From: Nitrospirales bacterium
GTDB lineage: Bacteria > Nitrospirota > Nitrospiria > Nitrospirales > UBA8639
Assembly: GCA_012270585.1 (NCBI GenBank)
Contig: JAAXIB010000027.1
Span: 1 to 64,000, forward strand
Length of the DNA: 64,000 bases
Direction: 5' to 3'
Position 1 is the stretch's first letter; each line of letters begins with the position of its first letter. Positions 1 through 64,000 of the stretch are shown here, piece by piece. The notes under the pieces are model-generated. The model did no database searches and was not told the DNA's origin. It saw only the letters and a program-made list of their open reading frames with translations. The position numbers and the translations under genes were made by a program.

Positions 1-219
1 ATTGGCTAGCATCCAGTATAAGTCCCAAAATTCCCTGGCCCGAGAAGCCCCCAGGCCGAATCTGTCCTGTACCCGAAAACGAAGGCCGTCGAGACAGCTT
101 GTCCGCACGCCGTGATCGAAGTTGCCTGTCTTCGGATTTTCTGATAACGTGTCTAAGTGTTTAGGTTATAGTAGGCACATCTTCCTTCAACCAGACCTAT
201 CTTTCTTGAGAGAACCTAT
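1..219 (+). promoter_or_regulatory. upstream region of hflKC
   Basis: No credible gene is seen in this stretch. A TATAGT hexamer at 167-172, about 48 bases before the hflK start, is a reasonable -10 element. I could not assign a convincing -35. The left edge may include the tail of an unseen neighbour. Confidence 0.3.
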
Positions 220-1257
220 ATGGCTTGGGAACCAAGAGATCCATGGGGTCAACAAGGCGGGGCCGATCCCCTTGATGATGTCATCAATAAAGCCAAAGAA
301 CAATGGCAACGTATGAAGCCGACCCGCGGGATGAAGTCCATCATCCTGGTCGTGGCTGGCATCCTGATTCTCTCTCAATCGGTCTTCAAAGTCGAACCCG
401 ACGAAGAAGGACTCGTCAAACGGTTCGGCGACGTGGTTCGGACCGTCGAACCGGGTCCCCACCTCAAAATCCCCTTTATTGAAAGCGTGGTCACGCCGAA
501 GGTGCAAAAACTCCACCGTATCGAAGTCGGGTTTCGCACCAATACCCGGGGGCGGGCTCAAATCGTCCCGCAGGAAGCCCTCATGCTGACCGGGGACATG
601 AACATTCTGTCCGTCGAATTCATCGTCCAATACAAAATCAGCCAAGCCAAAGACTACCTGTTCAACGTGGCGAATATTGAAGAAACCATACGGAAATCGG
701 CAGAGGCCGCGATGCGGGAAATCATCGGCAAAAATAAAATCGACGAGGCATTAACCGTGGGCAAAGCCGCAATCCAGCAGTCCACGCAGGACCTCCTGCA
801 AACCATCGTCGATGAGTATCAGGGCGGCGTCCAGATTGCCACCGTGCAATTGCTCGACGTCAATCCGCCACAGAAAGTGGCGAAGTTCTTTAAAGACGTG
901 GCCAGTGCCAAGGAGGAACGGGAGCAATTGATCAACCAGGCCCATGGGTATCGGAACGACATCATTCCGAAAGCCAAGGGACAAGCGGCCCAGGACGTCA
1001 ACGAAGCCAAGGGTTACGCTCAAGCCAGAATCGCGCGCGCCGAAGGTGAAGCCAACCACTTTTTGCAGACGCTGGCGGAATACAAAAAGGCCAAAGACGT
1101 GATCGGCAAGCGCCTGTATATCGAAACCATGGAAGAAGTCCTTTCACGAGTCGACAAGATCATTCTGGATTCAAAAGCCGCGGGGAACGTGCTGCCGTAC
1201 CTCCCGTTGGAGCGGTTACAAAAACTGCCGGGCAGAAAAGCGGAGGCCGCGCCCTGA
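220..1257 (+). CDS. hflK: HflK, membrane protease regulator (SPFH/band 7)
   Basis: HflK-type SPFH protein of 345 residues, normal family length. In other bacteria HflK and HflC form a large inner-membrane assembly around FtsH and modulate its proteolysis. The sequence shows a Gly/Pro-rich cytoplasmic N-terminus, one transmembrane segment at about residues 39-55, a band 7 domain starting near EEGLVKRFG, and an Ala/Glu/Lys-rich helical region at about 230-300 (KEEREQLINQA, ARIARAEGEA). The next gene is hflC, whose ATG overlaps this stop by one base (TGATG), so the two are cotranscribed and probably translationally coupled. The identification rests on the gene pair and domain order. Confidence 0.93.
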   Translation: MAWEPRDPWGQQGGADPLDDVINKAKEQWQRMKPTRGMKSIILVVAGILILSQSVFKVEPDEEGLVKRFGDVVRTVEPGPHLKIPFIESVVTPKVQKLHRIEVGFRTNTRGRAQIVPQEALMLTGDMNILSVEFIVQYKISQAKDYLFNVANIEETIRKSAEAAMREIIGKNKIDEALTVGKAAIQQSTQDLLQTIVDEYQGGVQIATVQLLDVNPPQKVAKFFKDVASAKEEREQLINQAHGYRNDIIPKAKGQAAQDVNEAKGYAQARIARAEGEANHFLQTLAEYKKAKDVIGKRLYIETMEEVLSRVDKIILDSKAAGNVLPYLPLERLQKLPGRKAEAAP

Positions 1258-2114
1258 TGAAACAAAACCTGCTCGTCGGCATTATCGGCGTCCTGGTCCT
1301 GCTGATCGTGTTGGGGGCTTCTCCGTTCTTCATTCTCGATCTGACTCAAACGGCCATCGTGGTCCAACTCGGGAAACCCAAGCGGACCGTGACGGAGCCC
1401 GGGCTCAAGTTCAAACTGCCCTTCGTCCAGGAAGTCCGGTACTTCGACAAGCGACTCCTGGATTACGACGTTCCCGCCCGCGAAGTCATCACCCAGGACA
1501 AAAAGACCATCCTGATCGACAATTTCGCCAAGTGGAAAATCGTCGATCCCCTGGAGGTCTACAAGGCGTTCCAAACGCAACGGGGCGCGCTTCAACGGCT
1601 GGACGACATCATCTATTCCGAACTTCGCGTGGAACTGGGCCGGCACGAACTTTCGGAAATTGTCTCCGCGAACCGTTTGCTGATCATGTCCGAGGTGGCC
1701 AAACGCTCCAATGAAAAAGCCTCGAAATACGGCTTGGAAGTCCTGGACGTCCGCATCAAACGCGCGGATCTGCCCGAACAAAACGCCAAGGCCGTGTTTG
1801 ATCGGATGCAAGCCGAGCGGGAACGAATCGCCAAACAATACAAGGCCGAAGGTGCGGAAGAAGCTCAGAAAATTCGCTCGGACGCCGAAAAGGACCGGGA
1901 AATCCTGTTGGCCGAGGCCTATAAAACCGCCCAGGAAATTCGCGGTCAAGGTGACGCCAAGGCCTTCAAGATTTACGCCGATGCGTATCGCCAGGACCCG
2001 AAATTCTTTGAATTCGTTCGTTCCATGGAAGCCTACCGGAAAACGTTCTCCAAAGATACGACCATGGTGTTGAGCCCCGACTCCGAATTTTTGCAATTCC
2101 TCAAGAAACGCTGA
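1257..2114 (+). CDS. hflC: HflC, membrane protease regulator (SPFH/band 7)
   Basis: Partner of HflK, 285 residues. It has an N-terminal transmembrane helix at about residues 5-27, then a band 7/SPFH domain (TAIVVQLGKPKRTVTEPGL), the HflC-typical stretches VLDVRIKRADLPEQ and AVFDRMQAERERIA, and a C-terminal Ala/Glu-rich helix ending in SPDSEFLQFLK, a typical HflC tail. The start overlaps the hflK stop. Expected to sit in the inner membrane with its bulk in the periplasm, bound to HflK and FtsH. The region downstream is repeat-rich with no further operon member. Confidence 0.93.
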   Translation: MKQNLLVGIIGVLVLLIVLGASPFFILDLTQTAIVVQLGKPKRTVTEPGLKFKLPFVQEVRYFDKRLLDYDVPAREVITQDKKTILIDNFAKWKIVDPLEVYKAFQTQRGALQRLDDIIYSELRVELGRHELSEIVSANRLLIMSEVAKRSNEKASKYGLEVLDVRIKRADLPEQNAKAVFDRMQAERERIAKQYKAEGAEEAQKIRSDAEKDREILLAEAYKTAQEIRGQGDAKAFKIYADAYRQDPKFFEFVRSMEAYRKTFSKDTTMVLSPDSEFLQFLKKR

Positions 2115-2122
2115 AACGAACA

Positions 2123-2338
2123 TTGTGGATTTTTGATTTTGGATTGCTGATTTTCCCAAATCCAAAATCCACAATCAGCAATCCACAATTTCCTCCTACA
2201 TGGAAGCCGAAGAGTTGACAGCCATATTCACCGCCTCAGGTCGTACCGCAAAAACCGGAAAATGATAGCTGATTGCTAATTTTTGATTGTGGATTGCTTT
2301 TTTCTCAATCCAAAATCCACAATCAGCAATCCAAAATT
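2123..2338. repeat. two copies of an AT-rich inverted repeat
   Basis: Copy 1 (about 2123-2192) and copy 2 (about 2263-2338) both combine TTTTGGATTGCTGATT-like and AATCCAAAATCCACAATCAG-like halves that pair with each other, so each can form a long imperfect hairpin. They fill the gap between hflC and the pentapeptide-repeat gene. Placement and shape suggest a dispersed intergenic palindrome. They may also stop transcription from hflC, though no clear U-tract follows. Confidence 0.7.
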
Positions 2339-2345
2339 CCTCCTC

Positions 2346-2999
2346 ATGGCCAATCAAGAGCATCTCGATCTGTTATTCCAAGGGCTGGAAGTCTGGAACA
2401 AATTTCGACGCACCCAACCAACCGTGCAACCCGACCTCCGGGAAGCCGATCTCTCGGGTTATGATTTCACCAAAATGGATTTTACCAGGTGTGACCTGAC
2501 TGGCGCGGATTTGTCCGACGCCTACTTACTCCGGGCCAATCTGGAAGAAGCCGATCTCACCGGAGCCGATCTCACGGAAGCAGACATCATCGAAGCCAAT
2601 CTGCTCAAGGCGACCCTCACCAACGCGACGCTCGTGATGGTGGACCTCAGTGGAACGGGCCTGATCCGCGCGGATCTGGCAGGCGCGGATCTCACCAAAG
2701 CCAACCTGACGCGCGCATCACTACCTTGGGGAAATTTGCAGGGGTGCAAGCTGGTGCAAACCAACCTGAGGATGGCTGACTTGCGGGAAACCGATCTCAC
2801 GGAAGCAGACTTGTCCGAAGCCAACCTGAAAGACGCTTCTCTGACCGGAGCCGTGTTTCAACGAGCCAATCTGCAAGGCGCCAAAAACGTGTCGATGACA
2901 TACCTCGGAAAGGCCAAGTCGCTTTTCCAGGCCAGCCTCAATCCTCAGATTCATAAAGAAATTGAAAAGAACTACCCGCACCTGCTGAGGCAGCCGTAA
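2346..2999 (+). CDS. pentapeptide-repeat protein
   Basis: 217-residue protein made almost entirely of A(D/N)Lxx pentapeptides from about residue 35 to 190 (for example ADLSDAYLLRANLEEADLTG), expected to fold as a right-handed quadrilateral beta-helix. The reading frame is open further upstream, but that part only translates the inverted repeat, so I chose the ATG at 2346. The ribosome-binding site is poor. No signal peptide or other domain is seen. Pentapeptide proteins have varied roles, some as DNA mimics that shield gyrase. Nothing here identifies the role of this one. Confidence 0.85.
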   Translation: MANQEHLDLLFQGLEVWNKFRRTQPTVQPDLREADLSGYDFTKMDFTRCDLTGADLSDAYLLRANLEEADLTGADLTEADIIEANLLKATLTNATLVMVDLSGTGLIRADLAGADLTKANLTRASLPWGNLQGCKLVQTNLRMADLRETDLTEADLSEANLKDASLTGAVFQRANLQGAKNVSMTYLGKAKSLFQASLNPQIHKEIEKNYPHLLRQP

Positions 3000-3045
3000 G
3001 CCCCCACCCTCACGGACACGCCGAAGCCAGAGAAAACAACCTCCT

Positions 3046-4011
3046 TTAGTGCAGGGAGCCGGCCTCCCGGTTTCTTCTGATGAGAACAATACGTCCCAGC
3101 AGATGCTCCGGCGGGTTCATGGGAGGCTCGATCAAATCGACACGCGGTCCGACGCCTTGAACCAGACGAAGGCCATCGGAGGTCCGAACGAACCCTTTCG
3201 CTCGCAGGGCGCGACGTGCTCGAATTCGGCGGACCAGCGTTTCGGGGGCGATGCCCTGCTCAATGACGCATTCTTCCGCCTCAAACGCCTCATGGGTATG
3301 TGGTTCACGTGTCGGCGTTCTGGCGGCTCTCTTGGAAAAGTTACCGGGATCAGGAGGAAACAGCACCGGCGTACCGACGCAGGCGTGAACGGCCGGCACG
3401 ATGGGAGTCCCCGAAGCCATGTGCTGTACCCGTTCATGGACCTGCTGACGTTGTTCCGAAGGAACGAGATCCAGTTTGTTCAGGATCAACAAATCGGCCG
3501 ATGACACCTGCTGTTCAAAAGTCCCTTCCAGATCACGCCCTTCCGTCACCTGTTCGGCATTCACCACCACCGCCGAGAGACATTCACCGACCCACTCGGA
3601 CACCGGTTCGCGCCAGAAATTCAGAAGCGTGTCAAAGGGTAAGGCCACACCGGACGTTTCGACGACGATCCGATCGGGATGAACCTCTTCCCGTATCCGT
3701 TGAAGCGTCGTCACGAATTCATCGGATAGTTTGCAACAGACGCACCCGCCTTCCAATTCGACGTAATTTTGGCCGGCCTGGTTTCCCAACAGAGCCTGAT
3801 CGATTCCCAAGTCACCGAATTCATTCGACACGACCGCTATCCGCACCCCCTGCGCCTGTGCCTCTTCAAGCAGATGCCGAACGAGCGTAGTCTTCCCGGC
3901 GCCCAAGAATCCGGACACGACCAGGGCCGGCACGCTGTTTCCCGTGCTCGGCAAGTCACCAGCCGGCTTCTTGTGCTCAAGCGATGAAGGAGAATTATCC
4001 TGTGGCGTCAT
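3046..4011 (-). CDS. CobW/HypB/UreG-family GTPase (metal chaperone type)
   Basis: 321-residue G3E GTPase. It shows the P-loop GFLGAGKTT near residue 34, the CobW-family metal-binding motif GGCVCCKL, the Walker B-like ETSG segment and the guanine-specificity motif NKLD. These proteins deliver or allocate metals (zinc, cobalt, nickel). The CxCC motif suits the zinc/cobalt COG0523 branch. A His/Glu-containing stretch (EPHTHEAFEAEE) may add metal binding. The C-terminal CobW_C domain looks short. It stands alone with no metal enzyme beside it, so the metal is not assigned. Confidence 0.85.
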   Translation of the reverse strand: MTPQDNSPSSLEHKKPAGDLPSTGNSVPALVVSGFLGAGKTTLVRHLLEEAQAQGVRIAVVSNEFGDLGIDQALLGNQAGQNYVELEGGCVCCKLSDEFVTTLQRIREEVHPDRIVVETSGVALPFDTLLNFWREPVSEWVGECLSAVVVNAEQVTEGRDLEGTFEQQVSSADLLILNKLDLVPSEQRQQVHERVQHMASGTPIVPAVHACVGTPVLFPPDPGNFSKRAARTPTREPHTHEAFEAEECVIEQGIAPETLVRRIRARRALRAKGFVRTSDGLRLVQGVGPRVDLIEPPMNPPEHLLGRIVLIRRNREAGSLH

Positions 4012-4176
4012 AGGTTTTCAAACGCATAAAACCCTCTCCCATCAAGGGAGAGGAAACTTTATCTACTCCCCTGCCCCTCCTGCAAAGAAAGGAATCAGAG
4101 GGTCAGCCTGCTGTCAGCGAATGAGTGAATATGCACATCGTTGACAACCCCGGTCGGGCTTTATGAGAATGCCTGA

Positions 4177-4353
4177 ATGGACACGCCTTCGCCAACGTCA
4201 TCCGACTGCCCGTCGGAGACCGACCTTCCCGACCGCCAATGCACCTGGTGCCGGGTCACCATGACGAAACGCCTCGTGGCTGACGGTCGCTTCATTCATT
4301 ACACCTGCCCATCATGTCTTTTTCAACATACCGGAAAAACTCTTCCACGCTGA
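4177..4353 (+). CDS. very small zinc-ribbon-like protein
   Basis: 58-residue open frame from an ATG at 4177. It contains two CxxC knuckles, C22-TW-C25 and C44-PS-C47, separated by 18 residues, with a nearby His at 41. That is the layout of a treble-clef or ribbon zinc site. The remainder is hydrophilic. A weak GAGAA lies about 10 bases upstream. It sits in an otherwise empty 420-base gap between the CobW-type GTPase and the TraB-family gene, both on the opposite strand. Support is only the paired cysteine pattern, so a chance open frame is possible. Confidence 0.5.
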   Translation: MDTPSPTSSDCPSETDLPDRQCTWCRVTMTKRLVADGRFIHYTCPSCLFQHTGKTLPR

Positions 4354-4432
4354 GAAGAAGAGGCGTTGGTCGCACGTCTTCACAGGCCAACGCTCGCACC
4401 GTCTTGCTACGACCGGGGGCAAGCAATCCGGG

Positions 4433-5659
4433 CTAGAACAAATTCGACACGATGCGCGTGCCGCCGACCCATGTGCCGATGACGCTGCCGATGGTGGGAA
4501 ACAAGAAGGCCAGGAACACCCGTAACAACCGGCTTTGCCACCAGCGACGCGGAATAACCACGTCTTCGGCCACGGTTTGAAATTCACGTACGATCGGTGG
4601 TTGCATGTAGGCTTGGACAAATGCCGTCACGTATCCGACGCCGATCACCGGCGTCAGACTCGTAAACGGCGCTCCGGCCACTGCCACGACAATCGTAAAA
4701 GGGTGAGCCCAGGCCAGTAATGCCCCCAAGCCGCTGGGCACACCGTTGGCCACGATCCAAAAGACGGCATTGTCTCCGGCCGCTGCGGCCCCTTTCTGAT
4801 AGCCAATCAAGGCGATTGAACCCACAATAATGGCCGGGATCGCCCACCCTATCCATTTCCACGCCGGAGACACTGGTGGAATCACGTCCAAGCCGTCCAG
4901 GTTGCCCCGCCGCTCGCCCTGGAGAATGGCTTTAATTCCCTCCACGTGTCCGGCTCCAACCACCGAGACGATCGTCTTGCCTTCTGCCTGCAAGGTTTTT
5001 CCCGCCAGATAGTGGTCCCGTTCGTCGATCAACACGGTTTTCAACGTGGGGATTTCCCTGCCCAACTCCTGCATCATGTCCGACAATACGTCCTGCTTTT
5101 TCAAATCCTGTAAAGACTCCTCGCTCACGGGCTTGGTATCGAATACGCTCAAAATCAGCGACGAAACCAACATGCTCTTCTTGAAGAACGGGGTGGACCG
5201 CCAGGCACGTCGCATGGTGACTCGTATGTCGCGGTCGCAGAGGAAAATGGGGATGTCGCGCTTTTTGGCCACGTTGATGGCTTCCAGCATCTCGGTGCCT
5301 GGCAGGACCCCAAGCTGATCCCCCAGTCGCTTTTGATAGGAGGCCAACAGGACGTTGGCCAACATGGTACTGAGCTGTTTTTTCCGGATCACCTCTTTGA
5401 GGTCGAACGACTCCCATTTCTGCTGCTGGGACAAGGCTTCGTACCGGCGGGAATCCAATTCAACGCAGACCGCATCCGGCCGTTCCTCTTCGATGACGGC
5501 GCGAACCAGGTCCGCGGATTCTCGTGACACGTGAACCGTCCCGACCAGGACAATCGTTTTGTCCTGCACGGTCAGGACGTGCACTTCCGGGGAAGAGCGG
5601 ACCGTGCCGGGAGCGGCCTTGGGCCGCGGCACGGTCTCCTGCCCATTACCTGTTTCCAT
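4433..5659 (-). CDS. TraB/PrgY-family membrane protein
   Basis: 408 residues. The N-terminal half carries the TraB/PrgY family marks: GTVHVSRES near the start, DAVCVELDSRRYEAL, the central DERDHYLAGK and VVGAGHVEGI. The C-terminal 150 residues hold about four hydrophobic segments. Family members include enterococcal PrgY, which reduces pheromone signalling, and archaeal and organellar homologues. They are often discussed as metal-dependent hydrolases related to Tiki/GumN. The substrate here is unknown. The gene lies about 26 bases downstream of the small gene at 5686 on the same strand and may be cotranscribed with it. Confidence 0.85.
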   Translation of the reverse strand: METGNGQETVPRPKAAPGTVRSSPEVHVLTVQDKTIVLVGTVHVSRESADLVRAVIEEERPDAVCVELDSRRYEALSQQQKWESFDLKEVIRKKQLSTMLANVLLASYQKRLGDQLGVLPGTEMLEAINVAKKRDIPIFLCDRDIRVTMRRAWRSTPFFKKSMLVSSLILSVFDTKPVSEESLQDLKKQDVLSDMMQELGREIPTLKTVLIDERDHYLAGKTLQAEGKTIVSVVGAGHVEGIKAILQGERRGNLDGLDVIPPVSPAWKWIGWAIPAIIVGSIALIGYQKGAAAAGDNAVFWIVANGVPSGLGALLAWAHPFTIVVAVAGAPFTSLTPVIGVGYVTAFVQAYMQPPIVREFQTVAEDVVIPRRWWQSRLLRVFLAFLFPTIGSVIGTWVGGTRIVSNLF

Positions 5660-5685
5660 GGTGACACCACAAACGGCTTCGAACC

Positions 5686-5997
5686 CTACAAATCCAACAT
5701 GTACGTGACATTATCTCCCCCGAACGCCTTGACCTTGCCTTCGATCATCTTTTCGTTTTGACTGTACACTCTCACGGTGACGTCCTGTCGCCCCGTCAAC
5801 GACTTCATCTGCTGCATCAACGTCAGCACGATCTTCCTGCCTCGGTCCCGGTCGACCGCCAGCCGCCGGTAAAAGTCTTCGGTGACGTGCAGTTGCAGAA
5901 GGTCTCCCTTGACCAGAATGTCATCCACGGCCCCGGTCTGACCCAATAGCGAACGTATGCGCTCGGCAACCTGTTCATCCGTCAGCGCTTGACTCAT
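5686..5997 (-). CDS. small protein of unknown function
   Basis: 103 residues from an ATG at 5997. The frame is open further upstream, but those residues are the translation of a dispersed palindromic repeat (6059-6154) and are not likely protein. The protein is charged and soluble, mostly predicted helix then strand (ALTDEQVAERIRSLLG, then TVRVYSQNEKMIEGK). No family is recognised. It precedes the TraB-family gene on the same strand with a 26-base gap. Confidence 0.6.
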   Translation of the reverse strand: MSQALTDEQVAERIRSLLGQTGAVDDILVKGDLLQLHVTEDFYRRLAVDRDRGRKIVLTLMQQMKSLTGRQDVTVRVYSQNEKMIEGKVKAFGGDNVTYMLDL

Positions 5998-6058
5998 GAC
6001 GTTGCGAATTTCCTCGTCACCGCAGCCATTCTGGCCTTGACACGAACATAACCCGAAT

Positions 6059-6154
6059 CTGTCATTCCTGCGGAAGCAGGAATCCAGTGTCTTTCGACTC
6101 CGAAACGAAGGAAAAGCAAAGACACTGGATCCCCGATCAAGTCGGGGATGACAG
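6059..6154. repeat. dispersed inverted repeat (CATTCCTGCGGAAGCAGGAATCC type)
   Basis: Outer arms CTGTCATTCC and GGGGATGACAG and the inner arms CAGTGTCTTT and AAAGACACTG pair, making a long hairpin. Related partial copies lie at about 19205-19235 (CATTCCCGCGAAAGCGGGAATCC) and 22069-22103. This is the common genomic palindrome whose translation reads like a CHPRLDRGS peptide, and it creates false N-terminal extensions of neighbouring genes. Confidence 0.75.
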
Positions 6155-6189
6155 AACAAGACAAAACGAAAAGCAAAAACCCAGGAAAC

Positions 6190-7983
6190 CTAGACAATGC
6201 GTTCCGTCGCCTGCTCCAACCAATCAGCCGTGGACGAATCAACCAGCGGCCCGATGCTCTCCCGCACGCGGGTGTGGTAGGCATTGAGCCAATCTCTTTC
6301 CGTTACATTCAATAAGCTCCCGTCGATAAGCGAGGCATCAAACGGCACGAGCGTGATCGTCTCGAACGCGAACCATTCCCGGCCCGCCCCGTCACCCGTC
6401 GCAGCCAGGATCACCACAACGAGGTTTTCCAACCGAATTCCATATTCTCCGTTTTTGTAATACCCGGGTTCGTTTGAAAGGATCATGCCGGGTTGTAACG
6501 CAACCGTATGCCCTCCTTTCGAGATCCGCTGAGGTCCTTCGTGGACACCCAGGTAACTCCCCACCCCGTGCCCGGTCCCATGGTCATAATCCAACCCCAC
6601 TTCCCAAAGTGGCCGCCGGGCCAGAGCATCGAGTTGTGCGCCGGTCGTTCCTTTCGGAAAGGTGGCCGTGGCGAGGGCAATGTGTCCTTTGAGGACACGG
6701 GTGTACCGATCCCGATGCTCCGGGGTAGGGGACCCGATGGCAATCGTTCTGGTGATGTCGGTCGTGCCGTCCAAATACTGTCCCCCTGAATCCACCAGGT
6801 ACAACGTGCCGGGGGCAAGCATTCGAGGTTGCTGATCGGCTGCCCGGTAATGCACGATTGCCCCATTGGAGCCGGACGCGGAAATCGTGGGAAAGCTGCT
6901 ATCCTGCCAGAGCGGTTGCCGTCTGCGGCAGGCATCGAGATACGCTTGGGCGTCGCGTTCGGAGAGGCGGCCCTTCCCCGCTTCCTGGCTCAACCAGGCG
7001 AGAAATTGACATACCGCGGCGCCATCTCTTTTTTGCGCTGCCCGCGCCCCACTGATCTCCACCGTATTTTTGCAGGCCTTGGGCAACAGACACGGGTCGT
7101 CCTCTTCGATCACCTGGGCCCCGACTCGAACCAGGTGCTCAGGAATCCAGCTTGCCGTACGATTCGGGTCGCACAACACGCGTTCACCCGCCTTTCCCAA
7201 TTGTTCCAAGGCATCATGAAATTCGGAAACAGAACGAATCCGCACGGACGGGCCCAAATGCGACGTCAAGGCATCGGACACTTTGTGCACATCGAGAAAG
7301 AGCGACGCCGTGCCGTCCTGATACAGCAGGGCGAAGCCAAGGGGTAACGGCGTATGCTCCACGTCCCCGCCGCGGATATTTAAGAGCCAGGCGATGGAAT
7401 CCGGAGCCGTCAGGACGGCCACTCCGATCCCATCATTTTTCAATTGCCTGGAAAGCTGGTGCCGTTTGTCTTCCGAGGACTTTCCCGTATAGGCGAGATC
7501 ATGCGGCACTACCTTGGCCTCGGGAGGAGCGGGACGATCATCCCATAACGCATCGATGGGATTCGGTTCACACGGCATCAACGCGGCACCGGCTTTGGAA
7601 CAGGCCTCTTTCAATCGTTTGACTTCCTGCGGTGTATGCAGCCACGGATCATATCCCAGTTTGTCGCCGGGCCGGAGAACGGCGGACAACCAAGAATGCA
7701 CCGGTTCCTCGATGAGATGCCGGGGGGTAAACACCCGCACGTCGACTTGAGAGCGGACTTGTAGGGTATAGCGTCCATCCACGAAGATCGAGGCCTGCTC
7801 GGAAAGCACCACCGCCGTCCCTGCAGAACCCGTAAACCCCGTCAACCACGCCAACCGCTCGGCACAAGCCGGCAAATACTCATTCTGGTACTCGTCGGCA
7901 TGGGGGACGATGAACCCGGACAATTCTTGTCGGGCTAACTGTCCACGCAATGCACGGACCCGCTCTTCACAGGCAGTTGACAT
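6190..7983 (-). CDS. Xaa-Pro aminopeptidase (aminopeptidase P, M24B)
   Basis: 597-residue three-domain aminopeptidase P resembling eukaryotic XPNPEP1 more than short bacterial PepP. Two creatinase-like N-terminal domains (SGFIVPHADEYQNEY, ASIFVDGRYTLQV) precede a pita-bread catalytic domain with metal ligands in YLVDSGGQYLDGTTDITRT (two Asp), GTGHGVGSYLGVHEGP (His) and the Glu-containing LSNEPGYY and IRLENLV. It should cleave N-terminal residues that precede proline, using two metal ions, in the cytoplasm. An ATG at 7983 directly follows an in-frame GTG. I use the ATG. Confidence 0.92.
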   Translation of the reverse strand: MSTACEERVRALRGQLARQELSGFIVPHADEYQNEYLPACAERLAWLTGFTGSAGTAVVLSEQASIFVDGRYTLQVRSQVDVRVFTPRHLIEEPVHSWLSAVLRPGDKLGYDPWLHTPQEVKRLKEACSKAGAALMPCEPNPIDALWDDRPAPPEAKVVPHDLAYTGKSSEDKRHQLSRQLKNDGIGVAVLTAPDSIAWLLNIRGGDVEHTPLPLGFALLYQDGTASLFLDVHKVSDALTSHLGPSVRIRSVSEFHDALEQLGKAGERVLCDPNRTASWIPEHLVRVGAQVIEEDDPCLLPKACKNTVEISGARAAQKRDGAAVCQFLAWLSQEAGKGRLSERDAQAYLDACRRRQPLWQDSSFPTISASGSNGAIVHYRAADQQPRMLAPGTLYLVDSGGQYLDGTTDITRTIAIGSPTPEHRDRYTRVLKGHIALATATFPKGTTGAQLDALARRPLWEVGLDYDHGTGHGVGSYLGVHEGPQRISKGGHTVALQPGMILSNEPGYYKNGEYGIRLENLVVVILAATGDGAGREWFAFETITLVPFDASLIDGSLLNVTERDWLNAYHTRVRESIGPLVDSSTADWLEQATERIV

Positions 7984-8323
7984 CACGCAACTCGACCTTT
8001 TACTTCACGACAACTCTTCAATTATGACACGATCCTATGACTGGAGGCAGGGTTAAAACTCCTTAATGTCGGAATTTTCCCGATTCGAAGATACCTCGAC
8101 AAGAATCCACGTCACGGCACAAAACAACAGGATTTACTCTTGCTAAGGATAGTCAACTTGATAACCGATGACAACTTATCGGCTCGGCACGACAGAAATG
8201 CTTTTTCACAAGAAAGTTCTCCTGACAATCACCCCCATCTTCTTTTGCTTTCTGAATCGCGCGGTGTGCAAAAAAGGCGACAAGTAAAAACGGAGATAGG
8301 TGGCGAAGGCCGCGAATCCGAAT
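7984..8323. other. intergenic stretch without recognisable genes
   Basis: About 340 bases between the upstream end of the aminopeptidase P gene and the 3' end of the NERD gene. Short open frames here have no recognisable sequence. Base composition shifts toward AT on the right, marking the edge of the AT-rich NERD segment. Confidence 0.4.
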
Positions 8324-9391
8324 TCATGCAATCCGGGAGAGCAAGTTGTCGGTAAGAGATTTTACTTCTTTTTGACTAAACGCCTGCCTTTGATTTCCAA
8401 CATAATCGGCGACTTGATTCTCGGACAGCATTTTCACATATTGAAATTCTTGGTTCGGCTTGTGATTTATTAAGCAGAGGACGTTTTTCGGGGATATTTT
8501 TTTATCTCCCCAGTGGTTGGAAAAGTTATCGATATCCCCTCTCTCAACGCCCCGATTCAGTAACACAAAAATCGCAAAGTTGCTTCTTTTTAATTGCTTA
8601 ATTGGAGAAAATAACTCCACGTTTTCCATTGAATCCTTGCTCCAATTCTTTGTTTCCACCAAATAAAGACCGGTGGGTCCGACGACAACGTGATCTATCT
8701 GTATTGAACAGATTCTGTCCTCATTATTTCTGTCATACATAGGTGGAGAAAATTCCAACCTGTAATCATTGATGACGGTGTACGTATCGGGAAGTTTTGA
8801 TAATTCCCTCGTCACCCTTTCCTCCCCTTCGGCTCCGTAAAACAGATATTTGTGTTTGCTAAAAACCGAAAGAATTCTTTTCTGTTTTTCTATATCACTG
8901 GCTGAATAGCGTTCTACCCATTTTTCGGTATTATTTTTTCTATCCTCGATTTCAGACCTCATGCTGTTAATCTTTGCAAATCCTTTTCTGAAAGGTTTTC
9001 TCAATTCTTCCTCAAAAGAGTTTTCCAATATTTTCTTTCTCTTTGTTAGTCTCTTTTTCCGAAAAAAGAAAAATAATCGCATCAACATGTTCCGTTTTTC
9101 GTTTCCGGCAAGAATCCCTTTCAGTTCCTCCAATTCATTTTGCAACAAAGTTTCTCTTTCTTTAACTTTCTGATCACGTTTCAATGACAATTTTTTATAT
9201 TTTGACTCAAGATCAACGATTTCCTGTCTCAGGATTTCGCCGTATTTTTTCCTGATACGATTAAAAGAACTTTTGCAATTATTATGGAACGAGCGAATAT
9301 CATCCATCGTGCTGAAGGCACCTATCCCCTCTCTTTCAAGTTCATCAATGAGCTGAGTCAGAGAACCTACTTGCCTGTAAATCTTTGCCAT
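8324..9391 (-). CDS. NERD-domain protein with long coiled coil
   Basis: 355 residues. The first half is Lys/Glu-rich and mostly coiled coil (residues about 30-170). The second half contains a NERD nuclease-related domain: GAEGEERVTRELSKL, then CSIQIDHVVVGPTGLYLVETKNW, where IDHVVV and VETKNW carry the acidic and lysine residues expected of the PD-(D/E)xK-like core. The gene is strikingly AT-rich compared with its neighbours and lies between two spacers lacking other genes, a sign of recent transfer. NERD proteins are suspected DNA-processing or defence factors. No partner gene is present, so the role is open. Confidence 0.8.
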   Translation of the reverse strand: MAKIYRQVGSLTQLIDELEREGIGAFSTMDDIRSFHNNCKSSFNRIRKKYGEILRQEIVDLESKYKKLSLKRDQKVKERETLLQNELEELKGILAGNEKRNMLMRLFFFFRKKRLTKRKKILENSFEEELRKPFRKGFAKINSMRSEIEDRKNNTEKWVERYSASDIEKQKRILSVFSKHKYLFYGAEGEERVTRELSKLPDTYTVINDYRLEFSPPMYDRNNEDRICSIQIDHVVVGPTGLYLVETKNWSKDSMENVELFSPIKQLKRSNFAIFVLLNRGVERGDIDNFSNHWGDKKISPKNVLCLINHKPNQEFQYVKMLSENQVADYVGNQRQAFSQKEVKSLTDNLLSRIA

Positions 9392-9637
9392 ACAATAACG
9401 TCTTTAAAGCATCTATGTTTCAATTGTAATCGCATGGCCTCCCTCTCCACTCACGTGGCCGGACAGGGATGACTTTGCTCTTCTGGTCCTCTTGGTCACC
9501 GCAGCGGTCTGGCTATTCTTTTGTGCAGCATAGCGTTGGTCCTCGCTTCTCGATCGCCCATCTATAACACCGGCGAGGGCCGACGAACGCGGGCCATGGT
9601 GGATTTTCTTGACACGCTTCGTATATTATGAACATAT

Positions 9638-9946
9638 ATGAAAATAATCAACTTCGATCGAATCGTCGGCTTTCATTGGGACGAAGGTAACGCCCGGAAG
9701 AGCGTCGATAAGCACGACGTCAGCCGGTCCGAAACGGAGGAAACGTTTTTGAACGAACCGCTTCTGATCACCGAGGACGTCGGCCACAGCCGATCCGAGT
9801 TACGGTTCCATGCTCTCGTCGTCACCAACGCAGGGCGCCGACTGCACGTGACTTTTACGTTGCGAGAACGGAAGACCAAAATTCGCGTTATTTCCGCCAG
9901 AGACATGAGCCGCAAGGAGCGAGACCGTTATGAACAGGAAACGTAA
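9638..9946 (+). CDS. BrnT-family toxin
   Basis: 102 residues with the BrnT pattern: FHWDEGNARKSVDKHDVS near the N-terminus, RFHALVVTNAGRRLHVTFTLRE in the middle, and the signature KIRVISARDMSRKERDRYE at the end. BrnT toxins are RelE-fold ribonucleases that block translation and are neutralised by a ribbon-helix-helix antitoxin encoded just downstream, as here. The antitoxin gene overlaps by 17 bases. A TTGACA at 9609-9614 with 17-base spacing would place a -10 directly against the ATG. No Shine-Dalgarno is visible, so a leaderless transcript is possible. Confidence 0.85.
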   Translation: MKIINFDRIVGFHWDEGNARKSVDKHDVSRSETEETFLNEPLLITEDVGHSRSELRFHALVVTNAGRRLHVTFTLRERKTKIRVISARDMSRKERDRYEQET

Positions 9947-10196
9947 ATCCATGCCCGCCTTCGAGAGTGAGGTGGAAGAACGGGCCTTTTGGGAAAGTCA
10001 TGATTCGACCGACCGCGTGGACTGGAGCAAGGCCCAACGTGTCCGTTTTCCCAATCTTAAACCGTCCACCAAGCCGATCTCCTTGAGATTGCCCGTTGCT
10101 CTGCTTGAGCAGATCAAGACCGAGGCCAACAAGAGGGATGTCCCTTACCAGTCACTGATTAAGGTCTGGCTGTCTGAAAAGATCGCTTCCCTGTAG
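9930..10196 (+). CDS. CopG-type ribbon-helix-helix antitoxin (BrnA-like partner)
   Basis: 88 residues. The N-terminal part EERAFWESHDSTDRVDW and the C-terminal part ISLRLPVALLEQIKTEANKR followed by VPYQSLIKVWL match the CopG_antitoxin family often paired with BrnT. The ribbon-helix-helix portion should bind the promoter, the other part the toxin. The start codon lies inside the toxin gene (17-base overlap), giving tight coupling. Toxin-first order is normal for this family. Confidence 0.85.
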   Translation: MNRKRKSMPAFESEVEERAFWESHDSTDRVDWSKAQRVRFPNLKPSTKPISLRLPVALLEQIKTEANKRDVPYQSLIKVWLSEKIASL

Positions 10197-10218
10197 GCTC
10201 CACTTCTGTCAGACCGGA

Positions 10219-10240
10219 GGGCAGGCACAGGGGCCTGCCC
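10219..10240. terminator. hairpin between the TA pair and sucD
   Basis: GGGCAGGC and GCCTGCCC (10219-10226 and 10233-10240) form an 8-bp GC stem with a 6-base loop between two convergent transcription units. No U-tract follows on either strand. It may equally be a copy of a dispersed GC-rich repeat. Confidence 0.35.
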
Positions 10241-10301
10241 CTACGAATACGGGTTCTCTATCAGGGCAGCACGCTTGAAGTTGTTTTCGTAGTAAGGCCG
10301 T

Positions 10302-11174
10302 TTAACCACCGAGCGCGGCTTTGACCGTTTCGCCGATCTCCGCGGGGTTGCGAACGACGCGCACCCCGACGGCTTCGAGGGCTGCGACTTTTTCTTTCGC
10401 CGTGCCTTGCCCGCCGGTAATAATCGCTCCGGCGTGGCCCATGCGCCTGCCTGGAGGCGCCGTCATGCCGGCAATAAATCCAATGACCGGCTTCGTCATT
10501 TCTCTTTTGATAAACTCGGCGGCTTTTTCCTCGGCGTCCCCACCGATCTCCCCGATCATGACCACGGCTTTCGTTTCCTCGTCGTGTTCGAACATTTGCA
10601 GCAGGTCGATGTACCCCGTACCGATGATGGGATCGCCTCCGATGCCCACGCAAGTCGTCTCGCCAAGACCTAAATTCGTCAACTGGTTCACGGCTTCATA
10701 GGTCAGGGTCCCGCTACGGGAAATCACACCGACCTTACCTTTCTTGTGAATGAACCCTGGCATGATGCCGATCTTGCACTCGTCCGCTGTGATGATCCCA
10801 GGACAATTGGGACCGATGAGCCGGGTCTGCGTACTGGCCAAGGCGCGCTTCACCCGGACCATGTCATTGACGGGAATCCCTTCCGTGATACACACCACCA
10901 ACCAAATTCCCGCATTGGCCGCTTCGAGGATCGCATCGGCGGAAAAAGGAGGAGGCACGAAAATCAACGAAGTGGTGGCTTCCGTCTCTTTTACGGCGTC
11001 CCGGACCGTGTGAAAAACCGGGATGCCTTCCACTTCCTGTCCGGCCTTGCCGGGCGTCACCCCTGCGACGACCTGAGTGCCATACGCCTGACACTGGGTC
11101 GCATGAAACGACCCTTCTTTTCCCGTAATCCCCTGGACAACCACCCGCGTTGACTTATTCACCAAAATGCTCAT
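10302..11174 (-). CDS. sucD: succinyl-CoA synthetase alpha subunit
   Basis: 290 residues, normal length. A CoA-binding Rossmann domain starts at [14 protein letters not shown]. The [18 protein letters not shown] segment and the phosphohistidine site in [11 protein letters not shown] are intact. With SucC it interconverts succinate and succinyl-CoA. In the reductive TCA cycle it runs toward succinyl-CoA, consuming ATP. It is the last gene of the minus-strand aclB-aclA-acn-frdB-frdA-sucC-sucD operon. Confidence 0.97.
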
Positions 11175-11271
11175 GCGCTATTCCTTTCCTCACTGCTTCT
11201 CGCCGTATTCTCAAGCTCTACGTTCCCTCACCCAACCCTCTCCCATCAAGGGACAGGGGAGAAGGCTCCTA

Positions 11272-12456
11272 TCAGCCCCTCTTCCTTTTTCGCTTCATGG
11301 CCACGATTTTTTGCGCGGCTGCCCAAAGATCCGTCGCCACGTCCACTTTCAACCCCGAATCGAGGAGAATCTTCCGTCCTTCCTCCGCATTGGTGCCCTG
11401 AAGGCGAACAACTACGGGCAAGGTCATACCAACTTCTTTCGAGGCCTCGATCACTCCATGGGCGATTCGTTCACACCGCACGATGCCTCCGAAAATGTTG
11501 ATGAAAATGCCCTTGACTTTTCTGTCCTTCAGGAGAATGCGAAACCCGGCCGCCACGGTCTCCTTGGTGGCGCCGCCGCCCACGTCCAAAAAGTTGGCGG
11601 GTTCCGCCCCGGCCAATTTGATCACGTCCATCGTGGCCATGGCCAATCCCGCCCCGTTCACCATGCACCCGATGTCCCCATCCAATTTCACGTAATTGAG
11701 ATTGTGGGCACCCGCCTCGATTTCAAGAGGTTCCTCTTCGTGCAGGTCGCGGAACGCCTGGACGTCCTGATGCTTGAACAACGCGTTGTCGTCAAAGGTG
11801 ACCTTCCCGTCGAGGGCGACGAGCTGTTTGTCCGTGGTAATCACCAGGGGGTTGATCTCGACCAATGACGCATTTTTTTCCATGAACAGGCGATACAGGT
11901 TCCCGAGCATGTGAATAAAGGGCGTCACCACGGCTTTTTCCAGGGAGGGCAGTCCCAAGGCAAAGGCCAGATTCCGGCCGTTGTACCCCTGAAACCCGAC
12001 GGCCGGATCAATCGTTTCCCTGAACAGTTTCTCCGGAGTCTTCTCCGCCACCTCTTCGATTTCCATTCCTCCCTCGGTACTCGCGAGGAACGTGGGGCAC
12101 CCGCTATCCCGATCCACCAACAGACTCAGATACAGTTCTTTGTCGATCCCCGCCCCTTCCTCAATCAACAGACGCCGGACTTTTCTGCCTTTCGGTCCGG
12201 TTTGATGCGTCACCAGGGTTTTCCCGATGAGTTCTCGCGTCAGGAGCGGCACCTCTTCGCGCTGTTTGGTGATTTTGACGCCACCGGCCTTACCCCGTCC
12301 CCCGGCGTGGATTTGTGCTTTAACCACGTAAACCGGCGCATCCAGAGCCGCAGCCCATTTTTCAGCGGCACGTGGAGTCTTGATGGCCTTTCCACGAGGA
12401 ACCGGCACCCCGAATTGAGCAAATAACTCTTTCGCTTGAAACTCATGGATATTCAT
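11272..12456 (-). CDS. sucC: succinyl-CoA synthetase beta subunit (ADP-forming)
   Basis: 394 residues. The N-terminal ATP-grasp domain ([35 protein letters not shown]) and the C-terminal CoA-ligase domain ([24 protein letters not shown]) are complete. It partners the adjacent sucD, separated by about 97 bases that include a palindromic repeat fragment. It supplies succinyl-CoA for carboxylation by a 2-oxoglutarate:ferredoxin oxidoreductase in the reductive cycle. Confidence 0.97.
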
Positions 12457-12621
12457 GATTCTCCTCTTGAAAAAAGTCGTCTATCGGGCCACGGCGTCTT
12501 GGAGGGAACAGCCCCGCCTGGAAACGCTCTACCTCCCCTCGCCCCTCCTTACAAAGGAGGGGAACTAGGCTTGCCCTCCCTCACCCTTGCCCTCTCCCAA
12601 AGGGAGAGGGTTTTTCAGATG

Positions 12622-14202
12622 CTACGGCTGCTCGGTATAGGCGGGCAGCACGACCGGTGACGTGACTTGGTTCGTGACCCTGTGCTTTTTCGCTTCGGCC
12701 CGGAACCGCTGCAAATGGTTCAATGTCAACCGCCCCTGAGGAATGGTTTGAGCGCGAGCCGCCACCGTCAATCCCGATCGTTTGCCAAAGACCATCAAAT
12801 CCAACAATGAATTACCCATTAAACGATTGCGCCCGTGCAGCCCACCGGAAGTTTCTCCGGCCACGAAGAGGTTCTTCACGGACGTTTCACCGTTGACGTC
12901 GATCTTCACGCCCCCGTTTTGATAATGAAGCGTCGGATAAATCAAAACCGGGTCCTTACGGATATCGACTCCGTACCGCGCATACTGGCGAACCATGGCG
13001 GGGAAATGCTTGTCCAACGTGCCTTCACCGTGCTCCACCTCGAGCAACGGGGTATCCAGCCACACGCCGACACGACCGGTCGGCATACGGACACCGCGCC
13101 CTTCTTCGCATTCCCGAATAATGGAGGCTGACACCACGTCGCGCGTATCCAACTCATTTACGAATCGTTCGCCTTTTGCATTGACCAGGTGCCCGCCTTC
13201 AGACCGTATCCCTTCGGTGACCAACTGCCCGACGAGTTGTTCCGGGTACACGCCTCCGGAAGGATGATATTGAAACGTATCGATTTGGACGAGCGGAGCC
13301 CCGATGCGATAGGCCAAGGCGAGACCGTCGCCCGTGGCGCCGTAATGATTGCTCGTGGGAAAGCCTTGAATGTGCAACCGCCCGATACCGCCGGTAGCCA
13401 AAATCACGGTTTTGGCGGCAACCACGAGAAACCGTTTATTGTCCAAGTCCTGAAGCACCGCACCGGTACATGCCCCTTGCTCGTCACTCACCAGTTCCAC
13501 GGCGGCGACAAATTCCAGGAGTTGGATCTTCTGGTTGAGCACCTCATCCTTGAGTACCCGCATGATTTCGAGACCGGTGTAATCCGAGCAGGTGAGCAGC
13601 CGGGCCCTGGTACTGCCTCCGCCTTTTTTGACGTGGAGGTTGCCGTCGGGGTCCCGGTCGAAGAGTACGCCCAGTTCCAACAACCATTTCGCAATGGACG
13701 GCCCCTCTTCCACCATCGTCTTGAGCAACAGATGGTCGTTTTTCATGTGACCGCCCTTGAGGGTATCCAGGAAATGCTGGACCGGGGAATCATCGGGCGC
13801 CACGGCAATCTGCATGCCCCCCTGCGCCATCACTGAATTCGAATCAGCCAGGCGCAACTTCGTGGCCAGGAGGACCTTTGCCCCCTGCCCATGCGCGTGG
13901 AGCGCCGCGGCACATCCGGCGCCTCCGCCCCCCACCACCAGGACGTCCACCTCGTGGTCCGGCGTCAAAGGGAGGTCTTCGGAAACCACGCTGTCGCCTT
14001 CCAGGACGGAGGCGAGTTCCCGTACCGTCAGATCCCCTTCGTTGGGCCCGAAGGCAACGGGGCGATACGCGGCTTCACGGTGATCGGGATGAAATTTTTT
14101 AATCAGGGTATCGCGTTCGGCCTGAGAGAGTTTGGGCAGGGTCTGTTGTCGCCGGACGTCACGGGAATTGTGGACCACGTCGTGCAGAGCTTGAACATCC
14201 AC
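12622..14202 (-). CDS. frdA: fumarate reductase / succinate dehydrogenase-type flavoprotein
   Basis: 526-residue flavoprotein. FAD-binding site VDVLVVGGGGAGCAAALHA, active-site region QYHPSGGVYPEQ followed by EGIRSEGGHLVN and GERFVNE, and the C-terminal AGETSGGLHGRNRLMGNS are typical of FrdA/SdhA/NadB. The position that in quinone-linked SdhA/FrdA holds the FAD-linking His (SHTVAAQGG) reads SNSVMAQGG here, so FAD is probably not covalently bound. The partner iron-sulfur gene is immediately upstream and no membrane anchors follow, which fits a soluble fumarate reductase serving the reductive TCA cycle. The electron donor is unknown. Confidence 0.88.
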   Translation of the reverse strand: MDVQALHDVVHNSRDVRRQQTLPKLSQAERDTLIKKFHPDHREAAYRPVAFGPNEGDLTVRELASVLEGDSVVSEDLPLTPDHEVDVLVVGGGGAGCAAALHAHGQGAKVLLATKLRLADSNSVMAQGGMQIAVAPDDSPVQHFLDTLKGGHMKNDHLLLKTMVEEGPSIAKWLLELGVLFDRDPDGNLHVKKGGGSTRARLLTCSDYTGLEIMRVLKDEVLNQKIQLLEFVAAVELVSDEQGACTGAVLQDLDNKRFLVVAAKTVILATGGIGRLHIQGFPTSNHYGATGDGLALAYRIGAPLVQIDTFQYHPSGGVYPEQLVGQLVTEGIRSEGGHLVNAKGERFVNELDTRDVVSASIIRECEEGRGVRMPTGRVGVWLDTPLLEVEHGEGTLDKHFPAMVRQYARYGVDIRKDPVLIYPTLHYQNGGVKIDVNGETSVKNLFVAGETSGGLHGRNRLMGNSLLDLMVFGKRSGLTVAARAQTIPQGRLTLNHLQRFRAEAKKHRVTNQVTSPVVLPAYTEQP

Positions 14203-14219
14203 GTGTCAGCCGCACTCCC

Positions 14220-14939
14220 CTACGACTTGATCGTGGCCGAGGCTTGTTGTAATTCTTCATCGGTCATCTTCAGGATTCGGTCCCAGTCGTCTTTGTACTG
14301 TCCTTCGGCAATGGCTTCAATCCGGTCAAAGAGGCCGGGGGGCTTTTCCATTTCCCGTACGCCATAGGCTCGACTGGCATAAACCCCCACCAGATTCGGC
14401 GCAATATCGGCAATACACACCGGCACGCACAAGCCACACATCACACAGTCCATGAACGTCTCCGAAACCGCTTTGAAATCCCCGAAGACGGCTTTCCAGA
14501 CGCCCTCCCGCACGTCAATCTGTTGAGGGCAGGCTTCGGTACACGCGTTGCAGTTCCTGCACAAGGGGGTTTCCGGATACAACTTGAACAGGTCCTGCTT
14601 GGGATTTTCGAGTTGATTCAAATCATACGTGGCCTTTCGCGCGGGAAAAACCGGGGCAAACGAAAACGACATGCCGTCTTCCACCGCGTGTGAACACGCC
14701 AGGCAGGTCTTCACTTTCGGATCGTCCTTGGTGCGATAATAGGTCGCGCAGGCTCCACAAAACCCACCCAGGCAGCCGGCGCCCCGTGTGACTTCATGGC
14801 CGGTATACCAAAGCGCCTTCATCAGGGTAATCCCCGCCGGGACCCGAAAGGATTTCCCCGCAATCTCCACCGTAACGAGGGGTGGCCGAAGCGCGTCTTC
14901 CTGGCTCACAGCCTTACCCGTATCGAATGAACCCGTCAT
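14220..14939 (-). CDS. frdB: fumarate reductase iron-sulfur subunit
   Basis: 239 residues. A plant-type 2Fe-2S domain (GCLGGFCGACATYY with a further Cys in KTCLAC) is followed by two CxxCxxCxxxCP-type clusters, CRNCNACTEACP and CVMCGLCVPVC. This is the FrdB/SdhB layout, wiring an external donor to the FAD of the adjacent flavoprotein, whose start lies only 17 bases downstream. The clusters read as two 4Fe-4S sites and not the 4Fe-4S plus 3Fe-4S pair of quinone-linked complexes, which again points to a soluble enzyme. Confidence 0.87.
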   Translation of the reverse strand: MTGSFDTGKAVSQEDALRPPLVTVEIAGKSFRVPAGITLMKALWYTGHEVTRGAGCLGGFCGACATYYRTKDDPKVKTCLACSHAVEDGMSFSFAPVFPARKATYDLNQLENPKQDLFKLYPETPLCRNCNACTEACPQQIDVREGVWKAVFGDFKAVSETFMDCVMCGLCVPVCIADIAPNLVGVYASRAYGVREMEKPPGLFDRIEAIAEGQYKDDWDRILKMTDEELQQASATIKS

Positions 14940-14953
14940 GTTCGTCTGGCCCT

Positions 14954-14997
14954 ACTCCCTCTCCCCTGGCGGGAGAGGGTTGGGGTGAGGGGGTAAA
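14954..14997. repeat. palindromic CTCTCCC...GGGAGAGGG intergenic repeat
   Basis: CCCTCTCCC and GGGAGAGGG flank a short loop, followed by GTTGGGGTGAGGGGG. Relatives occur at 4030-4052, 11226-11270, 12530-12615, 22163-22293, 24815-24870, 46853-46990 and 48340-48365. All are intergenic. None was seen between about 25.0 and 46.3 kb. Confidence 0.65.
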
Positions 14998-15001
14998 AAA
15001 A

Positions 15002-17251
15002 TCATGCATTCAAGGCATTCAACGCCGATCCGGCTTGAAACCACTTCACTTGCTGTGCGGTCATGCTGTGATTGGCTTGAATCGTGATCTCTTTTCCATT
15101 CTTTTTATGAACGATCACGGACACCGGTTTCCCCGGCGCCAACTCGCTGAGCCCGGCCACGCTGATGCGGTCTTCATGGTCGATCTGGTCATAATTTGCA
15201 GGGTCCGCAAACGTCATGGGCAGAATGCCTTGTTTCTTTAAATTCGTTTCGTGGATGCGAGCGAAACTCTTGGTGAGAACAGCTTTCACGCCCAGGAAGC
15301 GCGGGGACATGGCCGCGTGTTCCCGGCTGCTCCCTTCGCCGTAATTCTCGTCGCCGACCACGAACGACCCGATGCCCTTGCCCTTATAATCACGGGCGAT
15401 CTGCGCAAGGGTGAGCCCCGATTCCCCGGTCAACACGTTGGTCCCTTTTCCCGCTTCACTCGAAAACGCGTTATTCGCACCCAGGAACATGTTGTCACTG
15501 ATCTTGTCCAAATGTCCACGAAACTTGAGCCAGGGGCCAGCCGGTGAAATATGATCCGTCGTGGTTTTCCCCTTGGTTTTGATCAGCAACGGCAACTTTT
15601 CGAAATCCTTACCGTCCCACTTGGGGAAGGGCTGCAACAATTGCAGCCGCTCACTGTTCGGAGGAAGATCGACGGCTAACCCGTCACCGTTCTCCGCGGG
15701 GGGAATATACCCTTCCTCGCCCTTGGCAAAGCCTTGGGCAGGCAATTCATCCCCTTGCGGCGGATCGAGTTTCAATTGTTTGCCGTCCGGGGTGGCAATG
15801 GTGTCTTGCAGAGGATTGAATCCCAGGTTGCCTGACAGGGCATACGCGGCGACCAATTCCGGACTGGCCAGGAAGGACAGCGTGTCGGCGATCCCGTCGT
15901 TGCGACCGGGGAAGTTCCGGTTAAAGGAACTCACGATCGAATCGGATCGGCCTTTGACGCCGTCGGCCCGTTTCCACTGCCCGATACACGGACCGCAGGC
16001 GTTCGCCAACACGGTCGCGCCCAATTCCTCAAACGTGTTCATAAAGCCGTCACGTTTCATGGTATGGAAAATCCGTTCCGAGCCCGGTGAAACCAGAAAC
16101 GCGGTTTTGGCTTTCAGGCCCGCTTTCAACCCTTGCTGGGCGATGTGGGCGGCCCGGCTGATATCTTCATACGAAGAATTCGTGCAACTGCCCAACAAGG
16201 TCGCTTTCAACTCCACGGGGTATCCCTTCTCCTTGGCCTCGGCCTCCAACGTGGAAACGGGGCGGGCCAAGTCCGGGGAATGCGGCCCCACGACGTGTGG
16301 TTCCAGGGTCGAAAGGTCGATTTCCAGGATCTCGTCAAAATATTTTTCCGGCGACTCATACACTTCAGGGTCAGCCACCAACATCGACTCGTTGGCTTGT
16401 GCCAAGTCGGCGATCTCTTCGCGCTCCGTGATCGTGAGATAGTCTACCATCTTCCGGTCAAAGGGAAATATCGACGTGGTCGCCCCGAGCTCCGCCCCCA
16501 TGTTGGTTATCGTTCCCTTACCAGTGGCACTGATCGTTTCCGCCCCGGGACCAAAGTACTCGACGATCTTATTGGTGCCGCCTTTGACCGTCAGTTTGCC
16601 GCAAATATACAGGATCACGTCTTTGGGCGAAGCCCAGCCGTTCAACTTGCCGGTGAGCTTGACCCCGATCAGCTTGGGATGCAGCACTTCCCACGGCAAC
16701 CCGGCCATGACTTCTCCCGCGTCGGCACCGCCGACCCCTATAGCCAACATGCCCAATCCCCCACCGTTCGGAGTGTGGGAATCGGTCCCGATAATCAACC
16801 CACCCGGAAAGGCGTAATTTTCCAGGACCACCTGATGAATGATGCCCGCACCCGGTTTCCAGAACCCGATGCCGTATTTCCTGGCGGCCGATTCCAGGAA
16901 GTTATAGACTTCCCGATTCTCATCGCAGGCGCGCAGTAAATCCTTGGACGATCCCATTTCCGCCCGAATCAAATGATCGCAATGAATGGTGCTGGGCACC
17001 GCGGCTTTTTTCTTACCTGCCTGGATAAATTGCAACATCGCCATCTGAGCCGTGGCATCCTGCATGGCCACGCGATCGGGACGAAGCGCCAACATGGCTT
17101 TCCCCCGATCCCAGATTTGGGTCGCAGGATTGTCGGCATGGGAAACCAGAATTTTTTCGGCCAGGGTCAACCCACGACCAAACTGCTTTTTCGCCGCTTC
17201 CACGGCAGCCGGCATTTTGCCGTACAACATTTTGACAAGCTCGATAGACAT
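15002..17251 (-). CDS. acn: aconitate hydratase
   Basis: 749 residues from the ATG at 17251. The longer open frame upstream looks non-coding. Cluster ligands are in LLGSCTNSSYEDI and NACGPCIGQW, substrate contacts in IGTDSHTPNGGGLG and VVGDENYGEGSSREHAA. The length and motifs resemble mitochondrial-type aconitase. It interconverts citrate and isocitrate. In this operon it links isocitrate made by Icd to citrate cleaved by AclAB. Confidence 0.96.
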   Translation of the reverse strand: MSIELVKMLYGKMPAAVEAAKKQFGRGLTLAEKILVSHADNPATQIWDRGKAMLALRPDRVAMQDATAQMAMLQFIQAGKKKAAVPSTIHCDHLIRAEMGSSKDLLRACDENREVYNFLESAARKYGIGFWKPGAGIIHQVVLENYAFPGGLIIGTDSHTPNGGGLGMLAIGVGGADAGEVMAGLPWEVLHPKLIGVKLTGKLNGWASPKDVILYICGKLTVKGGTNKIVEYFGPGAETISATGKGTITNMGAELGATTSIFPFDRKMVDYLTITEREEIADLAQANESMLVADPEVYESPEKYFDEILEIDLSTLEPHVVGPHSPDLARPVSTLEAEAKEKGYPVELKATLLGSCTNSSYEDISRAAHIAQQGLKAGLKAKTAFLVSPGSERIFHTMKRDGFMNTFEELGATVLANACGPCIGQWKRADGVKGRSDSIVSSFNRNFPGRNDGIADTLSFLASPELVAAYALSGNLGFNPLQDTIATPDGKQLKLDPPQGDELPAQGFAKGEEGYIPPAENGDGLAVDLPPNSERLQLLQPFPKWDGKDFEKLPLLIKTKGKTTTDHISPAGPWLKFRGHLDKISDNMFLGANNAFSSEAGKGTNVLTGESGLTLAQIARDYKGKGIGSFVVGDENYGEGSSREHAAMSPRFLGVKAVLTKSFARIHETNLKKQGILPMTFADPANYDQIDHEDRISVAGLSELAPGKPVSVIVHKKNGKEITIQANHSMTAQQVKWFQAGSALNALNA

Positions 17252-17323
17252 GAGACGTTCTCCACATGGCTTCCGAGCCCCGATCATTTCTGCGGACCGG
17301 GTCAGGGGAAACCGTCAATGTTG

Positions 17324-19150
17324 TTATTTGAGTGGCGGCACTTCCCGACGAGCGGGTGACGCGTAATTCACCAGATAATTGAACAACCGGATCAACCGGC
17401 TGCCCTGACGTTTTTGATCGGCCCAATGACCAATCAGCCCAATGGTCCTGGCCAAGACGAAGAACCCATTCAGACTGTCGACCGGAAATCCAAGATCAAC
17501 AAGGACGGCTGCCATGGTTCCGTCCACGTTCAAAATCAGGTTGTCCTTCTTCGCCGCCGTGATCTTTTCGACTTCGAGGGCAAAGTCCAAATGCGGCGTA
17601 GCAAGGTCCAAACTCTTCACATATCCGACCAATTCCTTTACACGTTTATCGGGATTCCGCAGGCTCTTCACGCGATGCCCGATCCCCGGCACCGGTCCGA
17701 CGTTTTTCTTCATGTACGTCAGAAATTCCTCGACGGACAGGTTGTTGTCGACGGCGTAGCTGAAATACCGGCCCGCATCGGTCACGGCTCCCCCGAATCG
17801 CGGACCGATCATGATCAACCCGGCCGCCACAGCTTGCGACAACCCGATGCCGGCACAGGCCCCGATAATGGTGGTCAACGCTCCGCTGACGCACGGACCG
17901 TGATCAGCCGAAAGGATGATGATTCTCCTGATGATTTCGGCCTCTTGTTTGGAGACTAACCGCTTATCCCACAGGAGTCCGATGATATGGGGGATGTCAT
18001 ACCCCTTGTTGATGAGTTCGGACGCCGGATACCCTTCATACAAGGGCTCGTCGCCCCGGTCATCGCTGATGGTGGACTTTATCAGGGGAGCGACCAAGAT
18101 ATCGCCGTCTTTCATGCCCTGTTCCACGGTCCGGGGAAGTTTAGGCTTCTCTGCTTCAGTGAGTTCGGGAATCGGCGTGACTTCACCGGACTTCACCAGC
18201 TCTTCATACGTTTGCTTGATCGCCGGCCCCAGGGCGCCGAAAGTATCGGGAACAAGGGCCCCGGCCTTCTTCAAGGCTTCCGATTTCGCCCGGGCCGACC
18301 CTTCACCCTGGAGACCCTCCTTGGCCCCGGCATGCCCGAATTTCATGCCCTTGGGCAAACTCTCCTGGCAGAAACCGGACACCACGGCCAGGAGTCGCAC
18401 GCGGCGTTTTTTCACGCCGTACCATTCCGCGGCCCGTTCCTCCAGATCACCGCCCATCTCGCCGACGATCACGACGGCCTTGGTTTGCGGATCGTTTTCG
18501 AACATCTCGAGGTACGTCACGTAATCCGTTCCCGGATAGGCGTCCCCGCCGATGCCGATGGCGGTCGTGACGCCGTCGGCGAATTGCGAGCAGATCCAAA
18601 TGATTTCATTCGACAGGCCACCGGATTTCGTGATCACCCCGAAGGACCCCGGGCGATAGAGCTTGCAGGCCACCAGGTTGTCAAACGCCCCGCCGATTAC
18701 ACCCAACCGGCATTCTCCGGCCGACAGGACGCCGATGGATGAAGGCCCGTTGAACACTTTCCCGAGTTTCCGCGCATGCGCCCCGAGCAATTTGGAATCT
18801 TTCTCGGGCAAGCCTTCCGTGATCATCGACACCACTTGAATGCCGGAATTGTCCAAGGCTTCCTTGGTGCCGGCATAGGCACGATCCGCACCGACATAGA
18901 CCAAGCTGGTATTGATCTCTGGATGGTTCGCGGTGGCCTCGGCGATCGTTTTGTACACCGGAATCGTCAGGAGTCGGTTCCCGCAGACGATTTCATTGGT
19001 TTTCCCGGCATCGGGAGGATACACAAACGCCGAAACGTTGAAAGGCTGCTGAATCATGTGGCGGAACTCGCCCATTCGCCGAGCCGCGTTCACTCCCGCC
19101 ACCCCGCCTTGGATCACAACATGCGTCTCTTTCGTCGCCAAAATGCTCAT
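17324..19150 (-). CDS. aclA: ATP-citrate lyase, citrate synthase-like subunit
   Basis: 608 residues, normal for AclA of the reductive TCA cycle. The N-terminal half is a succinyl-CoA-synthetase-like domain with the phosphohistidine loop KGMKFGHAGAKEG. The C-terminal half is citrate-synthase-like (GACAGIGLSQAVAAG, GPRFGGAVTDAG, GPVPGIGHRVKS). With AclB it cleaves citrate to acetyl-CoA and oxaloacetate using ATP and CoA, the hallmark step of the reductive TCA cycle. It follows aclB on the same strand. Confidence 0.96.
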   Translation of the reverse strand: MSILATKETHVVIQGGVAGVNAARRMGEFRHMIQQPFNVSAFVYPPDAGKTNEIVCGNRLLTIPVYKTIAEATANHPEINTSLVYVGADRAYAGTKEALDNSGIQVVSMITEGLPEKDSKLLGAHARKLGKVFNGPSSIGVLSAGECRLGVIGGAFDNLVACKLYRPGSFGVITKSGGLSNEIIWICSQFADGVTTAIGIGGDAYPGTDYVTYLEMFENDPQTKAVVIVGEMGGDLEERAAEWYGVKKRRVRLLAVVSGFCQESLPKGMKFGHAGAKEGLQGEGSARAKSEALKKAGALVPDTFGALGPAIKQTYEELVKSGEVTPIPELTEAEKPKLPRTVEQGMKDGDILVAPLIKSTISDDRGDEPLYEGYPASELINKGYDIPHIIGLLWDKRLVSKQEAEIIRRIIILSADHGPCVSGALTTIIGACAGIGLSQAVAAGLIMIGPRFGGAVTDAGRYFSYAVDNNLSVEEFLTYMKKNVGPVPGIGHRVKSLRNPDKRVKELVGYVKSLDLATPHLDFALEVEKITAAKKDNLILNVDGTMAAVLVDLGFPVDSLNGFFVLARTIGLIGHWADQKRQGSRLIRLFNYLVNYASPARREVPPLK

Positions 19151-19303
19151 CGAACTCTCCTACCTCTCAATATGTTTACAAAAGCCGCTCCTGCCTTCTC
19201 CCTTCTGTCATTCCCGCGAAAGCGGGAATCCAGGAATTTGTCATCCTGAGCAACGCTCCCGGCTGTTCCGCTCATGGCAGGCTCCCCTGAGGGAACAACG
19301 CCG

Positions 19304-20500
19304 CTATTTTTTGGTCAAGGCCATGTCCACAATGTCCGTCAACGGAGTCCGACGATCGAACACTTCGATGTCAAAGCCTTCGTCCTTCAATGCCTTCATG
19401 GCCGCCAGCCCCTCCTTTTCGTTGGGCCCGCCTCGTCGCACCCAAATTCTCACGCCATCCAGTTTCCCTTCCGCCTTGGCTTTACGAAACGCATTGATGA
19501 TCCCGCCGAACGTTTTCTTGACGTCGGTGAAGTTGGCAATGGCCCCGCCGACAATGATGTTCTTGATGCCGGGAAGGGAACAGACCTTGTCGGTCAGGAC
19601 TTCGACGGCCCAATCCGGAGGATCGCCGGAATATTCGGCATAATTGGCCAACTTGCCGCCGCGGGCCACGACCGCATCCGAGTAATACACGCTGGCCCCG
19701 CCGCCCGCCGGCAGCATCGCCGTGTCGCCGCCCGGAATTTCGATCAGTTTCACGGAGCCCTTCACTTTCGAATCCACGGCCATGACCTCTTCCTCATTCT
19801 GGGTATAGGCTCGACCGAACTCAGCGGCAAACGGGAACGTCCAGTCCGGATGCCGGAACTTGGCGTCCCCATCCAACAGGGTCACGGCATCGAGCGCGAC
19901 CAACTCACCGGCGGCATTGCGCACCACCGGATTGATCTCCAAATATTGCGCATCTTCATTGTCGAAGCAGAGAAACAGCTTCCTGGCGAAGTCGGCCACT
20001 TGGGGGATCAACTCACCGGAAAACCCGGCTTCTTTTGCAAGGGCCTCAAGGGCCGCGTCGGACGGAGAGTCTCCTACGACAACGGAGCACCGTTTCACGC
20101 GATCCCAATTGGACTCCACTTCGACTCCGCCGCAGTTGGCGACCATCACGTCCGCACCGTCCCGGGTCGACTTCACGGCAACGTAATATTCCTCGCTGTG
20201 TTCCACCGCTTCGGACACGATCACTTCCCGAATGGTCAACGTGCCGATTGTCCGACCGAGCATTTCTTTCGCAGCCGCTGCGGCACCCTTGAGATCCAAG
20301 CCAACCTTCACAAGGCCGAGCTTAAAGCGCGAGCCCAACGCCTCATGCGCCTTGACCACTAACGAACTCGTGTTCAACCAATCATTGGCCTGCGCCAACT
20401 GTTCCAGTTCTTCCGAAGAACCGACCACTGCAAAATTGGGGGTTTGCAGACCCCATTTTTTCAACAAGCCCATTCCCGGACCTTCAAGTACCTTTGCCAT
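19304..20500 (-). CDS. aclB: ATP-citrate lyase, ATP-grasp subunit
   Basis: 398 residues, standard AclB length. It carries the ATP-grasp and CoA-ligase parts (MAKVLEGPGMGLLKKWGLQ; SSLVVKAHEALGSRFKLGL; NIIVGGAIANFTDVKKTFGG). It forms the AclAB complex with the next gene downstream and is the first gene of the seven-gene rTCA operon. A CATTCCCGCG-type palindrome lies between aclB and aclA. Confidence 0.95.
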   Translation of the reverse strand: MAKVLEGPGMGLLKKWGLQTPNFAVVGSSEELEQLAQANDWLNTSSLVVKAHEALGSRFKLGLVKVGLDLKGAAAAAKEMLGRTIGTLTIREVIVSEAVEHSEEYYVAVKSTRDGADVMVANCGGVEVESNWDRVKRCSVVVGDSPSDAALEALAKEAGFSGELIPQVADFARKLFLCFDNEDAQYLEINPVVRNAAGELVALDAVTLLDGDAKFRHPDWTFPFAAEFGRAYTQNEEEVMAVDSKVKGSVKLIEIPGGDTAMLPAGGGASVYYSDAVVARGGKLANYAEYSGDPPDWAVEVLTDKVCSLPGIKNIIVGGAIANFTDVKKTFGGIINAFRKAKAEGKLDGVRIWVRRGGPNEKEGLAAMKALKDEGFDIEVFDRRTPLTDIVDMALTKK

Positions 20501-20665
20501 AATGCAACCCTTAGTTAGTCTGAATGATAAGCGGAAATCAGGACATCAAACCGGAAATTGTAAAGAGAATGCGCTCCAGCCGCAATCAATCGAAAGGCCC
20601 ATATCAGGGAGTCACGAAAGACCCAGTCCGGAGTCTGTCCTCGCAGTTTCCCCGATAACAAATCG

Positions 20666-21961
20666 TTAAAACACTTCCTTCCAAGTCCTCACCTGCGTCG
20701 GGACGGCGAGCAGCGCGGCTTGCAGGAGACAACTATCGTACCGGACGGTGAAGGGTCCCGTTTGATCGATCCGTCCGGCCCAAACCCCGCCGTGAATCAC
20801 GATTCCACTTCCCCGGCCGTTGAGAAACAACGTACCGGTCACCAGGATCATGCCAGCCCACTGGACCTCGCCTTCCAAAGTGGCGTCCCCATCCACCAGG
20901 AGGATGCCGAATCCTCTGGTTTGCTGAATGCGGATGCCTTGTGGTTGAACAAAAGACCCGCCCTTCGCAAAGAACGTCATGGGCACCTGAGACGTCCCCA
21001 AGTGCTGATTGATTTGATCCTGGTTCAACACCACCGCGTCCGCGTTCAGGGCGACAAGGTCCGCCGCAAGAGCCAGTACGTGGGAACTGGGTTGGGGACT
21101 CGCCGGGTTTCCGTCGAATCGAATAGTGGAACTATTCGTAAAGGCTGCTCCATATGTCACCGGTGGCAGACTGCCGACCACTCCACAGGCGTCATGGCCA
21201 TTGATCTCCCCGGACGCCCCCGTGAGGCTCACGGTTCCGGAGGCATAGAGTGCCCCGAGCTGGTTGGGGCCCGGAGGGTGAAACACTTCTTCCTCCAGAA
21301 CCACGGTGCCGTTCGTAGCGGTCCCATGAGCAACGGTCTTCTCAACGGGCAACCACGGGGTGGGCGTCTTTGTCGTGAAGGAGACCGGAACGGTACTCGT
21401 GGCAGAGGGGTATCCAAAGTAGACGACGTTGCCCCGGTTGCCTTTGCCATGGCGAGCGTGGCTCCCGTCAAGGTCAACGTAGTGCGGCGTGGCCGAACGA
21501 TGCCCTGCCCGCTCTGCATCGTATTCGGTTTTATGCCGAATCTTCACCCAGTACGGCAGGCCCGTCTGTAAGCTGTTCGGTTGCGCCACCGTATTGGTTG
21601 GATTACCCGGGAGAGGGATCACGTTGGTCTCATGCGGAGAATGCTCGGGATCGACGGATGGAGACCAGCCGACAGACTCCACGACGTAGGCAGTCCACAA
21701 CGGATCAGGCGAGACCGCCGGGTCCCCGATGAAATAGGCCTCGGTTCCCCTCGTCTTCCGTAAACGCGACCGAGCTTCCGCCAATCCGGCCTCCGCGGCA
21801 TAAAACTCCTGAACCGCCTGCTTATGATTTCCACTGATCTGGATTTCCGTCGAAGTCGTCTGCAGAACCGTTGCCGTCACGAGACTCACGACGGCAATCA
21901 GCAACAGAACCGCCACCAGCGCAAACCCGCGGGGCTGATAACACCTTTGCTCTTGTCTCAC
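20666..21961 (-). CDS. PilX-like type IV pilus assembly protein
   Basis: 431 residues. The N-terminus RGFALVAVLLLIAVVSLVTATVL is a prepilin-like hydrophobic helix preceded by a Gly-Phe junction, followed by SGNHKQAVQEFYAAEAGLAEAR, the classic PilX N-terminal pattern. The large C-terminal region is Gly/Thr/Val-rich, predicted beta structure, ending in a section that reads like a polymer-forming or adhesive fold (GGVWAGRIDQTGPFTVRYD). It is likely an exported minor-pilin-associated component. Other minor pilins and pilD lie 27 kb away at 48.4-50.7 kb. Confidence 0.75.
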   Translation of the reverse strand: MRQEQRCYQPRGFALVAVLLLIAVVSLVTATVLQTTSTEIQISGNHKQAVQEFYAAEAGLAEARSRLRKTRGTEAYFIGDPAVSPDPLWTAYVVESVGWSPSVDPEHSPHETNVIPLPGNPTNTVAQPNSLQTGLPYWVKIRHKTEYDAERAGHRSATPHYVDLDGSHARHGKGNRGNVVYFGYPSATSTVPVSFTTKTPTPWLPVEKTVAHGTATNGTVVLEEEVFHPPGPNQLGALYASGTVSLTGASGEINGHDACGVVGSLPPVTYGAAFTNSSTIRFDGNPASPQPSSHVLALAADLVALNADAVVLNQDQINQHLGTSQVPMTFFAKGGSFVQPQGIRIQQTRGFGILLVDGDATLEGEVQWAGMILVTGTLFLNGRGSGIVIHGGVWAGRIDQTGPFTVRYDSCLLQAALLAVPTQVRTWKEVF

Positions 21962-22508
21962 CTTGTCCTCACCCGACTCTCTTTCCCGCAGTGCCTCTTC
22001 TTGTCGTCCTCGCGGTTTCTAGCGGGAATCCGGGTCTTTTGTCTTTTCCCTCACCCCGGACCGCTCTACAACAAACAGGACTGGATTCCTGCTTCCGCAG
22101 GAAATTGTAAATGTTCAGTCATTCGTTGACAAAATGCGGAGCCGACCACAAGAGCCAGCAGGGCCGTTTGTTTCCTCCCCTTTGAAAGGGGAGGAGAGGT
22201 GGGGTAGAGCCACCTGGCCCAGGAGCAGGGGAAGTTGCCGGCCTAGCTCCCGCCTCTACCTCCCCTTGCCCCTCCTTACAAAGGAGGGGAATTGGGGCAC
22301 AGAAGGAAACGGGGGAAATGGTCAACGAATTACTGAACACATACAGGAATGACCGATTCGGGGGTGTCGTTGGTTATTTTTGTATCAATGACAGAAGAAG
22401 CGCTGCCTATCTGACCCATTCCGTTCTAGTCCTTTCGTTGGGTTAGAGACTGGGGCTTTCGGTTGATTGCGTCGAATGCCGGTTCTCTCTAAAATTGCCT
22501 GTTTGTGT
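21962..22508. repeat. repeat-rich spacer upstream of icd
   Basis: About 550 bases without a gene. It holds a CAGGATTCC-type palindrome (22069-22103) and a long pair of CCTCCCCTTTGAAAGGGGAGG and CTCCTTACAAAGGAGGGGA elements (about 22178-22293). The remainder toward icd shows nothing clearly functional. Confidence 0.6.
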
Positions 22509-22525
22509 CCGGAATCGTATTCCGG
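22509..22525. promoter_or_regulatory. perfect short palindrome in the icd leader
   Basis: CCGGAATCGTATTCCGG is a 7-bp perfect inverted repeat with a 3-base centre, 39 bases before the icd start. A TTGCCT and a TATTCC spaced by 17 bases overlap it. It could be an operator or a small hairpin in the leader. No regulator gene is adjacent. Confidence 0.3.
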
Positions 22526-22564
22526 CTTTATTCTCACACAACCTTGAACATGGAGGAGCAACTC

Positions 22565-24799
22565 ATGTCAGCAGAACCGGATATTATCTATACAAAAGTC
22601 GACGAGGCTCCGGAACTGGCGAGCGGATCGTTTCTGCCGGTCATTCAGGCCTTTGCCAATACCGCAGGCGTGAACGTCGGACGGAAGGATATTTCGCTGG
22701 CCGGCCGAATCATTGCGCAATTTCCTGATAGCTTGAAACCGGAACAACGACAACCCGATGATCTCGCCATCCTCGGCGAAATGGTGGAAACGCCCGAAGC
22801 CAACGTCATCAAACTCCCGAATATTAGCGCATCGATTCCGCAAATCAAAGCCGCGGTTGCCGAATTGCAATCCCAGGGGTACGCCATCCCCGATTACCCC
22901 GAAGACCCCAAGACCGATGAAGAAAAGAGCATCAAGGCGAAATTCGACAAGGTGAAAGGCAGCGCGGTGAACCCGGTCTTGCGACAAGGCAATTCCGATC
23001 GTCGAGCCTCGACCTCCGTGAAACAATATGCCCAAAACAATCCCCACAAAATGGGAGCTTGGAGCAAAGATTCGCAGACGCACGTCGCGTCCATGTCGGG
23101 CGGGGATTTCTTTGCCAATGAAAAATCGACGACGATTACCCAGCAAACGGCGGGCAAGGGCCGCATCGAATTCGTCGGCGCGGACGGCAGCACGACCGTG
23201 TTGAAAGAAAGCGTGACTTTCGACAAAGGCGACGTGCTCGACGCCACGAAGATGAGCGCCGCCACGTTACGGCAATTCTTCAAGGAACAGATCGAAGACG
23301 CCAAGCAGAGCGGCATTTTGTTGTCGCTGCACATGAAGGCCACCATGATGAAGGTCTCGGACCCCATTATTTTCGGTCATTGCGTGTCCGTCTATTTTGA
23401 CGACGTTTTCAAGAAACATGAAAAGGTCTTTGCCGAACTCGGCGTCAATCCCAATAACGGGTTGGGCGACGTGTATGCGAAAATCGGCGCCTTGCCGGCC
23501 GCGCAGCAGGAGGAAATCAAAGCCGACCTGCAAGCGGCCATGCAAAACGGCCCGGATCTCGCCATGGTGGACTCGGACCGGGGCATCACCAACCTCCACG
23601 TGCCGAGCGACATCATCATCGATGCGTCGATGGCCGCAGCTCTCCGCGTGGGTGGAAAAATGTGGGGGTCGGACGGCAAGGAATACGACACGAAGGCCAT
23701 GATCCCGGATCGCAGTTATGCGGGTATTTATCAGGCCGTGGTGGAATTCTGCCGGGAAAACGGAGCCTTCAATCCGGCCACCATGGGCAGCGTGCCCAAC
23801 GTGGGCCTCATGGCTCAGAAAGCCGAAGAATACGGATCGCACGACAAGACCTTCGAGGCTCCCGGGAAAGGCACCATCCGCGTGATCGATGGAGCCGGGA
23901 ACGTCCTGCTCGAACAGGCCGTGGAAAAAGATGATATCTTCCGAGCCTGTACGGTCAAGGATATTCCGATTCAGGATTGGGTGAAGCTGGCGGTGAATCG
24001 GGCCAAGGCGTCATCCACGCCCGTGGTGTTCTGGTTGAACAAGAACAGATCACATGACGCGCAGCTCATCGAAAAGCTGAACGGCTATTTGAAAGACCAT
24101 GATACCACGGGTCTGGACATTCAAATCATGGCGCCGGTGGATGCCATGAAGCATTCGCTCAAACGGGCCAAAGACGGGCAGGACACCATTGCCGCGACCG
24201 GCAACGTGTTGCGGGATTATCTCACCGACCTGTTTCCGATCCTGGAACTGGGCACCAGCGCCAAGATGCTCTCCATTGTTCCACTCATCAACGGTGGTGG
24301 CTTATTTGAAACGGGCGCCGGCGGATCGGCCCCGAAACACGTCCAGCAGTTTGTGAAAGAAGGGCATTTGCGATGGGATTCTCTCGGTGAATTTCTCGCC
24401 TTGGCGGAATCCTTTGCTCACCTCAGCCGGACCCGTAACAACAAGAAGGCGCAAGTCCTTGCGAATACCCTGGACCGGGCCACGGGCAAGCTCATGGAAA
24501 ACCGCAAGGCGCCCGGCCGGGTGCTGGGCGAGTTGGACAACATCGGCACCCACGTGTACGAAGCCCTGTATTGGGCACAGGAACTCGCCGCGCAAACCGA
24601 CGATCCAACGTTACGGGAAAAGTTTGCGCCCGTGGCAAAAGAGCTCGAGGCCAACGTCGAGAAAATCCTCGACGAGTTGAAGGCCGCGAAAGGCAAGGCC
24701 ATGGACATCGGCGGCTATTACCACCCCGATCCGGCGAAGGTCGCAACGGCCATGCGCCCGAGCGCCACGTTCAACAACATCCTGGCCACCCTGGGATGA
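22565..24799 (+). CDS. icd: NADP-dependent isocitrate dehydrogenase, monomeric type
   Basis: 744 residues, matching the roughly 740 of the monomeric IDH family. Conserved segments include [46 protein letters not shown] and [13 protein letters not shown] chose ATG 22565 because GGAGG lies 9 bases upstream. The frame is open further upstream without coding character. It interconverts isocitrate and 2-oxoglutarate plus CO2. In an rTCA organism it carboxylates 2-oxoglutarate. It is divergently placed from the aclB operon and PilX gene and is followed by a perfect hairpin. Confidence 0.96.
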
Positions 24800-24814
24800 C
24801 TTTCATCCAGCGCC

Positions 24815-24853
24815 CTCTCCCTATTTCCCGCTTAGGCCGGGAAATAGGGAGAG
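24815..24853. terminator. 16-bp perfect hairpin after icd
   Basis: CTCTCCCTATTTCCCG (24815-24830) and its exact complement (24838-24853) enclose a 7-base loop, 15 bases after the icd stop. The arms belong to the dispersed CTCTCCC palindrome family. There is no U-tract, so termination would be of an unusual kind. It is the last such repeat before the sterol island. Confidence 0.5.
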
Positions 24854-25316
24854 AACTGGGGTGAGGGGCAACCGGGACCCTCCCTGTCGAAGATTCTGTT
24901 GAATTTACCGCAAAAATAACGGAATAACCGACAAACAGCCATCGCCCAGACCACCGAAACTCGCCATTCTTGTCTGTGTTCACTCATTCATTGACGGAAT
25001 CGTTAGCTTAAGGGAGCAACCGTAGGCCGGGTTAGCGTCGCGTCGCCCTATGGCCGCACCGTGCGACGAGGATAGAAACGGCTTACGCTTCGCTAAGCCG
25101 CCTGCGATGCCGAACCGTTTCCGGTTCATGATGAATGCTTCCTGGTTGTCATGGACCTCTGCCGGCGCCAACTCGTTGGAGTGATCCACCACTCACCAGA
25201 ACCCGTACCTTGCTTTAACTCTCAGAATAAGGCTTGCCTCGCCCAAGACGAAGCGTTATAGTATCTAAGGGTATTTGTCTCTATTGTATCCAGAGAATGC
25301 TGGGAGACCAAGGCTG
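24854..25316. other. spacer at the left edge of the sterol island, with P450 promoter
   Basis: No gene is recognised in most of this stretch. Around 25021-25135 is a GTAGGCCGGGTTAGCG-type GC-rich segment with short internal palindromes. At 25234-25262 TTGCCT and TATAGT are spaced by 17 bases, a good promoter for the GPP34-P450 gene starting at 25317. A small minus-strand open frame at 24980-25192 has no recognisable content. Confidence 0.45.
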
Positions 25317-27344
25317 ATGGCTGTGACTAAAGAGGGTTTGACGACCCAAACGCTCAGTTTGCCGGAAGAGCTCATCCTGATGCTCCTCAAGGAGGACAAC
25401 GGATACTTTCACCAAGTCCCCGGCTGGGATTTGAACTGCGCCGTCGCCGGCGCCGTCCTCGCGGAACTCTCCCTCCTGTCGCGCATCGATACGGACATGG
25501 AATCCCTGTTCCTTATGGACGAGACAGAAACGGGCGACCCCTCCCTAGACCCCATTCTGAAAGAGATTGCAAGCGAACCGGTTCAACGGAGCACCCAGTT
25601 TTGGGTTGAACGGCTCGCCCCCCGTGCGGAGTCAGTCATTGATTTGACTCTGGATCGCCTGGTTAACCTAAAGATCCTGGAACACCACGACGGCGAGTTC
25701 TGGACGCTGGCTCATACCGGCTGGCAGACGGAACTGTACGCCAATCCCCCGGCAGGCACTGCCGGTCAGTTCATCAAAACGCGGATCAGCAGGGCTATCT
25801 TCATGAACGAAATCCCCGATCCGAGAGACATCATCATCATTTGCCTCGTCAATACGTGCGACGTCTTTCGCTTCATCTTCCAACTCGATGAGGAATCGGA
25901 AAAGCGCATCCGGCTCATCTGCAAGATGGACGTGATCGGCCGGTCCATCGCCGATGCGGTCTCCCACAACCTGGCCGGCCCCTTGCTTCGACATTCCGCC
26001 CTGACCAAGAGGATTCCGGCCGTCTCGCTACGAAAAGTGCTGCTCAGTCCACATGTGCGCAAGGGCAACATTCCCGCGCTCTTTGCGGACCTTGCGCAAG
26101 AGTACGGACCGGTGTTCGAGGTCAGCCCGCCGTTTGCGAAGCCCATGATCTTTCTGGCCGGGTCCGAGACAAACCGCTGGGCGCATAAGCGCGGGCGCAT
26201 GTACCTGAGAGCCAAGGACTATTTTGCCGACTTCGAGAAGGTCTACGGCGCGTCCGGCGTAATGCCTTCCCTGGACGGCGCCGATCATTTCCGGCTTCGC
26301 AAGTCCATGTCGGCGGCGTATTCCCGCAGAAGACTGGAAGGGCAACTGAACCAACTCTATCATCACGCCAGAAAATATATGGCGAATTGGACGGTCGGAG
26401 ACTTCTATACTGCGACGAACATGAGCCGGCAGATGGTCAACGAGCAGCTCTCGTCGCTCTTTGTCAGCGTTGATTCTCAGGATATCTTTGACGATCTGGC
26501 GAAGTATAAGGAACGAGCACTCCTCGTCCACATTGTGAAGCTGCTGCCCAAGTTTATGCTCAGCACTCCGGGCATGAGACGCCGGGCGAAAGCCGTGGAT
26601 ACGCTGCTGGAACGGATCCAGGGCGTCCATACATCCGCGCAGCGTGCTGGTTCTCCACGGAACCTTGCGGACGACTGGCTCAGCCTGCACGCAAGCGATC
26701 CGCAGTTCGTGCCGGAGACGACGCTGCGCTTCCAGCTTTCAGCAGCGCTGATCGCCAGCGTGTACCTGGGCGATGCGTTCAGCTTCGCGTTGTACGCCAT
26801 GGCGTCGCAGCCCGACCTTTACGACAGAATCCAGGGTGAAGCCGATGCCCTGTTCGACAACGGCGATCCGAATGGCGAGGACTTCACCCCGTCCGCACTT
26901 GACGTCACGCACCGCTTCCTCATGGAGTGCCTGCGCATGTACCCGATCGTCCCGATGTCTATTCGAACCGTGATGAATGCGTGCGTGGTCGAGGACTACG
27001 AACTGCCGGTCGGGACAAACATCTATATTGCCCAGACGGCCACGCATTACATGAAAGACGTCTTTCCCGACCCCTTCACATTCGATATCGACCGGTATCT
27101 GCCTCCGCGCAATGAGCACCTCAAGCCCGGGTACGCCCCGTTCGGGCTGGGCACGCACACGTGTCTCGGCTCCCGGTGGCTGGAACTGCAATTGGCCGTC
27201 AACGTGCTGATGGTCGCGCATTACTTCACGATCGAGGTAGCTCCCGCGAGCTACAAGCTCCGGTTCGACCCCCTTCCGTCGATGAAGCCCAGCAAGAAGC
27301 TGAAGTTCCGCATTGCCGGGCAGAGGCGCGAACTGCCCGTCTGA
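25317..27344 (+). CDS. GPP34 (GOLPH3-like) domain fused to cytochrome P450
   Basis: 675 residues from ATG 25317. The frame continues to a TTG at 25275. Residues about 5-220 match the GPP34/Golgi phosphoprotein 3 family: LSLPEELILMLL, VAGAVLAELSLLSRIDTD, ETGDPSLDPIL, and IPDPRDIIIICLVNTCDV. In eukaryotes this fold binds phosphatidylinositol-4-phosphate at membranes. The C-terminal 450 residues are a P450 with ECLR (ExxR) and the haem loop FGLGTHTCLG (Cys 616). The I-helix reads YLGDAFSF and lacks the usual AGxDT. Its place beside sterol genes suggests a membrane-held sterol hydroxylase or desaturase; the position acted on is not predictable. Confidence 0.85.
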   Translation: MAVTKEGLTTQTLSLPEELILMLLKEDNGYFHQVPGWDLNCAVAGAVLAELSLLSRIDTDMESLFLMDETETGDPSLDPILKEIASEPVQRSTQFWVERLAPRAESVIDLTLDRLVNLKILEHHDGEFWTLAHTGWQTELYANPPAGTAGQFIKTRISRAIFMNEIPDPRDIIIICLVNTCDVFRFIFQLDEESEKRIRLICKMDVIGRSIADAVSHNLAGPLLRHSALTKRIPAVSLRKVLLSPHVRKGNIPALFADLAQEYGPVFEVSPPFAKPMIFLAGSETNRWAHKRGRMYLRAKDYFADFEKVYGASGVMPSLDGADHFRLRKSMSAAYSRRRLEGQLNQLYHHARKYMANWTVGDFYTATNMSRQMVNEQLSSLFVSVDSQDIFDDLAKYKERALLVHIVKLLPKFMLSTPGMRRRAKAVDTLLERIQGVHTSAQRAGSPRNLADDWLSLHASDPQFVPETTLRFQLSAALIASVYLGDAFSFALYAMASQPDLYDRIQGEADALFDNGDPNGEDFTPSALDVTHRFLMECLRMYPIVPMSIRTVMNACVVEDYELPVGTNIYIAQTATHYMKDVFPDPFTFDIDRYLPPRNEHLKPGYAPFGLGTHTCLGSRWLELQLAVNVLMVAHYFTIEVAPASYKLRFDPLPSMKPSKKLKFRIAGQRRELPV

Positions 27345-27465
27345 CGCGCCAGCCGGTCATTTCCCTGCCCCTCCACTGCGGTCCAACAAGTTTTCCCGCC
27401 GGCCTGTTCCGGGAAAGCTTGAAGAAAAAATAGCCAATCACCGGAGAGACTTTGGGGATAAGGAT

Positions 27466-28500
27466 CTAAAAGGGTTTGCGGGCCAGAAAACAGTACAACG
27501 GCGTGAAGAGCCCCGACTTGCCGCCCGCGACGTAGGCCTCCGCAGTCCGATCCATGAGGCGGACGACTTCCGCGGACCCCTTCGGAAACAGCCGCAGCAC
27601 CTCGGCCAGCTTCGAGCCCGCCATAAATACTTTGCGGCCCCATGGAAGCCTGCACAAGGCGTTACCGAGGGTCCCATGCCGCGTCTCCATGGGTTGATAC
27701 CATGGTGTGGATGGTCCCTCCTGGACGTCCCGGTCCATTCCCTCGATGACCTGGAATCCCGCCGCTTCGAGCGCATGATTCACTTCCCTGAACGTCGCAA
27801 TGTCCTTCAGCGCAATGCCACGCATGAGTTCCCGCTTGATGGCCCGGTGCCGGCTGTCGTTCGGATCGTACTTGTCCGTCAGACACATCTCCTGACCCCA
27901 GAACAGGGCTCCGGGTTTCAGGATGCGGAAGATCTCCGCGAACGCACGCGGCTTGTCCGGCGCATGGCACGTTGACTCGATGGCATAGCCCCGGTTGAAC
28001 GTGTCGTCCTTGATGGCGCTCATGTCCATGAAGCTGCACGCCTCGTAATCGACCATGTGGTCGAGTCCCGCTTCGGAGTTTAACCTTTTTGCCCTTTCCA
28101 ACTGGATTTTATTGATGTTGATCCCCACAACCCGGACACCGGCCTCCCGGACAACCCGGCGCATCGGGCCTCCGACTCCGCACCCGACATCGACGATTGT
28201 CATGCCCGGGTGCAACTCCAGCTTGGCGATCATCAACCGCTGATGCCGGACTTTGGAGTCCTCCAGACTCTCCTGAGGCGTAAGGGGCGCGAAGTGCAGG
28301 GATTCGCCCCAACCGTAGACCATGAATGGGCTGCAGAGATCGTAGTACTCTTTCACCGTTTCGGTGTGATCGTACCTGTTCACGCCGGCATCCTCCGGCG
28401 TCGCCCGATCAATCCAGCCGTCGAAGTGTTGCACCTGACGGGTGACGTCCTCCCCCCGGTACGCCTCTTTCAGCGCGTGCTGCAGTTTGCCTAGTTCCAA
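27466..28500 (-). CDS. sterol C-24 methyltransferase-like enzyme (copy 1)
   Basis: 344 residues from a TTG start at 28500, with AAAGGAG 10 bases upstream and no internal Met before residue 60. It shows sterol methyltransferase landmarks: the sterol-binding YGWGESLHFAP (62-72), the SAM site VDVGCGVGGP (103-112), VGININ, and YAIESTCHAPDK matching ERG6 YAIExTCHAP. It transfers methyl from SAM to a sterol side-chain double bond. It runs behind the Rieske gene at 28593 on the same strand (93-base gap). It differs clearly from the second copy at 32831, so the two may catalyse successive or different alkylations. Confidence 0.85.
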   Translation of the reverse strand: MELGKLQHALKEAYRGEDVTRQVQHFDGWIDRATPEDAGVNRYDHTETVKEYYDLCSPFMVYGWGESLHFAPLTPQESLEDSKVRHQRLMIAKLELHPGMTIVDVGCGVGGPMRRVVREAGVRVVGININKIQLERAKRLNSEAGLDHMVDYEACSFMDMSAIKDDTFNRGYAIESTCHAPDKPRAFAEIFRILKPGALFWGQEMCLTDKYDPNDSRHRAIKRELMRGIALKDIATFREVNHALEAAGFQVIEGMDRDVQEGPSTPWYQPMETRHGTLGNALCRLPWGRKVFMAGSKLAEVLRLFPKGSAEVVRLMDRTAEAYVAGGKSGLFTPLYCFLARKPF

Positions 28501-28592
28501 GGCGGGGTTTCTCCTTTCACTTCTGTGTCCACTGCGAAAACCGTGTCAGCAATGGAGAGGACCGCGCCCCCGGTGGCCTCGTCCATCTGCAC

Positions 28593-29618
28593 TCACTCCG
28601 GACGATCCGGATAGAATTGCCTGCAATAGCGTCGATACGCCCCAATTTCCCCGTCCGAGCGGCAGAGCAGCGGGCGGGGCCGATAATGTTTTCTGCCCCA
28701 GATCACGACATCCTGCAACACGTCCCGCTTCTCGGCAGACATGATGATCTTGTTCATGAGCCTGGTGCGCAGGCGTGACGGCAGGAAGCGCATACCCACG
28801 ATCGGCCGTTTCGGTCTCAGTATGCGCCGCACCTGGCTGACCAGCACCAGTTCGACGAATTTGTCGTCGATGGGCGTCGCAAGCACCCACAAACGCGTAT
28901 CCATGTCGATCTCATGCTCGTGAACCTCGACGAACGAATAGCCCAACCCGTGCACATGCGTAACGGCGGACACATCGTACGTGAAGACCTTGATTCCGGC
29001 GATGGTCTGGGTTCGCTTGAAGTCAAAGCAACTCTTGAGGTAGGCGCCGTCGATTGATACCGAACCGATCGCGTTCACGCTGTTGTAGCCGTGCACATAG
29101 CGCAAATGTCCCAAGTCCACGGAGTTCTCGGTCGTTTCCTGAGGATGCCCCGGAAACCGGACGCTCCAGAATTCCAATTCGCTCCAGTCGGTTCCGGTGG
29201 GCGTGTCCGGAAGGTTCCATTGCGGCGGCCGCCCGCCGCATCCCTTCCAGGCAAAGACCATACCCAGAATTTCGCGGGTTTCGAACACCTTCAGTCTGGC
29301 GGTCCTGGGCGCCGGGACGAAGGGCGTTGCTACGCATTGACCGGTGACATCGTACTCGAAACCGTGGAACGGACAGACAAGGCAGCCATTGCGCACGCGG
29401 CCCCCGGCTTCCGGCCCCAATTCGGAGCCCAGATGCGGACAGATCGCTCCGGCCACACAGATGCGTCCTGCCTCGTCGCACCACACGACAATTGGTTCGC
29501 CCAGCCAGGTTTTTTGAAACAGCTTCTGTTTTTCGATCGTTTTGCGGCTGGCGATGAAGTACCAGCCTTCGGGAAACGGAGAAAGCGAGGGGATGCGCTC
29601 GTGTCGACTGGCCGTCAT
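28593..29618 (-). CDS. Rieske non-haem iron oxygenase (sterol-type, copy 1)
   Basis: 341 residues. The Rieske 2Fe-2S ligands are CPH (60-62) and CPFH (82-85). The mononuclear iron site is NSVDLGHLRYVH (D168, H171, H176). The N-terminal FPEGWY and the overall plan resemble the KshA/DAF-36/Neverland group, which oxidise steroid nuclei, including 7-dehydrogenation. It needs a separate reductase, none of which is encoded nearby. A C-7 desaturase or another ring-oxidising role is an inference from context. It leads a two-gene unit with sterol methyltransferase copy 1. Confidence 0.8.
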   Translation of the reverse strand: MTASRHERIPSLSPFPEGWYFIASRKTIEKQKLFQKTWLGEPIVVWCDEAGRICVAGAICPHLGSELGPEAGGRVRNGCLVCPFHGFEYDVTGQCVATPFVPAPRTARLKVFETREILGMVFAWKGCGGRPPQWNLPDTPTGTDWSELEFWSVRFPGHPQETTENSVDLGHLRYVHGYNSVNAIGSVSIDGAYLKSCFDFKRTQTIAGIKVFTYDVSAVTHVHGLGYSFVEVHEHEIDMDTRLWVLATPIDDKFVELVLVSQVRRILRPKRPIVGMRFLPSRLRTRLMNKIIMSAEKRDVLQDVVIWGRKHYRPRPLLCRSDGEIGAYRRYCRQFYPDRPE

Positions 29619-29771
29619 GGTTTCCCGCCATCCCCCGGTTCAAGGCTGCGGCTGCACCCGCCAGCGAGGCCTCGCGCGAGGTCGGCAGAAGGCATAGCCC
29701 GGCCAGCCAACACTTCAGGCGCACCCAATCCCATTCCTTATCCCAACAGGTGTCCAGGGTCTGCGTGACGC

Positions 29772-30668
29772 CTAGAAGCGATAGCGTACGCCGATCTCGA
29801 AGAGATGAACCAGCATCTCGGTCGTCGCCGTGGCCATTGCGCTGGCATTCCTGCCGGTGAACTCCAACTGATTGGCTTTCAACAGGCGGTAGCCCACCTG
29901 GACGGTAACGGCATTGGTGACCTCGTAGCCCAGCCCCGCGCCGACCTGATAGGCGAACACCGTATCGGTGCCGGAAAGTTCGGGTACGGTCCCCGGGGGC
30001 AGAGTGGCCTCTGCTATGGCTCCTTGTCGGATCCCTTCTTGAACCGCGGGGGGCAGTGAGGCGAAGCCAGGCGTCGCTGCTTGCGCTCGTAGGACCGCAA
30101 GCTCGTTCGCAGCCCCTTGCGCGACCTCGTTACGGTCATATTCCACGTCACCCCAGTCGACCTGAACAAAACCGAGGCCGGCGCCGATGAAGGGTTTCCA
30201 GCGGGAACCGGCATTGAAGTCGTACCAGACGTTCACCATACCGCCCAATTGGTTTGCCGAGCCTGACACGGCGATGGGATGATCGCCCTCAATATCAATT
30301 GTGCCTAGTTCCGGCACGGTAGTCGTCCGTCCCTTGTAGGTCAGTTTGCCGAGCCCGGCCCTGGCGAAGAACACCTCGCCATCGACACGAAAGCCTGTGC
30401 CGAATTCATAGCCCAGCATGCCGCTGACCCTGAATCCCGTCTTGTACGAGTTGACGGCGTTCGCCGTGTACGGGGTCATTCCCACTGTCCCACGCTCAAC
30501 GCTCTCCGAGTCGTCAATGAACATGACCGGTACGTTCAGGCCCACGTACCACCTCGAATCCGACGCGCGCGCCTCGGGCGTGAACACCGGCAGCAGAAAC
30601 ACGGCAAGGGCGACGGCCGTAACGATCATTCGATGAACAGCGCTTGTCCGTTGTGAAATCCGTTTCAT
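29772..30668 (-). CDS. outer-membrane beta-barrel protein
   Basis: 298 residues. A signal peptide (VTAVALAVFLLPVFTPEARAS) precedes alternating strands (FRVSGMLGYEFGTGFRVDGEVF; GAGLGFVQVDW; VTVQVGYRLLKANQLEF) and the protein ends in VRYRF with the terminal Phe that marks outer-membrane barrels. AAGGAG lies 6 bases before ATG. It belongs to the OmpA-like/opacity porin fold. Its promoter resembles that of the RND transporter gene at 46051, suggesting a joint role, perhaps sterol placement in the outer membrane. Direct evidence of lipid transport is absent. Confidence 0.8.
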   Translation of the reverse strand: MKRISQRTSAVHRMIVTAVALAVFLLPVFTPEARASDSRWYVGLNVPVMFIDDSESVERGTVGMTPYTANAVNSYKTGFRVSGMLGYEFGTGFRVDGEVFFARAGLGKLTYKGRTTTVPELGTIDIEGDHPIAVSGSANQLGGMVNVWYDFNAGSRWKPFIGAGLGFVQVDWGDVEYDRNEVAQGAANELAVLRAQAATPGFASLPPAVQEGIRQGAIAEATLPPGTVPELSGTDTVFAYQVGAGLGYEVTNAVTVQVGYRLLKANQLEFTGRNASAMATATTEMLVHLFEIGVRYRF

Positions 30669-30801
30669 GGCATCTCCTTACTGGCAACTCGTCCGCCTAC
30701 TGTTCTCCCGGATCGTGTCCCGAGGCGTGGAGTAATAGCGTGTTGCTCCACGCGGCTACCGAGGGGCTGGACAGGGACGCTCAGGTTGTCAGGTCGGGGA
30801 T

Positions 30802-30882
30802 ACTATAGCTTACTGACGATATCAAGTCCAGTACTGTTAATTGCACTCCTTGGACAGCCTACCCATCATTCTGCCAAGTGAG
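30802..30882 (-). promoter_or_regulatory. promoter of the outer-membrane protein gene, with upstream box
   Basis: Reading on the minus strand: a box CTCACTTGGCAGAA (30882-30869), then TGGACT (30830-30825), 17 bases, and TATAGT (30807-30802). The same elements precede the RND gene at 46190-46280. The remainder of the 30669-30800 leader shows nothing else. Confidence 0.5.
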
Positions 30883-30919
30883 GACCGTACCGACGACGTT
30901 GATGCGACGCTGTTCTAGC

Positions 30920-30993
30920 CGCTGTCGAGCGCCGCCAGCCGTTTGACGGCCTAATGATCCGGTCGCGGGCGTCTCTCGTCGGCAAGCTTATGG
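30920..30993 (-). pseudogene. decayed fragment of the TPR-protein gene 3' end
   Basis: This stretch aligns by eye with 42924-43003, the 3' end of the TPR gene, in the same orientation. Shared runs include GCCGCCAGCCG, TGATCCGGTCG, GGGCGTCT and CGGCAA; roughly 85 percent of aligned positions match. It lacks 7 bases present in the intact gene, so the frame is broken. It lies just past the 3' end of the FAD oxidoreductase gene. Confidence 0.75.
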
Positions 30994-31068
30994 AAGAAGG
31001 GCTAACCTGGCCGACCGCAAACCAGCGCGGCTTCGCACCAAACCGGGCCCTCGCTGCGCAAACCTGGT

Positions 31069-32427
31069 TCACGCCTTCCTGAAGCGCCAACCGTACATCA
31101 CGCGTCCGTAAAAGTTGAACCACTTCCTTGCTTCGGAATCCTGAAACGGATAGTCCGCCCCGATCTGTCTCGCCGTCACGAGGCCAGTCACGAAACAGGT
31201 CTCCTGGCTGTTGATCAGCGTGTGGGCGCCACAGTGCCACGTGCGCCGTTTGCCCTGAACGAAGCGAAAGAAAGGGACCAGAATGGCGATGTGAGGCACG
31301 TCGTGCACGATGTGCTGAAACCACCACTTCTTGACGATCTTGCCTTCGTCGATACGGCTGATCGGATTGTAGGTCACCAGGCACGGCTTGTCCGATCGCT
31401 TCGCCCAAGGCTGCTGATTGTGCATGATGTAGGTGATTTCGTAGTTGTCGGGTCGGACACCGTATTGCTCAATGTGGTTGCTCCGGGTGCCGAGCGGCTT
31501 GACATCGTTGTCCGGAAGAATCGAGGCGTCCGAATGAACCACCGTATGGTTGTGCAGTTCACTCTCGTACCGTATCGAAGAGAGAATCCAGCTCTCCAGA
31601 AAGGTCGGTTTATCCAGAAGCATCAGCGTTTGATTCGCGTTGCACGAGAACACGACGTCATCAAACGTGTCCGTGTTTCCGTTCTCGTCCTCTACGACGA
31701 CGTCGGATGAACGCCGGTACACTTTTCGAACCGGTCGGTTAAGGTATATCTTGTCCTGAAAGGCAGCCGACATGTTTTCATAAATACGCCGCGTGCCCCG
31801 GTCCCAGGTTTGCATCGGCGTTGCGGTTTCAATATCGAAGAACTCCAGATACCGGGCAAACAGGGACGCGGGCATGTCGAACACGTTCGTGGCCATCAGG
31901 AAGTTGACGAACATGGGCTTCAGGATCTTGTACCTGAAATCTCCGGAGAACCTCCCGAAGTTGAGAACCGTCCCCATGCTGACGTAGTTGAACGGGTTGA
32001 GCGCATTGAGCAACCTGGACCTAGATCGGTTGAGCCGGCCAAACCATTTCAGACGCCTCAGGAGCTTCTGAAATTTCTGGATTTCCGGTTGCAACTGCCT
32101 CCTGATGTCGGAGTCGAAATCGTGAGCGTAGACGCCGCCGCGGTACTTCACGCTGTAGCTGAACCTGGTATCGACTAGTTCGATACCGTGTTGCCGCATG
32201 AACAGAAGAATGTGGTGGTAGACCGAGGGAATGCACGCGGTGACGGAAATGTCGAACGGAATCGAGGTGCCGTCGTCTTGCGGCATATCGGCCGTCACGG
32301 CATTGCCGCCGACCCGAGCCTGCGCTTCGAACAACCGAAAATCGAATCGATCGGGGTGCTGATGCAGGGCCCAAGCCACCCCCAGCCCCGAGACTCCCGC
32401 ACCGATAATGGCAACCCTTCTCAGCAT
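31069..32427 (-). CDS. FAD-dependent oxidoreductase (COG2907-like)
   Basis: 452 residues from the ATG at 32427. The open frame extends 164 codons further upstream, but that part runs through a decayed gene copy and has no protein character. An FAD-binding Rossmann motif VAIIGAGVSGLGVAWAL is followed by LFEAQARVGGNA. The C-terminal segment TCFVTGLVTARQIGADYPF places the FAD ribityl site. This resembles the predicted amine-oxidase/desaturase-like COG2907 proteins often found near lipid-modifying methyltransferase genes. Within the sterol island it could be a saturase or desaturase of the nucleus or side chain. The reaction is not known. Confidence 0.75.
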   Translation of the reverse strand: MLRRVAIIGAGVSGLGVAWALHQHPDRFDFRLFEAQARVGGNAVTADMPQDDGTSIPFDISVTACIPSVYHHILLFMRQHGIELVDTRFSYSVKYRGGVYAHDFDSDIRRQLQPEIQKFQKLLRRLKWFGRLNRSRSRLLNALNPFNYVSMGTVLNFGRFSGDFRYKILKPMFVNFLMATNVFDMPASLFARYLEFFDIETATPMQTWDRGTRRIYENMSAAFQDKIYLNRPVRKVYRRSSDVVVEDENGNTDTFDDVVFSCNANQTLMLLDKPTFLESWILSSIRYESELHNHTVVHSDASILPDNDVKPLGTRSNHIEQYGVRPDNYEITYIMHNQQPWAKRSDKPCLVTYNPISRIDEGKIVKKWWFQHIVHDVPHIAILVPFFRFVQGKRRTWHCGAHTLINSQETCFVTGLVTARQIGADYPFQDSEARKWFNFYGRVMYGWRFRKA

Positions 32428-32620
32428 CGCCGCGTGCCTCGTTTCGCTGATAGCCCCTACTCTACCATTGCCCGCGACCGTCTGGAACGACTGCCGCAAG
32501 GCCCAGCCGGCTGGCGACGGAATGGGGTTTGCGCTGATACACCGTTGTGTGCCCCCACAACATAGGGGGCAAATGCTATGGCCCCCCTTGGGCGTTGTCA
32601 AGCGCATAATTCCCAATGTT

Positions 32621-32750
32621 TTACTCTTGAAAAAATCCTGCGAATCCACCAAAATGTTCGAATCACTCGCACACCCGCAAAACGATCGAATTCCCTTCTT
32701 TCGCGGATCTGGGCCCGGATCAAGTGACATCCGTGGTCGATCAATACTCC
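32621..32750 (+). pseudogene. decayed duplicate of the 5' end of sterol methyltransferase copy 2
   Basis: The leader and first 30 codons of the gene at 32831 recur 169-170 bases upstream. The coding part (from 32668) matches about 80 percent by eye, with shared runs such as AAACGATC and TCGCGGATCT. A one-base deletion near 32690 destroys the frame, and similarity ends near 32750. The leader part (32621-32667) is about two-thirds identical. It is a truncated tandem copy, now lying in the intergenic region between divergent genes. Confidence 0.8.
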
Positions 32751-32830
32751 GGGAGCCACACTTAATTATTCTAGTGCAAAAAAAAAGCATTATTTTTGAA
32801 TAAATCATCAGAATATGGAAAAATGGCCGA

Positions 32831-33865
32831 ATGAGCCGTACGCCCGCGAAACGATCCAACTCCCGTTCCCTCGCGGATCTCACCCCCGATGAAGTGAAAT
32901 CCGCGGTCGATGGATACACCGCGATCTACGACGCCGGCCTGGAGAGCAGAAAAGAGCGTTATCAATCACTCGTCAATCACTACTACGACCTGGTGACCGA
33001 TTTCTACGAATTCGGCTGGGGTCAGTCCTTTCACTTTGCCCCCCGGCGCCGGGGTGAGAGCTTCAAGGCCTCGCTACTCAGGCACGAGCATTATCTGGCC
33101 GATCGGTTGTCCCTGAAACCGGGCATGCAGGTACTCGACGTGGGATGCGGGGTCGGGGGGCCCATGGGCGCCCTGGCCCGCTATTCCGGGGCCAGCTTTG
33201 TCGGCATCAACAATAACGCCTACCAGATCGAGCGTGCGAAAGTGCACACCCGGGACGTCCGGTCGTTATGCCGCTTCATCCACGGCGACTACATGCAGAT
33301 TCCCGAGGATAACGACCACTACGATGCCGCCTTCGCCCTCGAGTCCATGCCGCACGCACCGGACAAGACCGCGGTGTTCCGAGAGATCTTCCGCGTCCTG
33401 CGTCAGGGGGCTTGTTTTACGGGCTGCGAGTGGTGTCTCACTGAGAATTTCGATCCGCGAAACGCAGAGCACCTGCGGATCAAGAACGATATTGTGACGG
33501 GGAATGCGTTACCGGATATCGCCGTCACGTCCGAGATTGGCACCGCATTGCGCATGGCCGGATTCGAACTCCTGGAATCCCACGACCTCGCCCCCGAATC
33601 GCATCCGGAAATGCCCTGGTACCGGTCTTTGCAGGGTCGCGATTTCAGCCTGACGAGTATTCCGCGTACACCTGTCGGCCGCGCCTTGACCAATCTGGCG
33701 TTGAGGGCTGCGGAGAAGTTGCGCGTGGTTCCGGAGGGCACTACCGCGGTCAGCACGCTGTTGAACAGGGGGGCGGATGCGCTGGTCTCAGGCGGCGAGT
33801 CCGGTATTTTTACTCCGATGTTTTTCTTCCTGGCCCGTAAACCCGGCGCTCGGGAGACTCCATGA
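32831..33865 (+). CDS. sterol C-24 methyltransferase-like enzyme (copy 2)
   Basis: 344 residues. Sterol methyltransferase signatures are strong: YEFGWGQSFHFAPR, VLDVGCGVGGPMG (101-113), FVGINNNAYQIERAK, FALESMPHAPDKT, and GCEWCLTENFDP. The NNNAYQI segment closely follows plant and fungal SMT (NNNxYQI). It uses SAM to methylate C-24 of a sterol side chain. It is the first gene of the plus-strand sterol operon. Its last four bases form an ATGA overlap with the next gene. A decayed second copy of its beginning lies just upstream. Confidence 0.88.
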   Translation: MSRTPAKRSNSRSLADLTPDEVKSAVDGYTAIYDAGLESRKERYQSLVNHYYDLVTDFYEFGWGQSFHFAPRRRGESFKASLLRHEHYLADRLSLKPGMQVLDVGCGVGGPMGALARYSGASFVGINNNAYQIERAKVHTRDVRSLCRFIHGDYMQIPEDNDHYDAAFALESMPHAPDKTAVFREIFRVLRQGACFTGCEWCLTENFDPRNAEHLRIKNDIVTGNALPDIAVTSEIGTALRMAGFELLESHDLAPESHPEMPWYRSLQGRDFSLTSIPRTPVGRALTNLALRAAEKLRVVPEGTTAVSTLLNRGADALVSGGESGIFTPMFFFLARKPGARETP

Positions 33866-34986
33866 TGACCTCAGGATCGAATACACCCGCCGGCGCTTCG
33901 ACGCCACCCGTTCTCGTCACCGGCTCGGCCGGGCATGTGGGCGCCAACCTGGTGCGCCGGCTGCTCGACGACGGTGTTCGGGTCCGGGTGTTGCTGAGAC
34001 ACGAGGACAACAACGAAGCATTGGAGGGCCTCGAGGTTGAACGCGCGTTTGCCGACATTCGAGATTTGACGGCCACCAGGCACGCGCTCACGGGCTGCCA
34101 AGGCGTCTATCACTGCGCGGCCAAGGTCTCAACCATCGAAGGTAACCGCGCCCATCGCCGGGAAGTGTTCGAGTGCAACGTGCTCGGTACCCGCAACGTG
34201 CTGCAGGCCGCGCGGGAGGCGGGGGCCGGCCGGGTGGTGGTGACGGGCTCTTTCAGTGCGGTCGGTTACGATTTGGATGATCCGTCCGCTCCTAGCGACG
34301 AGACGATGCAGTTCTATCCCATGGAACGCACGATGCCCTACGAGCGCAGCAAGGCACTCGTCGAGCACGAGTGCTGGAAGGCCGCGGCGAAGGGACAGGA
34401 CGTCGTGGTCGCCACGTGTTGTGCGGTTATCGGCGGCAGTGATTTTTTCCCCTCGCGGTTGGGACGGACCTTGTGCGACTACACCAACCGCAAGATCCGC
34501 GCCTACGTCGACGGGGGGTTCGAGTTTGTCGCGGCACGGGACATTGTCGAAGGGCACCTGTTGTGCATGCACAAAGGACGCTCGGGGGAAAAGTACATCT
34601 TCAGCAGCGAGTACAAAACCATCTCCGAGATATTGGATCTGTTCGAGGAAGTCTCGGGACTCCCGCGACCGTGCCGGAGGATTCCGACCCACCTGATGCT
34701 CGTCTTTTCGGAAGTAGCGAGCTTTTATCTGAGCCGGTTTCACCCGAGCTTTCCCCAGCGTTTCACCCCTGGCGCCATCCGCCTGTTACGAAAGCGCCGT
34801 CACGCCGACCTCGGCAAAGCGAGACGGGAGCTCGGCTATCAGCCGACCAGTATCAGCGCTGCGGTTCGTGAGGCTTACGCCTTTCACTACTACCGCAATG
34901 CGATCACGAATCCGCTCGCGAAACGTCCGTGCGTGACCACCGCGACACCCGTGGACGCTTTCTCTCCGAGCCGGGCCTATGGATAA
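33862..34986 (+). CDS. 3-beta-hydroxysteroid dehydrogenase/decarboxylase, SdmB-like
   Basis: 374-residue extended short-chain dehydrogenase of the 3-beta-HSD family. The NAD(P)-binding motif is VTGSAGHVGANL (19-30) and the catalytic pair is Y160-x3-K164 in PYERSKALVEHE. In Methylococcus, SdmB with the Rieske oxygenase SdmA removes a C-4 methyl. In eukaryotes ERG26/NSDHL does the equivalent oxidation and decarboxylation. The next gene is an SdmA-like oxygenase overlapping by 8 bases, which supports the same role. The start overlaps the methyltransferase stop (ATGA). Confidence 0.85.
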   Translation: MMTSGSNTPAGASTPPVLVTGSAGHVGANLVRRLLDDGVRVRVLLRHEDNNEALEGLEVERAFADIRDLTATRHALTGCQGVYHCAAKVSTIEGNRAHRREVFECNVLGTRNVLQAAREAGAGRVVVTGSFSAVGYDLDDPSAPSDETMQFYPMERTMPYERSKALVEHECWKAAAKGQDVVVATCCAVIGGSDFFPSRLGRTLCDYTNRKIRAYVDGGFEFVAARDIVEGHLLCMHKGRSGEKYIFSSEYKTISEILDLFEEVSGLPRPCRRIPTHLMLVFSEVASFYLSRFHPSFPQRFTPGAIRLLRKRRHADLGKARRELGYQPTSISAAVREAYAFHYYRNAITNPLAKRPCVTTATPVDAFSPSRAYG

Positions 34987-36106
34987 CTCCAAACGGAAAC
35001 TCAATGTGATTCCGGCGCCGGGTGCACCGCCCGGCTTCGAGGAGGCCGGCAACTTGCGCCAGCAAGCCCGCGCCGCGGGCATGGATCCGGATTATTGGTA
35101 CGCGGTTGAGGAAGTGCGCCGCGTCAAACCGGGGACGGTGGTCGAGGTCATTTTCTGGAAACGTTCCATTGCGCTGTTCCAGGGAAAGGACGGCTCGTTT
35201 CACGCCATCGAGAATCGCTGTGCGCATCGCCAACTCAAACTTTCCATGGGCGAGGTGCAAGGCTGCCGGCTCGTGTGCGCCTACCACGGCTGGCAGTACG
35301 ATGGAAACGGGCGCTGTGTCGCGATCCCCCACGACCGCCACGGACGGGGTCTTCCGAAGCTCCCACTCAGAACCTATCCCGTGAAGGTACGTTACGGTCT
35401 GGTCTGGTTGTTCCCCGGGAACCCGGAGCGGGCGGAACTGTGCAGGATTCCGGACATCCCGGAACTTGAGGGACCCGAGCGATGGGCCTGCGAACCGATG
35501 GTCTTCACCTGGGCGGCCCACCACTCGATGGTGATCGACAACGTGAGCGACTTCACCCACGCCCACCTGCACCGTCGATACCGTCCCTTCGAAGAAGGCG
35601 CCATCCTCACCCATTGCGAGACTGACGGCGACAACGTGCACGTGGCCTACGATACAAAGGTCGGACGCGGGCGTATCTCAGGACTGTTTGTCGATCACGG
35701 CCAGGTCGACACCACTCACATGGATCTTTGCTATCAATACCCCTACCAGTGGTCGAACACCGATGACGCGATCAAGCACTGGCTTTTCGTCCTCCCGATC
35801 GATGAGCGCACCACCCGGGCGTTTTTCCTGTTCTACTTCAAGTCGCTGAAGGTGCCCTTGCTGCCGGTACGTATTCCCCGTTTCGCCATGACCGCAGTGT
35901 TGAAGATCTCGAACCGTGTACTCATCGGCCCGTTACTCGCCCAGGACGGCGTTGCGGTCGAAGCGGAGCAGGAAGGTTACGAGAGACATTGGGACGCGCC
36001 TCCCATCGAGTACAATCCGGCGGTACGGGCTTTTCAAAACGTGACCGTGCGCAAGTGGCGGGAGTACGTGGCGCGCGCGACGGAGAATGGCGATGCCGGG
36101 ATCTGA
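34979..36106 (+). CDS. Rieske oxygenase, SdmA-like sterol C-4 demethylase
   Basis: 375 residues. Rieske ligands are CAH (81-83) and CAYH (100-103). The non-haem iron site is in DNVSDFTHAHLHR. In Methylococcus capsulatus the Rieske protein SdmA oxidises the sterol C-4 methyl, replacing eukaryotic ERG25. The pairing with an SdmB-like dehydrogenase is the main basis for this call. A hydrophobic stretch near residue 280-310 (FFLFYFKSLKVPLLPV) may touch the membrane. The start lies inside the previous gene, and the next gene begins inside this one, so translation is coupled. Confidence 0.82.
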   Translation: MDNSKRKLNVIPAPGAPPGFEEAGNLRQQARAAGMDPDYWYAVEEVRRVKPGTVVEVIFWKRSIALFQGKDGSFHAIENRCAHRQLKLSMGEVQGCRLVCAYHGWQYDGNGRCVAIPHDRHGRGLPKLPLRTYPVKVRYGLVWLFPGNPERAELCRIPDIPELEGPERWACEPMVFTWAAHHSMVIDNVSDFTHAHLHRRYRPFEEGAILTHCETDGDNVHVAYDTKVGRGRISGLFVDHGQVDTTHMDLCYQYPYQWSNTDDAIKHWLFVLPIDERTTRAFFLFYFKSLKVPLLPVRIPRFAMTAVLKISNRVLIGPLLAQDGVAVEAEQEGYERHWDAPPIEYNPAVRAFQNVTVRKWREYVARATENGDAGI

Positions 36107-37193
36107 GGCGTACTTCCCATTGGCCGCGCCGTCGGGCAACGCCCTGCTTGAGGCGACGGCCATGGTGTTGGGGTTTGTCGGCGTGTTGTTCCTGGGTTCG
36201 ATGCTCCTGCCCGGACGCCGGGTGACGGGGCCAGAGGTCGAAGGGCAATCAACCACCTACACGCTCAACGGCCTCGCCTTGTTCCTGATGACCGTGATCG
36301 TGGCCTGTCTCGCCCAGGTCTCCGGCTGGTTTTCTCTTTCCGTGCTGCAAACCCACTTCCCAGCCTTGTTCGTGGTGACCAACGTACTCGCATTCGCTCT
36401 GTCCGGCTGGCTGTATTGGCGGGGAGCCCGGCCCCGGGATCCACCACCGGGATTGTGGAAGAGGTTCTTCTTTGGCGTGGAACTTAATCCCACCTGGTTC
36501 GGGGTTGATTTGAAGCTGTTCAGCTACCGCCCTTCCCTCATCGGCCTAGCGCTGTTCAACGCCTCGTTTGCCGTCGCACAGTACGAAACCTACGGCGGGC
36601 TGACCCTGGCAATGTCGCTCTATCAGATCTTCACCTTCCTGTACGTGCTCAACTACTTCCAGTTCGAATACGGCATGATTCACACCTGGGACATCGTCAG
36701 TGAGCGTTTCGGATGGATGTTGATTTGGGGGGATTACGTGCTGGTGCCGTTTTTCTACTGCCTCGCCGGCCGGTGGCTGGTCCACGCCCCTGGCCCGATG
36801 TCTCCCATTGCCGCCACGATGCTCGTCCTGTTGTTCTCCTTCGGCTTCTGGATCTTCCGCGGCGCCAACCAGCAAAAGCACCGCTTCAAGCGGGACCCTC
36901 ACGCCGTGATTTGGGGCCAACCCGCCCGGTCCCTGGACGGGCGCCTGCTGGTCTCCGGCTTTTGGGGCATTGGACGGCATCTCAACTATACCGGTGAAAT
37001 CTGCATCTACCTCGCGTTCACCCTGACCACCGGGGTCGCATCCTGGGTGCCCTACCTGTTACCCGCGTGGCTGGCGGGTCTGTTGTGGCATCGATCGAGA
37101 CGTGATGAGCACCGCTGCCGCGCGAAGTATGGCGAACTGTGGGAACGGTACACGCAGCGGGTGCGTTATTCGATGCTGCCGTTTGTCTATTGA
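36087..37193 (+). CDS. ERG4/ERG24-family sterol reductase (probable delta14-reductase)
   Basis: 368-residue multi-spanning membrane protein of the ERG4/ERG24 family. The C-terminal signature is clear: LLVSGFWGIGRHLNYTGE, then RRDEHRCRAKYGELWERY, and a final YSMLPFVY. The family includes delta14-reductase (ERG24, TM7SF2), delta24(28)-reductase (ERG4) and delta7-reductase (DHCR7). Placement immediately before CYP51, whose product needs delta14 reduction, favours a delta14-reductase using NADPH. The start overlaps the Rieske gene by 20 bases. Confidence 0.88.
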   Translation: MAMPGSEAYFPLAAPSGNALLEATAMVLGFVGVLFLGSMLLPGRRVTGPEVEGQSTTYTLNGLALFLMTVIVACLAQVSGWFSLSVLQTHFPALFVVTNVLAFALSGWLYWRGARPRDPPPGLWKRFFFGVELNPTWFGVDLKLFSYRPSLIGLALFNASFAVAQYETYGGLTLAMSLYQIFTFLYVLNYFQFEYGMIHTWDIVSERFGWMLIWGDYVLVPFFYCLAGRWLVHAPGPMSPIAATMLVLLFSFGFWIFRGANQQKHRFKRDPHAVIWGQPARSLDGRLLVSGFWGIGRHLNYTGEICIYLAFTLTTGVASWVPYLLPAWLAGLLWHRSRRDEHRCRAKYGELWERYTQRVRYSMLPFVY

Positions 37194-37204
37194 GGAGGGT
37201 AGGG

Positions 37205-38614
37205 GTGGAACATCGGTCTCACAGTGCGGCAACCCTGCGTTCGGCGCAACTCTTGCCGCGGCCGGTAAAAGCCGTTCCCGAACTCCCGGGTGGTTGGCCG
37301 TTGATCGGTCATCTGCGGGATTTTCTCAAGGATCCGGTCTCGATGTTGAGCCGCGGCTGGCGCGAGCAGGGCGAGTTCTTCCGGTTCCGGCTCGGTCCCC
37401 GCCAGTTTGTTCTCTTCACCGGACCCGACGCCCACGACTTTTACTTCAGAGCGCCCGAGGATCAGTTGAACGCCAAAGCCGTCTATCAGTTCACGGTGCC
37501 CATCTTCGGACGCGGCGTGGCTTACGACGCCTCCCCCGAGCTCATGGACGAGCAACTGGGGTTTCTGTTTCCGGCGCTCCGCGAAGCCGCGATGAGCAGG
37601 TTCGCCCGCATCATGTTCGAGGAGACGAGGCGGTTCGCAGATGCCCTTGGCGAGGACGGGGAAGTCGATCTGCCGGTCGTGATGAACGAGCTCACCGTCA
37701 AGATCGCCAGTCGTTGCCTCATTGGACAGGAAGTCCGGGATCAGGTGGACACGGGTTTTGCCGAGGCTTATCACGACCTGCAAAAAGGCATCAACACGCT
37801 GGGATTTTTTCTCCCCAGACTTCCGACCGCAGCGCATCGAAGCCGCGACCGGGCTCGGCGAAAAGTGGCCGCACTCTTTAGCCGGATCATGACGGAACGC
37901 CGGCGTTCCGGGGCCTGTCCCGACGATTTCATGCAGACCCTCATGAACGCCCGGTACAAGGACGGCCGCGCGTTGAGCGACGACGAGATTACCGGGATCC
38001 TGTTGACGGTATTGTTCGCGGGCCAACACACCAGCGCGGTGCTCGCAACCTGGACCGGTCTGGAACTCGTGCGGGCGCCGTCATATCTGGCGCGAGTCAG
38101 AGACGAGATGCAAGGCGTCTACCGCGAGGAAGGAACCATGACCCTCGCGAGTCTCAAGCGACAAGTGGCGCTGGAACATGCCGTACGTGAGTGCGAGCGA
38201 CTGCACCCGCCGTTGATCATGCTGATCCGCAAGGTACTCAAACCCGTGCGTTACAGAGACCATATTGTGCCCGCCGGCACCCTGGCCATGGTGTCGCCGG
38301 CGGTCTCTCACCGGTTGCCCCACGTGTTTGCCGACCCGGAACGGTTCTCTCCAGAGCGTTTTGATCCCCCCGCTTGCGAGGACAAACAACACCAGTACGC
38401 CTTGATCGGTTTCGGCGGCGGGAAACACGTCTGCATGGGGAAACATTTTGCTTACCTGCAACTGAAAGCGATCTGGACCGTGCTCCTCGATCGTTTCGTT
38501 TTTCATCTCGACACTGCGTTTCCCGCCCCGAATTATGGGAGTTGGGTGACGGGTCCCGAGACACCCTGCCGGCTTCGCTACCGCCGCCGCTCGCAAGCGA
38601 GCATTGTCCAATGA
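37205..38614 (+). CDS. cyp51: CYP51, sterol 14-alpha-demethylase
   Basis: 469 residues from GTG 37205, chosen because GGAGG lies 6 bases upstream right after the previous stop. CYP51-specific features: YQFTVPIFGRGVAYD (substrate site B' region), FAGQHTSAV with Gly-Gln-His-Thr-Ser at 273-277 in the I-helix, ECERLHPP (ExxR), and FGGGKHVCMGKHFA with haem Cys 410. It oxidatively removes the C-14 methyl from lanosterol-type sterols. No N-terminal membrane anchor is evident, as in other bacterial CYP51s. No ferredoxin or reductase is encoded nearby. Its stop overlaps the next start (ATGA). Confidence 0.93.
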   Translation: MEHRSHSAATLRSAQLLPRPVKAVPELPGGWPLIGHLRDFLKDPVSMLSRGWREQGEFFRFRLGPRQFVLFTGPDAHDFYFRAPEDQLNAKAVYQFTVPIFGRGVAYDASPELMDEQLGFLFPALREAAMSRFARIMFEETRRFADALGEDGEVDLPVVMNELTVKIASRCLIGQEVRDQVDTGFAEAYHDLQKGINTLGFFLPRLPTAAHRSRDRARRKVAALFSRIMTERRRSGACPDDFMQTLMNARYKDGRALSDDEITGILLTVLFAGQHTSAVLATWTGLELVRAPSYLARVRDEMQGVYREEGTMTLASLKRQVALEHAVRECERLHPPLIMLIRKVLKPVRYRDHIVPAGTLAMVSPAVSHRLPHVFADPERFSPERFDPPACEDKQHQYALIGFGGGKHVCMGKHFAYLQLKAIWTVLLDRFVFHLDTAFPAPNYGSWVTGPETPCRLRYRRRSQASIVQ

Positions 38615-41600
38615 GCGGCTCCACTGTTCGGTGCTACGACGTCGTCATCGTCGGCGCGGGTCCGGTCGGCAGCTTGTGCGCGCTCGCTCACGCGCGGAAA
38701 GGCGCCCGGGTGGCTCTGCTCGAAGCAAATCCCAACGTTTCCAAACGAATGGCGGGCGAATGGCTGCATCCACCTGCCGTGCGGATGTTAAGCGAAGTCG
38801 GGATCAGGCTCGATACGCAGCCCCACAGCACCACCGGTAAGGGATTTGTCGTGTTCCCGGAAGACGGCTCGGAGCCGATCGTGCTTCCTTATGCGGAAGG
38901 ACTTCACGGTGTGGCGTGTGAGCATGCGGCGATCGTCTCGAATCTGCGTGAATCGCTCGAGAACGAGCCGGGTGTCGACTTTATTCTCCACGCACGGGTA
39001 CGTGCGGTCGAAGACAAGCAGGTCACGTATTCCTGTAACGGCACCGATAAATCCATTACCGCCGCGCGGATTGTCGGCGCCGACGGCCGGACCTCAATTG
39101 TGCGTCGGTCGTTGGGCTTATCCATAAAACCGAAGACCTGCTCGCGGATGGTGGGGGTCACATTGAGAGGGGTGAGTTTACCGCTGGAGGGTTACGGGCA
39201 TGTGGTGTGTGGTGGACCGGGTCCAATTCTCATGTACCGTTTGGGCGAGCATCGCGTCCGGGTTATTTTCGATGTCCCATCGGACGGCTGGGCACCCGGG
39301 GACCGGATCGGCTTCCTGTCTGACTCGTATGCCGGTGTGTTACCGGAAACGCTCAGACCTGCATTTGTCGAAGCGCTACGGGCTGGGCAATTCCAGGCCG
39401 CGACCAATGAACTGAGCCCGCGCGTCACGTATGGGAGCCCGCATCGAGTCCTTATCGGCGATGCAGCCGGGCACTACCACCCCTTGACGGCAGTGGGAAT
39501 GACCCTCGGTTTCGGCGATGCGCTGACGCTGGCCGAAGGCAAGGACTTTCACGACTTCACCACGAAGCGTTTCCAGGCGACCCACACTCCGGAGCTCCTC
39601 GCCATGGAGTTCTACGAGACCTTTGCCGATCACCGGGCCGAGGCAGTGGCAGTCAGACACGCGATCTACCAGCGTTGGCGGGCCAGTTCCGCGTTCCGCG
39701 ACCGGACCATGCGTTTACTCGCCTGTGAAGACATGTCGCTTACCCGTATGAGTTTCGCGGGTTGCGCGATGGTGGTCCGGGCGGTTGCGGGGACGATTCC
39801 GCGATCCTATGACCAGTTCGCCTGGCGCCGGACCCGCGATATCGTTCAGGCGCTCGCCGTTCGTCTCAGGTGGCTCCTGCGTGGCGTCATACATCTGCGC
39901 AAGGCAAAAGGCGAAGGCGGAGAAACAGACGAGCGAATTCGGGACACCTTGGCTCACGCGCTTCTGGTCTCCATGCCATCGAGCGAGAGTGATACCCGGC
40001 CCATCAGCCCGAGGGAGGTTGCGTCACCCGATGCAGAACCGGCATTGAGGAGCGCGAGCGCGCGCCTGTTACGTCTCCAGTGTGAGGATGGCGCCTGGGA
40101 AGGTGAGATGGTCTGGTGCCCCATGCTCACCGCGCAATACGTGCTGTTGCACCACATCCTGGAGCGGCCGCTCGAGCCCGGTCGGCGTCGACGCGTGTTG
40201 CGCTCCTTCGAACGGACCCGTCTCGAAGGCGGTTTATGGGGTTTGCACGAGCACTCACCACCCAACCTGTTTGTCACCACCCTGGTTTACGTTGCGGCGA
40301 GGTTGCTCGGTATCGAGCGAGATGATCCGTTGGTCGAGCCGGCCCGGCGATTTCTGCAAGCGGAGGGGGTTCTCAATATCCCGAGCTGGGGGAAGTTCTG
40401 GCTGGCGCTCCTCAATCTCTACGACTGGCGCGGGGTCAACGCCATTCTCCCGGAACTGTGGAGCCTGCCGCGCTGGATTGCGTTACATCCCTCGAATTGG
40501 TACTGCCATACCCGGCTCATCTACATGGCGATGGCGGCGATTTACCCAAATCGGTTCCAAGCATCCGTCACGCCCGCGATCGCGTCGTTACGAGAAGAAC
40601 TGTTCCCCCAGGGGTTTGCCAACGTCGATTTTTCCGCGGGCTGCAATCGCCTGCGAGGCGCCGACCTCTACGCGCGACCCAGCGTATGGCTCCGAGCCGG
40701 ATACGGGTTAGCCCGTTTTTTCGAACGGTTTCACGGCAAACGTCTGCGCGCCCGGTGTATGGACGCGATCATCCGGCAGATCAAATGGGAACTGCAAACC
40801 ACCAACCACACGAGCATCTCTCCGGTCAGCGGGCTTCTCAACATCCTTGCCTTATGGCTACGTGATCCAAACGATTCCGACTGCCGCCAGGCTCTCGCGC
40901 AACTGGATGGCTGGATCTGGGAGGACGAAGAGGGTGGAGCACGAGTCACCGGAGCGAGAAGTTCCTCGTGGGATACGGGATTCGCCCTGCAAGCGCTGGC
41001 GACGGTGCCCGAGCTCGACGGGGTTCGAAGCGCCCTCCGGCGCGGAGCCGATTTCCTGCGCCGGGAACAAATCAGTGCCAGCTTTGAAGGATTTCGCGAG
41101 GCCTACCGGAACGACCCGAAAGGCGGCTGGTGTTTTCCAGGGGGATGGCACGGCTGGCCAGTGAGTGACTGCACGGCGGAAGCGATGCTCGGACTTATCG
41201 CCGCCGATCGCGAGGCCACGAGCACGACAATGATCGGCGAAGCGGTTCGGTTCATGTTGCGTGCTCAGAACCGCGACGGCGGTTTTGGCAGCTATGAGGC
41301 GCGGCGCTCCGTGGTCGGTCTCGAATGGCTGAATCCGGCCGAGATGTTCGGCGATTCGATGACCGAGCATTCCTATGTCGAGTGCACCGCGTCTTGCCTC
41401 GTGGCGCTCGCGACTTGTCAGACGCACTTCTCACACGTCACGGACCGGGAGGTGATGAGCGCCATCTCACGGGCTGACGCCTGGCTTCGTCGTACCCAGT
41501 CAAGCGATGGGTCGTGGCGCGGCGTCTGGGGTGTTCAGTTCATCTATGGCACCTTCTTCGGAATCCGGGGCCTGCTGGCCGCCGGGGCGCGTCCCGGTGA

Positions 41601-42000
41601 TCCGGCGCGGCGTTTGGCCTGCCGATGGCTGCTGGACCGTCAGCAGAAAGACGGAGGATGGGGTGAGCACCACAGCGGTTGCTTGACCGGCCGATACGTG
41701 GCGCATGAGGAAAGTCAGGTCATCCAAACCGCCTGGGCAATGCTGGCGCTCCTCGAGGCGGGTGATTCTAACTGGACCGCGATTTCGCGGGGTGCCGCGT
41801 TTTTGCTCAACACCCAGGAGGCGGATGGGACATGGCCCAAGCAAGACATGGCCGGGATCTTTTTCCGCACGGCGCTGTTGGACTACGTCCTGTATCGGCA
41901 GTATTTTCCCCTACACGCGCTCGGTCTCTACGAGCAGCGGCGCCGGGCCCGGCTGGAACTGACGACCACCGCCTCCCTCACCGCCGCCGCGACTGACTGA
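38611..42000 (+). CDS. squalene monooxygenase-oxidosqualene cyclase fusion
   Basis: One uninterrupted 1129-residue frame. Residues 1 to about 450 are a squalene epoxidase: FAD sites VVIVGAGPVGS and ADGRTSIVRR, then LIGDAAGHYHPLTAVGMTLG (281-300), where HPLTxxGMT is typical of squalene epoxidases. Residues about 470-1129 are an oxidosqualene cyclase: WYCHTRLIYM (His232 region), catalytic VSDCTAE with Asp 853, QNRDGGFGSYE, SYVECTAS, QSSDGSWRGVWGVQFIYG and the C-terminal FFRTALLDYVLYRQYFPLHALG. The DCTAE motif, not DxDD, excludes a squalene-hopene cyclase. Val 851, two before the catalytic Asp, is the residue of lanosterol synthases (Ile in cycloartenol synthases). It overlaps CYP51 by ATGA. Confidence 0.93.
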   Translation: MSGSTVRCYDVVIVGAGPVGSLCALAHARKGARVALLEANPNVSKRMAGEWLHPPAVRMLSEVGIRLDTQPHSTTGKGFVVFPEDGSEPIVLPYAEGLHGVACEHAAIVSNLRESLENEPGVDFILHARVRAVEDKQVTYSCNGTDKSITAARIVGADGRTSIVRRSLGLSIKPKTCSRMVGVTLRGVSLPLEGYGHVVCGGPGPILMYRLGEHRVRVIFDVPSDGWAPGDRIGFLSDSYAGVLPETLRPAFVEALRAGQFQAATNELSPRVTYGSPHRVLIGDAAGHYHPLTAVGMTLGFGDALTLAEGKDFHDFTTKRFQATHTPELLAMEFYETFADHRAEAVAVRHAIYQRWRASSAFRDRTMRLLACEDMSLTRMSFAGCAMVVRAVAGTIPRSYDQFAWRRTRDIVQALAVRLRWLLRGVIHLRKAKGEGGETDERIRDTLAHALLVSMPSSESDTRPISPREVASPDAEPALRSASARLLRLQCEDGAWEGEMVWCPMLTAQYVLLHHILERPLEPGRRRRVLRSFERTRLEGGLWGLHEHSPPNLFVTTLVYVAARLLGIERDDPLVEPARRFLQAEGVLNIPSWGKFWLALLNLYDWRGVNAILPELWSLPRWIALHPSNWYCHTRLIYMAMAAIYPNRFQASVTPAIASLREELFPQGFANVDFSAGCNRLRGADLYARPSVWLRAGYGLARFFERFHGKRLRARCMDAIIRQIKWELQTTNHTSISPVSGLLNILALWLRDPNDSDCRQALAQLDGWIWEDEEGGARVTGARSSSWDTGFALQALATVPELDGVRSALRRGADFLRREQISASFEGFREAYRNDPKGGWCFPGGWHGWPVSDCTAEAMLGLIAADREATSTTMIGEAVRFMLRAQNRDGGFGSYEARRSVVGLEWLNPAEMFGDSMTEHSYVECTASCLVALATCQTHFSHVTDREVMSAISRADAWLRRTQSSDGSWRGVWGVQFIYGTFFGIRGLLAAGARPGDPARRLACRWLLDRQQKDGGWGEHHSGCLTGRYVAHEESQVIQTAWAMLALLEAGDSNWTAISRGAAFLLNTQEADGTWPKQDMAGIFFRTALLDYVLYRQYFPLHALGLYEQRRRARLELTTTASLTAAATD

Positions 42001-42014
42001 ATCAGCATGTTCTT

Positions 42015-42045
42015 CGAAGCCCTCTGCGAGCGGCACGGGGCTTCG
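42015..42045. terminator. possible shared terminator of convergent units
   Basis: CGAAGCCC (42015-42022) and GGGCTTCG (42038-42045) can pair around a 15-base loop, between the end of the sterol operon and the convergent membrane-protein gene. No U-tract is present, so confidence is low. Confidence 0.3.
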
Positions 42046-42131
42046 GTATCTACCGTACCTTCGCGCTCTTCGCGATAGCACCCTGTGCCGTCCTCGCAGG
42101 CTCGATCGCCGGAACCCCCGGGAACCCGTGA

Positions 42132-42866
42132 TCAAGAACCCAGAACGGTATAGTTGCCGTCCACAATCAGGCGAATAGAGACGTACAGCCCCAGCAGTGC
42201 GCACAGCACCCAAGGGGAATTGAACGCACAGATGTAGAAGTACAGCTCGCGCCGGCTTAACCGGGCGTGCCGTTTGGCTACGAAGAAGCTGATGAAGTAG
42301 ACCGAGGTCACGTAGGTCCATTGCCAGAACAGCATGACCCCGATAATGCCCGCAAAGAGAGCAGGCAGGAAATTGATCGTATACGCCGCGTACAGGATCA
42401 GGGTGGGAACCGGCGTCACAAAGCCGTTGGCGACGTCCGCGTTGTAACCGAACGTCCGGCGGTCCGCATAGGAGCCATCGTACTGGGAGTAGGTCGCCCA
42501 GACGTCGGCCCAAAGCGTCGGCGACAAGACCCGTGTCAACGCGACCCTGGTGACAAGGAAGTCGCCGATCGGTGTCCGACCGGTTTCACGTCGCCGCTCG
42601 CGCCAATAGTCGGTGCGCGCCTCGATATAGTCCCTTCGGAGAAAAAGACACGCCTCCCAATAGCAGATCAGCAGATTGACCGAGAAGAACAGGCTCAACA
42701 GGGAATGGATGAGGTTCAGATCCCCGTGAATGTAGTAGCGCGTACCGATGCCGGAAAGTGCAAGAATCGCGATGACCAGCGACGATAACAGTCCTACCGG
42801 CACCGTCAGGATGGTCCGGCCTGAGTCTCGTTCGGGAAGGGTGAGATCGTCGCGGTATTCGGGCAC
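42132..42866 (-). CDS. EXPERA/EBP-like membrane protein, candidate sterol delta8-delta7 isomerase
   Basis: 244 residues with about five hydrophobic segments. Compared by memory with human EBP, spacing of key residues agrees: W123-x2-Y126-x3-D130-x2-Y133 (EBP WKEYAKGDSRY), then Asp 144 where EBP has catalytic Glu122, and 72 residues later N216-x2-W219 in FNSPW (EBP MNALW). The EBP His76 position is not matched. Proton transfer by such a protein would move the nuclear double bond from C-8 to C-7. It is the last gene of a minus-strand set with the RND and TPR genes. Similarity is remote and the call rests on pattern and context. Confidence 0.5.
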   Translation of the reverse strand: MPEYRDDLTLPERDSGRTILTVPVGLLSSLVIAILALSGIGTRYYIHGDLNLIHSLLSLFFSVNLLICYWEACLFLRRDYIEARTDYWRERRRETGRTPIGDFLVTRVALTRVLSPTLWADVWATYSQYDGSYADRRTFGYNADVANGFVTPVPTLILYAAYTINFLPALFAGIIGVMLFWQWTYVTSVYFISFFVAKRHARLSRRELYFYICAFNSPWVLCALLGLYVSIRLIVDGNYTVLGS

Positions 42867-42918
42867 GGATCCTGATCCTCGTTCAACTCCTCGGCTTTTC
42901 GCATTGTATCCCGCTGAG

Positions 42919-43659
42919 TCATCCGCCGTCGAGGGCCGCCAGCCGCTCGACCGCCTTTCGGTGAATGATCCGGTCGTGGGCGTCTTTCGACGGCAAACCT
43001 ATCGCGCGCTCGATCAGGTCGCGCGCCTGCCGGCGGTTGCCGATGGCATCCAGGCTCAGAAGGCCAAGCGCGTACTCGAGAAACACCACCTTCTCTTGAG
43101 GCGCCAATTCGAGCGCCCGCTCGAAATACATGAGAGCGTCCTCTTCGTTCGCCCCATAGAGTAGACCGGCAAAGAATCCGCCATTGCTGACGGCTCCCGC
43201 ATGCCAAGCGCCCAGGCTTAAATGGGCGGCGGCCATGTCCGGGGTTAGCCGAAGCGCCTCGTGAACGGCATCGCGCACTTGACGGGCGTAGCCCTCTTTC
43301 AACGCCTCCACTATTCCGATCATCTGAGCGTGGCGCCCCATGGTATGGGCCAATTGGAGATGGGCTTCGGGGTTGGCCGCGTCGAGCCGGATCGCCTGTC
43401 GCGCGAGCTTCGCGGCCCGCCGGAACAAGCCTTCCTTCTCGCTGTCCGGCGCAATGTAATAGCCGTAAATCGCCAGTGAATTGGCCGCCAATGCATAGCC
43501 TTCGGAAGTATCGAGAAGTTGGGCAAGATCGGCGGCTTCCACGAAGCGACCCTCGGCATATTCGGTGCGTGCCTCTTCGATCGACTGTGCCCCGGCGGTC
43601 CCCGCGAACACGAACATGCACACAATGATCAGGAGCGTACAGAATAAGGAGTTGTTCAT
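42919..43659 (-). CDS. periplasmic TPR protein
   Basis: 246 residues. A signal peptide (LLIIVCMFVFAGTAGAQS) leads to about five helical hairpins of TPR type (RRAAKLARQAIRLDAANPEAHLQLA; AVHEALRLTPDMAAAHLSLG; YFERALELAPQEKVVFLEYA). It sits between the RND gene (97 bases upstream) and the EBP-like gene. In Methylococcus, sterol transport uses an RND protein (BstA) with soluble partners that include an all-helical TPR-like protein (BstC). This protein may play that part, though sequence alone does not prove it. A decayed copy of its 3' end lies at 30920. Confidence 0.75.
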   Translation of the reverse strand: MNNSLFCTLLIIVCMFVFAGTAGAQSIEEARTEYAEGRFVEAADLAQLLDTSEGYALAANSLAIYGYYIAPDSEKEGLFRRAAKLARQAIRLDAANPEAHLQLAHTMGRHAQMIGIVEALKEGYARQVRDAVHEALRLTPDMAAAHLSLGAWHAGAVSNGGFFAGLLYGANEEDALMYFERALELAPQEKVVFLEYALGLLSLDAIGNRRQARDLIERAIGLPSKDAHDRIIHRKAVERLAALDGG

Positions 43660-43756
43660 GACATGCTTCCTACGGACCGGATTCCACGGTAAGTTCGGTT
43701 CAGGAGGGAGGCGCGAAAGCCCTGTGTGCCGGGCGGGCGGGCGAGACGGGCAGGCG

Positions 43757-46051
43757 TCATTGAGTCTTCCGGTCGATGGCCATCAGCAAGGGCGGGAGGA
43801 GCAGGAAATCAAGGATCAGCGCGAAGCCGATCGTGAGCGCCACCAGGAGACCGAGCATCCAACTGATCACGAATGCCGACGAAGCGAATACCAGGAAGCC
43901 CAGCACTAGGATCATGGTTGTGGTGAACAGCGCACGACCGACTGACCGAAAGGCGTAGCGCACAGCCTCGGACGAGGAACGGCCCTCGCGACGCGCCTTC
44001 AGATACTTGCTCATGAAGTGAATCGTGTCGTCGACGACCGTGCCGAAGGCGATCGCGGTCACGAGGGATCCGGCGTTCCCCACCTCGCCGTACAGATAGC
44101 CCCAGACGCCGAAGGCCATGGTCGCGGGGATGAAGTTGGGCACGAGGCTGAGGAGGCCGAGGCGCATGCTTCTGAAAATCCCGATCAGGAGCAGCGAAAT
44201 GAGGGCCATGGCAGTGACCGTACCCCACAACATGCTCTTGGCATTCTGTATTTGCATGTGGGCAGAGACGAGGCTGATCCCCGTTGCCTCGATTGCCAAG
44301 TCTGGCGCGTTGGCGCGGAGCCACTCCTGCCCGCGCACGTCGAGTTCGCGCTGCTCCTCGGAGCGCAGCCTGAGCATCGTAACGGTCATGCGCGTGCCGG
44401 ACTTGTCTATGTTGATGCGGTTGTTGAGGTCACTGCCGAAGGGAACCGAAAGCTCGTAGAGCAGCAGGTACTGCGCGGCAAGCTCGGAGTTTTCAGGCAG
44501 CCGGTAAAAGGCCGGGTCGTCGCCGTGCATGTTCTTGTTGAGGCGCTTCATGATGTCTGAAAACGCCTGGACATGCGCCACTTCCGGCTGGGCGCGGTAC
44601 CATTCGACGAAAGCGTCGACCTTGCGAAGATAATCGGGATCGGTGATGCCGCCTTCGCGCCCGGCGCTCAGGGAGTATTCCAGGTTTTCCATGCCGGTCA
44701 GGTTCTCGACCACGAAATCCGTGTCGCGCCGAAACTCGTAACGCTCATCCAAATACTCCAACCAGTTCTCCGTCAGCTCGATGCGGGGGATGCCGGCGAT
44801 CAGGGCGACCGCCACGGCGGCCATGGACCAGAGCAGGAACGTGCGGCGCGCGACGACGAAGGCGCCGAAGCGATCGAAGAAAGCGGTACGCCCGGTGCCT
44901 CCGGGACGCACGCGCAACGGCAGGACCGACAGCAGCGCCGGCAGAAGCGTCATGGAATACACGAAGGCGGAAAGCATGCCGAACGCCACGAGATTGCCGA
45001 GGACCCGGAAGGGCGGAGAGTCCGAGGCGTTCAGGCTGAGGAATCCGATCATCGTCGTGACCGTCGTCAGGAACACCGGCCAGGCATTGTCGCGTAGCGA
45101 TTCGACGATCGCCGCGTTCCGGTCCAGACCTTGTCTCATACCGGACATGATCTTCTCGATGATGTGGACCGAGTCTGCGATGGCCATTGTCATGATGATA
45201 ATCGGAACGCCGGAGTTGACGGCGTTGAGCACCAAGCCGGCCCAGCCGATGACACCCATGGTCGAGCCGATGACGAAGATGAGCACTACAACGAGGGACA
45301 GCGTGCCGAACAGGGAGCGCAGAAGGATGGCGGCGACGCACACGATGACGAGGAATGCGGCCGGCGCGAGAATCCGCATATCGTCGTCGACCGCCTCCGT
45401 CATGACGCGATTCACGAAGACGTCGCCGGTCAGGTGATAGCCGACGTCCGGATGGTCCGCCCGAACCTGGTCCAAAAGGTTGCGGACATAGTCGGTAATC
45501 TCGGCCACCGCGGTGTTCGAGTTCTCGTCGGGTAACGCGAAACTGATCACCACTCCGGCAACGCGTCCGTCGTGGGAGACGAGACGGCCCGCGATGCTGA
45601 TCTCGCCTAACGCAATCCGCTCAATCCGCGCGAGGTCGTCATCGCTGAGCAATCCCGCGTTGTCCACGAGTTGCTCGACGTTCAAGTCGTCCTCGACCGA
45701 CTCGCTGTGATAATAATTGGTAAGGGAGTCGACCCGGGTGGACCAGGGCACGCGCCACGCGGCCTCGGTCAACTCCTCGACGGCGCCGAGCGCCTTGCGG
45801 GTGAAGACCGAGCCCCCCTTGGGTGCGACCGCAATCAGCGCCGCATTGGTCGCCGAATAGGTATCCTCCAAGGCGTCGAATGCCAGGAGGTGAGGATCGT
45901 TCTTCTCTAAGTTGTCGCGCCAGTCGTTGGAGGCGGTGATGAATTGGAGGCCGGCTGTGAGAACCATCATGACCGCCACGGCCGCCACAATGACCAGCCA
46001 TCGGTAGCGCAATATGAACGTGGTGTAGCGATCCAGAAACACGGAGATCAT
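43757..46051 (-). CDS. RND/MMPL-family transporter, candidate sterol exporter
   Basis: 764 residues in the two-fold MMPL/RND layout: one helix (RWLVIVAAVAVMMVLTAGL), a periplasmic loop to about residue 220, a cluster of five helices including IIIMTMAIADSVHIIEKIM, then a second loop and helix cluster (FGTVVDDTIHFMSKYLKAR). The Asp-containing MAIADSVH and TVVDDTIH segments are the proton-relay sites of this family. Relatives include HpnN (hopanoids) and BstA (sterols). Location in the sterol island with TPR and beta-barrel genes suggests sterol movement from the inner membrane. It heads the minus-strand set. Confidence 0.85.
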   Translation of the reverse strand: MISVFLDRYTTFILRYRWLVIVAAVAVMMVLTAGLQFITASNDWRDNLEKNDPHLLAFDALEDTYSATNAALIAVAPKGGSVFTRKALGAVEELTEAAWRVPWSTRVDSLTNYYHSESVEDDLNVEQLVDNAGLLSDDDLARIERIALGEISIAGRLVSHDGRVAGVVISFALPDENSNTAVAEITDYVRNLLDQVRADHPDVGYHLTGDVFVNRVMTEAVDDDMRILAPAAFLVIVCVAAILLRSLFGTLSLVVVLIFVIGSTMGVIGWAGLVLNAVNSGVPIIIMTMAIADSVHIIEKIMSGMRQGLDRNAAIVESLRDNAWPVFLTTVTTMIGFLSLNASDSPPFRVLGNLVAFGMLSAFVYSMTLLPALLSVLPLRVRPGGTGRTAFFDRFGAFVVARRTFLLWSMAAVAVALIAGIPRIELTENWLEYLDERYEFRRDTDFVVENLTGMENLEYSLSAGREGGITDPDYLRKVDAFVEWYRAQPEVAHVQAFSDIMKRLNKNMHGDDPAFYRLPENSELAAQYLLLYELSVPFGSDLNNRINIDKSGTRMTVTMLRLRSEEQRELDVRGQEWLRANAPDLAIEATGISLVSAHMQIQNAKSMLWGTVTAMALISLLLIGIFRSMRLGLLSLVPNFIPATMAFGVWGYLYGEVGNAGSLVTAIAFGTVVDDTIHFMSKYLKARREGRSSSEAVRYAFRSVGRALFTTTMILVLGFLVFASSAFVISWMLGLLVALTIGFALILDFLLLPPLLMAIDRKTQ

Positions 46052-46189
46052 GGCTCTGCTGTCCGGTGGCTTGCAGCCACGGCAAACCCGCCGGTTCCAT
46101 TTCGGGTTGTTGGCTGGAAGTGCATCTCGATCATCGCCACGCGGCTTCCGGTGGCAGAACGGGACATTGAGGCTACCGCGGGTGAGGAC

Positions 46190-46280
46190 ACTATATCTCA
46201 GCGGAGCAATGGAATCCAGTGCAATTTATGTCTCTATTCAAAACATACTGGAAGGCCCATTCGTTGTTCTGCTAAGTGAG
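46190..46280 (-). promoter_or_regulatory. promoter of the RND transporter unit, with upstream box
   Basis: On the minus strand: CTCACTTAGCAGAA (46280-46267), TGGATT (46218-46213), 17 bases, TATAGT (46195-46190). This repeats the arrangement before the outer-membrane protein gene, with the box one helical turn (10 bp) farther away. Confidence 0.5.
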
Positions 46281-46324
46281 CATAGTATTTGATTCACCTG
46301 CTCGGGACGAAATCTGCGGGTTCT

Positions 46325-46696
46325 CTATCCTTGACTTGGCGCTTCTTCACTCACGTCCAGCTTTTCCATGTAAAAACTCAGGCAATCCTTGATCTGCGCT
46401 ACGGAGTCGAGGGGGGTTTCATAGGTCCAGACGGCGTTGTCGGCTGTTTGGTCATCGACGCGAACGGAAAAATATGACGCATTGCCTTTGAATGGGCAGT
46501 GAGTGGAGTGGTCCGTCCGCTGGAGATGGGACATCTGCACGTCTTGACGGGGAATGTATGTGGCTGGCGGCAGCGGTCCTTCCTTCAGAACCAAGGCTTG
46601 GGTGGTATCGGCAATGACGGTTCCGTTAAATGAGACCTTTACGCGATTGGGGTTTTTCTCGATGGTAATCGCATGGGGGTGACCTGGTGCACTCAT
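46325..46696 (-). CDS. DUF427-family protein
   Basis: 123 residues from ATG 46696, with AAAGGAG 7 bases upstream. DUF427 marks include RVKVSFNGTVIADT, YIPRQDV, HCPFKGNASYFSV and NAVWTYETP. DUF427 proteins are small beta-rich cytoplasmic proteins whose biochemical role is not established. The gene is the first backbone gene to the right of the sterol island and has no operon partner. Confidence 0.88.
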   Translation of the reverse strand: MSAPGHPHAITIEKNPNRVKVSFNGTVIADTTQALVLKEGPLPPATYIPRQDVQMSHLQRTDHSTHCPFKGNASYFSVRVDDQTADNAVWTYETPLDSVAQIKDCLSFYMEKLDVSEEAPSQG

Positions 46697-47031
46697 ACGG
46701 TTTCTCCTTTCTTTATTGCACTCTATTGCACTCTCGGGCACGTGGCAGCGTAATGGTCTCGGGTTTCGCTTCGGGACGTCTGGCCCTGCATCCCGCTATC
46801 ACAATAAACCTGTTCCCGATTGCGAACCTCCGATGAGGTCCCCGATTCTGGTTCCTCCCCTTTGTAAGGGGAAGCGAGGAGGGGTAGAGCCGACCGACCA
46901 AGACCCTAGCGCTCCGTCGTGCCGGCGTGCCATTCGAGAACAACGCTCTACCTCCCCTCACCCCAGCCCTCTCCCTCAAGGGGAGAGGGAGATAAGAAGA
47001 ATTGGCTGTTTTCGTCTCACTGATTCATAAC
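46697..47031. repeat. spacer filled with palindromic intergenic repeats
   Basis: About 335 bases with no credible gene. It contains CTCCCCTTTGTAAGGGGAAG (about 46855-46875) and CCCTCTCCCTCAAGGGGAGAGGG (about 46968-46990), the same repeat families found left of 25 kb. Their reappearance marks the right edge of the repeat-free sterol island. Confidence 0.6.
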
Positions 47032-48174
47032 TTAAGGCGTCCCGACCAGGCGAAACCCGACGTCGTCGCGCAGGAAGGCGGATAAATTCCAGTAGCGATT
47101 CGAGGAACGCAGATACCTCGGGTAGCTGGTCCATGCACCGCCACGCAACATGTGCCGTGAACAATCCCTGCTCTTCCACGCGCTGCCATCGGTCGGGGGC
47201 CACGGGTACTTCTTGTTCCAACAATCCTCAACCCACTCCCAGACGTTGCCGCTCATATCGTACAGTCCCAACCCATTGGGTTGGGCTTCCCCGACCCGAT
47301 GGACCCTGTTCCCGCTGTTCTTGTCATACCAGGCGACCGAATCCAGGTTATCACTCCCGACATAGAGGTGTGCCTGACTCTTTTGCCCGCCCCTGGCGGC
47401 ATACTCCCATTCCGCATCAGTCGGCAGCCGATACCGTTCTCCCGTCAGCGCGTTCAATTTCTTGAGAAACACTTTGGTGTCATCCCAACCCACGTTCTCG
47501 ACGGGACACCGGGGGCAGTTCCGGAACTTGCTCGGATTCTTGCCCATCACAGCCTCCCACAGATCCTGAGTCACCTCATACTTGCTGATCCTGAAGCTGT
47601 TCACCTGTACCTGCCGGACCGGCTTTTCGTCATCATCACAACTGCTCTGTTCCTCCGTACAGCCCATCGTGAACGTGCCGCCTGGGACGGCAACCATCTG
47701 CTGCTTGAGGTTTTCCAACAGCGACGGCAACAATTCCTTGAGCCTGGCGGTCCGTTCCTGCGTCGCCGCTTGTCGTTTTGCTTCTTCTGTTTGCCGCCGC
47801 TCGGCTTTTTCGATCTTCCCTCCTGCCAGGGAAAGCAGTTCCAAGGTCGGCATATAATATTCGGAACTCTTTTCGATATTGACGACAAATTGTTTCAGCG
47901 AGGCTTGTCCCTGGCGGACATCGTCCACTGTCGTACCGTGTTCAACCAGAAGTTTGCCGAAAAAAAAGAAGAACTCCAACGGAGGTTCGGTATCCAAGGC
48001 TTCGATTTTCTCAAAGGCCCGTCTTGCGATTTGCGATTCTCCGTTTTCAAGGGCCTTCTTCGCTTCCAACAGGTATTGATCCGCCAGAATATCATCGGGC
48101 AGGTCTTGAGACACCGCCATCCCGCAATAGCAAAGACCCAGGATGAAGCAAGCCAAGGTAAACATTGTTCTCAT
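47032..48174 (-). CDS. exported SUMF1/FGE-like domain protein
   Basis: 380 residues from ATG 48174, with GGAGAG upstream. A signal peptide (FTLACFILGLCYCGMAVSQ) is followed by a helical Ala/Glu/Arg-rich region to about residue 155, then a formylglycine-generating-enzyme-like domain: VPGGTFTMGC, ISKYEVTQDLWEAVMG, YRLPTDAEWEYAARGG, LYDMSGNVWEWVEDCW and MLRGGAW. The catalytic cysteines of true FGE in the C-terminal core are absent, so this is probably a binding or structural domain of the C-type-lectin-like fold. It likely acts in the periplasm; its partner is unknown. Confidence 0.85.
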   Translation of the reverse strand: MRTMFTLACFILGLCYCGMAVSQDLPDDILADQYLLEAKKALENGESQIARRAFEKIEALDTEPPLEFFFFFGKLLVEHGTTVDDVRQGQASLKQFVVNIEKSSEYYMPTLELLSLAGGKIEKAERRQTEEAKRQAATQERTARLKELLPSLLENLKQQMVAVPGGTFTMGCTEEQSSCDDDEKPVRQVQVNSFRISKYEVTQDLWEAVMGKNPSKFRNCPRCPVENVGWDDTKVFLKKLNALTGERYRLPTDAEWEYAARGGQKSQAHLYVGSDNLDSVAWYDKNSGNRVHRVGEAQPNGLGLYDMSGNVWEWVEDCWNKKYPWPPTDGSAWKSRDCSRHMLRGGAWTSYPRYLRSSNRYWNLSAFLRDDVGFRLVGTP

Positions 48175-48385
48175 CTTTGCTCTCCTCCCGCCGTTGGCGA
48201 AATGTGAATGTGAAAAAAATGATCGGTCGATTCGCATTGGCGCGGATATTAGTGGAGCGCCGCCATAGCGTCAAGGAACGCGCATTTCCCCGCAATCGAC
48301 AAGTGCGAACGGAGAATCGATCTCCATCACCTTCACCTTAATCCTCTCCCATCAAGGGAGAGAATACACACGAAACTCGGCGCCT

Positions 48386-48994
48386 TTACAGCAGGTTTCT
48401 CGGGACAATAAGGGATTGAAGGGTAAACGTCCGATAACCCCCGTTCTTGGGATATTGGCTGTCGGCGTGAGCGGACCGGGCCGTCACCTGCACGTCAACC
48501 GCCCGAATGCTCGGCGCATGCGTCGTCGGATGCCCCAGAACGTCACGATACGAAAAGGTAAAGGCCTCGATATGCTCCGCCACGGGTTGTCGCCCACCCC
48601 TCCCCACTTTGCGTCGTAACGTGGATGTCGCGCCGTCATACAGATAGACAATGGATTCTTTCGAATCGGTGAGCACGCCGTTCCCGTTCAAATCGGCTCG
48701 AACGTGTAACTCCGTGGGATGGTAGCTGATCCCATGAAAATCATTCGAGGGATCGGCATCCCGATTCATCCCCATGGGATCATAGCCTGCCATGCGAATC
48801 TCTCTGGCCATCATGTCCAATGCGGCACGAGCGGTTTGCTGCATGGCCAACACGTCCTCCTGAACGATCTGACGTTTGACCTGATTCAGATGCACTCCAT
48901 AAACCGCAGCAATGGTGAACAGCCCCAGGGCCAAGGCGATCAGAAGCTCCGTTAGAGTTACCCCTTTTTGATTGGTCACGGGCTTGAACCTCAT
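48386..48994 (-). CDS. PilW-like minor prepilin
   Basis: 202 residues. The type IV prepilin signal is QKG|VTLTELLIALALGLFTIAAV, with Glu at +5 after the predicted cut. The globular part (QQTARAALDMMAREIRMAGYDP) matches PilW-type minor pilins. It should be cleaved by the PilD encoded at 49940 and join the pilus tip or priming complex. Start and the preceding gene stop overlap by ATGA. Confidence 0.85.
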   Translation of the reverse strand: MRFKPVTNQKGVTLTELLIALALGLFTIAAVYGVHLNQVKRQIVQEDVLAMQQTARAALDMMAREIRMAGYDPMGMNRDADPSNDFHGISYHPTELHVRADLNGNGVLTDSKESIVYLYDGATSTLRRKVGRGGRQPVAEHIEAFTFSYRDVLGHPTTHAPSIRAVDVQVTARSAHADSQYPKNGGYRTFTLQSLIVPRNLL

Positions 48995-49377
48995 CGAGGT
49001 GAAAGTATCGTGGATACGAACACGGAGTGTCGATCATCCGCCCACCACACCGTGACCGTCGCCGTTTGTAAATCCGGAACGGGCCGGCCGGGCTCCATCC
49101 TGACGACGCGTTGATACAGAGGAAAGTCGGGGATTGTCTGATAGGCTTCCGTGGTTTCAGTCGGAACCGTCAACCCTGCGTTGTAGCCGGCTCTTCTCAC
49201 CTGTTCCAGTTTATCCTGGGCCAGGGTCGCGGCAATGGTAAGATGTCGACTCGCTGCCGCGCCTTTACTCGCCGTGATCGTCACTCCTGAAAGGACCAAT
49301 ACGGCCAAAGAAAAGAGCCCCATGGCAATGACGGCCTCCAACAGGGTTAATCCTTTATGGTTTTTCACGAGGCACAC
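48991..49377 (-). CDS. PilV-like minor prepilin
   Basis: 128 residues. Prepilin signal HKG|LTLLEAVIAMGLFSLAVLVL with Glu at +5. The LEAVIA motif is that of PilV/GspI-like minor pilins. It lies between FimT-like and PilW-like genes and is translationally coupled to the latter. Confidence 0.85.
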   Translation of the reverse strand: MCLVKNHKGLTLLEAVIAMGLFSLAVLVLSGVTITASKGAAASRHLTIAATLAQDKLEQVRRAGYNAGLTVPTETTEAYQTIPDFPLYQRVVRMEPGRPVPDLQTATVTVWWADDRHSVFVSTILSPR

Positions 49378-49386
49378 AGGGGTATT

Positions 49387-49860
49387 CTAGGGGGCTGTGA
49401 CTTTCACGCGACCCGTAATGCTGATCGTGATCGCTCTTTTTCCCAAGGCATTGGAGACCTTTATCGTGGCAAGCTTTGAGGCCGTGCCTCTCGGATGGAA
49501 GATCGGATTATTGTTGGACTGAATCGCAACTCCCGCAAAATTCTCCTGGATCGAGCGGGACTCGACGGCTTCACCGGGATCGGCTCTTCCATTATTGTTA
49601 TCGTCATCCAGAATATTGTAATGCTGCGGGTCAGTAAAAAAGATGCGGACTTCGTTTCCCTGTCTAACGGCTTGAGCCTTCGCTGCCAGGAGGTCCGCGC
49701 GTATTTGTCGGACCGCCCCATTCAGGCGATACTGCGGCAGTTGCGAGGACAGCCAGATTCCGCTCAACCCCAACACAACCGCCAGAATACCGAGAACAAT
49801 CATTAACTCCGTCAGCGTATACCCTGATGACCCATCCAGCGGACACGCAAAAGCATCCAT
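49387..49860 (-). CDS. FimT/GspH-like minor prepilin
   Basis: 157 residues from ATG 49860. The signal SSG|YTLTELMIVLGILAVVLG has Glu at +5. The YTLTELMIVL block and the small beta-rich head (FAGVAIQSNNNPIF, ITGRVKVTA) fit FimT/GspH. It is the first gene of the FimT-PilV-PilW minor-pilin set and directly follows pilD on the same strand. Confidence 0.85.
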   Translation of the reverse strand: MDAFACPLDGSSGYTLTELMIVLGILAVVLGLSGIWLSSQLPQYRLNGAVRQIRADLLAAKAQAVRQGNEVRIFFTDPQHYNILDDDNNNGRADPGEAVESRSIQENFAGVAIQSNNNPIFHPRGTASKLATIKVSNALGKRAITISITGRVKVTAP

Positions 49861-49939
49861 TGGCTTGTGAGAGGGGCTCCACAAGACGGAACGCCCGGAG
49901 TTGCAAAAGTGCCCGTTCAACGATCCTTCTCTGCTTTTG

Positions 49940-50713
49940 CTACAAAAACATGGACTCATACATGCCGAACAGTTCCTGATAAAACAACATTGACGTCACC
50001 GCCCCAAACGCCAGGAACGGCCCAAAGGGGATGTATTGACCACGCTCCATGTAACGGAAGGCCATGAGACCGATGCCGACCGCCGCCCCCGCACATGACG
50101 CGAGAAATAAGGTCACGCACACGTGCTGCCAGCCGAGGAACGAGCCGATCATTGCCAGGAGTTTAATGTCTCCACCGCCCAGCCCCTCCTTTCCAAACAG
50201 GTAGGGACTGACGGCAGCAAGCAGCAACAGAACCCCACCTCCCAACACGATGCCCAGCAATGAACCGACCCAACCCAAGGGAAGAATGAATGCCGACACG
50301 AAAAAGCCAATGACGATGCCCGGAAGAGAAATGACGTCCGGGATCATGAGATGATCGACGTCGATCATCGTCACGACCAACAGCAACGAGAAAAACAGCG
50401 CATACACGAGGGCACTGCGGTTCCAGCCGAATTTATAGACGATTCCGAGATAGCCTGCTCCATTCAGACATTCCACCAGGGGATATCGCCATGAAATTTT
50501 TCCCCCGCACCATCGACAGCGTGCTCTCAACCAGAAAAAACTCAAGAGAGGAACGTTATCGAACCAGCGAATGGACGTCTTACATTGCGGGCAACGGGAC
50601 CCGGGCCGAATGACGGATTGACCGTGGGGGATTCTCAAAATGCAGACGTTCAGGAAACTCCCCATGACCAATCCCACCACAAACAACAAAATATAGAAGC
50701 CTGGCACATCCAT
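49940..50713 (-). CDS. pilD: type IV prepilin peptidase/N-methyltransferase
   Basis: 257 residues with seven or eight membrane segments. Zinc-binding pairs CPQC and CRWC, and catalytic aspartates in MIDVDHLMIPD and GGGDIK, identify a bifunctional PilD that cuts leader peptides and N-methylates mature pilins in the inner membrane. Genes for three prepilin substrates follow on the same strand. Confidence 0.95.
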   Translation of the reverse strand: MDVPGFYILLFVVGLVMGSFLNVCILRIPHGQSVIRPGSRCPQCKTSIRWFDNVPLLSFFWLRARCRWCGGKISWRYPLVECLNGAGYLGIVYKFGWNRSALVYALFFSLLLVVTMIDVDHLMIPDVISLPGIVIGFFVSAFILPLGWVGSLLGIVLGGGVLLLLAAVSPYLFGKEGLGGGDIKLLAMIGSFLGWQHVCVTLFLASCAGAAVGIGLMAFRYMERGQYIPFGPFLAFGAVTSMLFYQELFGMYESMFL

Positions 50714-50846
50714 CGTTCTATATCTCGTGACTTGATAAAAACTCCCGTCTCTTGCGCCTCGAACGTCTTTTCTCTACTTTACTTTTCGATGGACGCCCTG
50801 CTAGTATTACCTACATAATTCATCCTGAGAAAAAATTCGGTGCTCA
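50714..50846. promoter_or_regulatory. divergent promoter region between pilD and the HTH gene
   Basis: A 133-base AT-leaning spacer from which pilD and the LuxR-type HTH gene are transcribed outward. No hexamers clear enough to call were seen. Confidence 0.3.
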
Positions 50847-51110
50847 ATGGCTGTCCAAACAAAAATGAACAAAAAACGAGACCTGCTTCCCATGCGACGG
50901 AAGCGACCGGAAGCACTGACCGAACGGGAACAGGAAATTCTCCAACTGATTTGGTCCGGCCTCAAAAATAAAGAAATCGCCGAACGTCTCGCGATCAGCG
51001 TCAAAACCGTCGAAGCCCATCGCGCCAATATGATGAAAAAGGTGCGCGTCTCGAATGCCGCTCAACTCCTAAACGCGGCTATTCAAGAAGGGTTGATTCA
51101 AATTCAGTAA
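50847..51110 (+). CDS. stand-alone LuxR/GerE-type DNA-binding protein
   Basis: 87 residues containing only a GerE helix-turn-helix: LTEREQEILQLIWSGLKNKE, IAERLAISVKTVEAHRANMMKKVRVSNAAQL. No receiver or ligand domain is present. It should bind DNA as a dimer. It is divergent from pilD and the minor pilins, which makes those genes likely targets. Its last 42 bases overlap the convergent rlmB gene. Confidence 0.85.
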   Translation: MAVQTKMNKKRDLLPMRRKRPEALTEREQEILQLIWSGLKNKEIAERLAISVKTVEAHRANMMKKVRVSNAAQLLNAAIQEGLIQIQ

Positions 51111-52001
51111 CGCTTTCGTTCCTTCCATCCGTTGACGAACTACTTCATACGCGACCACGGCAACACTTGCCGAGACATTGAGCGAATTCACCTGCCCCCG
51201 CAGGGGAAGGCGGGCTTGCGCGTGACATTTTTCTAAAATCCCCGTTCTCAGTCCCTTTCCCTCGCCCCCAAACACCAGCAAGGTCGGTCCCTTGAAATCC
51301 AGCTCGGTATAGAGTTGGGGAGAGCGAGGATCCAACGCCACGGTGTTCACGGCACGATCCTGCAAACGCTCGATCAGTTTGCCGATATTGGCGTACCGGG
51401 CCACCCGAACGTGCTCGACGGCGCCGGCGGACGCTTTTGCCACACTCGCCGTCAAGCCTACGGATCGCCGGTCAGGAATAAACACCCCGTGAATACCCGC
51501 CGTGGCGGCCGTTCGGAGGACCGCCCCGAAATTTTGCGGATCCTCTACCCCGTCGAGCGCAAGGAAAAAGCCCGGTTCCCCTTGCTGCGCAGCATGCCCG
51601 AGAATCTCATCCTCCGAGGCATAGGATTTGGCAGCCACCAGAGCCACCACGCCCTGATGTTTTCCGGAGGGGACTAGCCGGTCGAGTCGTTCACGTGGTT
51701 GAACCTGCAAGGGAATGCCCTGCACTTTGGCGAAACGAATGATCGGTGAAAATTGACGATGGCGGTGCGACAGGAAGATCTTTACAAAACTTCGTGATTC
51801 AGACCGCAACGCCTCCGTGACCGCACGAATCCCAAACAGAGAGTCGCCGGCCTCACCGCTTCCACCTGGTGCTCCCGTCCGGCCGGTCCTCGAGAAGGAT
51901 TCCTTTGGCCGCCAAGGCTTCTCGAACGTGGTCGGCGGTGGCGAAGTCTTTCCGCGCCCGCGCTTCGGCCCTTTGTTGAATCTGTTCTTGAATCCACTCA
52001 T
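51069..52001 (-). CDS. rlmB: 23S rRNA (guanosine-2'-O)-methyltransferase, RlmB/SpoU family
   Basis: 310 residues from ATG 52001. A basic N-terminal tail (SGFKNRFNKGPKRGRGK) leads to the substrate-binding L30e-like part (SLFGIRAVTEAL) and the SPOUT knot: LALDGVEDPQNFGAVLRTA, LLVFGGEGKG and LPLRGQVNSLNVSASVAV. It methylates a 23S rRNA guanosine (G2251 in E. coli). The start lies 149 bases inside cysS in another frame, as no usable start codon exists closer to the domain. Confidence 0.88.
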   Translation of the reverse strand: MSGFKNRFNKGPKRGRGKTSPPPTTFEKPWRPKESFSRTGRTGAPGGSGEAGDSLFGIRAVTEALRSESRSFVKIFLSHRHRQFSPIIRFAKVQGIPLQVQPRERLDRLVPSGKHQGVVALVAAKSYASEDEILGHAAQQGEPGFFLALDGVEDPQNFGAVLRTAATAGIHGVFIPDRRSVGLTASVAKASAGAVEHVRVARYANIGKLIERLQDRAVNTVALDPRSPQLYTELDFKGPTLLVFGGEGKGLRTGILEKCHAQARLPLRGQVNSLNVSASVAVVAYEVVRQRMEGTKALLNLNQPFLNSRV

Positions 52002-53373
52002 CGGTGCACTCCCGCTCGGCGCGCATCCGGCATTGCTCCAAGCCGAAATCCAACTCACGAAACACCCACTCGTTTTCGTTGAGTTGAAACAAGCCCAACG
52101 GCGCGCCACATTGCCGAAAGGTTTCACGAATTTCCCGCCGGCCCTTCTCGGACAGCCCCCCCTTCAGGACCTGGTTGGCCGCGGCCCGAAGCTGCTGAAA
52201 TGCCGCCAATGCCGCGGGGGTATTCAGATCATCCTCCATGGCCTCTTCAAACGCCTTGTGAAATTGGGTCAAGGCCTCCCCGACGACATCCATGGGTTCG
52301 GAAACAGCGTCAGGTTTTTCAGGGGATAGGATGGCGACCAATTCTTCTGTGACGCCGGCCGGGACCGCGGAAACAGATTCGGAGAGGCGGATGAAAAGAT
52401 CATACACGTTATCCAATGCGGATTTGGCTTCTGCCACGGCCAGGTTGGAAAAATTCACGTCTCCACGATAGTGGGTTGAGAGCAGAAAGTAACGTACCGC
52501 CTCGGCCGTCACGCGTTCAGGACAATTCGACTGGTCAAAAATATCCCGCACGGTAAAAAAATTCCCCAACGACTTCGACATTTTTTCTTCGTCGATGGTG
52601 ACGAACCCGTTATGGACCCAATATCGGGCGAACGCCTGTCCCGTTGCGGCACGAGACTGCGCAATTTCATTTTCATGGTGCGGAAAGGTCAAATCTTTGC
52701 CCCCTCCGTGGATGTCGAAGGTGGCGCCCAAATGACGCACGGACATGGCCGAACACTCGATGTGCCAGCCCGGCCGTCCCGGCCCCCAGGGACTCTCCCA
52801 AGCCGGTTCCCCCGGTTTGGCCGCTTTCCATAGGGCAAAGTCCATGGGGTCCTGTTTTCGTTCATCCACTTCGACTCTCGCCCCGGCCTGCATGTCTTCG
52901 GCGTGACGTTTACTCAACAGCCCATACTCCGAAAAGGCCGATACCCGATAATAGACGTCGCCGTCGACCTGGTAGGCGAAGCCTTTTTCCTGCAGCGTGC
53001 GGATCATCTGCAGAATCTCCGGCATGTGTTCCGTGGCCCGCGGTTCAACGTCCGGCGTACCGACGCTCAAACGTTTCATGTCCCGGGCGTACGCCTGCAT
53101 GTATTTCTCGACGACCCCGTCCCAGGGGATGCCTTCCTCCGCCGCCCGGTTGATGATCTTGTCATCCACGTCGGTGAAGTTTTTGACGTAGGTCACGTCA
53201 TAGCCTCGATACGCGAGATACCGCCTGAGCACGTCGAAGACAATCGCACTTCGGGCATGGCCCAAATGACATTCGTCATACACGGTCACGCCGCAGACGT
53301 AGATGCCCACGCGGGGAGACGTGATGGGGACGAACGATTCTTTTTGATTTGTCAGGGCATTAAAGATCTTCAC
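51853..53373 (-). CDS. cysS: cysteinyl-tRNA synthetase
   Basis: 506 residues. The class I signature HLGHARS, the zinc-binding site region (YVCGVTVYDECHLGH), GWHIECSAM and KMSKSLGN are intact. It charges tRNA-Cys in the cytoplasm. The C-terminal end (RKDFATADHVREALAAKGI) overlaps the beginning of rlmB on the same strand. The gene lies next to a DedA-like gene upstream with only 7 bases between them. Confidence 0.96.
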   Translation of the reverse strand: MKIFNALTNQKESFVPITSPRVGIYVCGVTVYDECHLGHARSAIVFDVLRRYLAYRGYDVTYVKNFTDVDDKIINRAAEEGIPWDGVVEKYMQAYARDMKRLSVGTPDVEPRATEHMPEILQMIRTLQEKGFAYQVDGDVYYRVSAFSEYGLLSKRHAEDMQAGARVEVDERKQDPMDFALWKAAKPGEPAWESPWGPGRPGWHIECSAMSVRHLGATFDIHGGGKDLTFPHHENEIAQSRAATGQAFARYWVHNGFVTIDEEKMSKSLGNFFTVRDIFDQSNCPERVTAEAVRYFLLSTHYRGDVNFSNLAVAEAKSALDNVYDLFIRLSESVSAVPAGVTEELVAILSPEKPDAVSEPMDVVGEALTQFHKAFEEAMEDDLNTPAALAAFQQLRAAANQVLKGGLSEKGRREIRETFRQCGAPLGLFQLNENEWVFRELDFGLEQCRMRAERECTDEWIQEQIQQRAEARARKDFATADHVREALAAKGILLEDRPDGSTRWKR

Positions 53374-53380
53374 GGAGCAT

Positions 53381-53989
53381 TCATTCCGAGGTCGGCGCTA
53401 CGGAAGAGTCCAGGGCCTTTTTCGTTTGCCGTTTGACGATCCAATATCCGAGAGCCATGCACGTCACCAATACGACGGTAAACAGATTGAAGTATTGCTC
53501 CAAGGCGTCTTTGACCCACGGACCCACCAGTTGCAACGTGCCGGCGACCAGAAAAAAACGGGCACCACGGCTGAGCAGAGACGCCACGACGAATACGCGA
53601 AAATTAACATAAAACGCGCCGGCCCCGATTGTAAACACTTTATAGGGAACAGGCGTCAGGCCTGCAATCAGGATCGCCCATCCTTCATACCGTTCAAACG
53701 TGTCGTGGACTTGGGAGACGCGGTCTTGCCCGATCAGTCGGAGCAGAATCGGCTTCCCTCCCCACCGCCCGATGAGGTAGCCAAACATGCCTCCCAGGAC
53801 GGAGCCGAGTGTGGTGATCGCCGCATAATACAGGCCCCACGACGGATTCCCCAGGGTCAACGCCATCAGTAAGACGTCAGGAGGGATCGGAAAGACGGAG
53901 GACTCTGCAAACGCCAACAGAAACAACGCGGGATCCGCGTGCGGGGATTCCGACCAGGAGACCATCCACTGATACAGTGCCTGGAACAT
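53381..53989 (-). CDS. DedA/YqaA-family membrane protein (VTT domain)
   Basis: 202 residues with four or five membrane segments. The VTT/DedA features FAESSVFPIPPDVLL near the start, GYLIGRWGGK and LIAGLTPVPYKVFTIGAGAF are present. YqaA-like members are suspected lipid-transport or flippase relatives. The Glu and the Pro-rich FPIPPD loop of the family are kept. It is followed closely by cysS and preceded by surE (20-base gap), a likely operon. Confidence 0.88.
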   Translation of the reverse strand: MFQALYQWMVSWSESPHADPALFLLAFAESSVFPIPPDVLLMALTLGNPSWGLYYAAITTLGSVLGGMFGYLIGRWGGKPILLRLIGQDRVSQVHDTFERYEGWAILIAGLTPVPYKVFTIGAGAFYVNFRVFVVASLLSRGARFFLVAGTLQLVGPWVKDALEQYFNLFTVVLVTCMALGYWIVKRQTKKALDSSVAPTSE

Positions 53990-54008
53990 GGTGCCCCGTC
54001 ACCACCCC

Positions 54009-54779
54009 TCAGGATGACCTCGTTCGCTTTGACAACGCGGATTCCCATGCCGTCAACTTTTTCATGGCGTGGTACTGCGTCATGTCAAAATGCAGCGGCG
54101 TCAAGGAGACCTTGTTGGCAGCAATGGCATCCACGTCTGAATTCTTTCTTCGGTTCCAGGTGACCTGTTCTCCTGCGATCCAATAATACGCGCTTCCCCG
54201 GGGGTCGACGTTCTCAATAACGGAATTGCGATACCATCGCCGGCTTAACGACGTGACCCGCATCCCCGTCACGGCTTCGGCCGGGACGTCGGGCACGTTG
54301 ACATTTAATAAGGTATCGGTCGGCAACCCATCTTTCAGAATTAGGGTTGCCACCTCGATCGCGACCCGGGCCGCCGCCGGGAATCGAAATCGTTTCAAAC
54401 CATCCAGTGAGACGGCCATCGAGGGAATGCCGCGGATCGCGCCTTCGAGAGCCGCGGCCACGGTTCCGGAATTGGTCACGTCGTCACCAAGATTCAACCC
54501 TTTGTTGATCCCCGACACCAGCAAATGGATCGGGTGATCCCGGAGTACCCGACCCACGGCCACGATGACGCAATCCGACGGTGTGCCGTTCACGGAGAAG
54601 ACCTGCCGACCGATTTGCTTCAAGCGGAGAGGCTTGTGCAGGGTAATGGCTCGCCCCATGGCGTTCTGGGGGCGTTCGGGCGCCACAACCCACACATTGC
54701 CGAGTTTCTTCAGGTGTTTCGCAAGGGTGCGGATGCCGGAAGATTCGACGCCGTCGTCATTGGTGACTAAGATGTTCAT
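54009..54779 (-). CDS. surE: 5'/3'-nucleotidase SurE
   Basis: 256 residues. The metal-site NDDGV at the N-terminus, VVAPERPQNAMG, and SGINKGLNLGDDVTNSGTVAAA are SurE signatures. It is a cytoplasmic phosphatase of nucleoside monophosphates. It is the first gene of a surE-yqaA-cysS-rlmB unit on the minus strand. Confidence 0.95.
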   Translation of the reverse strand: MNILVTNDDGVESSGIRTLAKHLKKLGNVWVVAPERPQNAMGRAITLHKPLRLKQIGRQVFSVNGTPSDCVIVAVGRVLRDHPIHLLVSGINKGLNLGDDVTNSGTVAAALEGAIRGIPSMAVSLDGLKRFRFPAAARVAIEVATLILKDGLPTDTLLNVNVPDVPAEAVTGMRVTSLSRRWYRNSVIENVDPRGSAYYWIAGEQVTWNRRKNSDVDAIAANKVSLTPLHFDMTQYHAMKKLTAWESALSKRTRSS

Positions 54780-54806
54780 CCCGGGCCGCGAAACGCACGT
54801 GTAATA

Positions 54807-54843
54807 AAAAAGCCTACCTCAACGGAATTGAGGTAGGCTTTTT
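54807..54843. terminator. bidirectional intrinsic terminator
   Basis: AAAAAGCCTACCTCAA and TTGAGGTAGGCTTTTT pair fully (16 bp) around a CGGAA loop, with A-tract and T-tract inside the arms, so it works on either strand. It lies between the oxidoreductase operon (ends 54866) and surE (begins 54779), both on the minus strand. Confidence 0.9.
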
Positions 54844-54865
54844 CGGGAAAATCACAACGGCGTGT

Positions 54866-56212
54866 TCAAATATTCTGCATAAAGTGAGCAACGGCTTCCT
54901 GGTCGACGGCTCCCATGATGGCTGAAGAAGGAACAGTCGCTGACTTTTTCCCCGTAAGCCCGCATTCGATCTCGTCAAAAATCATTTCCACCGGCATGGA
55001 CATTCCGCCATAGACGTGGGGGCCTGCCACAATTTTGGCTTTCGAATAGCCATAAATGGCCGTCGCCACGTCTTTGGCCAACCACCCGACGTAATTGAAC
55101 TCCGGCACCACAATCAGTTTGGCCTTGGCGCACAGTTGCCGCAATTCCCTGGTGGGGAACGGGCGAAGCGACTTCACCTTGATCAAGCCCGCCTGAATGC
55201 CTTTGGCTTTGCACATCCGGATGGCTTCGCGTGACTGCGCCGCGGCGCTTCCGGACGAAATCAGCAGCACGTCGGCACCCTCAACCTCCTGCGTCTCAAG
55301 CAAGCCGTCCATGTACAGGTCGATGTATTTACGTGACCGTTCCACCGCCGCCCAGACCTCCTGTTGCCATACGGCGTGGATATTGTACGCCATGAAATTC
55401 GATTTTTGGACGGGCGCGTCCCTGGACAATCTGGCCGGAGGATTTTCCGCATCCAAAACCGGAACCGCACCTCTCCAGGAATCGCGTGACGGCAATTTGA
55501 GGCCTCGATCCTGCATGGCGCAGTAGCCCCGTGCGTGCGTCACGAAAAAGCCGTCACAGCACACCCCGACCGGCAGCGTCACGTCGTTCTTTTCACTGAT
55601 AATGAACCCCTTCATGATGAAGTCAAACAAGTCTTGCTGATTCTCGGCGTGAAAGACGATCATGCCGCAATTCAACAAATACGACACTTCAATATTATCA
55701 GGCTGAATGGCCAACGGAGCATTGACCACCCGGCAGGTAAACATGGCCACGGCAGGAAGGCGGTGGCCCGGCCAGGAGGCAATCGGTTCAAGCCCCCGCA
55801 ACGTGCCCGGTCCGGCCGTCGCGGTAAAACACCGCACGCCGGAACGGGATCCGCCGGCAATGGCCGACATGACGCCGTATTCCTCCTCACCCCGATAATA
55901 TTCCTTGACGTACCCTTCTCCATACAACACCCCGATCAACTGCATGGTTTCACTTTGGGGTGTAATCGGGTAGGCGATTGAGAGATCAACGTTGGCCCGG
56001 CGAACGGCCTCTTTAGCGGCCTCGCTGCCCGTAATGAATTCCCGCTCACGCGGCGCTTCGAAAAACATATACTCCGGGGAAACCACCTGTTGCCGTTTGG
56101 CCTCCGCATGAGGATCTTTTTTCCCTCCTTGACTGGAAGGTGCCGGAGCCGCACTCGTAATCGGGTCGCCTTGCGGATTAGTTTTGACTTCCGTTTCTAA
56201 TGCTTCACTCAT
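54866..56212 (-). CDS. 2-oxoacid:ferredoxin oxidoreductase alpha subunit
   Basis: 448 residues. Domain order: a Pro/Ala/Gln-rich N-terminal tail, then the pyrimidine-binding domain with ITGSEAAKEAVRRAN, AYPITPQSE, EEYGVMSAIAGGSRSG and TATAGPG, then domain II (LLISSGSAAAQSREA). This subunit pairs with the TPP-binding beta subunit at 58231. It is the last gene of a beta-gamma-delta-epsilon-alpha five-subunit operon of the Hydrogenobacter For type, in which pyruvate and 2-oxoglutarate versions exist. Which substrate this one uses cannot be told. It fixes CO2 in the reductive TCA cycle. Confidence 0.9.
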   Translation of the reverse strand: MSEALETEVKTNPQGDPITSAAPAPSSQGGKKDPHAEAKRQQVVSPEYMFFEAPREREFITGSEAAKEAVRRANVDLSIAYPITPQSETMQLIGVLYGEGYVKEYYRGEEEYGVMSAIAGGSRSGVRCFTATAGPGTLRGLEPIASWPGHRLPAVAMFTCRVVNAPLAIQPDNIEVSYLLNCGMIVFHAENQQDLFDFIMKGFIISEKNDVTLPVGVCCDGFFVTHARGYCAMQDRGLKLPSRDSWRGAVPVLDAENPPARLSRDAPVQKSNFMAYNIHAVWQQEVWAAVERSRKYIDLYMDGLLETQEVEGADVLLISSGSAAAQSREAIRMCKAKGIQAGLIKVKSLRPFPTRELRQLCAKAKLIVVPEFNYVGWLAKDVATAIYGYSKAKIVAGPHVYGGMSMPVEMIFDEIECGLTGKKSATVPSSAIMGAVDQEAVAHFMQNI

Positions 56213-56285
56213 GGCTTACCCCCCTCTAGGGTGGCGACAATCCCAGGCCGAACTTTCTGGGCTTGTGTGATCAACAATAATAGGC

Positions 56286-57041
56286 CTAGCCTTCACGCTG
56301 CATATCTTCGGCTTTATGCCCGAAGGCAGCGGCACTTGCTGTCCCTTCTTCTCCCAGTGGAATGTCCAATGGATTCGTATGGGTTTTGCCGTCATGCACG
56401 CGGGATTGCAACCCCGTGAAACGGACGCTCTCTCCGCTTTCGGGCAAGGCAAGCCCCATTTCCTCACGAACCCGTTTGAACACCTGTGCCGCCTTGCGAA
56501 TCTTGGCTGCATCGGAATCCCGAATCGTAAACATGGCATCTTCGTGGCCCTGCTCGGCGCAAATCGCCGACGTCCAGCAATTCGTCCCGGCCCGAATCAT
56601 TTTCAGCGTCAGATTGGCGTAATGACAATGCACCCCGATGAAAATACACGCTTCTATTTTATTACCCCAAATCGTGAGATTGGGATGATTGGGGTTGATG
56701 ACTTCCTCGGGCTCGATCTTCGGGTACTTGGGACGATAATCGGGCATCGGGATAATGAGCACTTCCGGGATTTGGGCCGCGAGTTCCAGGACGGCTCTGG
56801 CCTTCTCGGCCGCGTGGTCATTCCAATTCCATAACACCAGGGGACCGGGAAAAATCGTCGCATTCTTTCTCGTGAACATGGCTCTGGCCATCTCTTCCAT
56901 CGCCTTTTCTTCGGGAACTTCATGCCCAAACGTCAGTCCATGCTCCGATAGCGGAGGAAGGACACCCAATTCGGCCGCGGACGGCGGGTGAAAGCCGGCC
57001 GGACCCGGTTCAACGATTCTTTCTAAGTTGGTTGCTTCCAC
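56286..57041 (-). CDS. oxidoreductase fifth (epsilon-type) subunit
   Basis: 251 residues from a GTG start at 57041. Sequence marks: FPGPLVLWNWNDHAAEK, NPNHPNLTIWGNKIEACIFIG, GTNCWTSAICAEQGHEDAMFTIRD. It belongs to the fifth subunit (ForE/PorE-like) that is found only in five-subunit 2-oxoacid:ferredoxin oxidoreductases of Hydrogenobacter, Nitrospira and relatives. Its exact function is not known. A few Cys and His residues (HCHYANL, NCW) could bind a metal. Confidence 0.82.
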   Translation of the reverse strand: MEATNLERIVEPGPAGFHPPSAAELGVLPPLSEHGLTFGHEVPEEKAMEEMARAMFTRKNATIFPGPLVLWNWNDHAAEKARAVLELAAQIPEVLIIPMPDYRPKYPKIEPEEVINPNHPNLTIWGNKIEACIFIGVHCHYANLTLKMIRAGTNCWTSAICAEQGHEDAMFTIRDSDAAKIRKAAQVFKRVREEMGLALPESGESVRFTGLQSRVHDGKTHTNPLDIPLGEEGTASAAAFGHKAEDMQREG

Positions 57042-57108
57042 CTAATCTCCTCCACTCAATTCTTCCGGGTTGAGCCAAATGCCGTGCCTGCGCCCCTGAC
57101 AACGTCCC

Positions 57109-57438
57109 TCAACCCTGCCCTCGAACGGGATTGGCCAAGAGCGCATGGCTTGTTTTTTCGCCATAGGTCACGTTTTCAGTCAGGGCCGTGTCGCCAATTT
57201 GATCAATCATTTCCATTTTGATGGCATTGTGCTTGGCCATGTTGTCGCACACCCAGACGCACTGCGCACAGCCCTTACAGCGATCCACGGCCACGTAGGC
57301 GGCTCCATATTTAAACCCTTTATCCTGTCCGGCCTCATTGTCATACAGGATCGTATTGGCCTCAGGACAATATTGCGTGCATAACTTGCAACTCGTGGCG
57401 GCACAAATCTCAGTATCGATATTCGCAACTAAATACAT
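57109..57438 (-). CDS. oxidoreductase ferredoxin-like delta subunit
   Basis: 109 residues with two 4Fe-4S motifs: an unusual CAATSCKLCTQYC near the N-terminus and a regular CKGCAQCVWVC in the middle. It passes electrons between ferredoxin and the TPP-binding core of the oxidoreductase complex. It lies between gamma and epsilon genes with short spacers. Confidence 0.9.
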   Translation of the reverse strand: MYLVANIDTEICAATSCKLCTQYCPEANTILYDNEAGQDKGFKYGAAYVAVDRCKGCAQCVWVCDNMAKHNAIKMEMIDQIGDTALTENVTYGEKTSHALLANPVRGQG

Positions 57439-57464
57439 ACAGGCCTCTCCCGTCGGTTAAAGCA

Positions 57465-58169
57465 TTACGCCATGGCTGGCGCGGTGGATATCCGTTTCAC
57501 TTGCACCCAATCATGTTCGACGGCAAACTCCCATGCCGCCTGGACCACCGCCAGATTCTTCTCGATCAATTCCTGCTTCTTCTTGAACTTTCTCTCGACC
57601 ACACTATCCAAGGCTGCCGTGCCACCCGACACGACAAAGCCCTTTCCAAGAAACCGGTCTTTCACCGCCTGCGCCAGGGACTCCATATCCGAGAGGCCCG
57701 TAATGGCGCCCATGGCGCCCACCATGGCCATATTCGTGGCCAGATCGATGCCGGCCACCTCAAGCGAAAGTTTCGTTGCGGGCAGATAGAACAGTTTGGC
57801 GTTCAATTCGGCGAGTTCACGCTCCTGGTCAGCCTCGAGTTTCATGGTACCATCGTGGTTGATCAAGGCAATTCCGTCCTTTTTCAATCCAAAATAAAAC
57901 GGATTCGTGTAGCTTTTCCCATGGGTAATGACCTGTGGGTGGAAGATCATGATAATATGGGGAAACGTAATTTCGCCGATTTCATAAATCGGCTCATCGG
58001 AGACCCTCACGTAACTCTCCACCGGTGCCATTCGCTTTTCGGAACCATAGAAAGGCACGATGGTGCTTTCGCCACCGGCATTGATCACCCCCGTACTGAA
58101 GATATGAGAGGCCGTGACGACCCCTTGGCCTCCGACTCCCGCCATACGAATGTTATAACGAATCGCCAT
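57465..58169 (-). CDS. 2-oxoacid:ferredoxin oxidoreductase gamma subunit
   Basis: 234 residues from ATG 58169, with GGAGG 9 bases upstream (a GTG three codons earlier is less likely). Family marks: IRMAGVGGQGVVTASHIF, STIVPFYGSEKRMAPVESYVR, and NMAMVGAMGAITGL. This domain binds CoA and helps release acetyl-CoA or succinyl-CoA. It directly follows the beta gene. Confidence 0.92.
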   Translation of the reverse strand: MAIRYNIRMAGVGGQGVVTASHIFSTGVINAGGESTIVPFYGSEKRMAPVESYVRVSDEPIYEIGEITFPHIIMIFHPQVITHGKSYTNPFYFGLKKDGIALINHDGTMKLEADQERELAELNAKLFYLPATKLSLEVAGIDLATNMAMVGAMGAITGLSDMESLAQAVKDRFLGKGFVVSGGTAALDSVVERKFKKKQELIEKNLAVVQAAWEFAVEHDWVQVKRISTAPAMA

Positions 58170-58230
58170 TGTCTTCACCCTCCTCTCTCGTCACGTACGC
58201 ACCAATCCTTCCTCACTCAATCGACCGCCC

Positions 58231-59121
58231 TTACTGCTTTTCCACAGCGGCTGCGGGTTTCGGGAGATATTCTTTGTACCCGTACAACTGGGACAAATAC
58301 TCCTTGGCTTCATCCGTAATATATTCCGAGAATTTGTAGCGGTCGGTCTCCACGGTCTTGGCGTCTTCCATCACCTTATCCGTTGGGATCGCGTATTCGA
58401 TATTACAGGACGTGTAGGCCTGGATGTAGCTGGGGCCGATTTCCCTCGCGACCAGCACGGCCTTTTTGATCACACTTTCGACGCGCCGTGGGTTGTTGGG
58501 AACCACCGTCGCCACGTACGCACAACCGGCAACCTTTGCCATACCCAACATGTCCATTTTTTCGAACTTCTTGCCGAGCGGCGCCATTTTCAACACCTGA
58601 TTCCGGTTCGTCATCCCACTCTCCTGACCACCGGTGTTTCCATAGACCTCATTGTCCAACATAATAGTGGTAAACTTTTCTTTTCTGAACCACGAGTGCA
58701 GGGTCTGGGCGAACCCGATATCAGCCATACCGCCGTCTCCCGCCATCACGACGACGTCTTTGGGCCTATCACCAAACCGCAGGCGAAGGCCGCGGGTCAA
58801 GCCACTGGCGACCCCGTTCTGGTCTCCATAATTGCCGTACACGAATGGAATGGCTGCTTGCGAGATCGCCAACCGCCCGCAACCTGCCGTTCCGACCGTG
58901 ATGGTATCTTCCGGATTGGGAAAGGCCACTATGGCCAGCCGAATGAACAGGGTCATGGCACATCCGGCACACATCGGGTGTTCTTCTAAAATCTCCTTAA
59001 AAGTTCCCACTTGTGACACTGAGACTTTTTTCCCAAATGGGCCATGCTCCACCATATCCCGATATTCTTTAGGCATGAACTTTCCAAACCCTGGTGTAAA
59101 CTTGACATACTCGAGGCTCAT
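58231..59121 (-). CDS. 2-oxoacid:ferredoxin oxidoreductase beta subunit (TPP-binding)
   Basis: 296 residues. A 4Fe-4S-type Cys pair CAGC near residue 51 and the thiamine diphosphate motif MAGDGGMADIG running through to LDNEVYGNTGGQES are intact. It is the catalytic partner of the alpha subunit and the first gene of the operon. Its promoter should lie in 59122-59628. Confidence 0.93.
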   Translation of the reverse strand: MSLEYVKFTPGFGKFMPKEYRDMVEHGPFGKKVSVSQVGTFKEILEEHPMCAGCAMTLFIRLAIVAFPNPEDTITVGTAGCGRLAISQAAIPFVYGNYGDQNGVASGLTRGLRLRFGDRPKDVVVMAGDGGMADIGFAQTLHSWFRKEKFTTIMLDNEVYGNTGGQESGMTNRNQVLKMAPLGKKFEKMDMLGMAKVAGCAYVATVVPNNPRRVESVIKKAVLVAREIGPSYIQAYTSCNIEYAIPTDKVMEDAKTVETDRYKFSEYITDEAKEYLSQLYGYKEYLPKPAAAVEKQ

Positions 59122-59628
59122 CGCGGACCCTCCTTCTTGATACGTTTTTATGACGTTGGCAACTCAGCCCATCGGCATTGTGCCCGGAAAATCTTTCCTT
59201 TTAATGCGTGTTCTCTGTTCCTTCTCCTATGCTGTCTCGTTGTTCTCGTCGTATTTCCGGTACATATCAGCAACATCAGCGTAGATTAGCGTAGATGAGG
59301 CCCTCTAGTAAAGACCTCTGATACTCCAACCCGTCGCCTCCCTTCCCTGCTTTCAGGAGAGACACATGATCCCAGGTTATCCGGCAAGGCACTTCCGTAG
59401 CCCCGCCAAGCCAAGGACTACGCGATTATCCTAAAACCGAACCATGGAAGAAGGCAACAAAAAAGAAGACCCACCTCTTTAAAAAGAAGCCCTATGCAGG
59501 GATTTTGAGGCTAGGCCTTTGGCCCCATTCTCCTGTTTCAACGAAACCCGAGGCGGGGGAACCCGCGTCCGGTCGCAATCTTTGTGAGGGGACTCAATCG
59601 GGGAAACGGGGATCAGCGTATGCGGACA
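59122..59628. other. gene-free spacer upstream of the oxidoreductase operon
   Basis: About 500 bases with no credible gene on either strand. On the minus strand, roughly 59360-59440, a segment can form a stem GTAGTCC/GGGCTAC with GC-rich neighbours, so a structured leader RNA is conceivable. At 59550-59610 on the plus strand a purine-rich GGGGGAACCCG block occurs. Neither could be matched to a known RNA family. Confidence 0.35.
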
Positions 59629-60591
59629 CTAATCCAAAATATACTGGAGAGGATCAACGACTTTATCGTTCACGGCAATCTGATAATGAAGATGCGGTCC
59701 GGTCGAAAACCGCCCCGTGCTGCCGACCAGTCCCAGTACGTCGCCTCTTTTCACTTCCTGGCCGTACCGAACGAGAATTTTGGAAAGATGGCCGTAGGTC
59801 GTCTCGATTTCATACCGATGATTGATCCGAATGAAATTTCCCATCCTCGCATCATAGGCTGCCACGACCACTTTGCCTTTGGCTGGGGCCCGCACCGTTT
59901 CTCCCCGTGGAGCACTAATATCCAAACCCGAATGGAAGGCCATCTTGCCGGTAAATGGTGAAATGCGTGGCCCAAACTTTGAACTAATGGGACCTTTGAC
60001 GGGCCAGACGGACGGTGTCGCGGCCCAAAGCCCAACACGTTCTCCCGCTGTCTTTTCCAATCGGGTCAGAATGCGAAGTTGTCGTACGGTCTGTCGATCG
60101 AGCCAGGACAACCCATTGTTGATGTCAGCCGTCATCGTGGACCAGGGGTTGCCGGAATGCTCGCTCGCTACATCTTCAGCGAGCGATTCGAAATCCCGGA
60201 TCCCTGAGGCACCATCGAGGGCAGCCTCGTACGGAACTTCTTCGCCGCCCTGTCCTTTGCCGTCAGCGTCTTCCGCGTTCTGGGGTTCAAGCCCGAACAT
60301 CACTTGCAACTTTTCGTTCAACGATTGGATAGTCAGGACACGCTGCCGCATTTCATCGATGGCTTCAGAAAATTCAACCGCTTGTCCTCTGGACTGGCTG
60401 AGTTCTTCCTTCAACCCTTCGAGTTCGACAACCTGGTCCGTCACCTGATTCGTCTGAACCACGTAATGCACCAGCACGCCCACTTGCACGACCAACAAAA
60501 TTACGGCCGCCAGCAGTACTCGCTTGACCATCGTCTTGCACAAACTGATCCTGAGAGGGTTCCCGGTCGGTCCCCGAAAGAGCACAAGCAT
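59629..60591 (-). CDS. M23-family peptidase with coiled coil
   Basis: 320 residues from ATG 60591. The frame runs on to a TTG at 60708 with no ribosome-binding site. One membrane helix (VLLAAVILLVVQVGVLVHYVV) is followed by a coiled coil (about 50-115) and a C-terminal LytM domain with zinc ligands in FHSGLDISAP (HxxxD) and HLHYQI (HxH), plus KVVVAAYDARMGNFIRINH. It is anchored in the inner membrane with its domain in the periplasm and should cut, or help others cut, peptidoglycan cross-links. Confidence 0.92.
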   Translation of the reverse strand: MLVLFRGPTGNPLRISLCKTMVKRVLLAAVILLVVQVGVLVHYVVQTNQVTDQVVELEGLKEELSQSRGQAVEFSEAIDEMRQRVLTIQSLNEKLQVMFGLEPQNAEDADGKGQGGEEVPYEAALDGASGIRDFESLAEDVASEHSGNPWSTMTADINNGLSWLDRQTVRQLRILTRLEKTAGERVGLWAATPSVWPVKGPISSKFGPRISPFTGKMAFHSGLDISAPRGETVRAPAKGKVVVAAYDARMGNFIRINHRYEIETTYGHLSKILVRYGQEVKRGDVLGLVGSTGRFSTGPHLHYQIAVNDKVVDPLQYILD

Positions 60592-60790
60592 CCATCTGTC
60601 ATCGGAGGGTATCACGGGGTCGACTTGGGGTAACGATTGTGCCCTTGGGTGCGATGCACTTAGTGAACTTGGGGTATGATGCCCTACTTTACTGAACAAA
60701 ATCCTCAAGGGTCAATAAGGGGGAATACTGCTTTTGACACATGGCTGCCCCACCCATCATCCGGAGAAATGAGGGAGAACGGCAGGCAGG

Positions 60791-61114
60791 TCAACCGGGC
60801 ACGTGGGTCATGGCCCTGACCCACGCCAAATATTCGCTTGAGCCCTTCACCACGGGCAAGGCCAGAATTTCAGGGACCTCATAGCTGTGAAGGGATTTCA
60901 CCTCAGCTTCCAGGGTTTCGAAGGCGTCGGCATTCGATTTCATAACCAGCAGCCATTCATGTTCTTCGCAGACGCTTCCTTCCCATTCAAAAATGGAAAT
61001 GACTTTGGGCACGACCGTGACACAAGCCGCCAGTTTTTTTTCCACAACGCGCCGCCCGATCAGAAGCGCTTCTTCTTGGCTCGAAGCCGTTACTAAGACA
61101 ACCTCTACTCCCAC
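60791..61114 (-). CDS. cutA: CutA divalent-cation tolerance protein
   Basis: 107 residues. CutA landmarks are VVLVTASSQEEAL, VEKKLAACVTVVP, FEWEGSVCEEHEWLLVMKS and YEVPEILALPVVKGSSEYLAWV. The protein forms very stable trimers with a ferredoxin-like fold and binds copper and other divalent ions. The function in vivo is unclear. It ends 50 bases before the next gene's end on the same strand. Confidence 0.93.
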   Translation of the reverse strand: MGVEVVLVTASSQEEALLIGRRVVEKKLAACVTVVPKVISIFEWEGSVCEEHEWLLVMKSNADAFETLEAEVKSLHSYEVPEILALPVVKGSSEYLAWVRAMTHVPG

Positions 61115-61164
61115 GATCGAACCCCATCTCGCGAGACCATGCCCCCTCGAAACCTCCTGCCGTC

Positions 61165-61908
61165 TCAGCGCTTGAGGCGTGCGGGAGCTTTGGCCACCAA
61201 ATCCACAAGGGCAAGCCGCAGCCCTTCCTGAAGGGCTCTCGGGTAATTCGTCACGGAATCTTCCAACCCGGCGTAGAGGCCATCCGTTTCCCGCGCTTCA
61301 AATTCCATGGCCAAGCCCCACAGCACGTTGTCCGGCTCCCCCGTCGGGGTCAATTGCAAATCCATTTCCACATCGGTCTCGGTGGTTCCCATCGGCAGGC
61401 CGGTCATCCACAAAAGCGTGCCGGCGGGACCTAAAAGATACGTGGAAATATTCCGCTCCCACCGCGTCGAATAAAGACGCCCTTGCAAGACATAATCACT
61501 GGCCGGCATGGGTTGACCCTGATCGACAAACGTTACGGAAGAAAAAATGTTCGTCTTGCGAATTTCATCAGCCAAGGCTTGCGCAAAATCGCGGGCCGGG
61601 GCAAAGGACACTTCGTCGACGGGGTCGGGGCTCGAAATCGTCTCAGGCCGATCATAGACCGTGGTGGCATGAGGAATGAAGGGAATCACGGCTGCCCAAT
61701 ATTGCTCGCGCACCTCCGTGCCCCGCTTATCATCCAGAGGGCCGACCACCAGACTGCCGGCCACCTGCTGGTCGGCCGTCACGTCCAAATACGTCTTGTC
61801 CGGGGGAGGCGGATACTGCCAATCCCGTGAGCCCAAGCAGCCCGTTATCGTCAATGACAGGATCATAAGAATACCACACGCCTTATGCACGACAGACAGG
61901 CGACTCAT
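61165..61908 (-). CDS. lipoprotein of unknown function
   Basis: 247 residues from ATG 61908, with AAAGGAGG upstream. The lipobox LTITGC (mature Cys about residue 24) predicts a lipid-anchored protein. The body has a pattern of central strands and helices (QQVAGSLVVGPLDDKRG; DEIRKTNIFSSVTFV; YVLQGRLYSTRWERNISTYLLG) resembling outer-membrane lipoproteins with an LPS-binding or solvent-tolerance-like fold. No family is recognised and the role is unknown. Confidence 0.75.
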   Translation of the reverse strand: MSRLSVVHKACGILMILSLTITGCLGSRDWQYPPPPDKTYLDVTADQQVAGSLVVGPLDDKRGTEVREQYWAAVIPFIPHATTVYDRPETISSPDPVDEVSFAPARDFAQALADEIRKTNIFSSVTFVDQGQPMPASDYVLQGRLYSTRWERNISTYLLGPAGTLLWMTGLPMGTTETDVEMDLQLTPTGEPDNVLWGLAMEFEARETDGLYAGLEDSVTNYPRALQEGLRLALVDLVAKAPARLKR

Positions 61909-62026
61909 ACGTTGCCTCCTTTGGCAAGCAACAGTTTCCAACCGTTGCAATGATGGGTAATGCATAAATGACCACTGCTTCGCATTTTGCCGCAGCCGTC
62001 ACGTTGAACGGGTTGACAGTGCCACT

Positions 62027-62647
62027 TCAGTGACTGAACCCTCCGGCACACACGAACTGTTCCATGAGCTCGGGATAGGAGCGGGTGACCGGAAATTGAG
62101 GATATTCGGAACAAATCGTATCCGGAGGACGGAAGAAAAACCCGGCGTCGGCCTCTTGCAGCATCGACACGTCATTATAAGAATCTCCCGCAGCCAACAC
62201 GTGAAAATTCAGGCTCTTGACGGCTGCCACCGCATGGCGTTTCTGGTCTTTTTGCCGGAGTGAATAATTCCGAATGTAGCCTTCGTCGTCAATCTCCAGC
62301 GTGTGGCAAAATATGGAAGGATAGTGCAGTTGTTTCATCAGGGGACTGACCAGGTCATAATAGCTGTCCGACAAAATAATGACCTGACACCGCTCTCGCA
62401 ACCACGACAAAAATTCCACGGCACCATCCAGGGGTTTCAGCCCCGCGACCACCTCCGTGATATCCGATAGCTTGAGATGAAATTTAGCCAGAATGTCCAG
62501 GCGAAGCTTCATGAGTTCGTCATAGTCGGGGATGTCCCGGGTCGTGACCTGCAAGTCGGCAATCCCCGTTTTCTCGGACAACGCCAACCAGATTTCCGGA
62601 GTCAGCACACCCTCCATGTCCAAACAGGTCACCACGGGTGATTTCAT
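62027..62647 (-). CDS. thrH: ThrH, phosphoserine phosphatase/homoserine phosphotransferase
   Basis: 206 residues from ATG 62647, with GGGGAG 5 bases upstream. It follows Pseudomonas ThrH closely: VTCLDMEGVLTPEIW, EKTGIADLQVTTRDIPDYD, VILSDSYYD, FCHTLEIDDEGY and AAGDSYNDVSMLQEADAG. These are HAD-superfamily phosphatase motifs. It can dephosphorylate phosphoserine, and the Pseudomonas enzyme also passes phosphate to homoserine. No serine or threonine genes are adjacent. Confidence 0.93.
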   Translation of the reverse strand: MKSPVVTCLDMEGVLTPEIWLALSEKTGIADLQVTTRDIPDYDELMKLRLDILAKFHLKLSDITEVVAGLKPLDGAVEFLSWLRERCQVIILSDSYYDLVSPLMKQLHYPSIFCHTLEIDDEGYIRNYSLRQKDQKRHAVAAVKSLNFHVLAAGDSYNDVSMLQEADAGFFFRPPDTICSEYPQFPVTRSYPELMEQFVCAGGFSH

Positions 62648-62802
62648 ACTCCCCTCAAAACCACACAAATTTCGGATGAAAAGTAAACGGACGACACGGC
62701 AAGAACTTTAGAAAGGCTTCTATTGTATAAAAATCGGAGAGAGACTACAAACCTTTTCATCCCGAACGTTGCTCCAAAATTCCGGTGCTCGCATCCGCTC
62801 AT

Positions 62803-63807
62803 TTACCCAAAAGCAATGAGTAAGCCGAACGCGAGATAGCACAGGCCGTTGAAAATCAGATGGTAGGGCCTCAAGGTCCGGGACCGTAAACAGAGTTTGA
62901 GGTAGACCATCGCAAAGAACGTCAACCCGATTCCCCACAGGGCTTCTTTCCGCGGAACCCATGGCGTCAACAACACCCCCAAGGCAGGAAGCAGGCTCCC
63001 TTGAAACACCATCGCCCCGGTGATGTTGCCAAAGGCCAGGGTATCCCGGCCACGCCGCACCCAAATAATACTATTCACTTTTTCCGGCAATTCGGTCGCC
63101 ACCGGCACGATCAACAACGACAGGGCCAGGGTGGAAAGCCCAAGCCAGGCGGCCAAATGCTCCACCCCGTAAACGAAGCCCTTGGCTCCCCCAACGATAA
63201 ACCCGAATCCAATGACCAGTTGCAGGAGGATCGTGGTGAGGTTCTCGGGGATGCGTAACCGGCTCAAAAACAGAGGGTGATCCGCCTCGGTTCCATGTCC
63301 CTGCTCAACCAGACCCTGTGAGGCGCGAATCGTCAACAGCAAATAGATAAAATAGCTCAAGGTCAGTCCCAACGCCAACGACACGCGAGCCCATCGCCAC
63401 TCCGGGGGGACAAAGATCGTGAGGGTCGCCAACGCAAAGGCAAAGAGAAACCAATCCAGGTCCCGGTGCACGCCGGTGGGCTCGGGCTGAAAGGCTTGCG
63501 CCCACCCACGACGCTGGGCGGCGAACGTCCCCATCAAAAAAAACGTAATGGTCGAAAGCATGAGCGGAGCACCCAAAATGGCGCCCACCCCGACGTCATG
63601 CCGAACTGACAAATCCCCGCTGGCGGCCAACACGGCCACCACCGGAACCATCGCCTCGGGCAATGCCGTGCCCACGGCCGCAAACACCGATCCCGTGACC
63701 CCCTCCGAAATGTTCAGCCGTTCTCCGAAATGTTCGAGCGCGTTGGTAAACGTTTCCGCGCCGACCAGGATCACAATCAACGAAATGAGTAAAATCCACA
63801 ATTCCAT
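62803..63807 (-). CDS. sodium/calcium exchanger-like membrane protein
   Basis: 334 residues with about ten membrane segments in two inverted halves. The exchange motifs of the CaCA family are GTALPEAMVPVVAVLAASGDL in the first half and ATELPEKVNSIIWVRRGRDTLAFGNITGAMVF in the second, each with the membrane Glu of the cation site. It should exchange Ca2+ or another cation against H+ or Na+ in the inner membrane. The ion specificity is not set by the sequence. Confidence 0.88.
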   Translation of the reverse strand: MELWILLISLIVILVGAETFTNALEHFGERLNISEGVTGSVFAAVGTALPEAMVPVVAVLAASGDLSVRHDVGVGAILGAPLMLSTITFFLMGTFAAQRRGWAQAFQPEPTGVHRDLDWFLFAFALATLTIFVPPEWRWARVSLALGLTLSYFIYLLLTIRASQGLVEQGHGTEADHPLFLSRLRIPENLTTILLQLVIGFGFIVGGAKGFVYGVEHLAAWLGLSTLALSLLIVPVATELPEKVNSIIWVRRGRDTLAFGNITGAMVFQGSLLPALGVLLTPWVPRKEALWGIGLTFFAMVYLKLCLRSRTLRPYHLIFNGLCYLAFGLLIAFG

Positions 63808-63893
63808 GGGGTAAGGCTTCCTTGACGAGCCGCCATCGGTGACACGGCACCACGAACCTTGCTCACGACGTGCGGTTGCACTAGACTATCGTC

Positions 63894-64000
63894 ATGAGTG
63901 ATGAGATGGGAATCATCGCGGGTTGTCTGGCCGGGCTGCTCGCCTGCCGATTCGGGATCCGGTGGTGGCGTCATCGAAAGGCGGCCAAGCAAGCCGATGA
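63894..64000 (+). CDS. partial small membrane protein, cut by the window end
   Basis: An ATG at 63894 opens a frame that runs to the window edge (35 codons): a short hydrophobic stretch (IIAGCLAGLLACRFG) followed by a basic tail (RWWRHRKAAK). TTGCTC and TAGACT spaced by 17 bases precede it, so it may be expressed divergently from the exchanger gene. It is too short to be sure it is a gene. Confidence 0.35.
   Translation, partial: MSDEMGIIAGCLAGLLACRFGIRWWRHRKAAKQAD

Follow-up and report, generated by a model that had tools for sequence, protein, structure and literature searches.

What is a domain of the GOLPH3 type doing at the front of a bacterial cytochrome P450, beside a cluster of sterol genes and in a cell without a Golgi? 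Bacterial GPP34 domains are almost without assigned function, and fusion to an enzyme gives a handle on the role of the fold outside Golgi-containing cells. The genes around the fusion also matter to the question of which organisms make and alter the sterols of sponges, compounds that serve as the oldest biomarkers of animals.

A GPP34 domain joined to a P450

The fusion gene is on the forward strand of the window, the whole stretch of 64,000 nucleotides analysed, from a Nitrospira-like genome. Its parts, by window position, are:

25317..27344, +, GPP34-P450 fusion gene, 675 amino acids plus stop (Pfam GPP34 95 bits, p450 124 bits)
25353..25964, +, GPP34 (GOLPH3-type) domain, residues 13-216 (Pfam; GOLPH3 by profile and fold)
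25698..25709, +, hydrophobic hairpin F128-W129-T130-L131 (alignment and column counts; matches GOLPH3 F194-F197)
26004..27341, +, cytochrome P450 domain, residues 230-675 (Pfam; P450 folds at Z 33-36 over residues 229-674)
26754..26777, +, I-helix ASVYLGDA, residues 480-487 (alignment of 39 fused P450s; same in all phyla)
26925..26936, +, ExxR motif ECLR, E537-R540 (sequence; invariant in alignment A3)
27141..27170, +, haem loop FGLGTHTCLG with cysteine C616 (sequence; C616 invariant in alignment A3)

The reading frame starts with an ATG; there is an in-frame TTG upstream at 25275, yet homologues align from the ATG. A Pfam search of the ORF matches PF05719 GPP34 over profile positions 1-199 of 201 (E 8.3e-27; cut-off 29.1 bits) and PF00067 p450 over positions 15-459 of 462 (E 1.1e-35; cut-off 22.8 bits), and the C-terminal part has the P450 fold, the ExxR motif and the haem-cysteine loop. 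The initial annotation, of a GPP34 domain joined without a break to a P450 with ExxR and haem loop intact, agrees with Pfam, with the motifs and with the loci described below; as residues 5-220 give a significant GPP34 match, the absence of such a hit cannot be held against it. AlphaFold2 predicts both domains to be folded, in the whole fusion (54 homologues; pLDDT 84.7, pTM 0.74) and in the GPP34 domain alone (pLDDT 85.6, pTM 0.83). Comparison of the models with GOLPH3 and P450s, which the annotation had suggested, bears out both assignments: the P450 part scores Z 33-36 against P450s, and the GPP34 part matches GOLPH3 (9qpq) at Z 19.9, with an rmsd of 2.4 over 196 residues, and Vps74 at Z 18.2, the next unrelated structure scoring only Z 5.1. 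With GOLPH3 and Vps74 also reached by the domain profile among PDB sequences at E 3.5e-8 to 6.7e-8, the view that the fused domain is a true GOLPH3 homologue is supported by profile and model. Both domains evolve under purifying selection (omega 0.16-0.27), and with median identities of 74% for GPP34 and 71% for the P450 the former is as constrained as the latter.

Within its genus the fusion is present in 11 of 14 genomes, the window's own counted, one copy (G004) being frameshifted; outside the genus no GPP34 above cut-off was found among 396 sampled genomes of the phylum. Across 84,980 species genomes a scan gave 178 loci, of which the best 80 were analysed and 98 weaker ones left out. Those best 80 come from at least eight phyla (Nitrospirota, Chloroflexota, Gemmatimonadota, Latescibacterota, Acidobacteriota, Pseudomonadota, Binatota and Verrucomicrobiota), with some from unclassified genomes, and so a search for the architecture in other bacteria, proposed at the outset, returned the same fusion throughout: GPP34 and P450 are contiguous in 80/80, with a few loci broken by frameshifts or contig ends. 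A close match is present in 39 of 298 sampled Gemmatimonadota genomes, and contigs carrying the fusion reach 5.2 Mb. The fusion is no artefact, and the Nitrospira-like genome is not its only carrier. MAG names such as SB06, RHO, IRC, COS, Aplysina bin and the like presumably derive from sponge studies. Carrier names point to sponges as the source, and those of the jk18x type belong to Caribbean Ircinia (PMC9531527). The wider family, the cross-phylum spread, the Rieske and flavin-oxidase partners elsewhere and the finding that most carriers have no sterol synthesis go beyond the initial annotation, and a literature search for GPP34 with P450 or sponge, with most subscription journals outside its coverage, gave nothing relevant.

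Functional readings here are all drawn from sequence, structure prediction and genomic context. The one preferred, with belief and doubt in about equal measure, is that the GPP34-P450 of sponge symbionts performs a membrane-docked sterol oxidation step within a tailoring pathway. The P450 would oxidise a sterol, as one step of the pathway, that is made in the cell in Nitrospira-like hosts and that most other carriers would take from the sponge or from neighbours. The GPP34 hairpin would dock the P450 on the cytoplasmic membrane without PI4P and so let it reach a bilayer-resident substrate, and RND/MMPL transporters would move the products of the pathway.

The P450 and its altered I-helix

The initial annotation had pointed to an I-helix (YLGDAFSF) without the usual acid-alcohol pair, an observation that not only holds for the window but is conserved throughout the subfamily. 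In SVY-LGDA the pair is absent, Y and either a gap or L standing there instead, and the helix has lost one residue against relatives, a change seen in every subfamily member with the region intact, across phyla. Most GPP34-P450 paralogues have GLDT or GLHT, and the sister group has AGHY-LGS or AGHY-TGS where the window's subfamily has ASVY-LGDA. Since DT or HT persists in relatives with this architecture, the loss of the pair and of one residue is derived, and it makes the subfamily well suited to testing how P450 chemistry runs when the acid-alcohol pair is missing.

A non-classical P450, acting as peroxygenase, isomerase or desaturase or with substrate-assisted proton delivery, is an unlikely explanation that nevertheless deserves serious weight. 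The tyrosine in place of the acid, the missing threonine and the shortened helix, set against relatives that retain DT or HT, argue for it; the invariant D486 two residues further on could substitute, and several genuine monooxygenases, CYP107A1 among them, have no I-helix threonine, which counts against it. Such chemistry is compatible both with a sterol substrate and with the preferred reading of a docked sterol-oxidizing enzyme.

At the top of the fold matches CYP46A1, CYP170A1 and a CYP51-ferredoxin are tied, P450s for fatty acids and terpenes being no more than about 1-3 Z units away, and all PDB matches of the P450 part are distant (16-20% identity in structural alignments). The cholesterol 24-hydroxylase CYP46A1 gives the top structural score (Z 35.8 across 402 residues), at 16% identity; being tied with P450s that have other substrates, this match speaks against the sterol reading rather than for it and is no test of substrate. 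With CYP51, including the CYP51-ferredoxin of Methylococcus, the fusion shares the P450 fold, a sterol gene cluster and the joining of a P450 to another domain, but its I-helix has no HT, identity is about 18% in structural alignment, and the ferredoxin is a different partner domain at the opposite end. The fused P450 was considered as a CYP51 and rejected on its I-helix without HT and on a match to the window's own CYP51 that is only short, at 34%; that CYP51 is a separate gene.

The GPP34 domain and the membrane

In GOLPH3, PI4P is bound by W81, R90, R171 and R174, and a hairpin, residues 190-201, enters the membrane (PMC4414131; PMC13408441). In 21 subfamily sequences the equivalents of W81, R90, R171 and R174 are P/A, A/V/I/G, E/D and I/V/L, so that 0/21 retain any of the four, the alignment being less certain in the W81 region. 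The net charge of the domain is -16 here and about -20 on average, compared with +3 for the GOLPH3 core. The hairpin has F-W-T-L where GOLPH3 has F-L-L-F, and its conservation across 53 sequences is about 90% or higher. The fused domain is thus like GOLPH3 and Vps74 in fold, sequence profile and hydrophobic hairpin, and unlike them in its replaced PI4P residues, in being acidic rather than slightly basic, in working without a Golgi and in being joined to an enzyme.

These features divide the earlier proposal that the GPP34 domain holds the P450 on the membrane. GOLPH3 homology, the retained hairpin and the position of the domain, which occupies the place of the N-terminal anchor of other P450s, speak for an anchor, and no clear transmembrane helix was found in the fusion protein (the top 19-residue mean is 1.91, in one of the helices of the GPP34 fold). 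Attachment by way of PI4P or anionic lipid fares badly, with all four PI4P residues replaced in 21/21 and a net charge of -16. On the sequence evidence the domain plausibly docks on a membrane, PI4P and anionic lipid find no support as its ligands, and docking would be hairpin-based and PI4P-independent. In support of docking, GPP34 domains in the same bacteria are also joined to membrane helices. The counter-point is that the acidic charge is unfavourable for an anionic bacterial membrane, and the GOLPH3 hairpin works jointly with PI4P (PMC13408441), which counts against docking by a hairpin alone.

The same acidity permits another analysis, in which GPP34 would be a protein-protein adaptor whose acidic face would bring the P450 together with the Rieske protein, the methyltransferase or basic cytosolic tails of transporters, the membrane being secondary. 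This seems rather improbable. The negatively charged groove of GOLPH3 recognizes basic tails of its clients, the glycosyltransferases (PMC13408441), the domain has a net charge of -16 to -20, and it remains highly conserved with its PI4P residues gone; but the near-invariant F-W-T-L hairpin is unexplained by an adaptor role alone, and no conserved basic-tailed partner was found in this analysis. The preferred reading keeps the hairpin as the putative docking element.

Partners, substrate and horizontal spread

The neighbours of the fusion in the window are:

27466..28500, -, sterol methyltransferase (Pfam Sterol_MT_C; relatives adjoin the fusion in 40/80 loci)
28593..29618, -, KshA-like Rieske oxygenase (Pfam Rieske, KshA_C; PDB KshA E 8e-23; relatives in 44/50 carriers)
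31069..32433, start approximate, -, flavin amine-oxidase-like protein (Pfam Amino_oxidase; relatives in 38/50 carriers)
32831..33865, +, second sterol methyltransferase (Pfam Sterol_MT_C)
33862..37193, +, SdmB-like, SdmA-like and ERG24-type genes (sterol cluster context)
37139..38614, +, CYP51-like P450 with AGQHT (Pfam; motif)
38611..42000, +, squalene epoxidase-oxidosqualene cyclase fusion, one ORF (Pfam SE, SQHop_cyclase)
43757..46051, -, MMPL-family RND transporter, candidate sterol transporter (Pfam MMPL 9.1e-37, Sterol-sensing 5.1e-7)

Sterol clusters like this one are already known from sponge symbionts (PMC9531527, PMC7074536 and PMC10070321), and the epoxidase-cyclase fusion of a Melophlus symbiont is MsbE (PMC7074536). 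These CSG/msb clusters share with the context of the fusion a distribution over many phyla, horizontal transfer, SMT, CYP51, ERG24 and the epoxidase-cyclase fusion; unlike the tailoring set around the GPP34-P450, they are genes for de novo sterol synthesis, and the available parts of the same three papers make no mention of a GPP34-P450 or of a cyclase-free tailoring set. To the known symbiont clusters the present set adds a tailoring branch that is cross-phylum and mostly without sterol synthesis.

Of 50 carriers, 44 have the KshA-like Rieske protein (58-87% identity), 38 the flavin oxidase and 38 Sterol_MT_C (SMT). The 12 without an SMT match include the complete chromosome L051, which has no OSC match either and in which about 16 kb hold the fusion, the Rieske gene and the flavin gene. 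An OSC of the window's kind is present in only 8/50, which makes an acquired sterol the probable substrate. At E 1e-30, 30/50 have no cyclase match at all, and therefore a hopanoid is not the general substrate; weaker cyclase matches, near 30% identity, are probably squalene-hopene cyclases. Incompleteness of draft MAGs can explain some missing cyclases; the single-chromosome genomes L051, L075 and L112 lack the window-type OSC too, having weaker cyclase matches or none. Carriers without sterol synthesis hint at a reworking of sterols from host or neighbours. In the flanks of the best 80 loci the Rieske gene occurs 43 times, SMT 40, AcrB-type RND transporters 34, the flavin oxidase 32 and MMPL 18. 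One MMPL near a fusion has a sterol-sensing match at E 3.8e-15, and the sterol-binding BstA of Methylococcus is of the same transporter type (PMC10942540). No convincing conserved small ORFs (ferredoxin, sterol carrier) were seen near the fusion. The flavin oxidase (L044:12438-13787; window 31069-32433) is 76-88% identical across phyla and more conserved than the P450.

The substrate might instead be a non-sterol lipid, such as a hopanoid, fatty acid, carotenoid or polyketide, with the adjacent Nitrospira-like sterol cluster incidental. OSC is absent in most carriers and SMT in some, fatty-acid and terpene P450s come close to the top fold matches, and LkcE, the solved structure closest to the flavin partner in the PDB, acts on a polyketide. 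This is nonetheless improbable to a greater degree, as SMT with its sterol-specific C-terminal domain and the KshA-like Rieske gene adjoin the fusion in several phyla. Sterol oxidation remains the preferred reading, and its fuller form is advanced tentatively, with belief a little below doubt: that in sponge symbionts of at least eight phyla a horizontally shared gene set oxidizes and alkylates sterols its carriers do not make, with a non-canonical P450 on a PI4P-independent GOLPH3-type membrane domain. On that view some ‘sponge’ sterols would be made jointly by host and symbionts.

For horizontal transfer, CysS from the window served as vertical control. Its identity to the CysS of 45 non-Nitrospirota carriers is 39-57%, compared with 60-78% for the fusion among aligned copies, and as the cross-phylum identity of the fusion exceeds that of CysS, the gene has moved horizontally. 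The Chloroflexota copy L046 is 78% identical to the window's fusion with CysS at 54%, while the copy of a congener, L042, is at 70% with CysS at 85%, the congener's fusion being the more distant. A tree built from 82 full proteins requires the phylum label to change 17 times, the minimum being 8. Several copies sit on 2.5-5.2 Mb contigs, so misbinning is not the cause of the spread. The chance that the fusion or its cross-phylum spread is an artefact of assembly or binning is negligible: the records are mostly MAGs and the G004 copy is frameshifted, but such long contigs already contradict it, all 80 best loci are contiguous, the CysS sequences of these genomes diverge as far as expected, and selection is purifying on both domains. 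No vehicle for the transfer was identified, since phages gave no match, none of 10 pattern matches in viral contigs was a relative, and plasmids had, among the matches listed, ordinary P450s at <30% identity, none covering 80% of the query. Between the window and the fusion gene of L037, dS is 0.32 in GPP34 and 0.13 in the P450, an inequality that hints at recombination within the gene.

In a tree of GPP34 domains all 39 of the 39 P450-fused copies form one clade (SH-aLRT 99) amid bacterial stand-alone copies, which fits one fusion event followed by duplication, and on this sequence evidence the fused domain descends from bacterial stand-alone GPP34. Eukaryotic GOLPH3 was rejected as ancestor, all fused copies nesting among bacterial ones in a tree whose single eukaryotic row, typed partly from a PDB chain, is a long branch. 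Bacterial stand-alone proteins, such as SCO4440 of Streptomyces, which is linked to wall-deficient cells (PMC12402492) and is absent from the tree, are single-domain, unlike the fusion, whose GPP34 nests among those of the same symbionts. Carrier genomes hold both stand-alone GPP34 proteins and further GPP34-P450 paralogues. The stand-alone ones (L117-L136; about 215-240 amino acids, with a conserved FLWVFRSRRYP-like stretch) occur in most non-Nitrospirota carriers, their neighbouring genes including no consistent partner, and the paralogues (L036:1429-3498, L137, L144-L156) have canonical DT/HT I-helices and occur in several copies per genome. A second, independent type of GPP34 fusion is found in alphaproteobacterial carriers (L138:1345-2715, +; L139:2179-3384, +; L140:1147-2331, -), in which the domain is joined to 4-5 predicted membrane helices, a part without a Pfam match.

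Next to the sterol cluster, the ORFs at window positions 15002-24799 include an aconitase, two that we take to resemble ATP-citrate lyase subunits and another that is presumably a monomeric isocitrate dehydrogenase, genes that possibly serve carbon fixation by the reverse TCA cycle.
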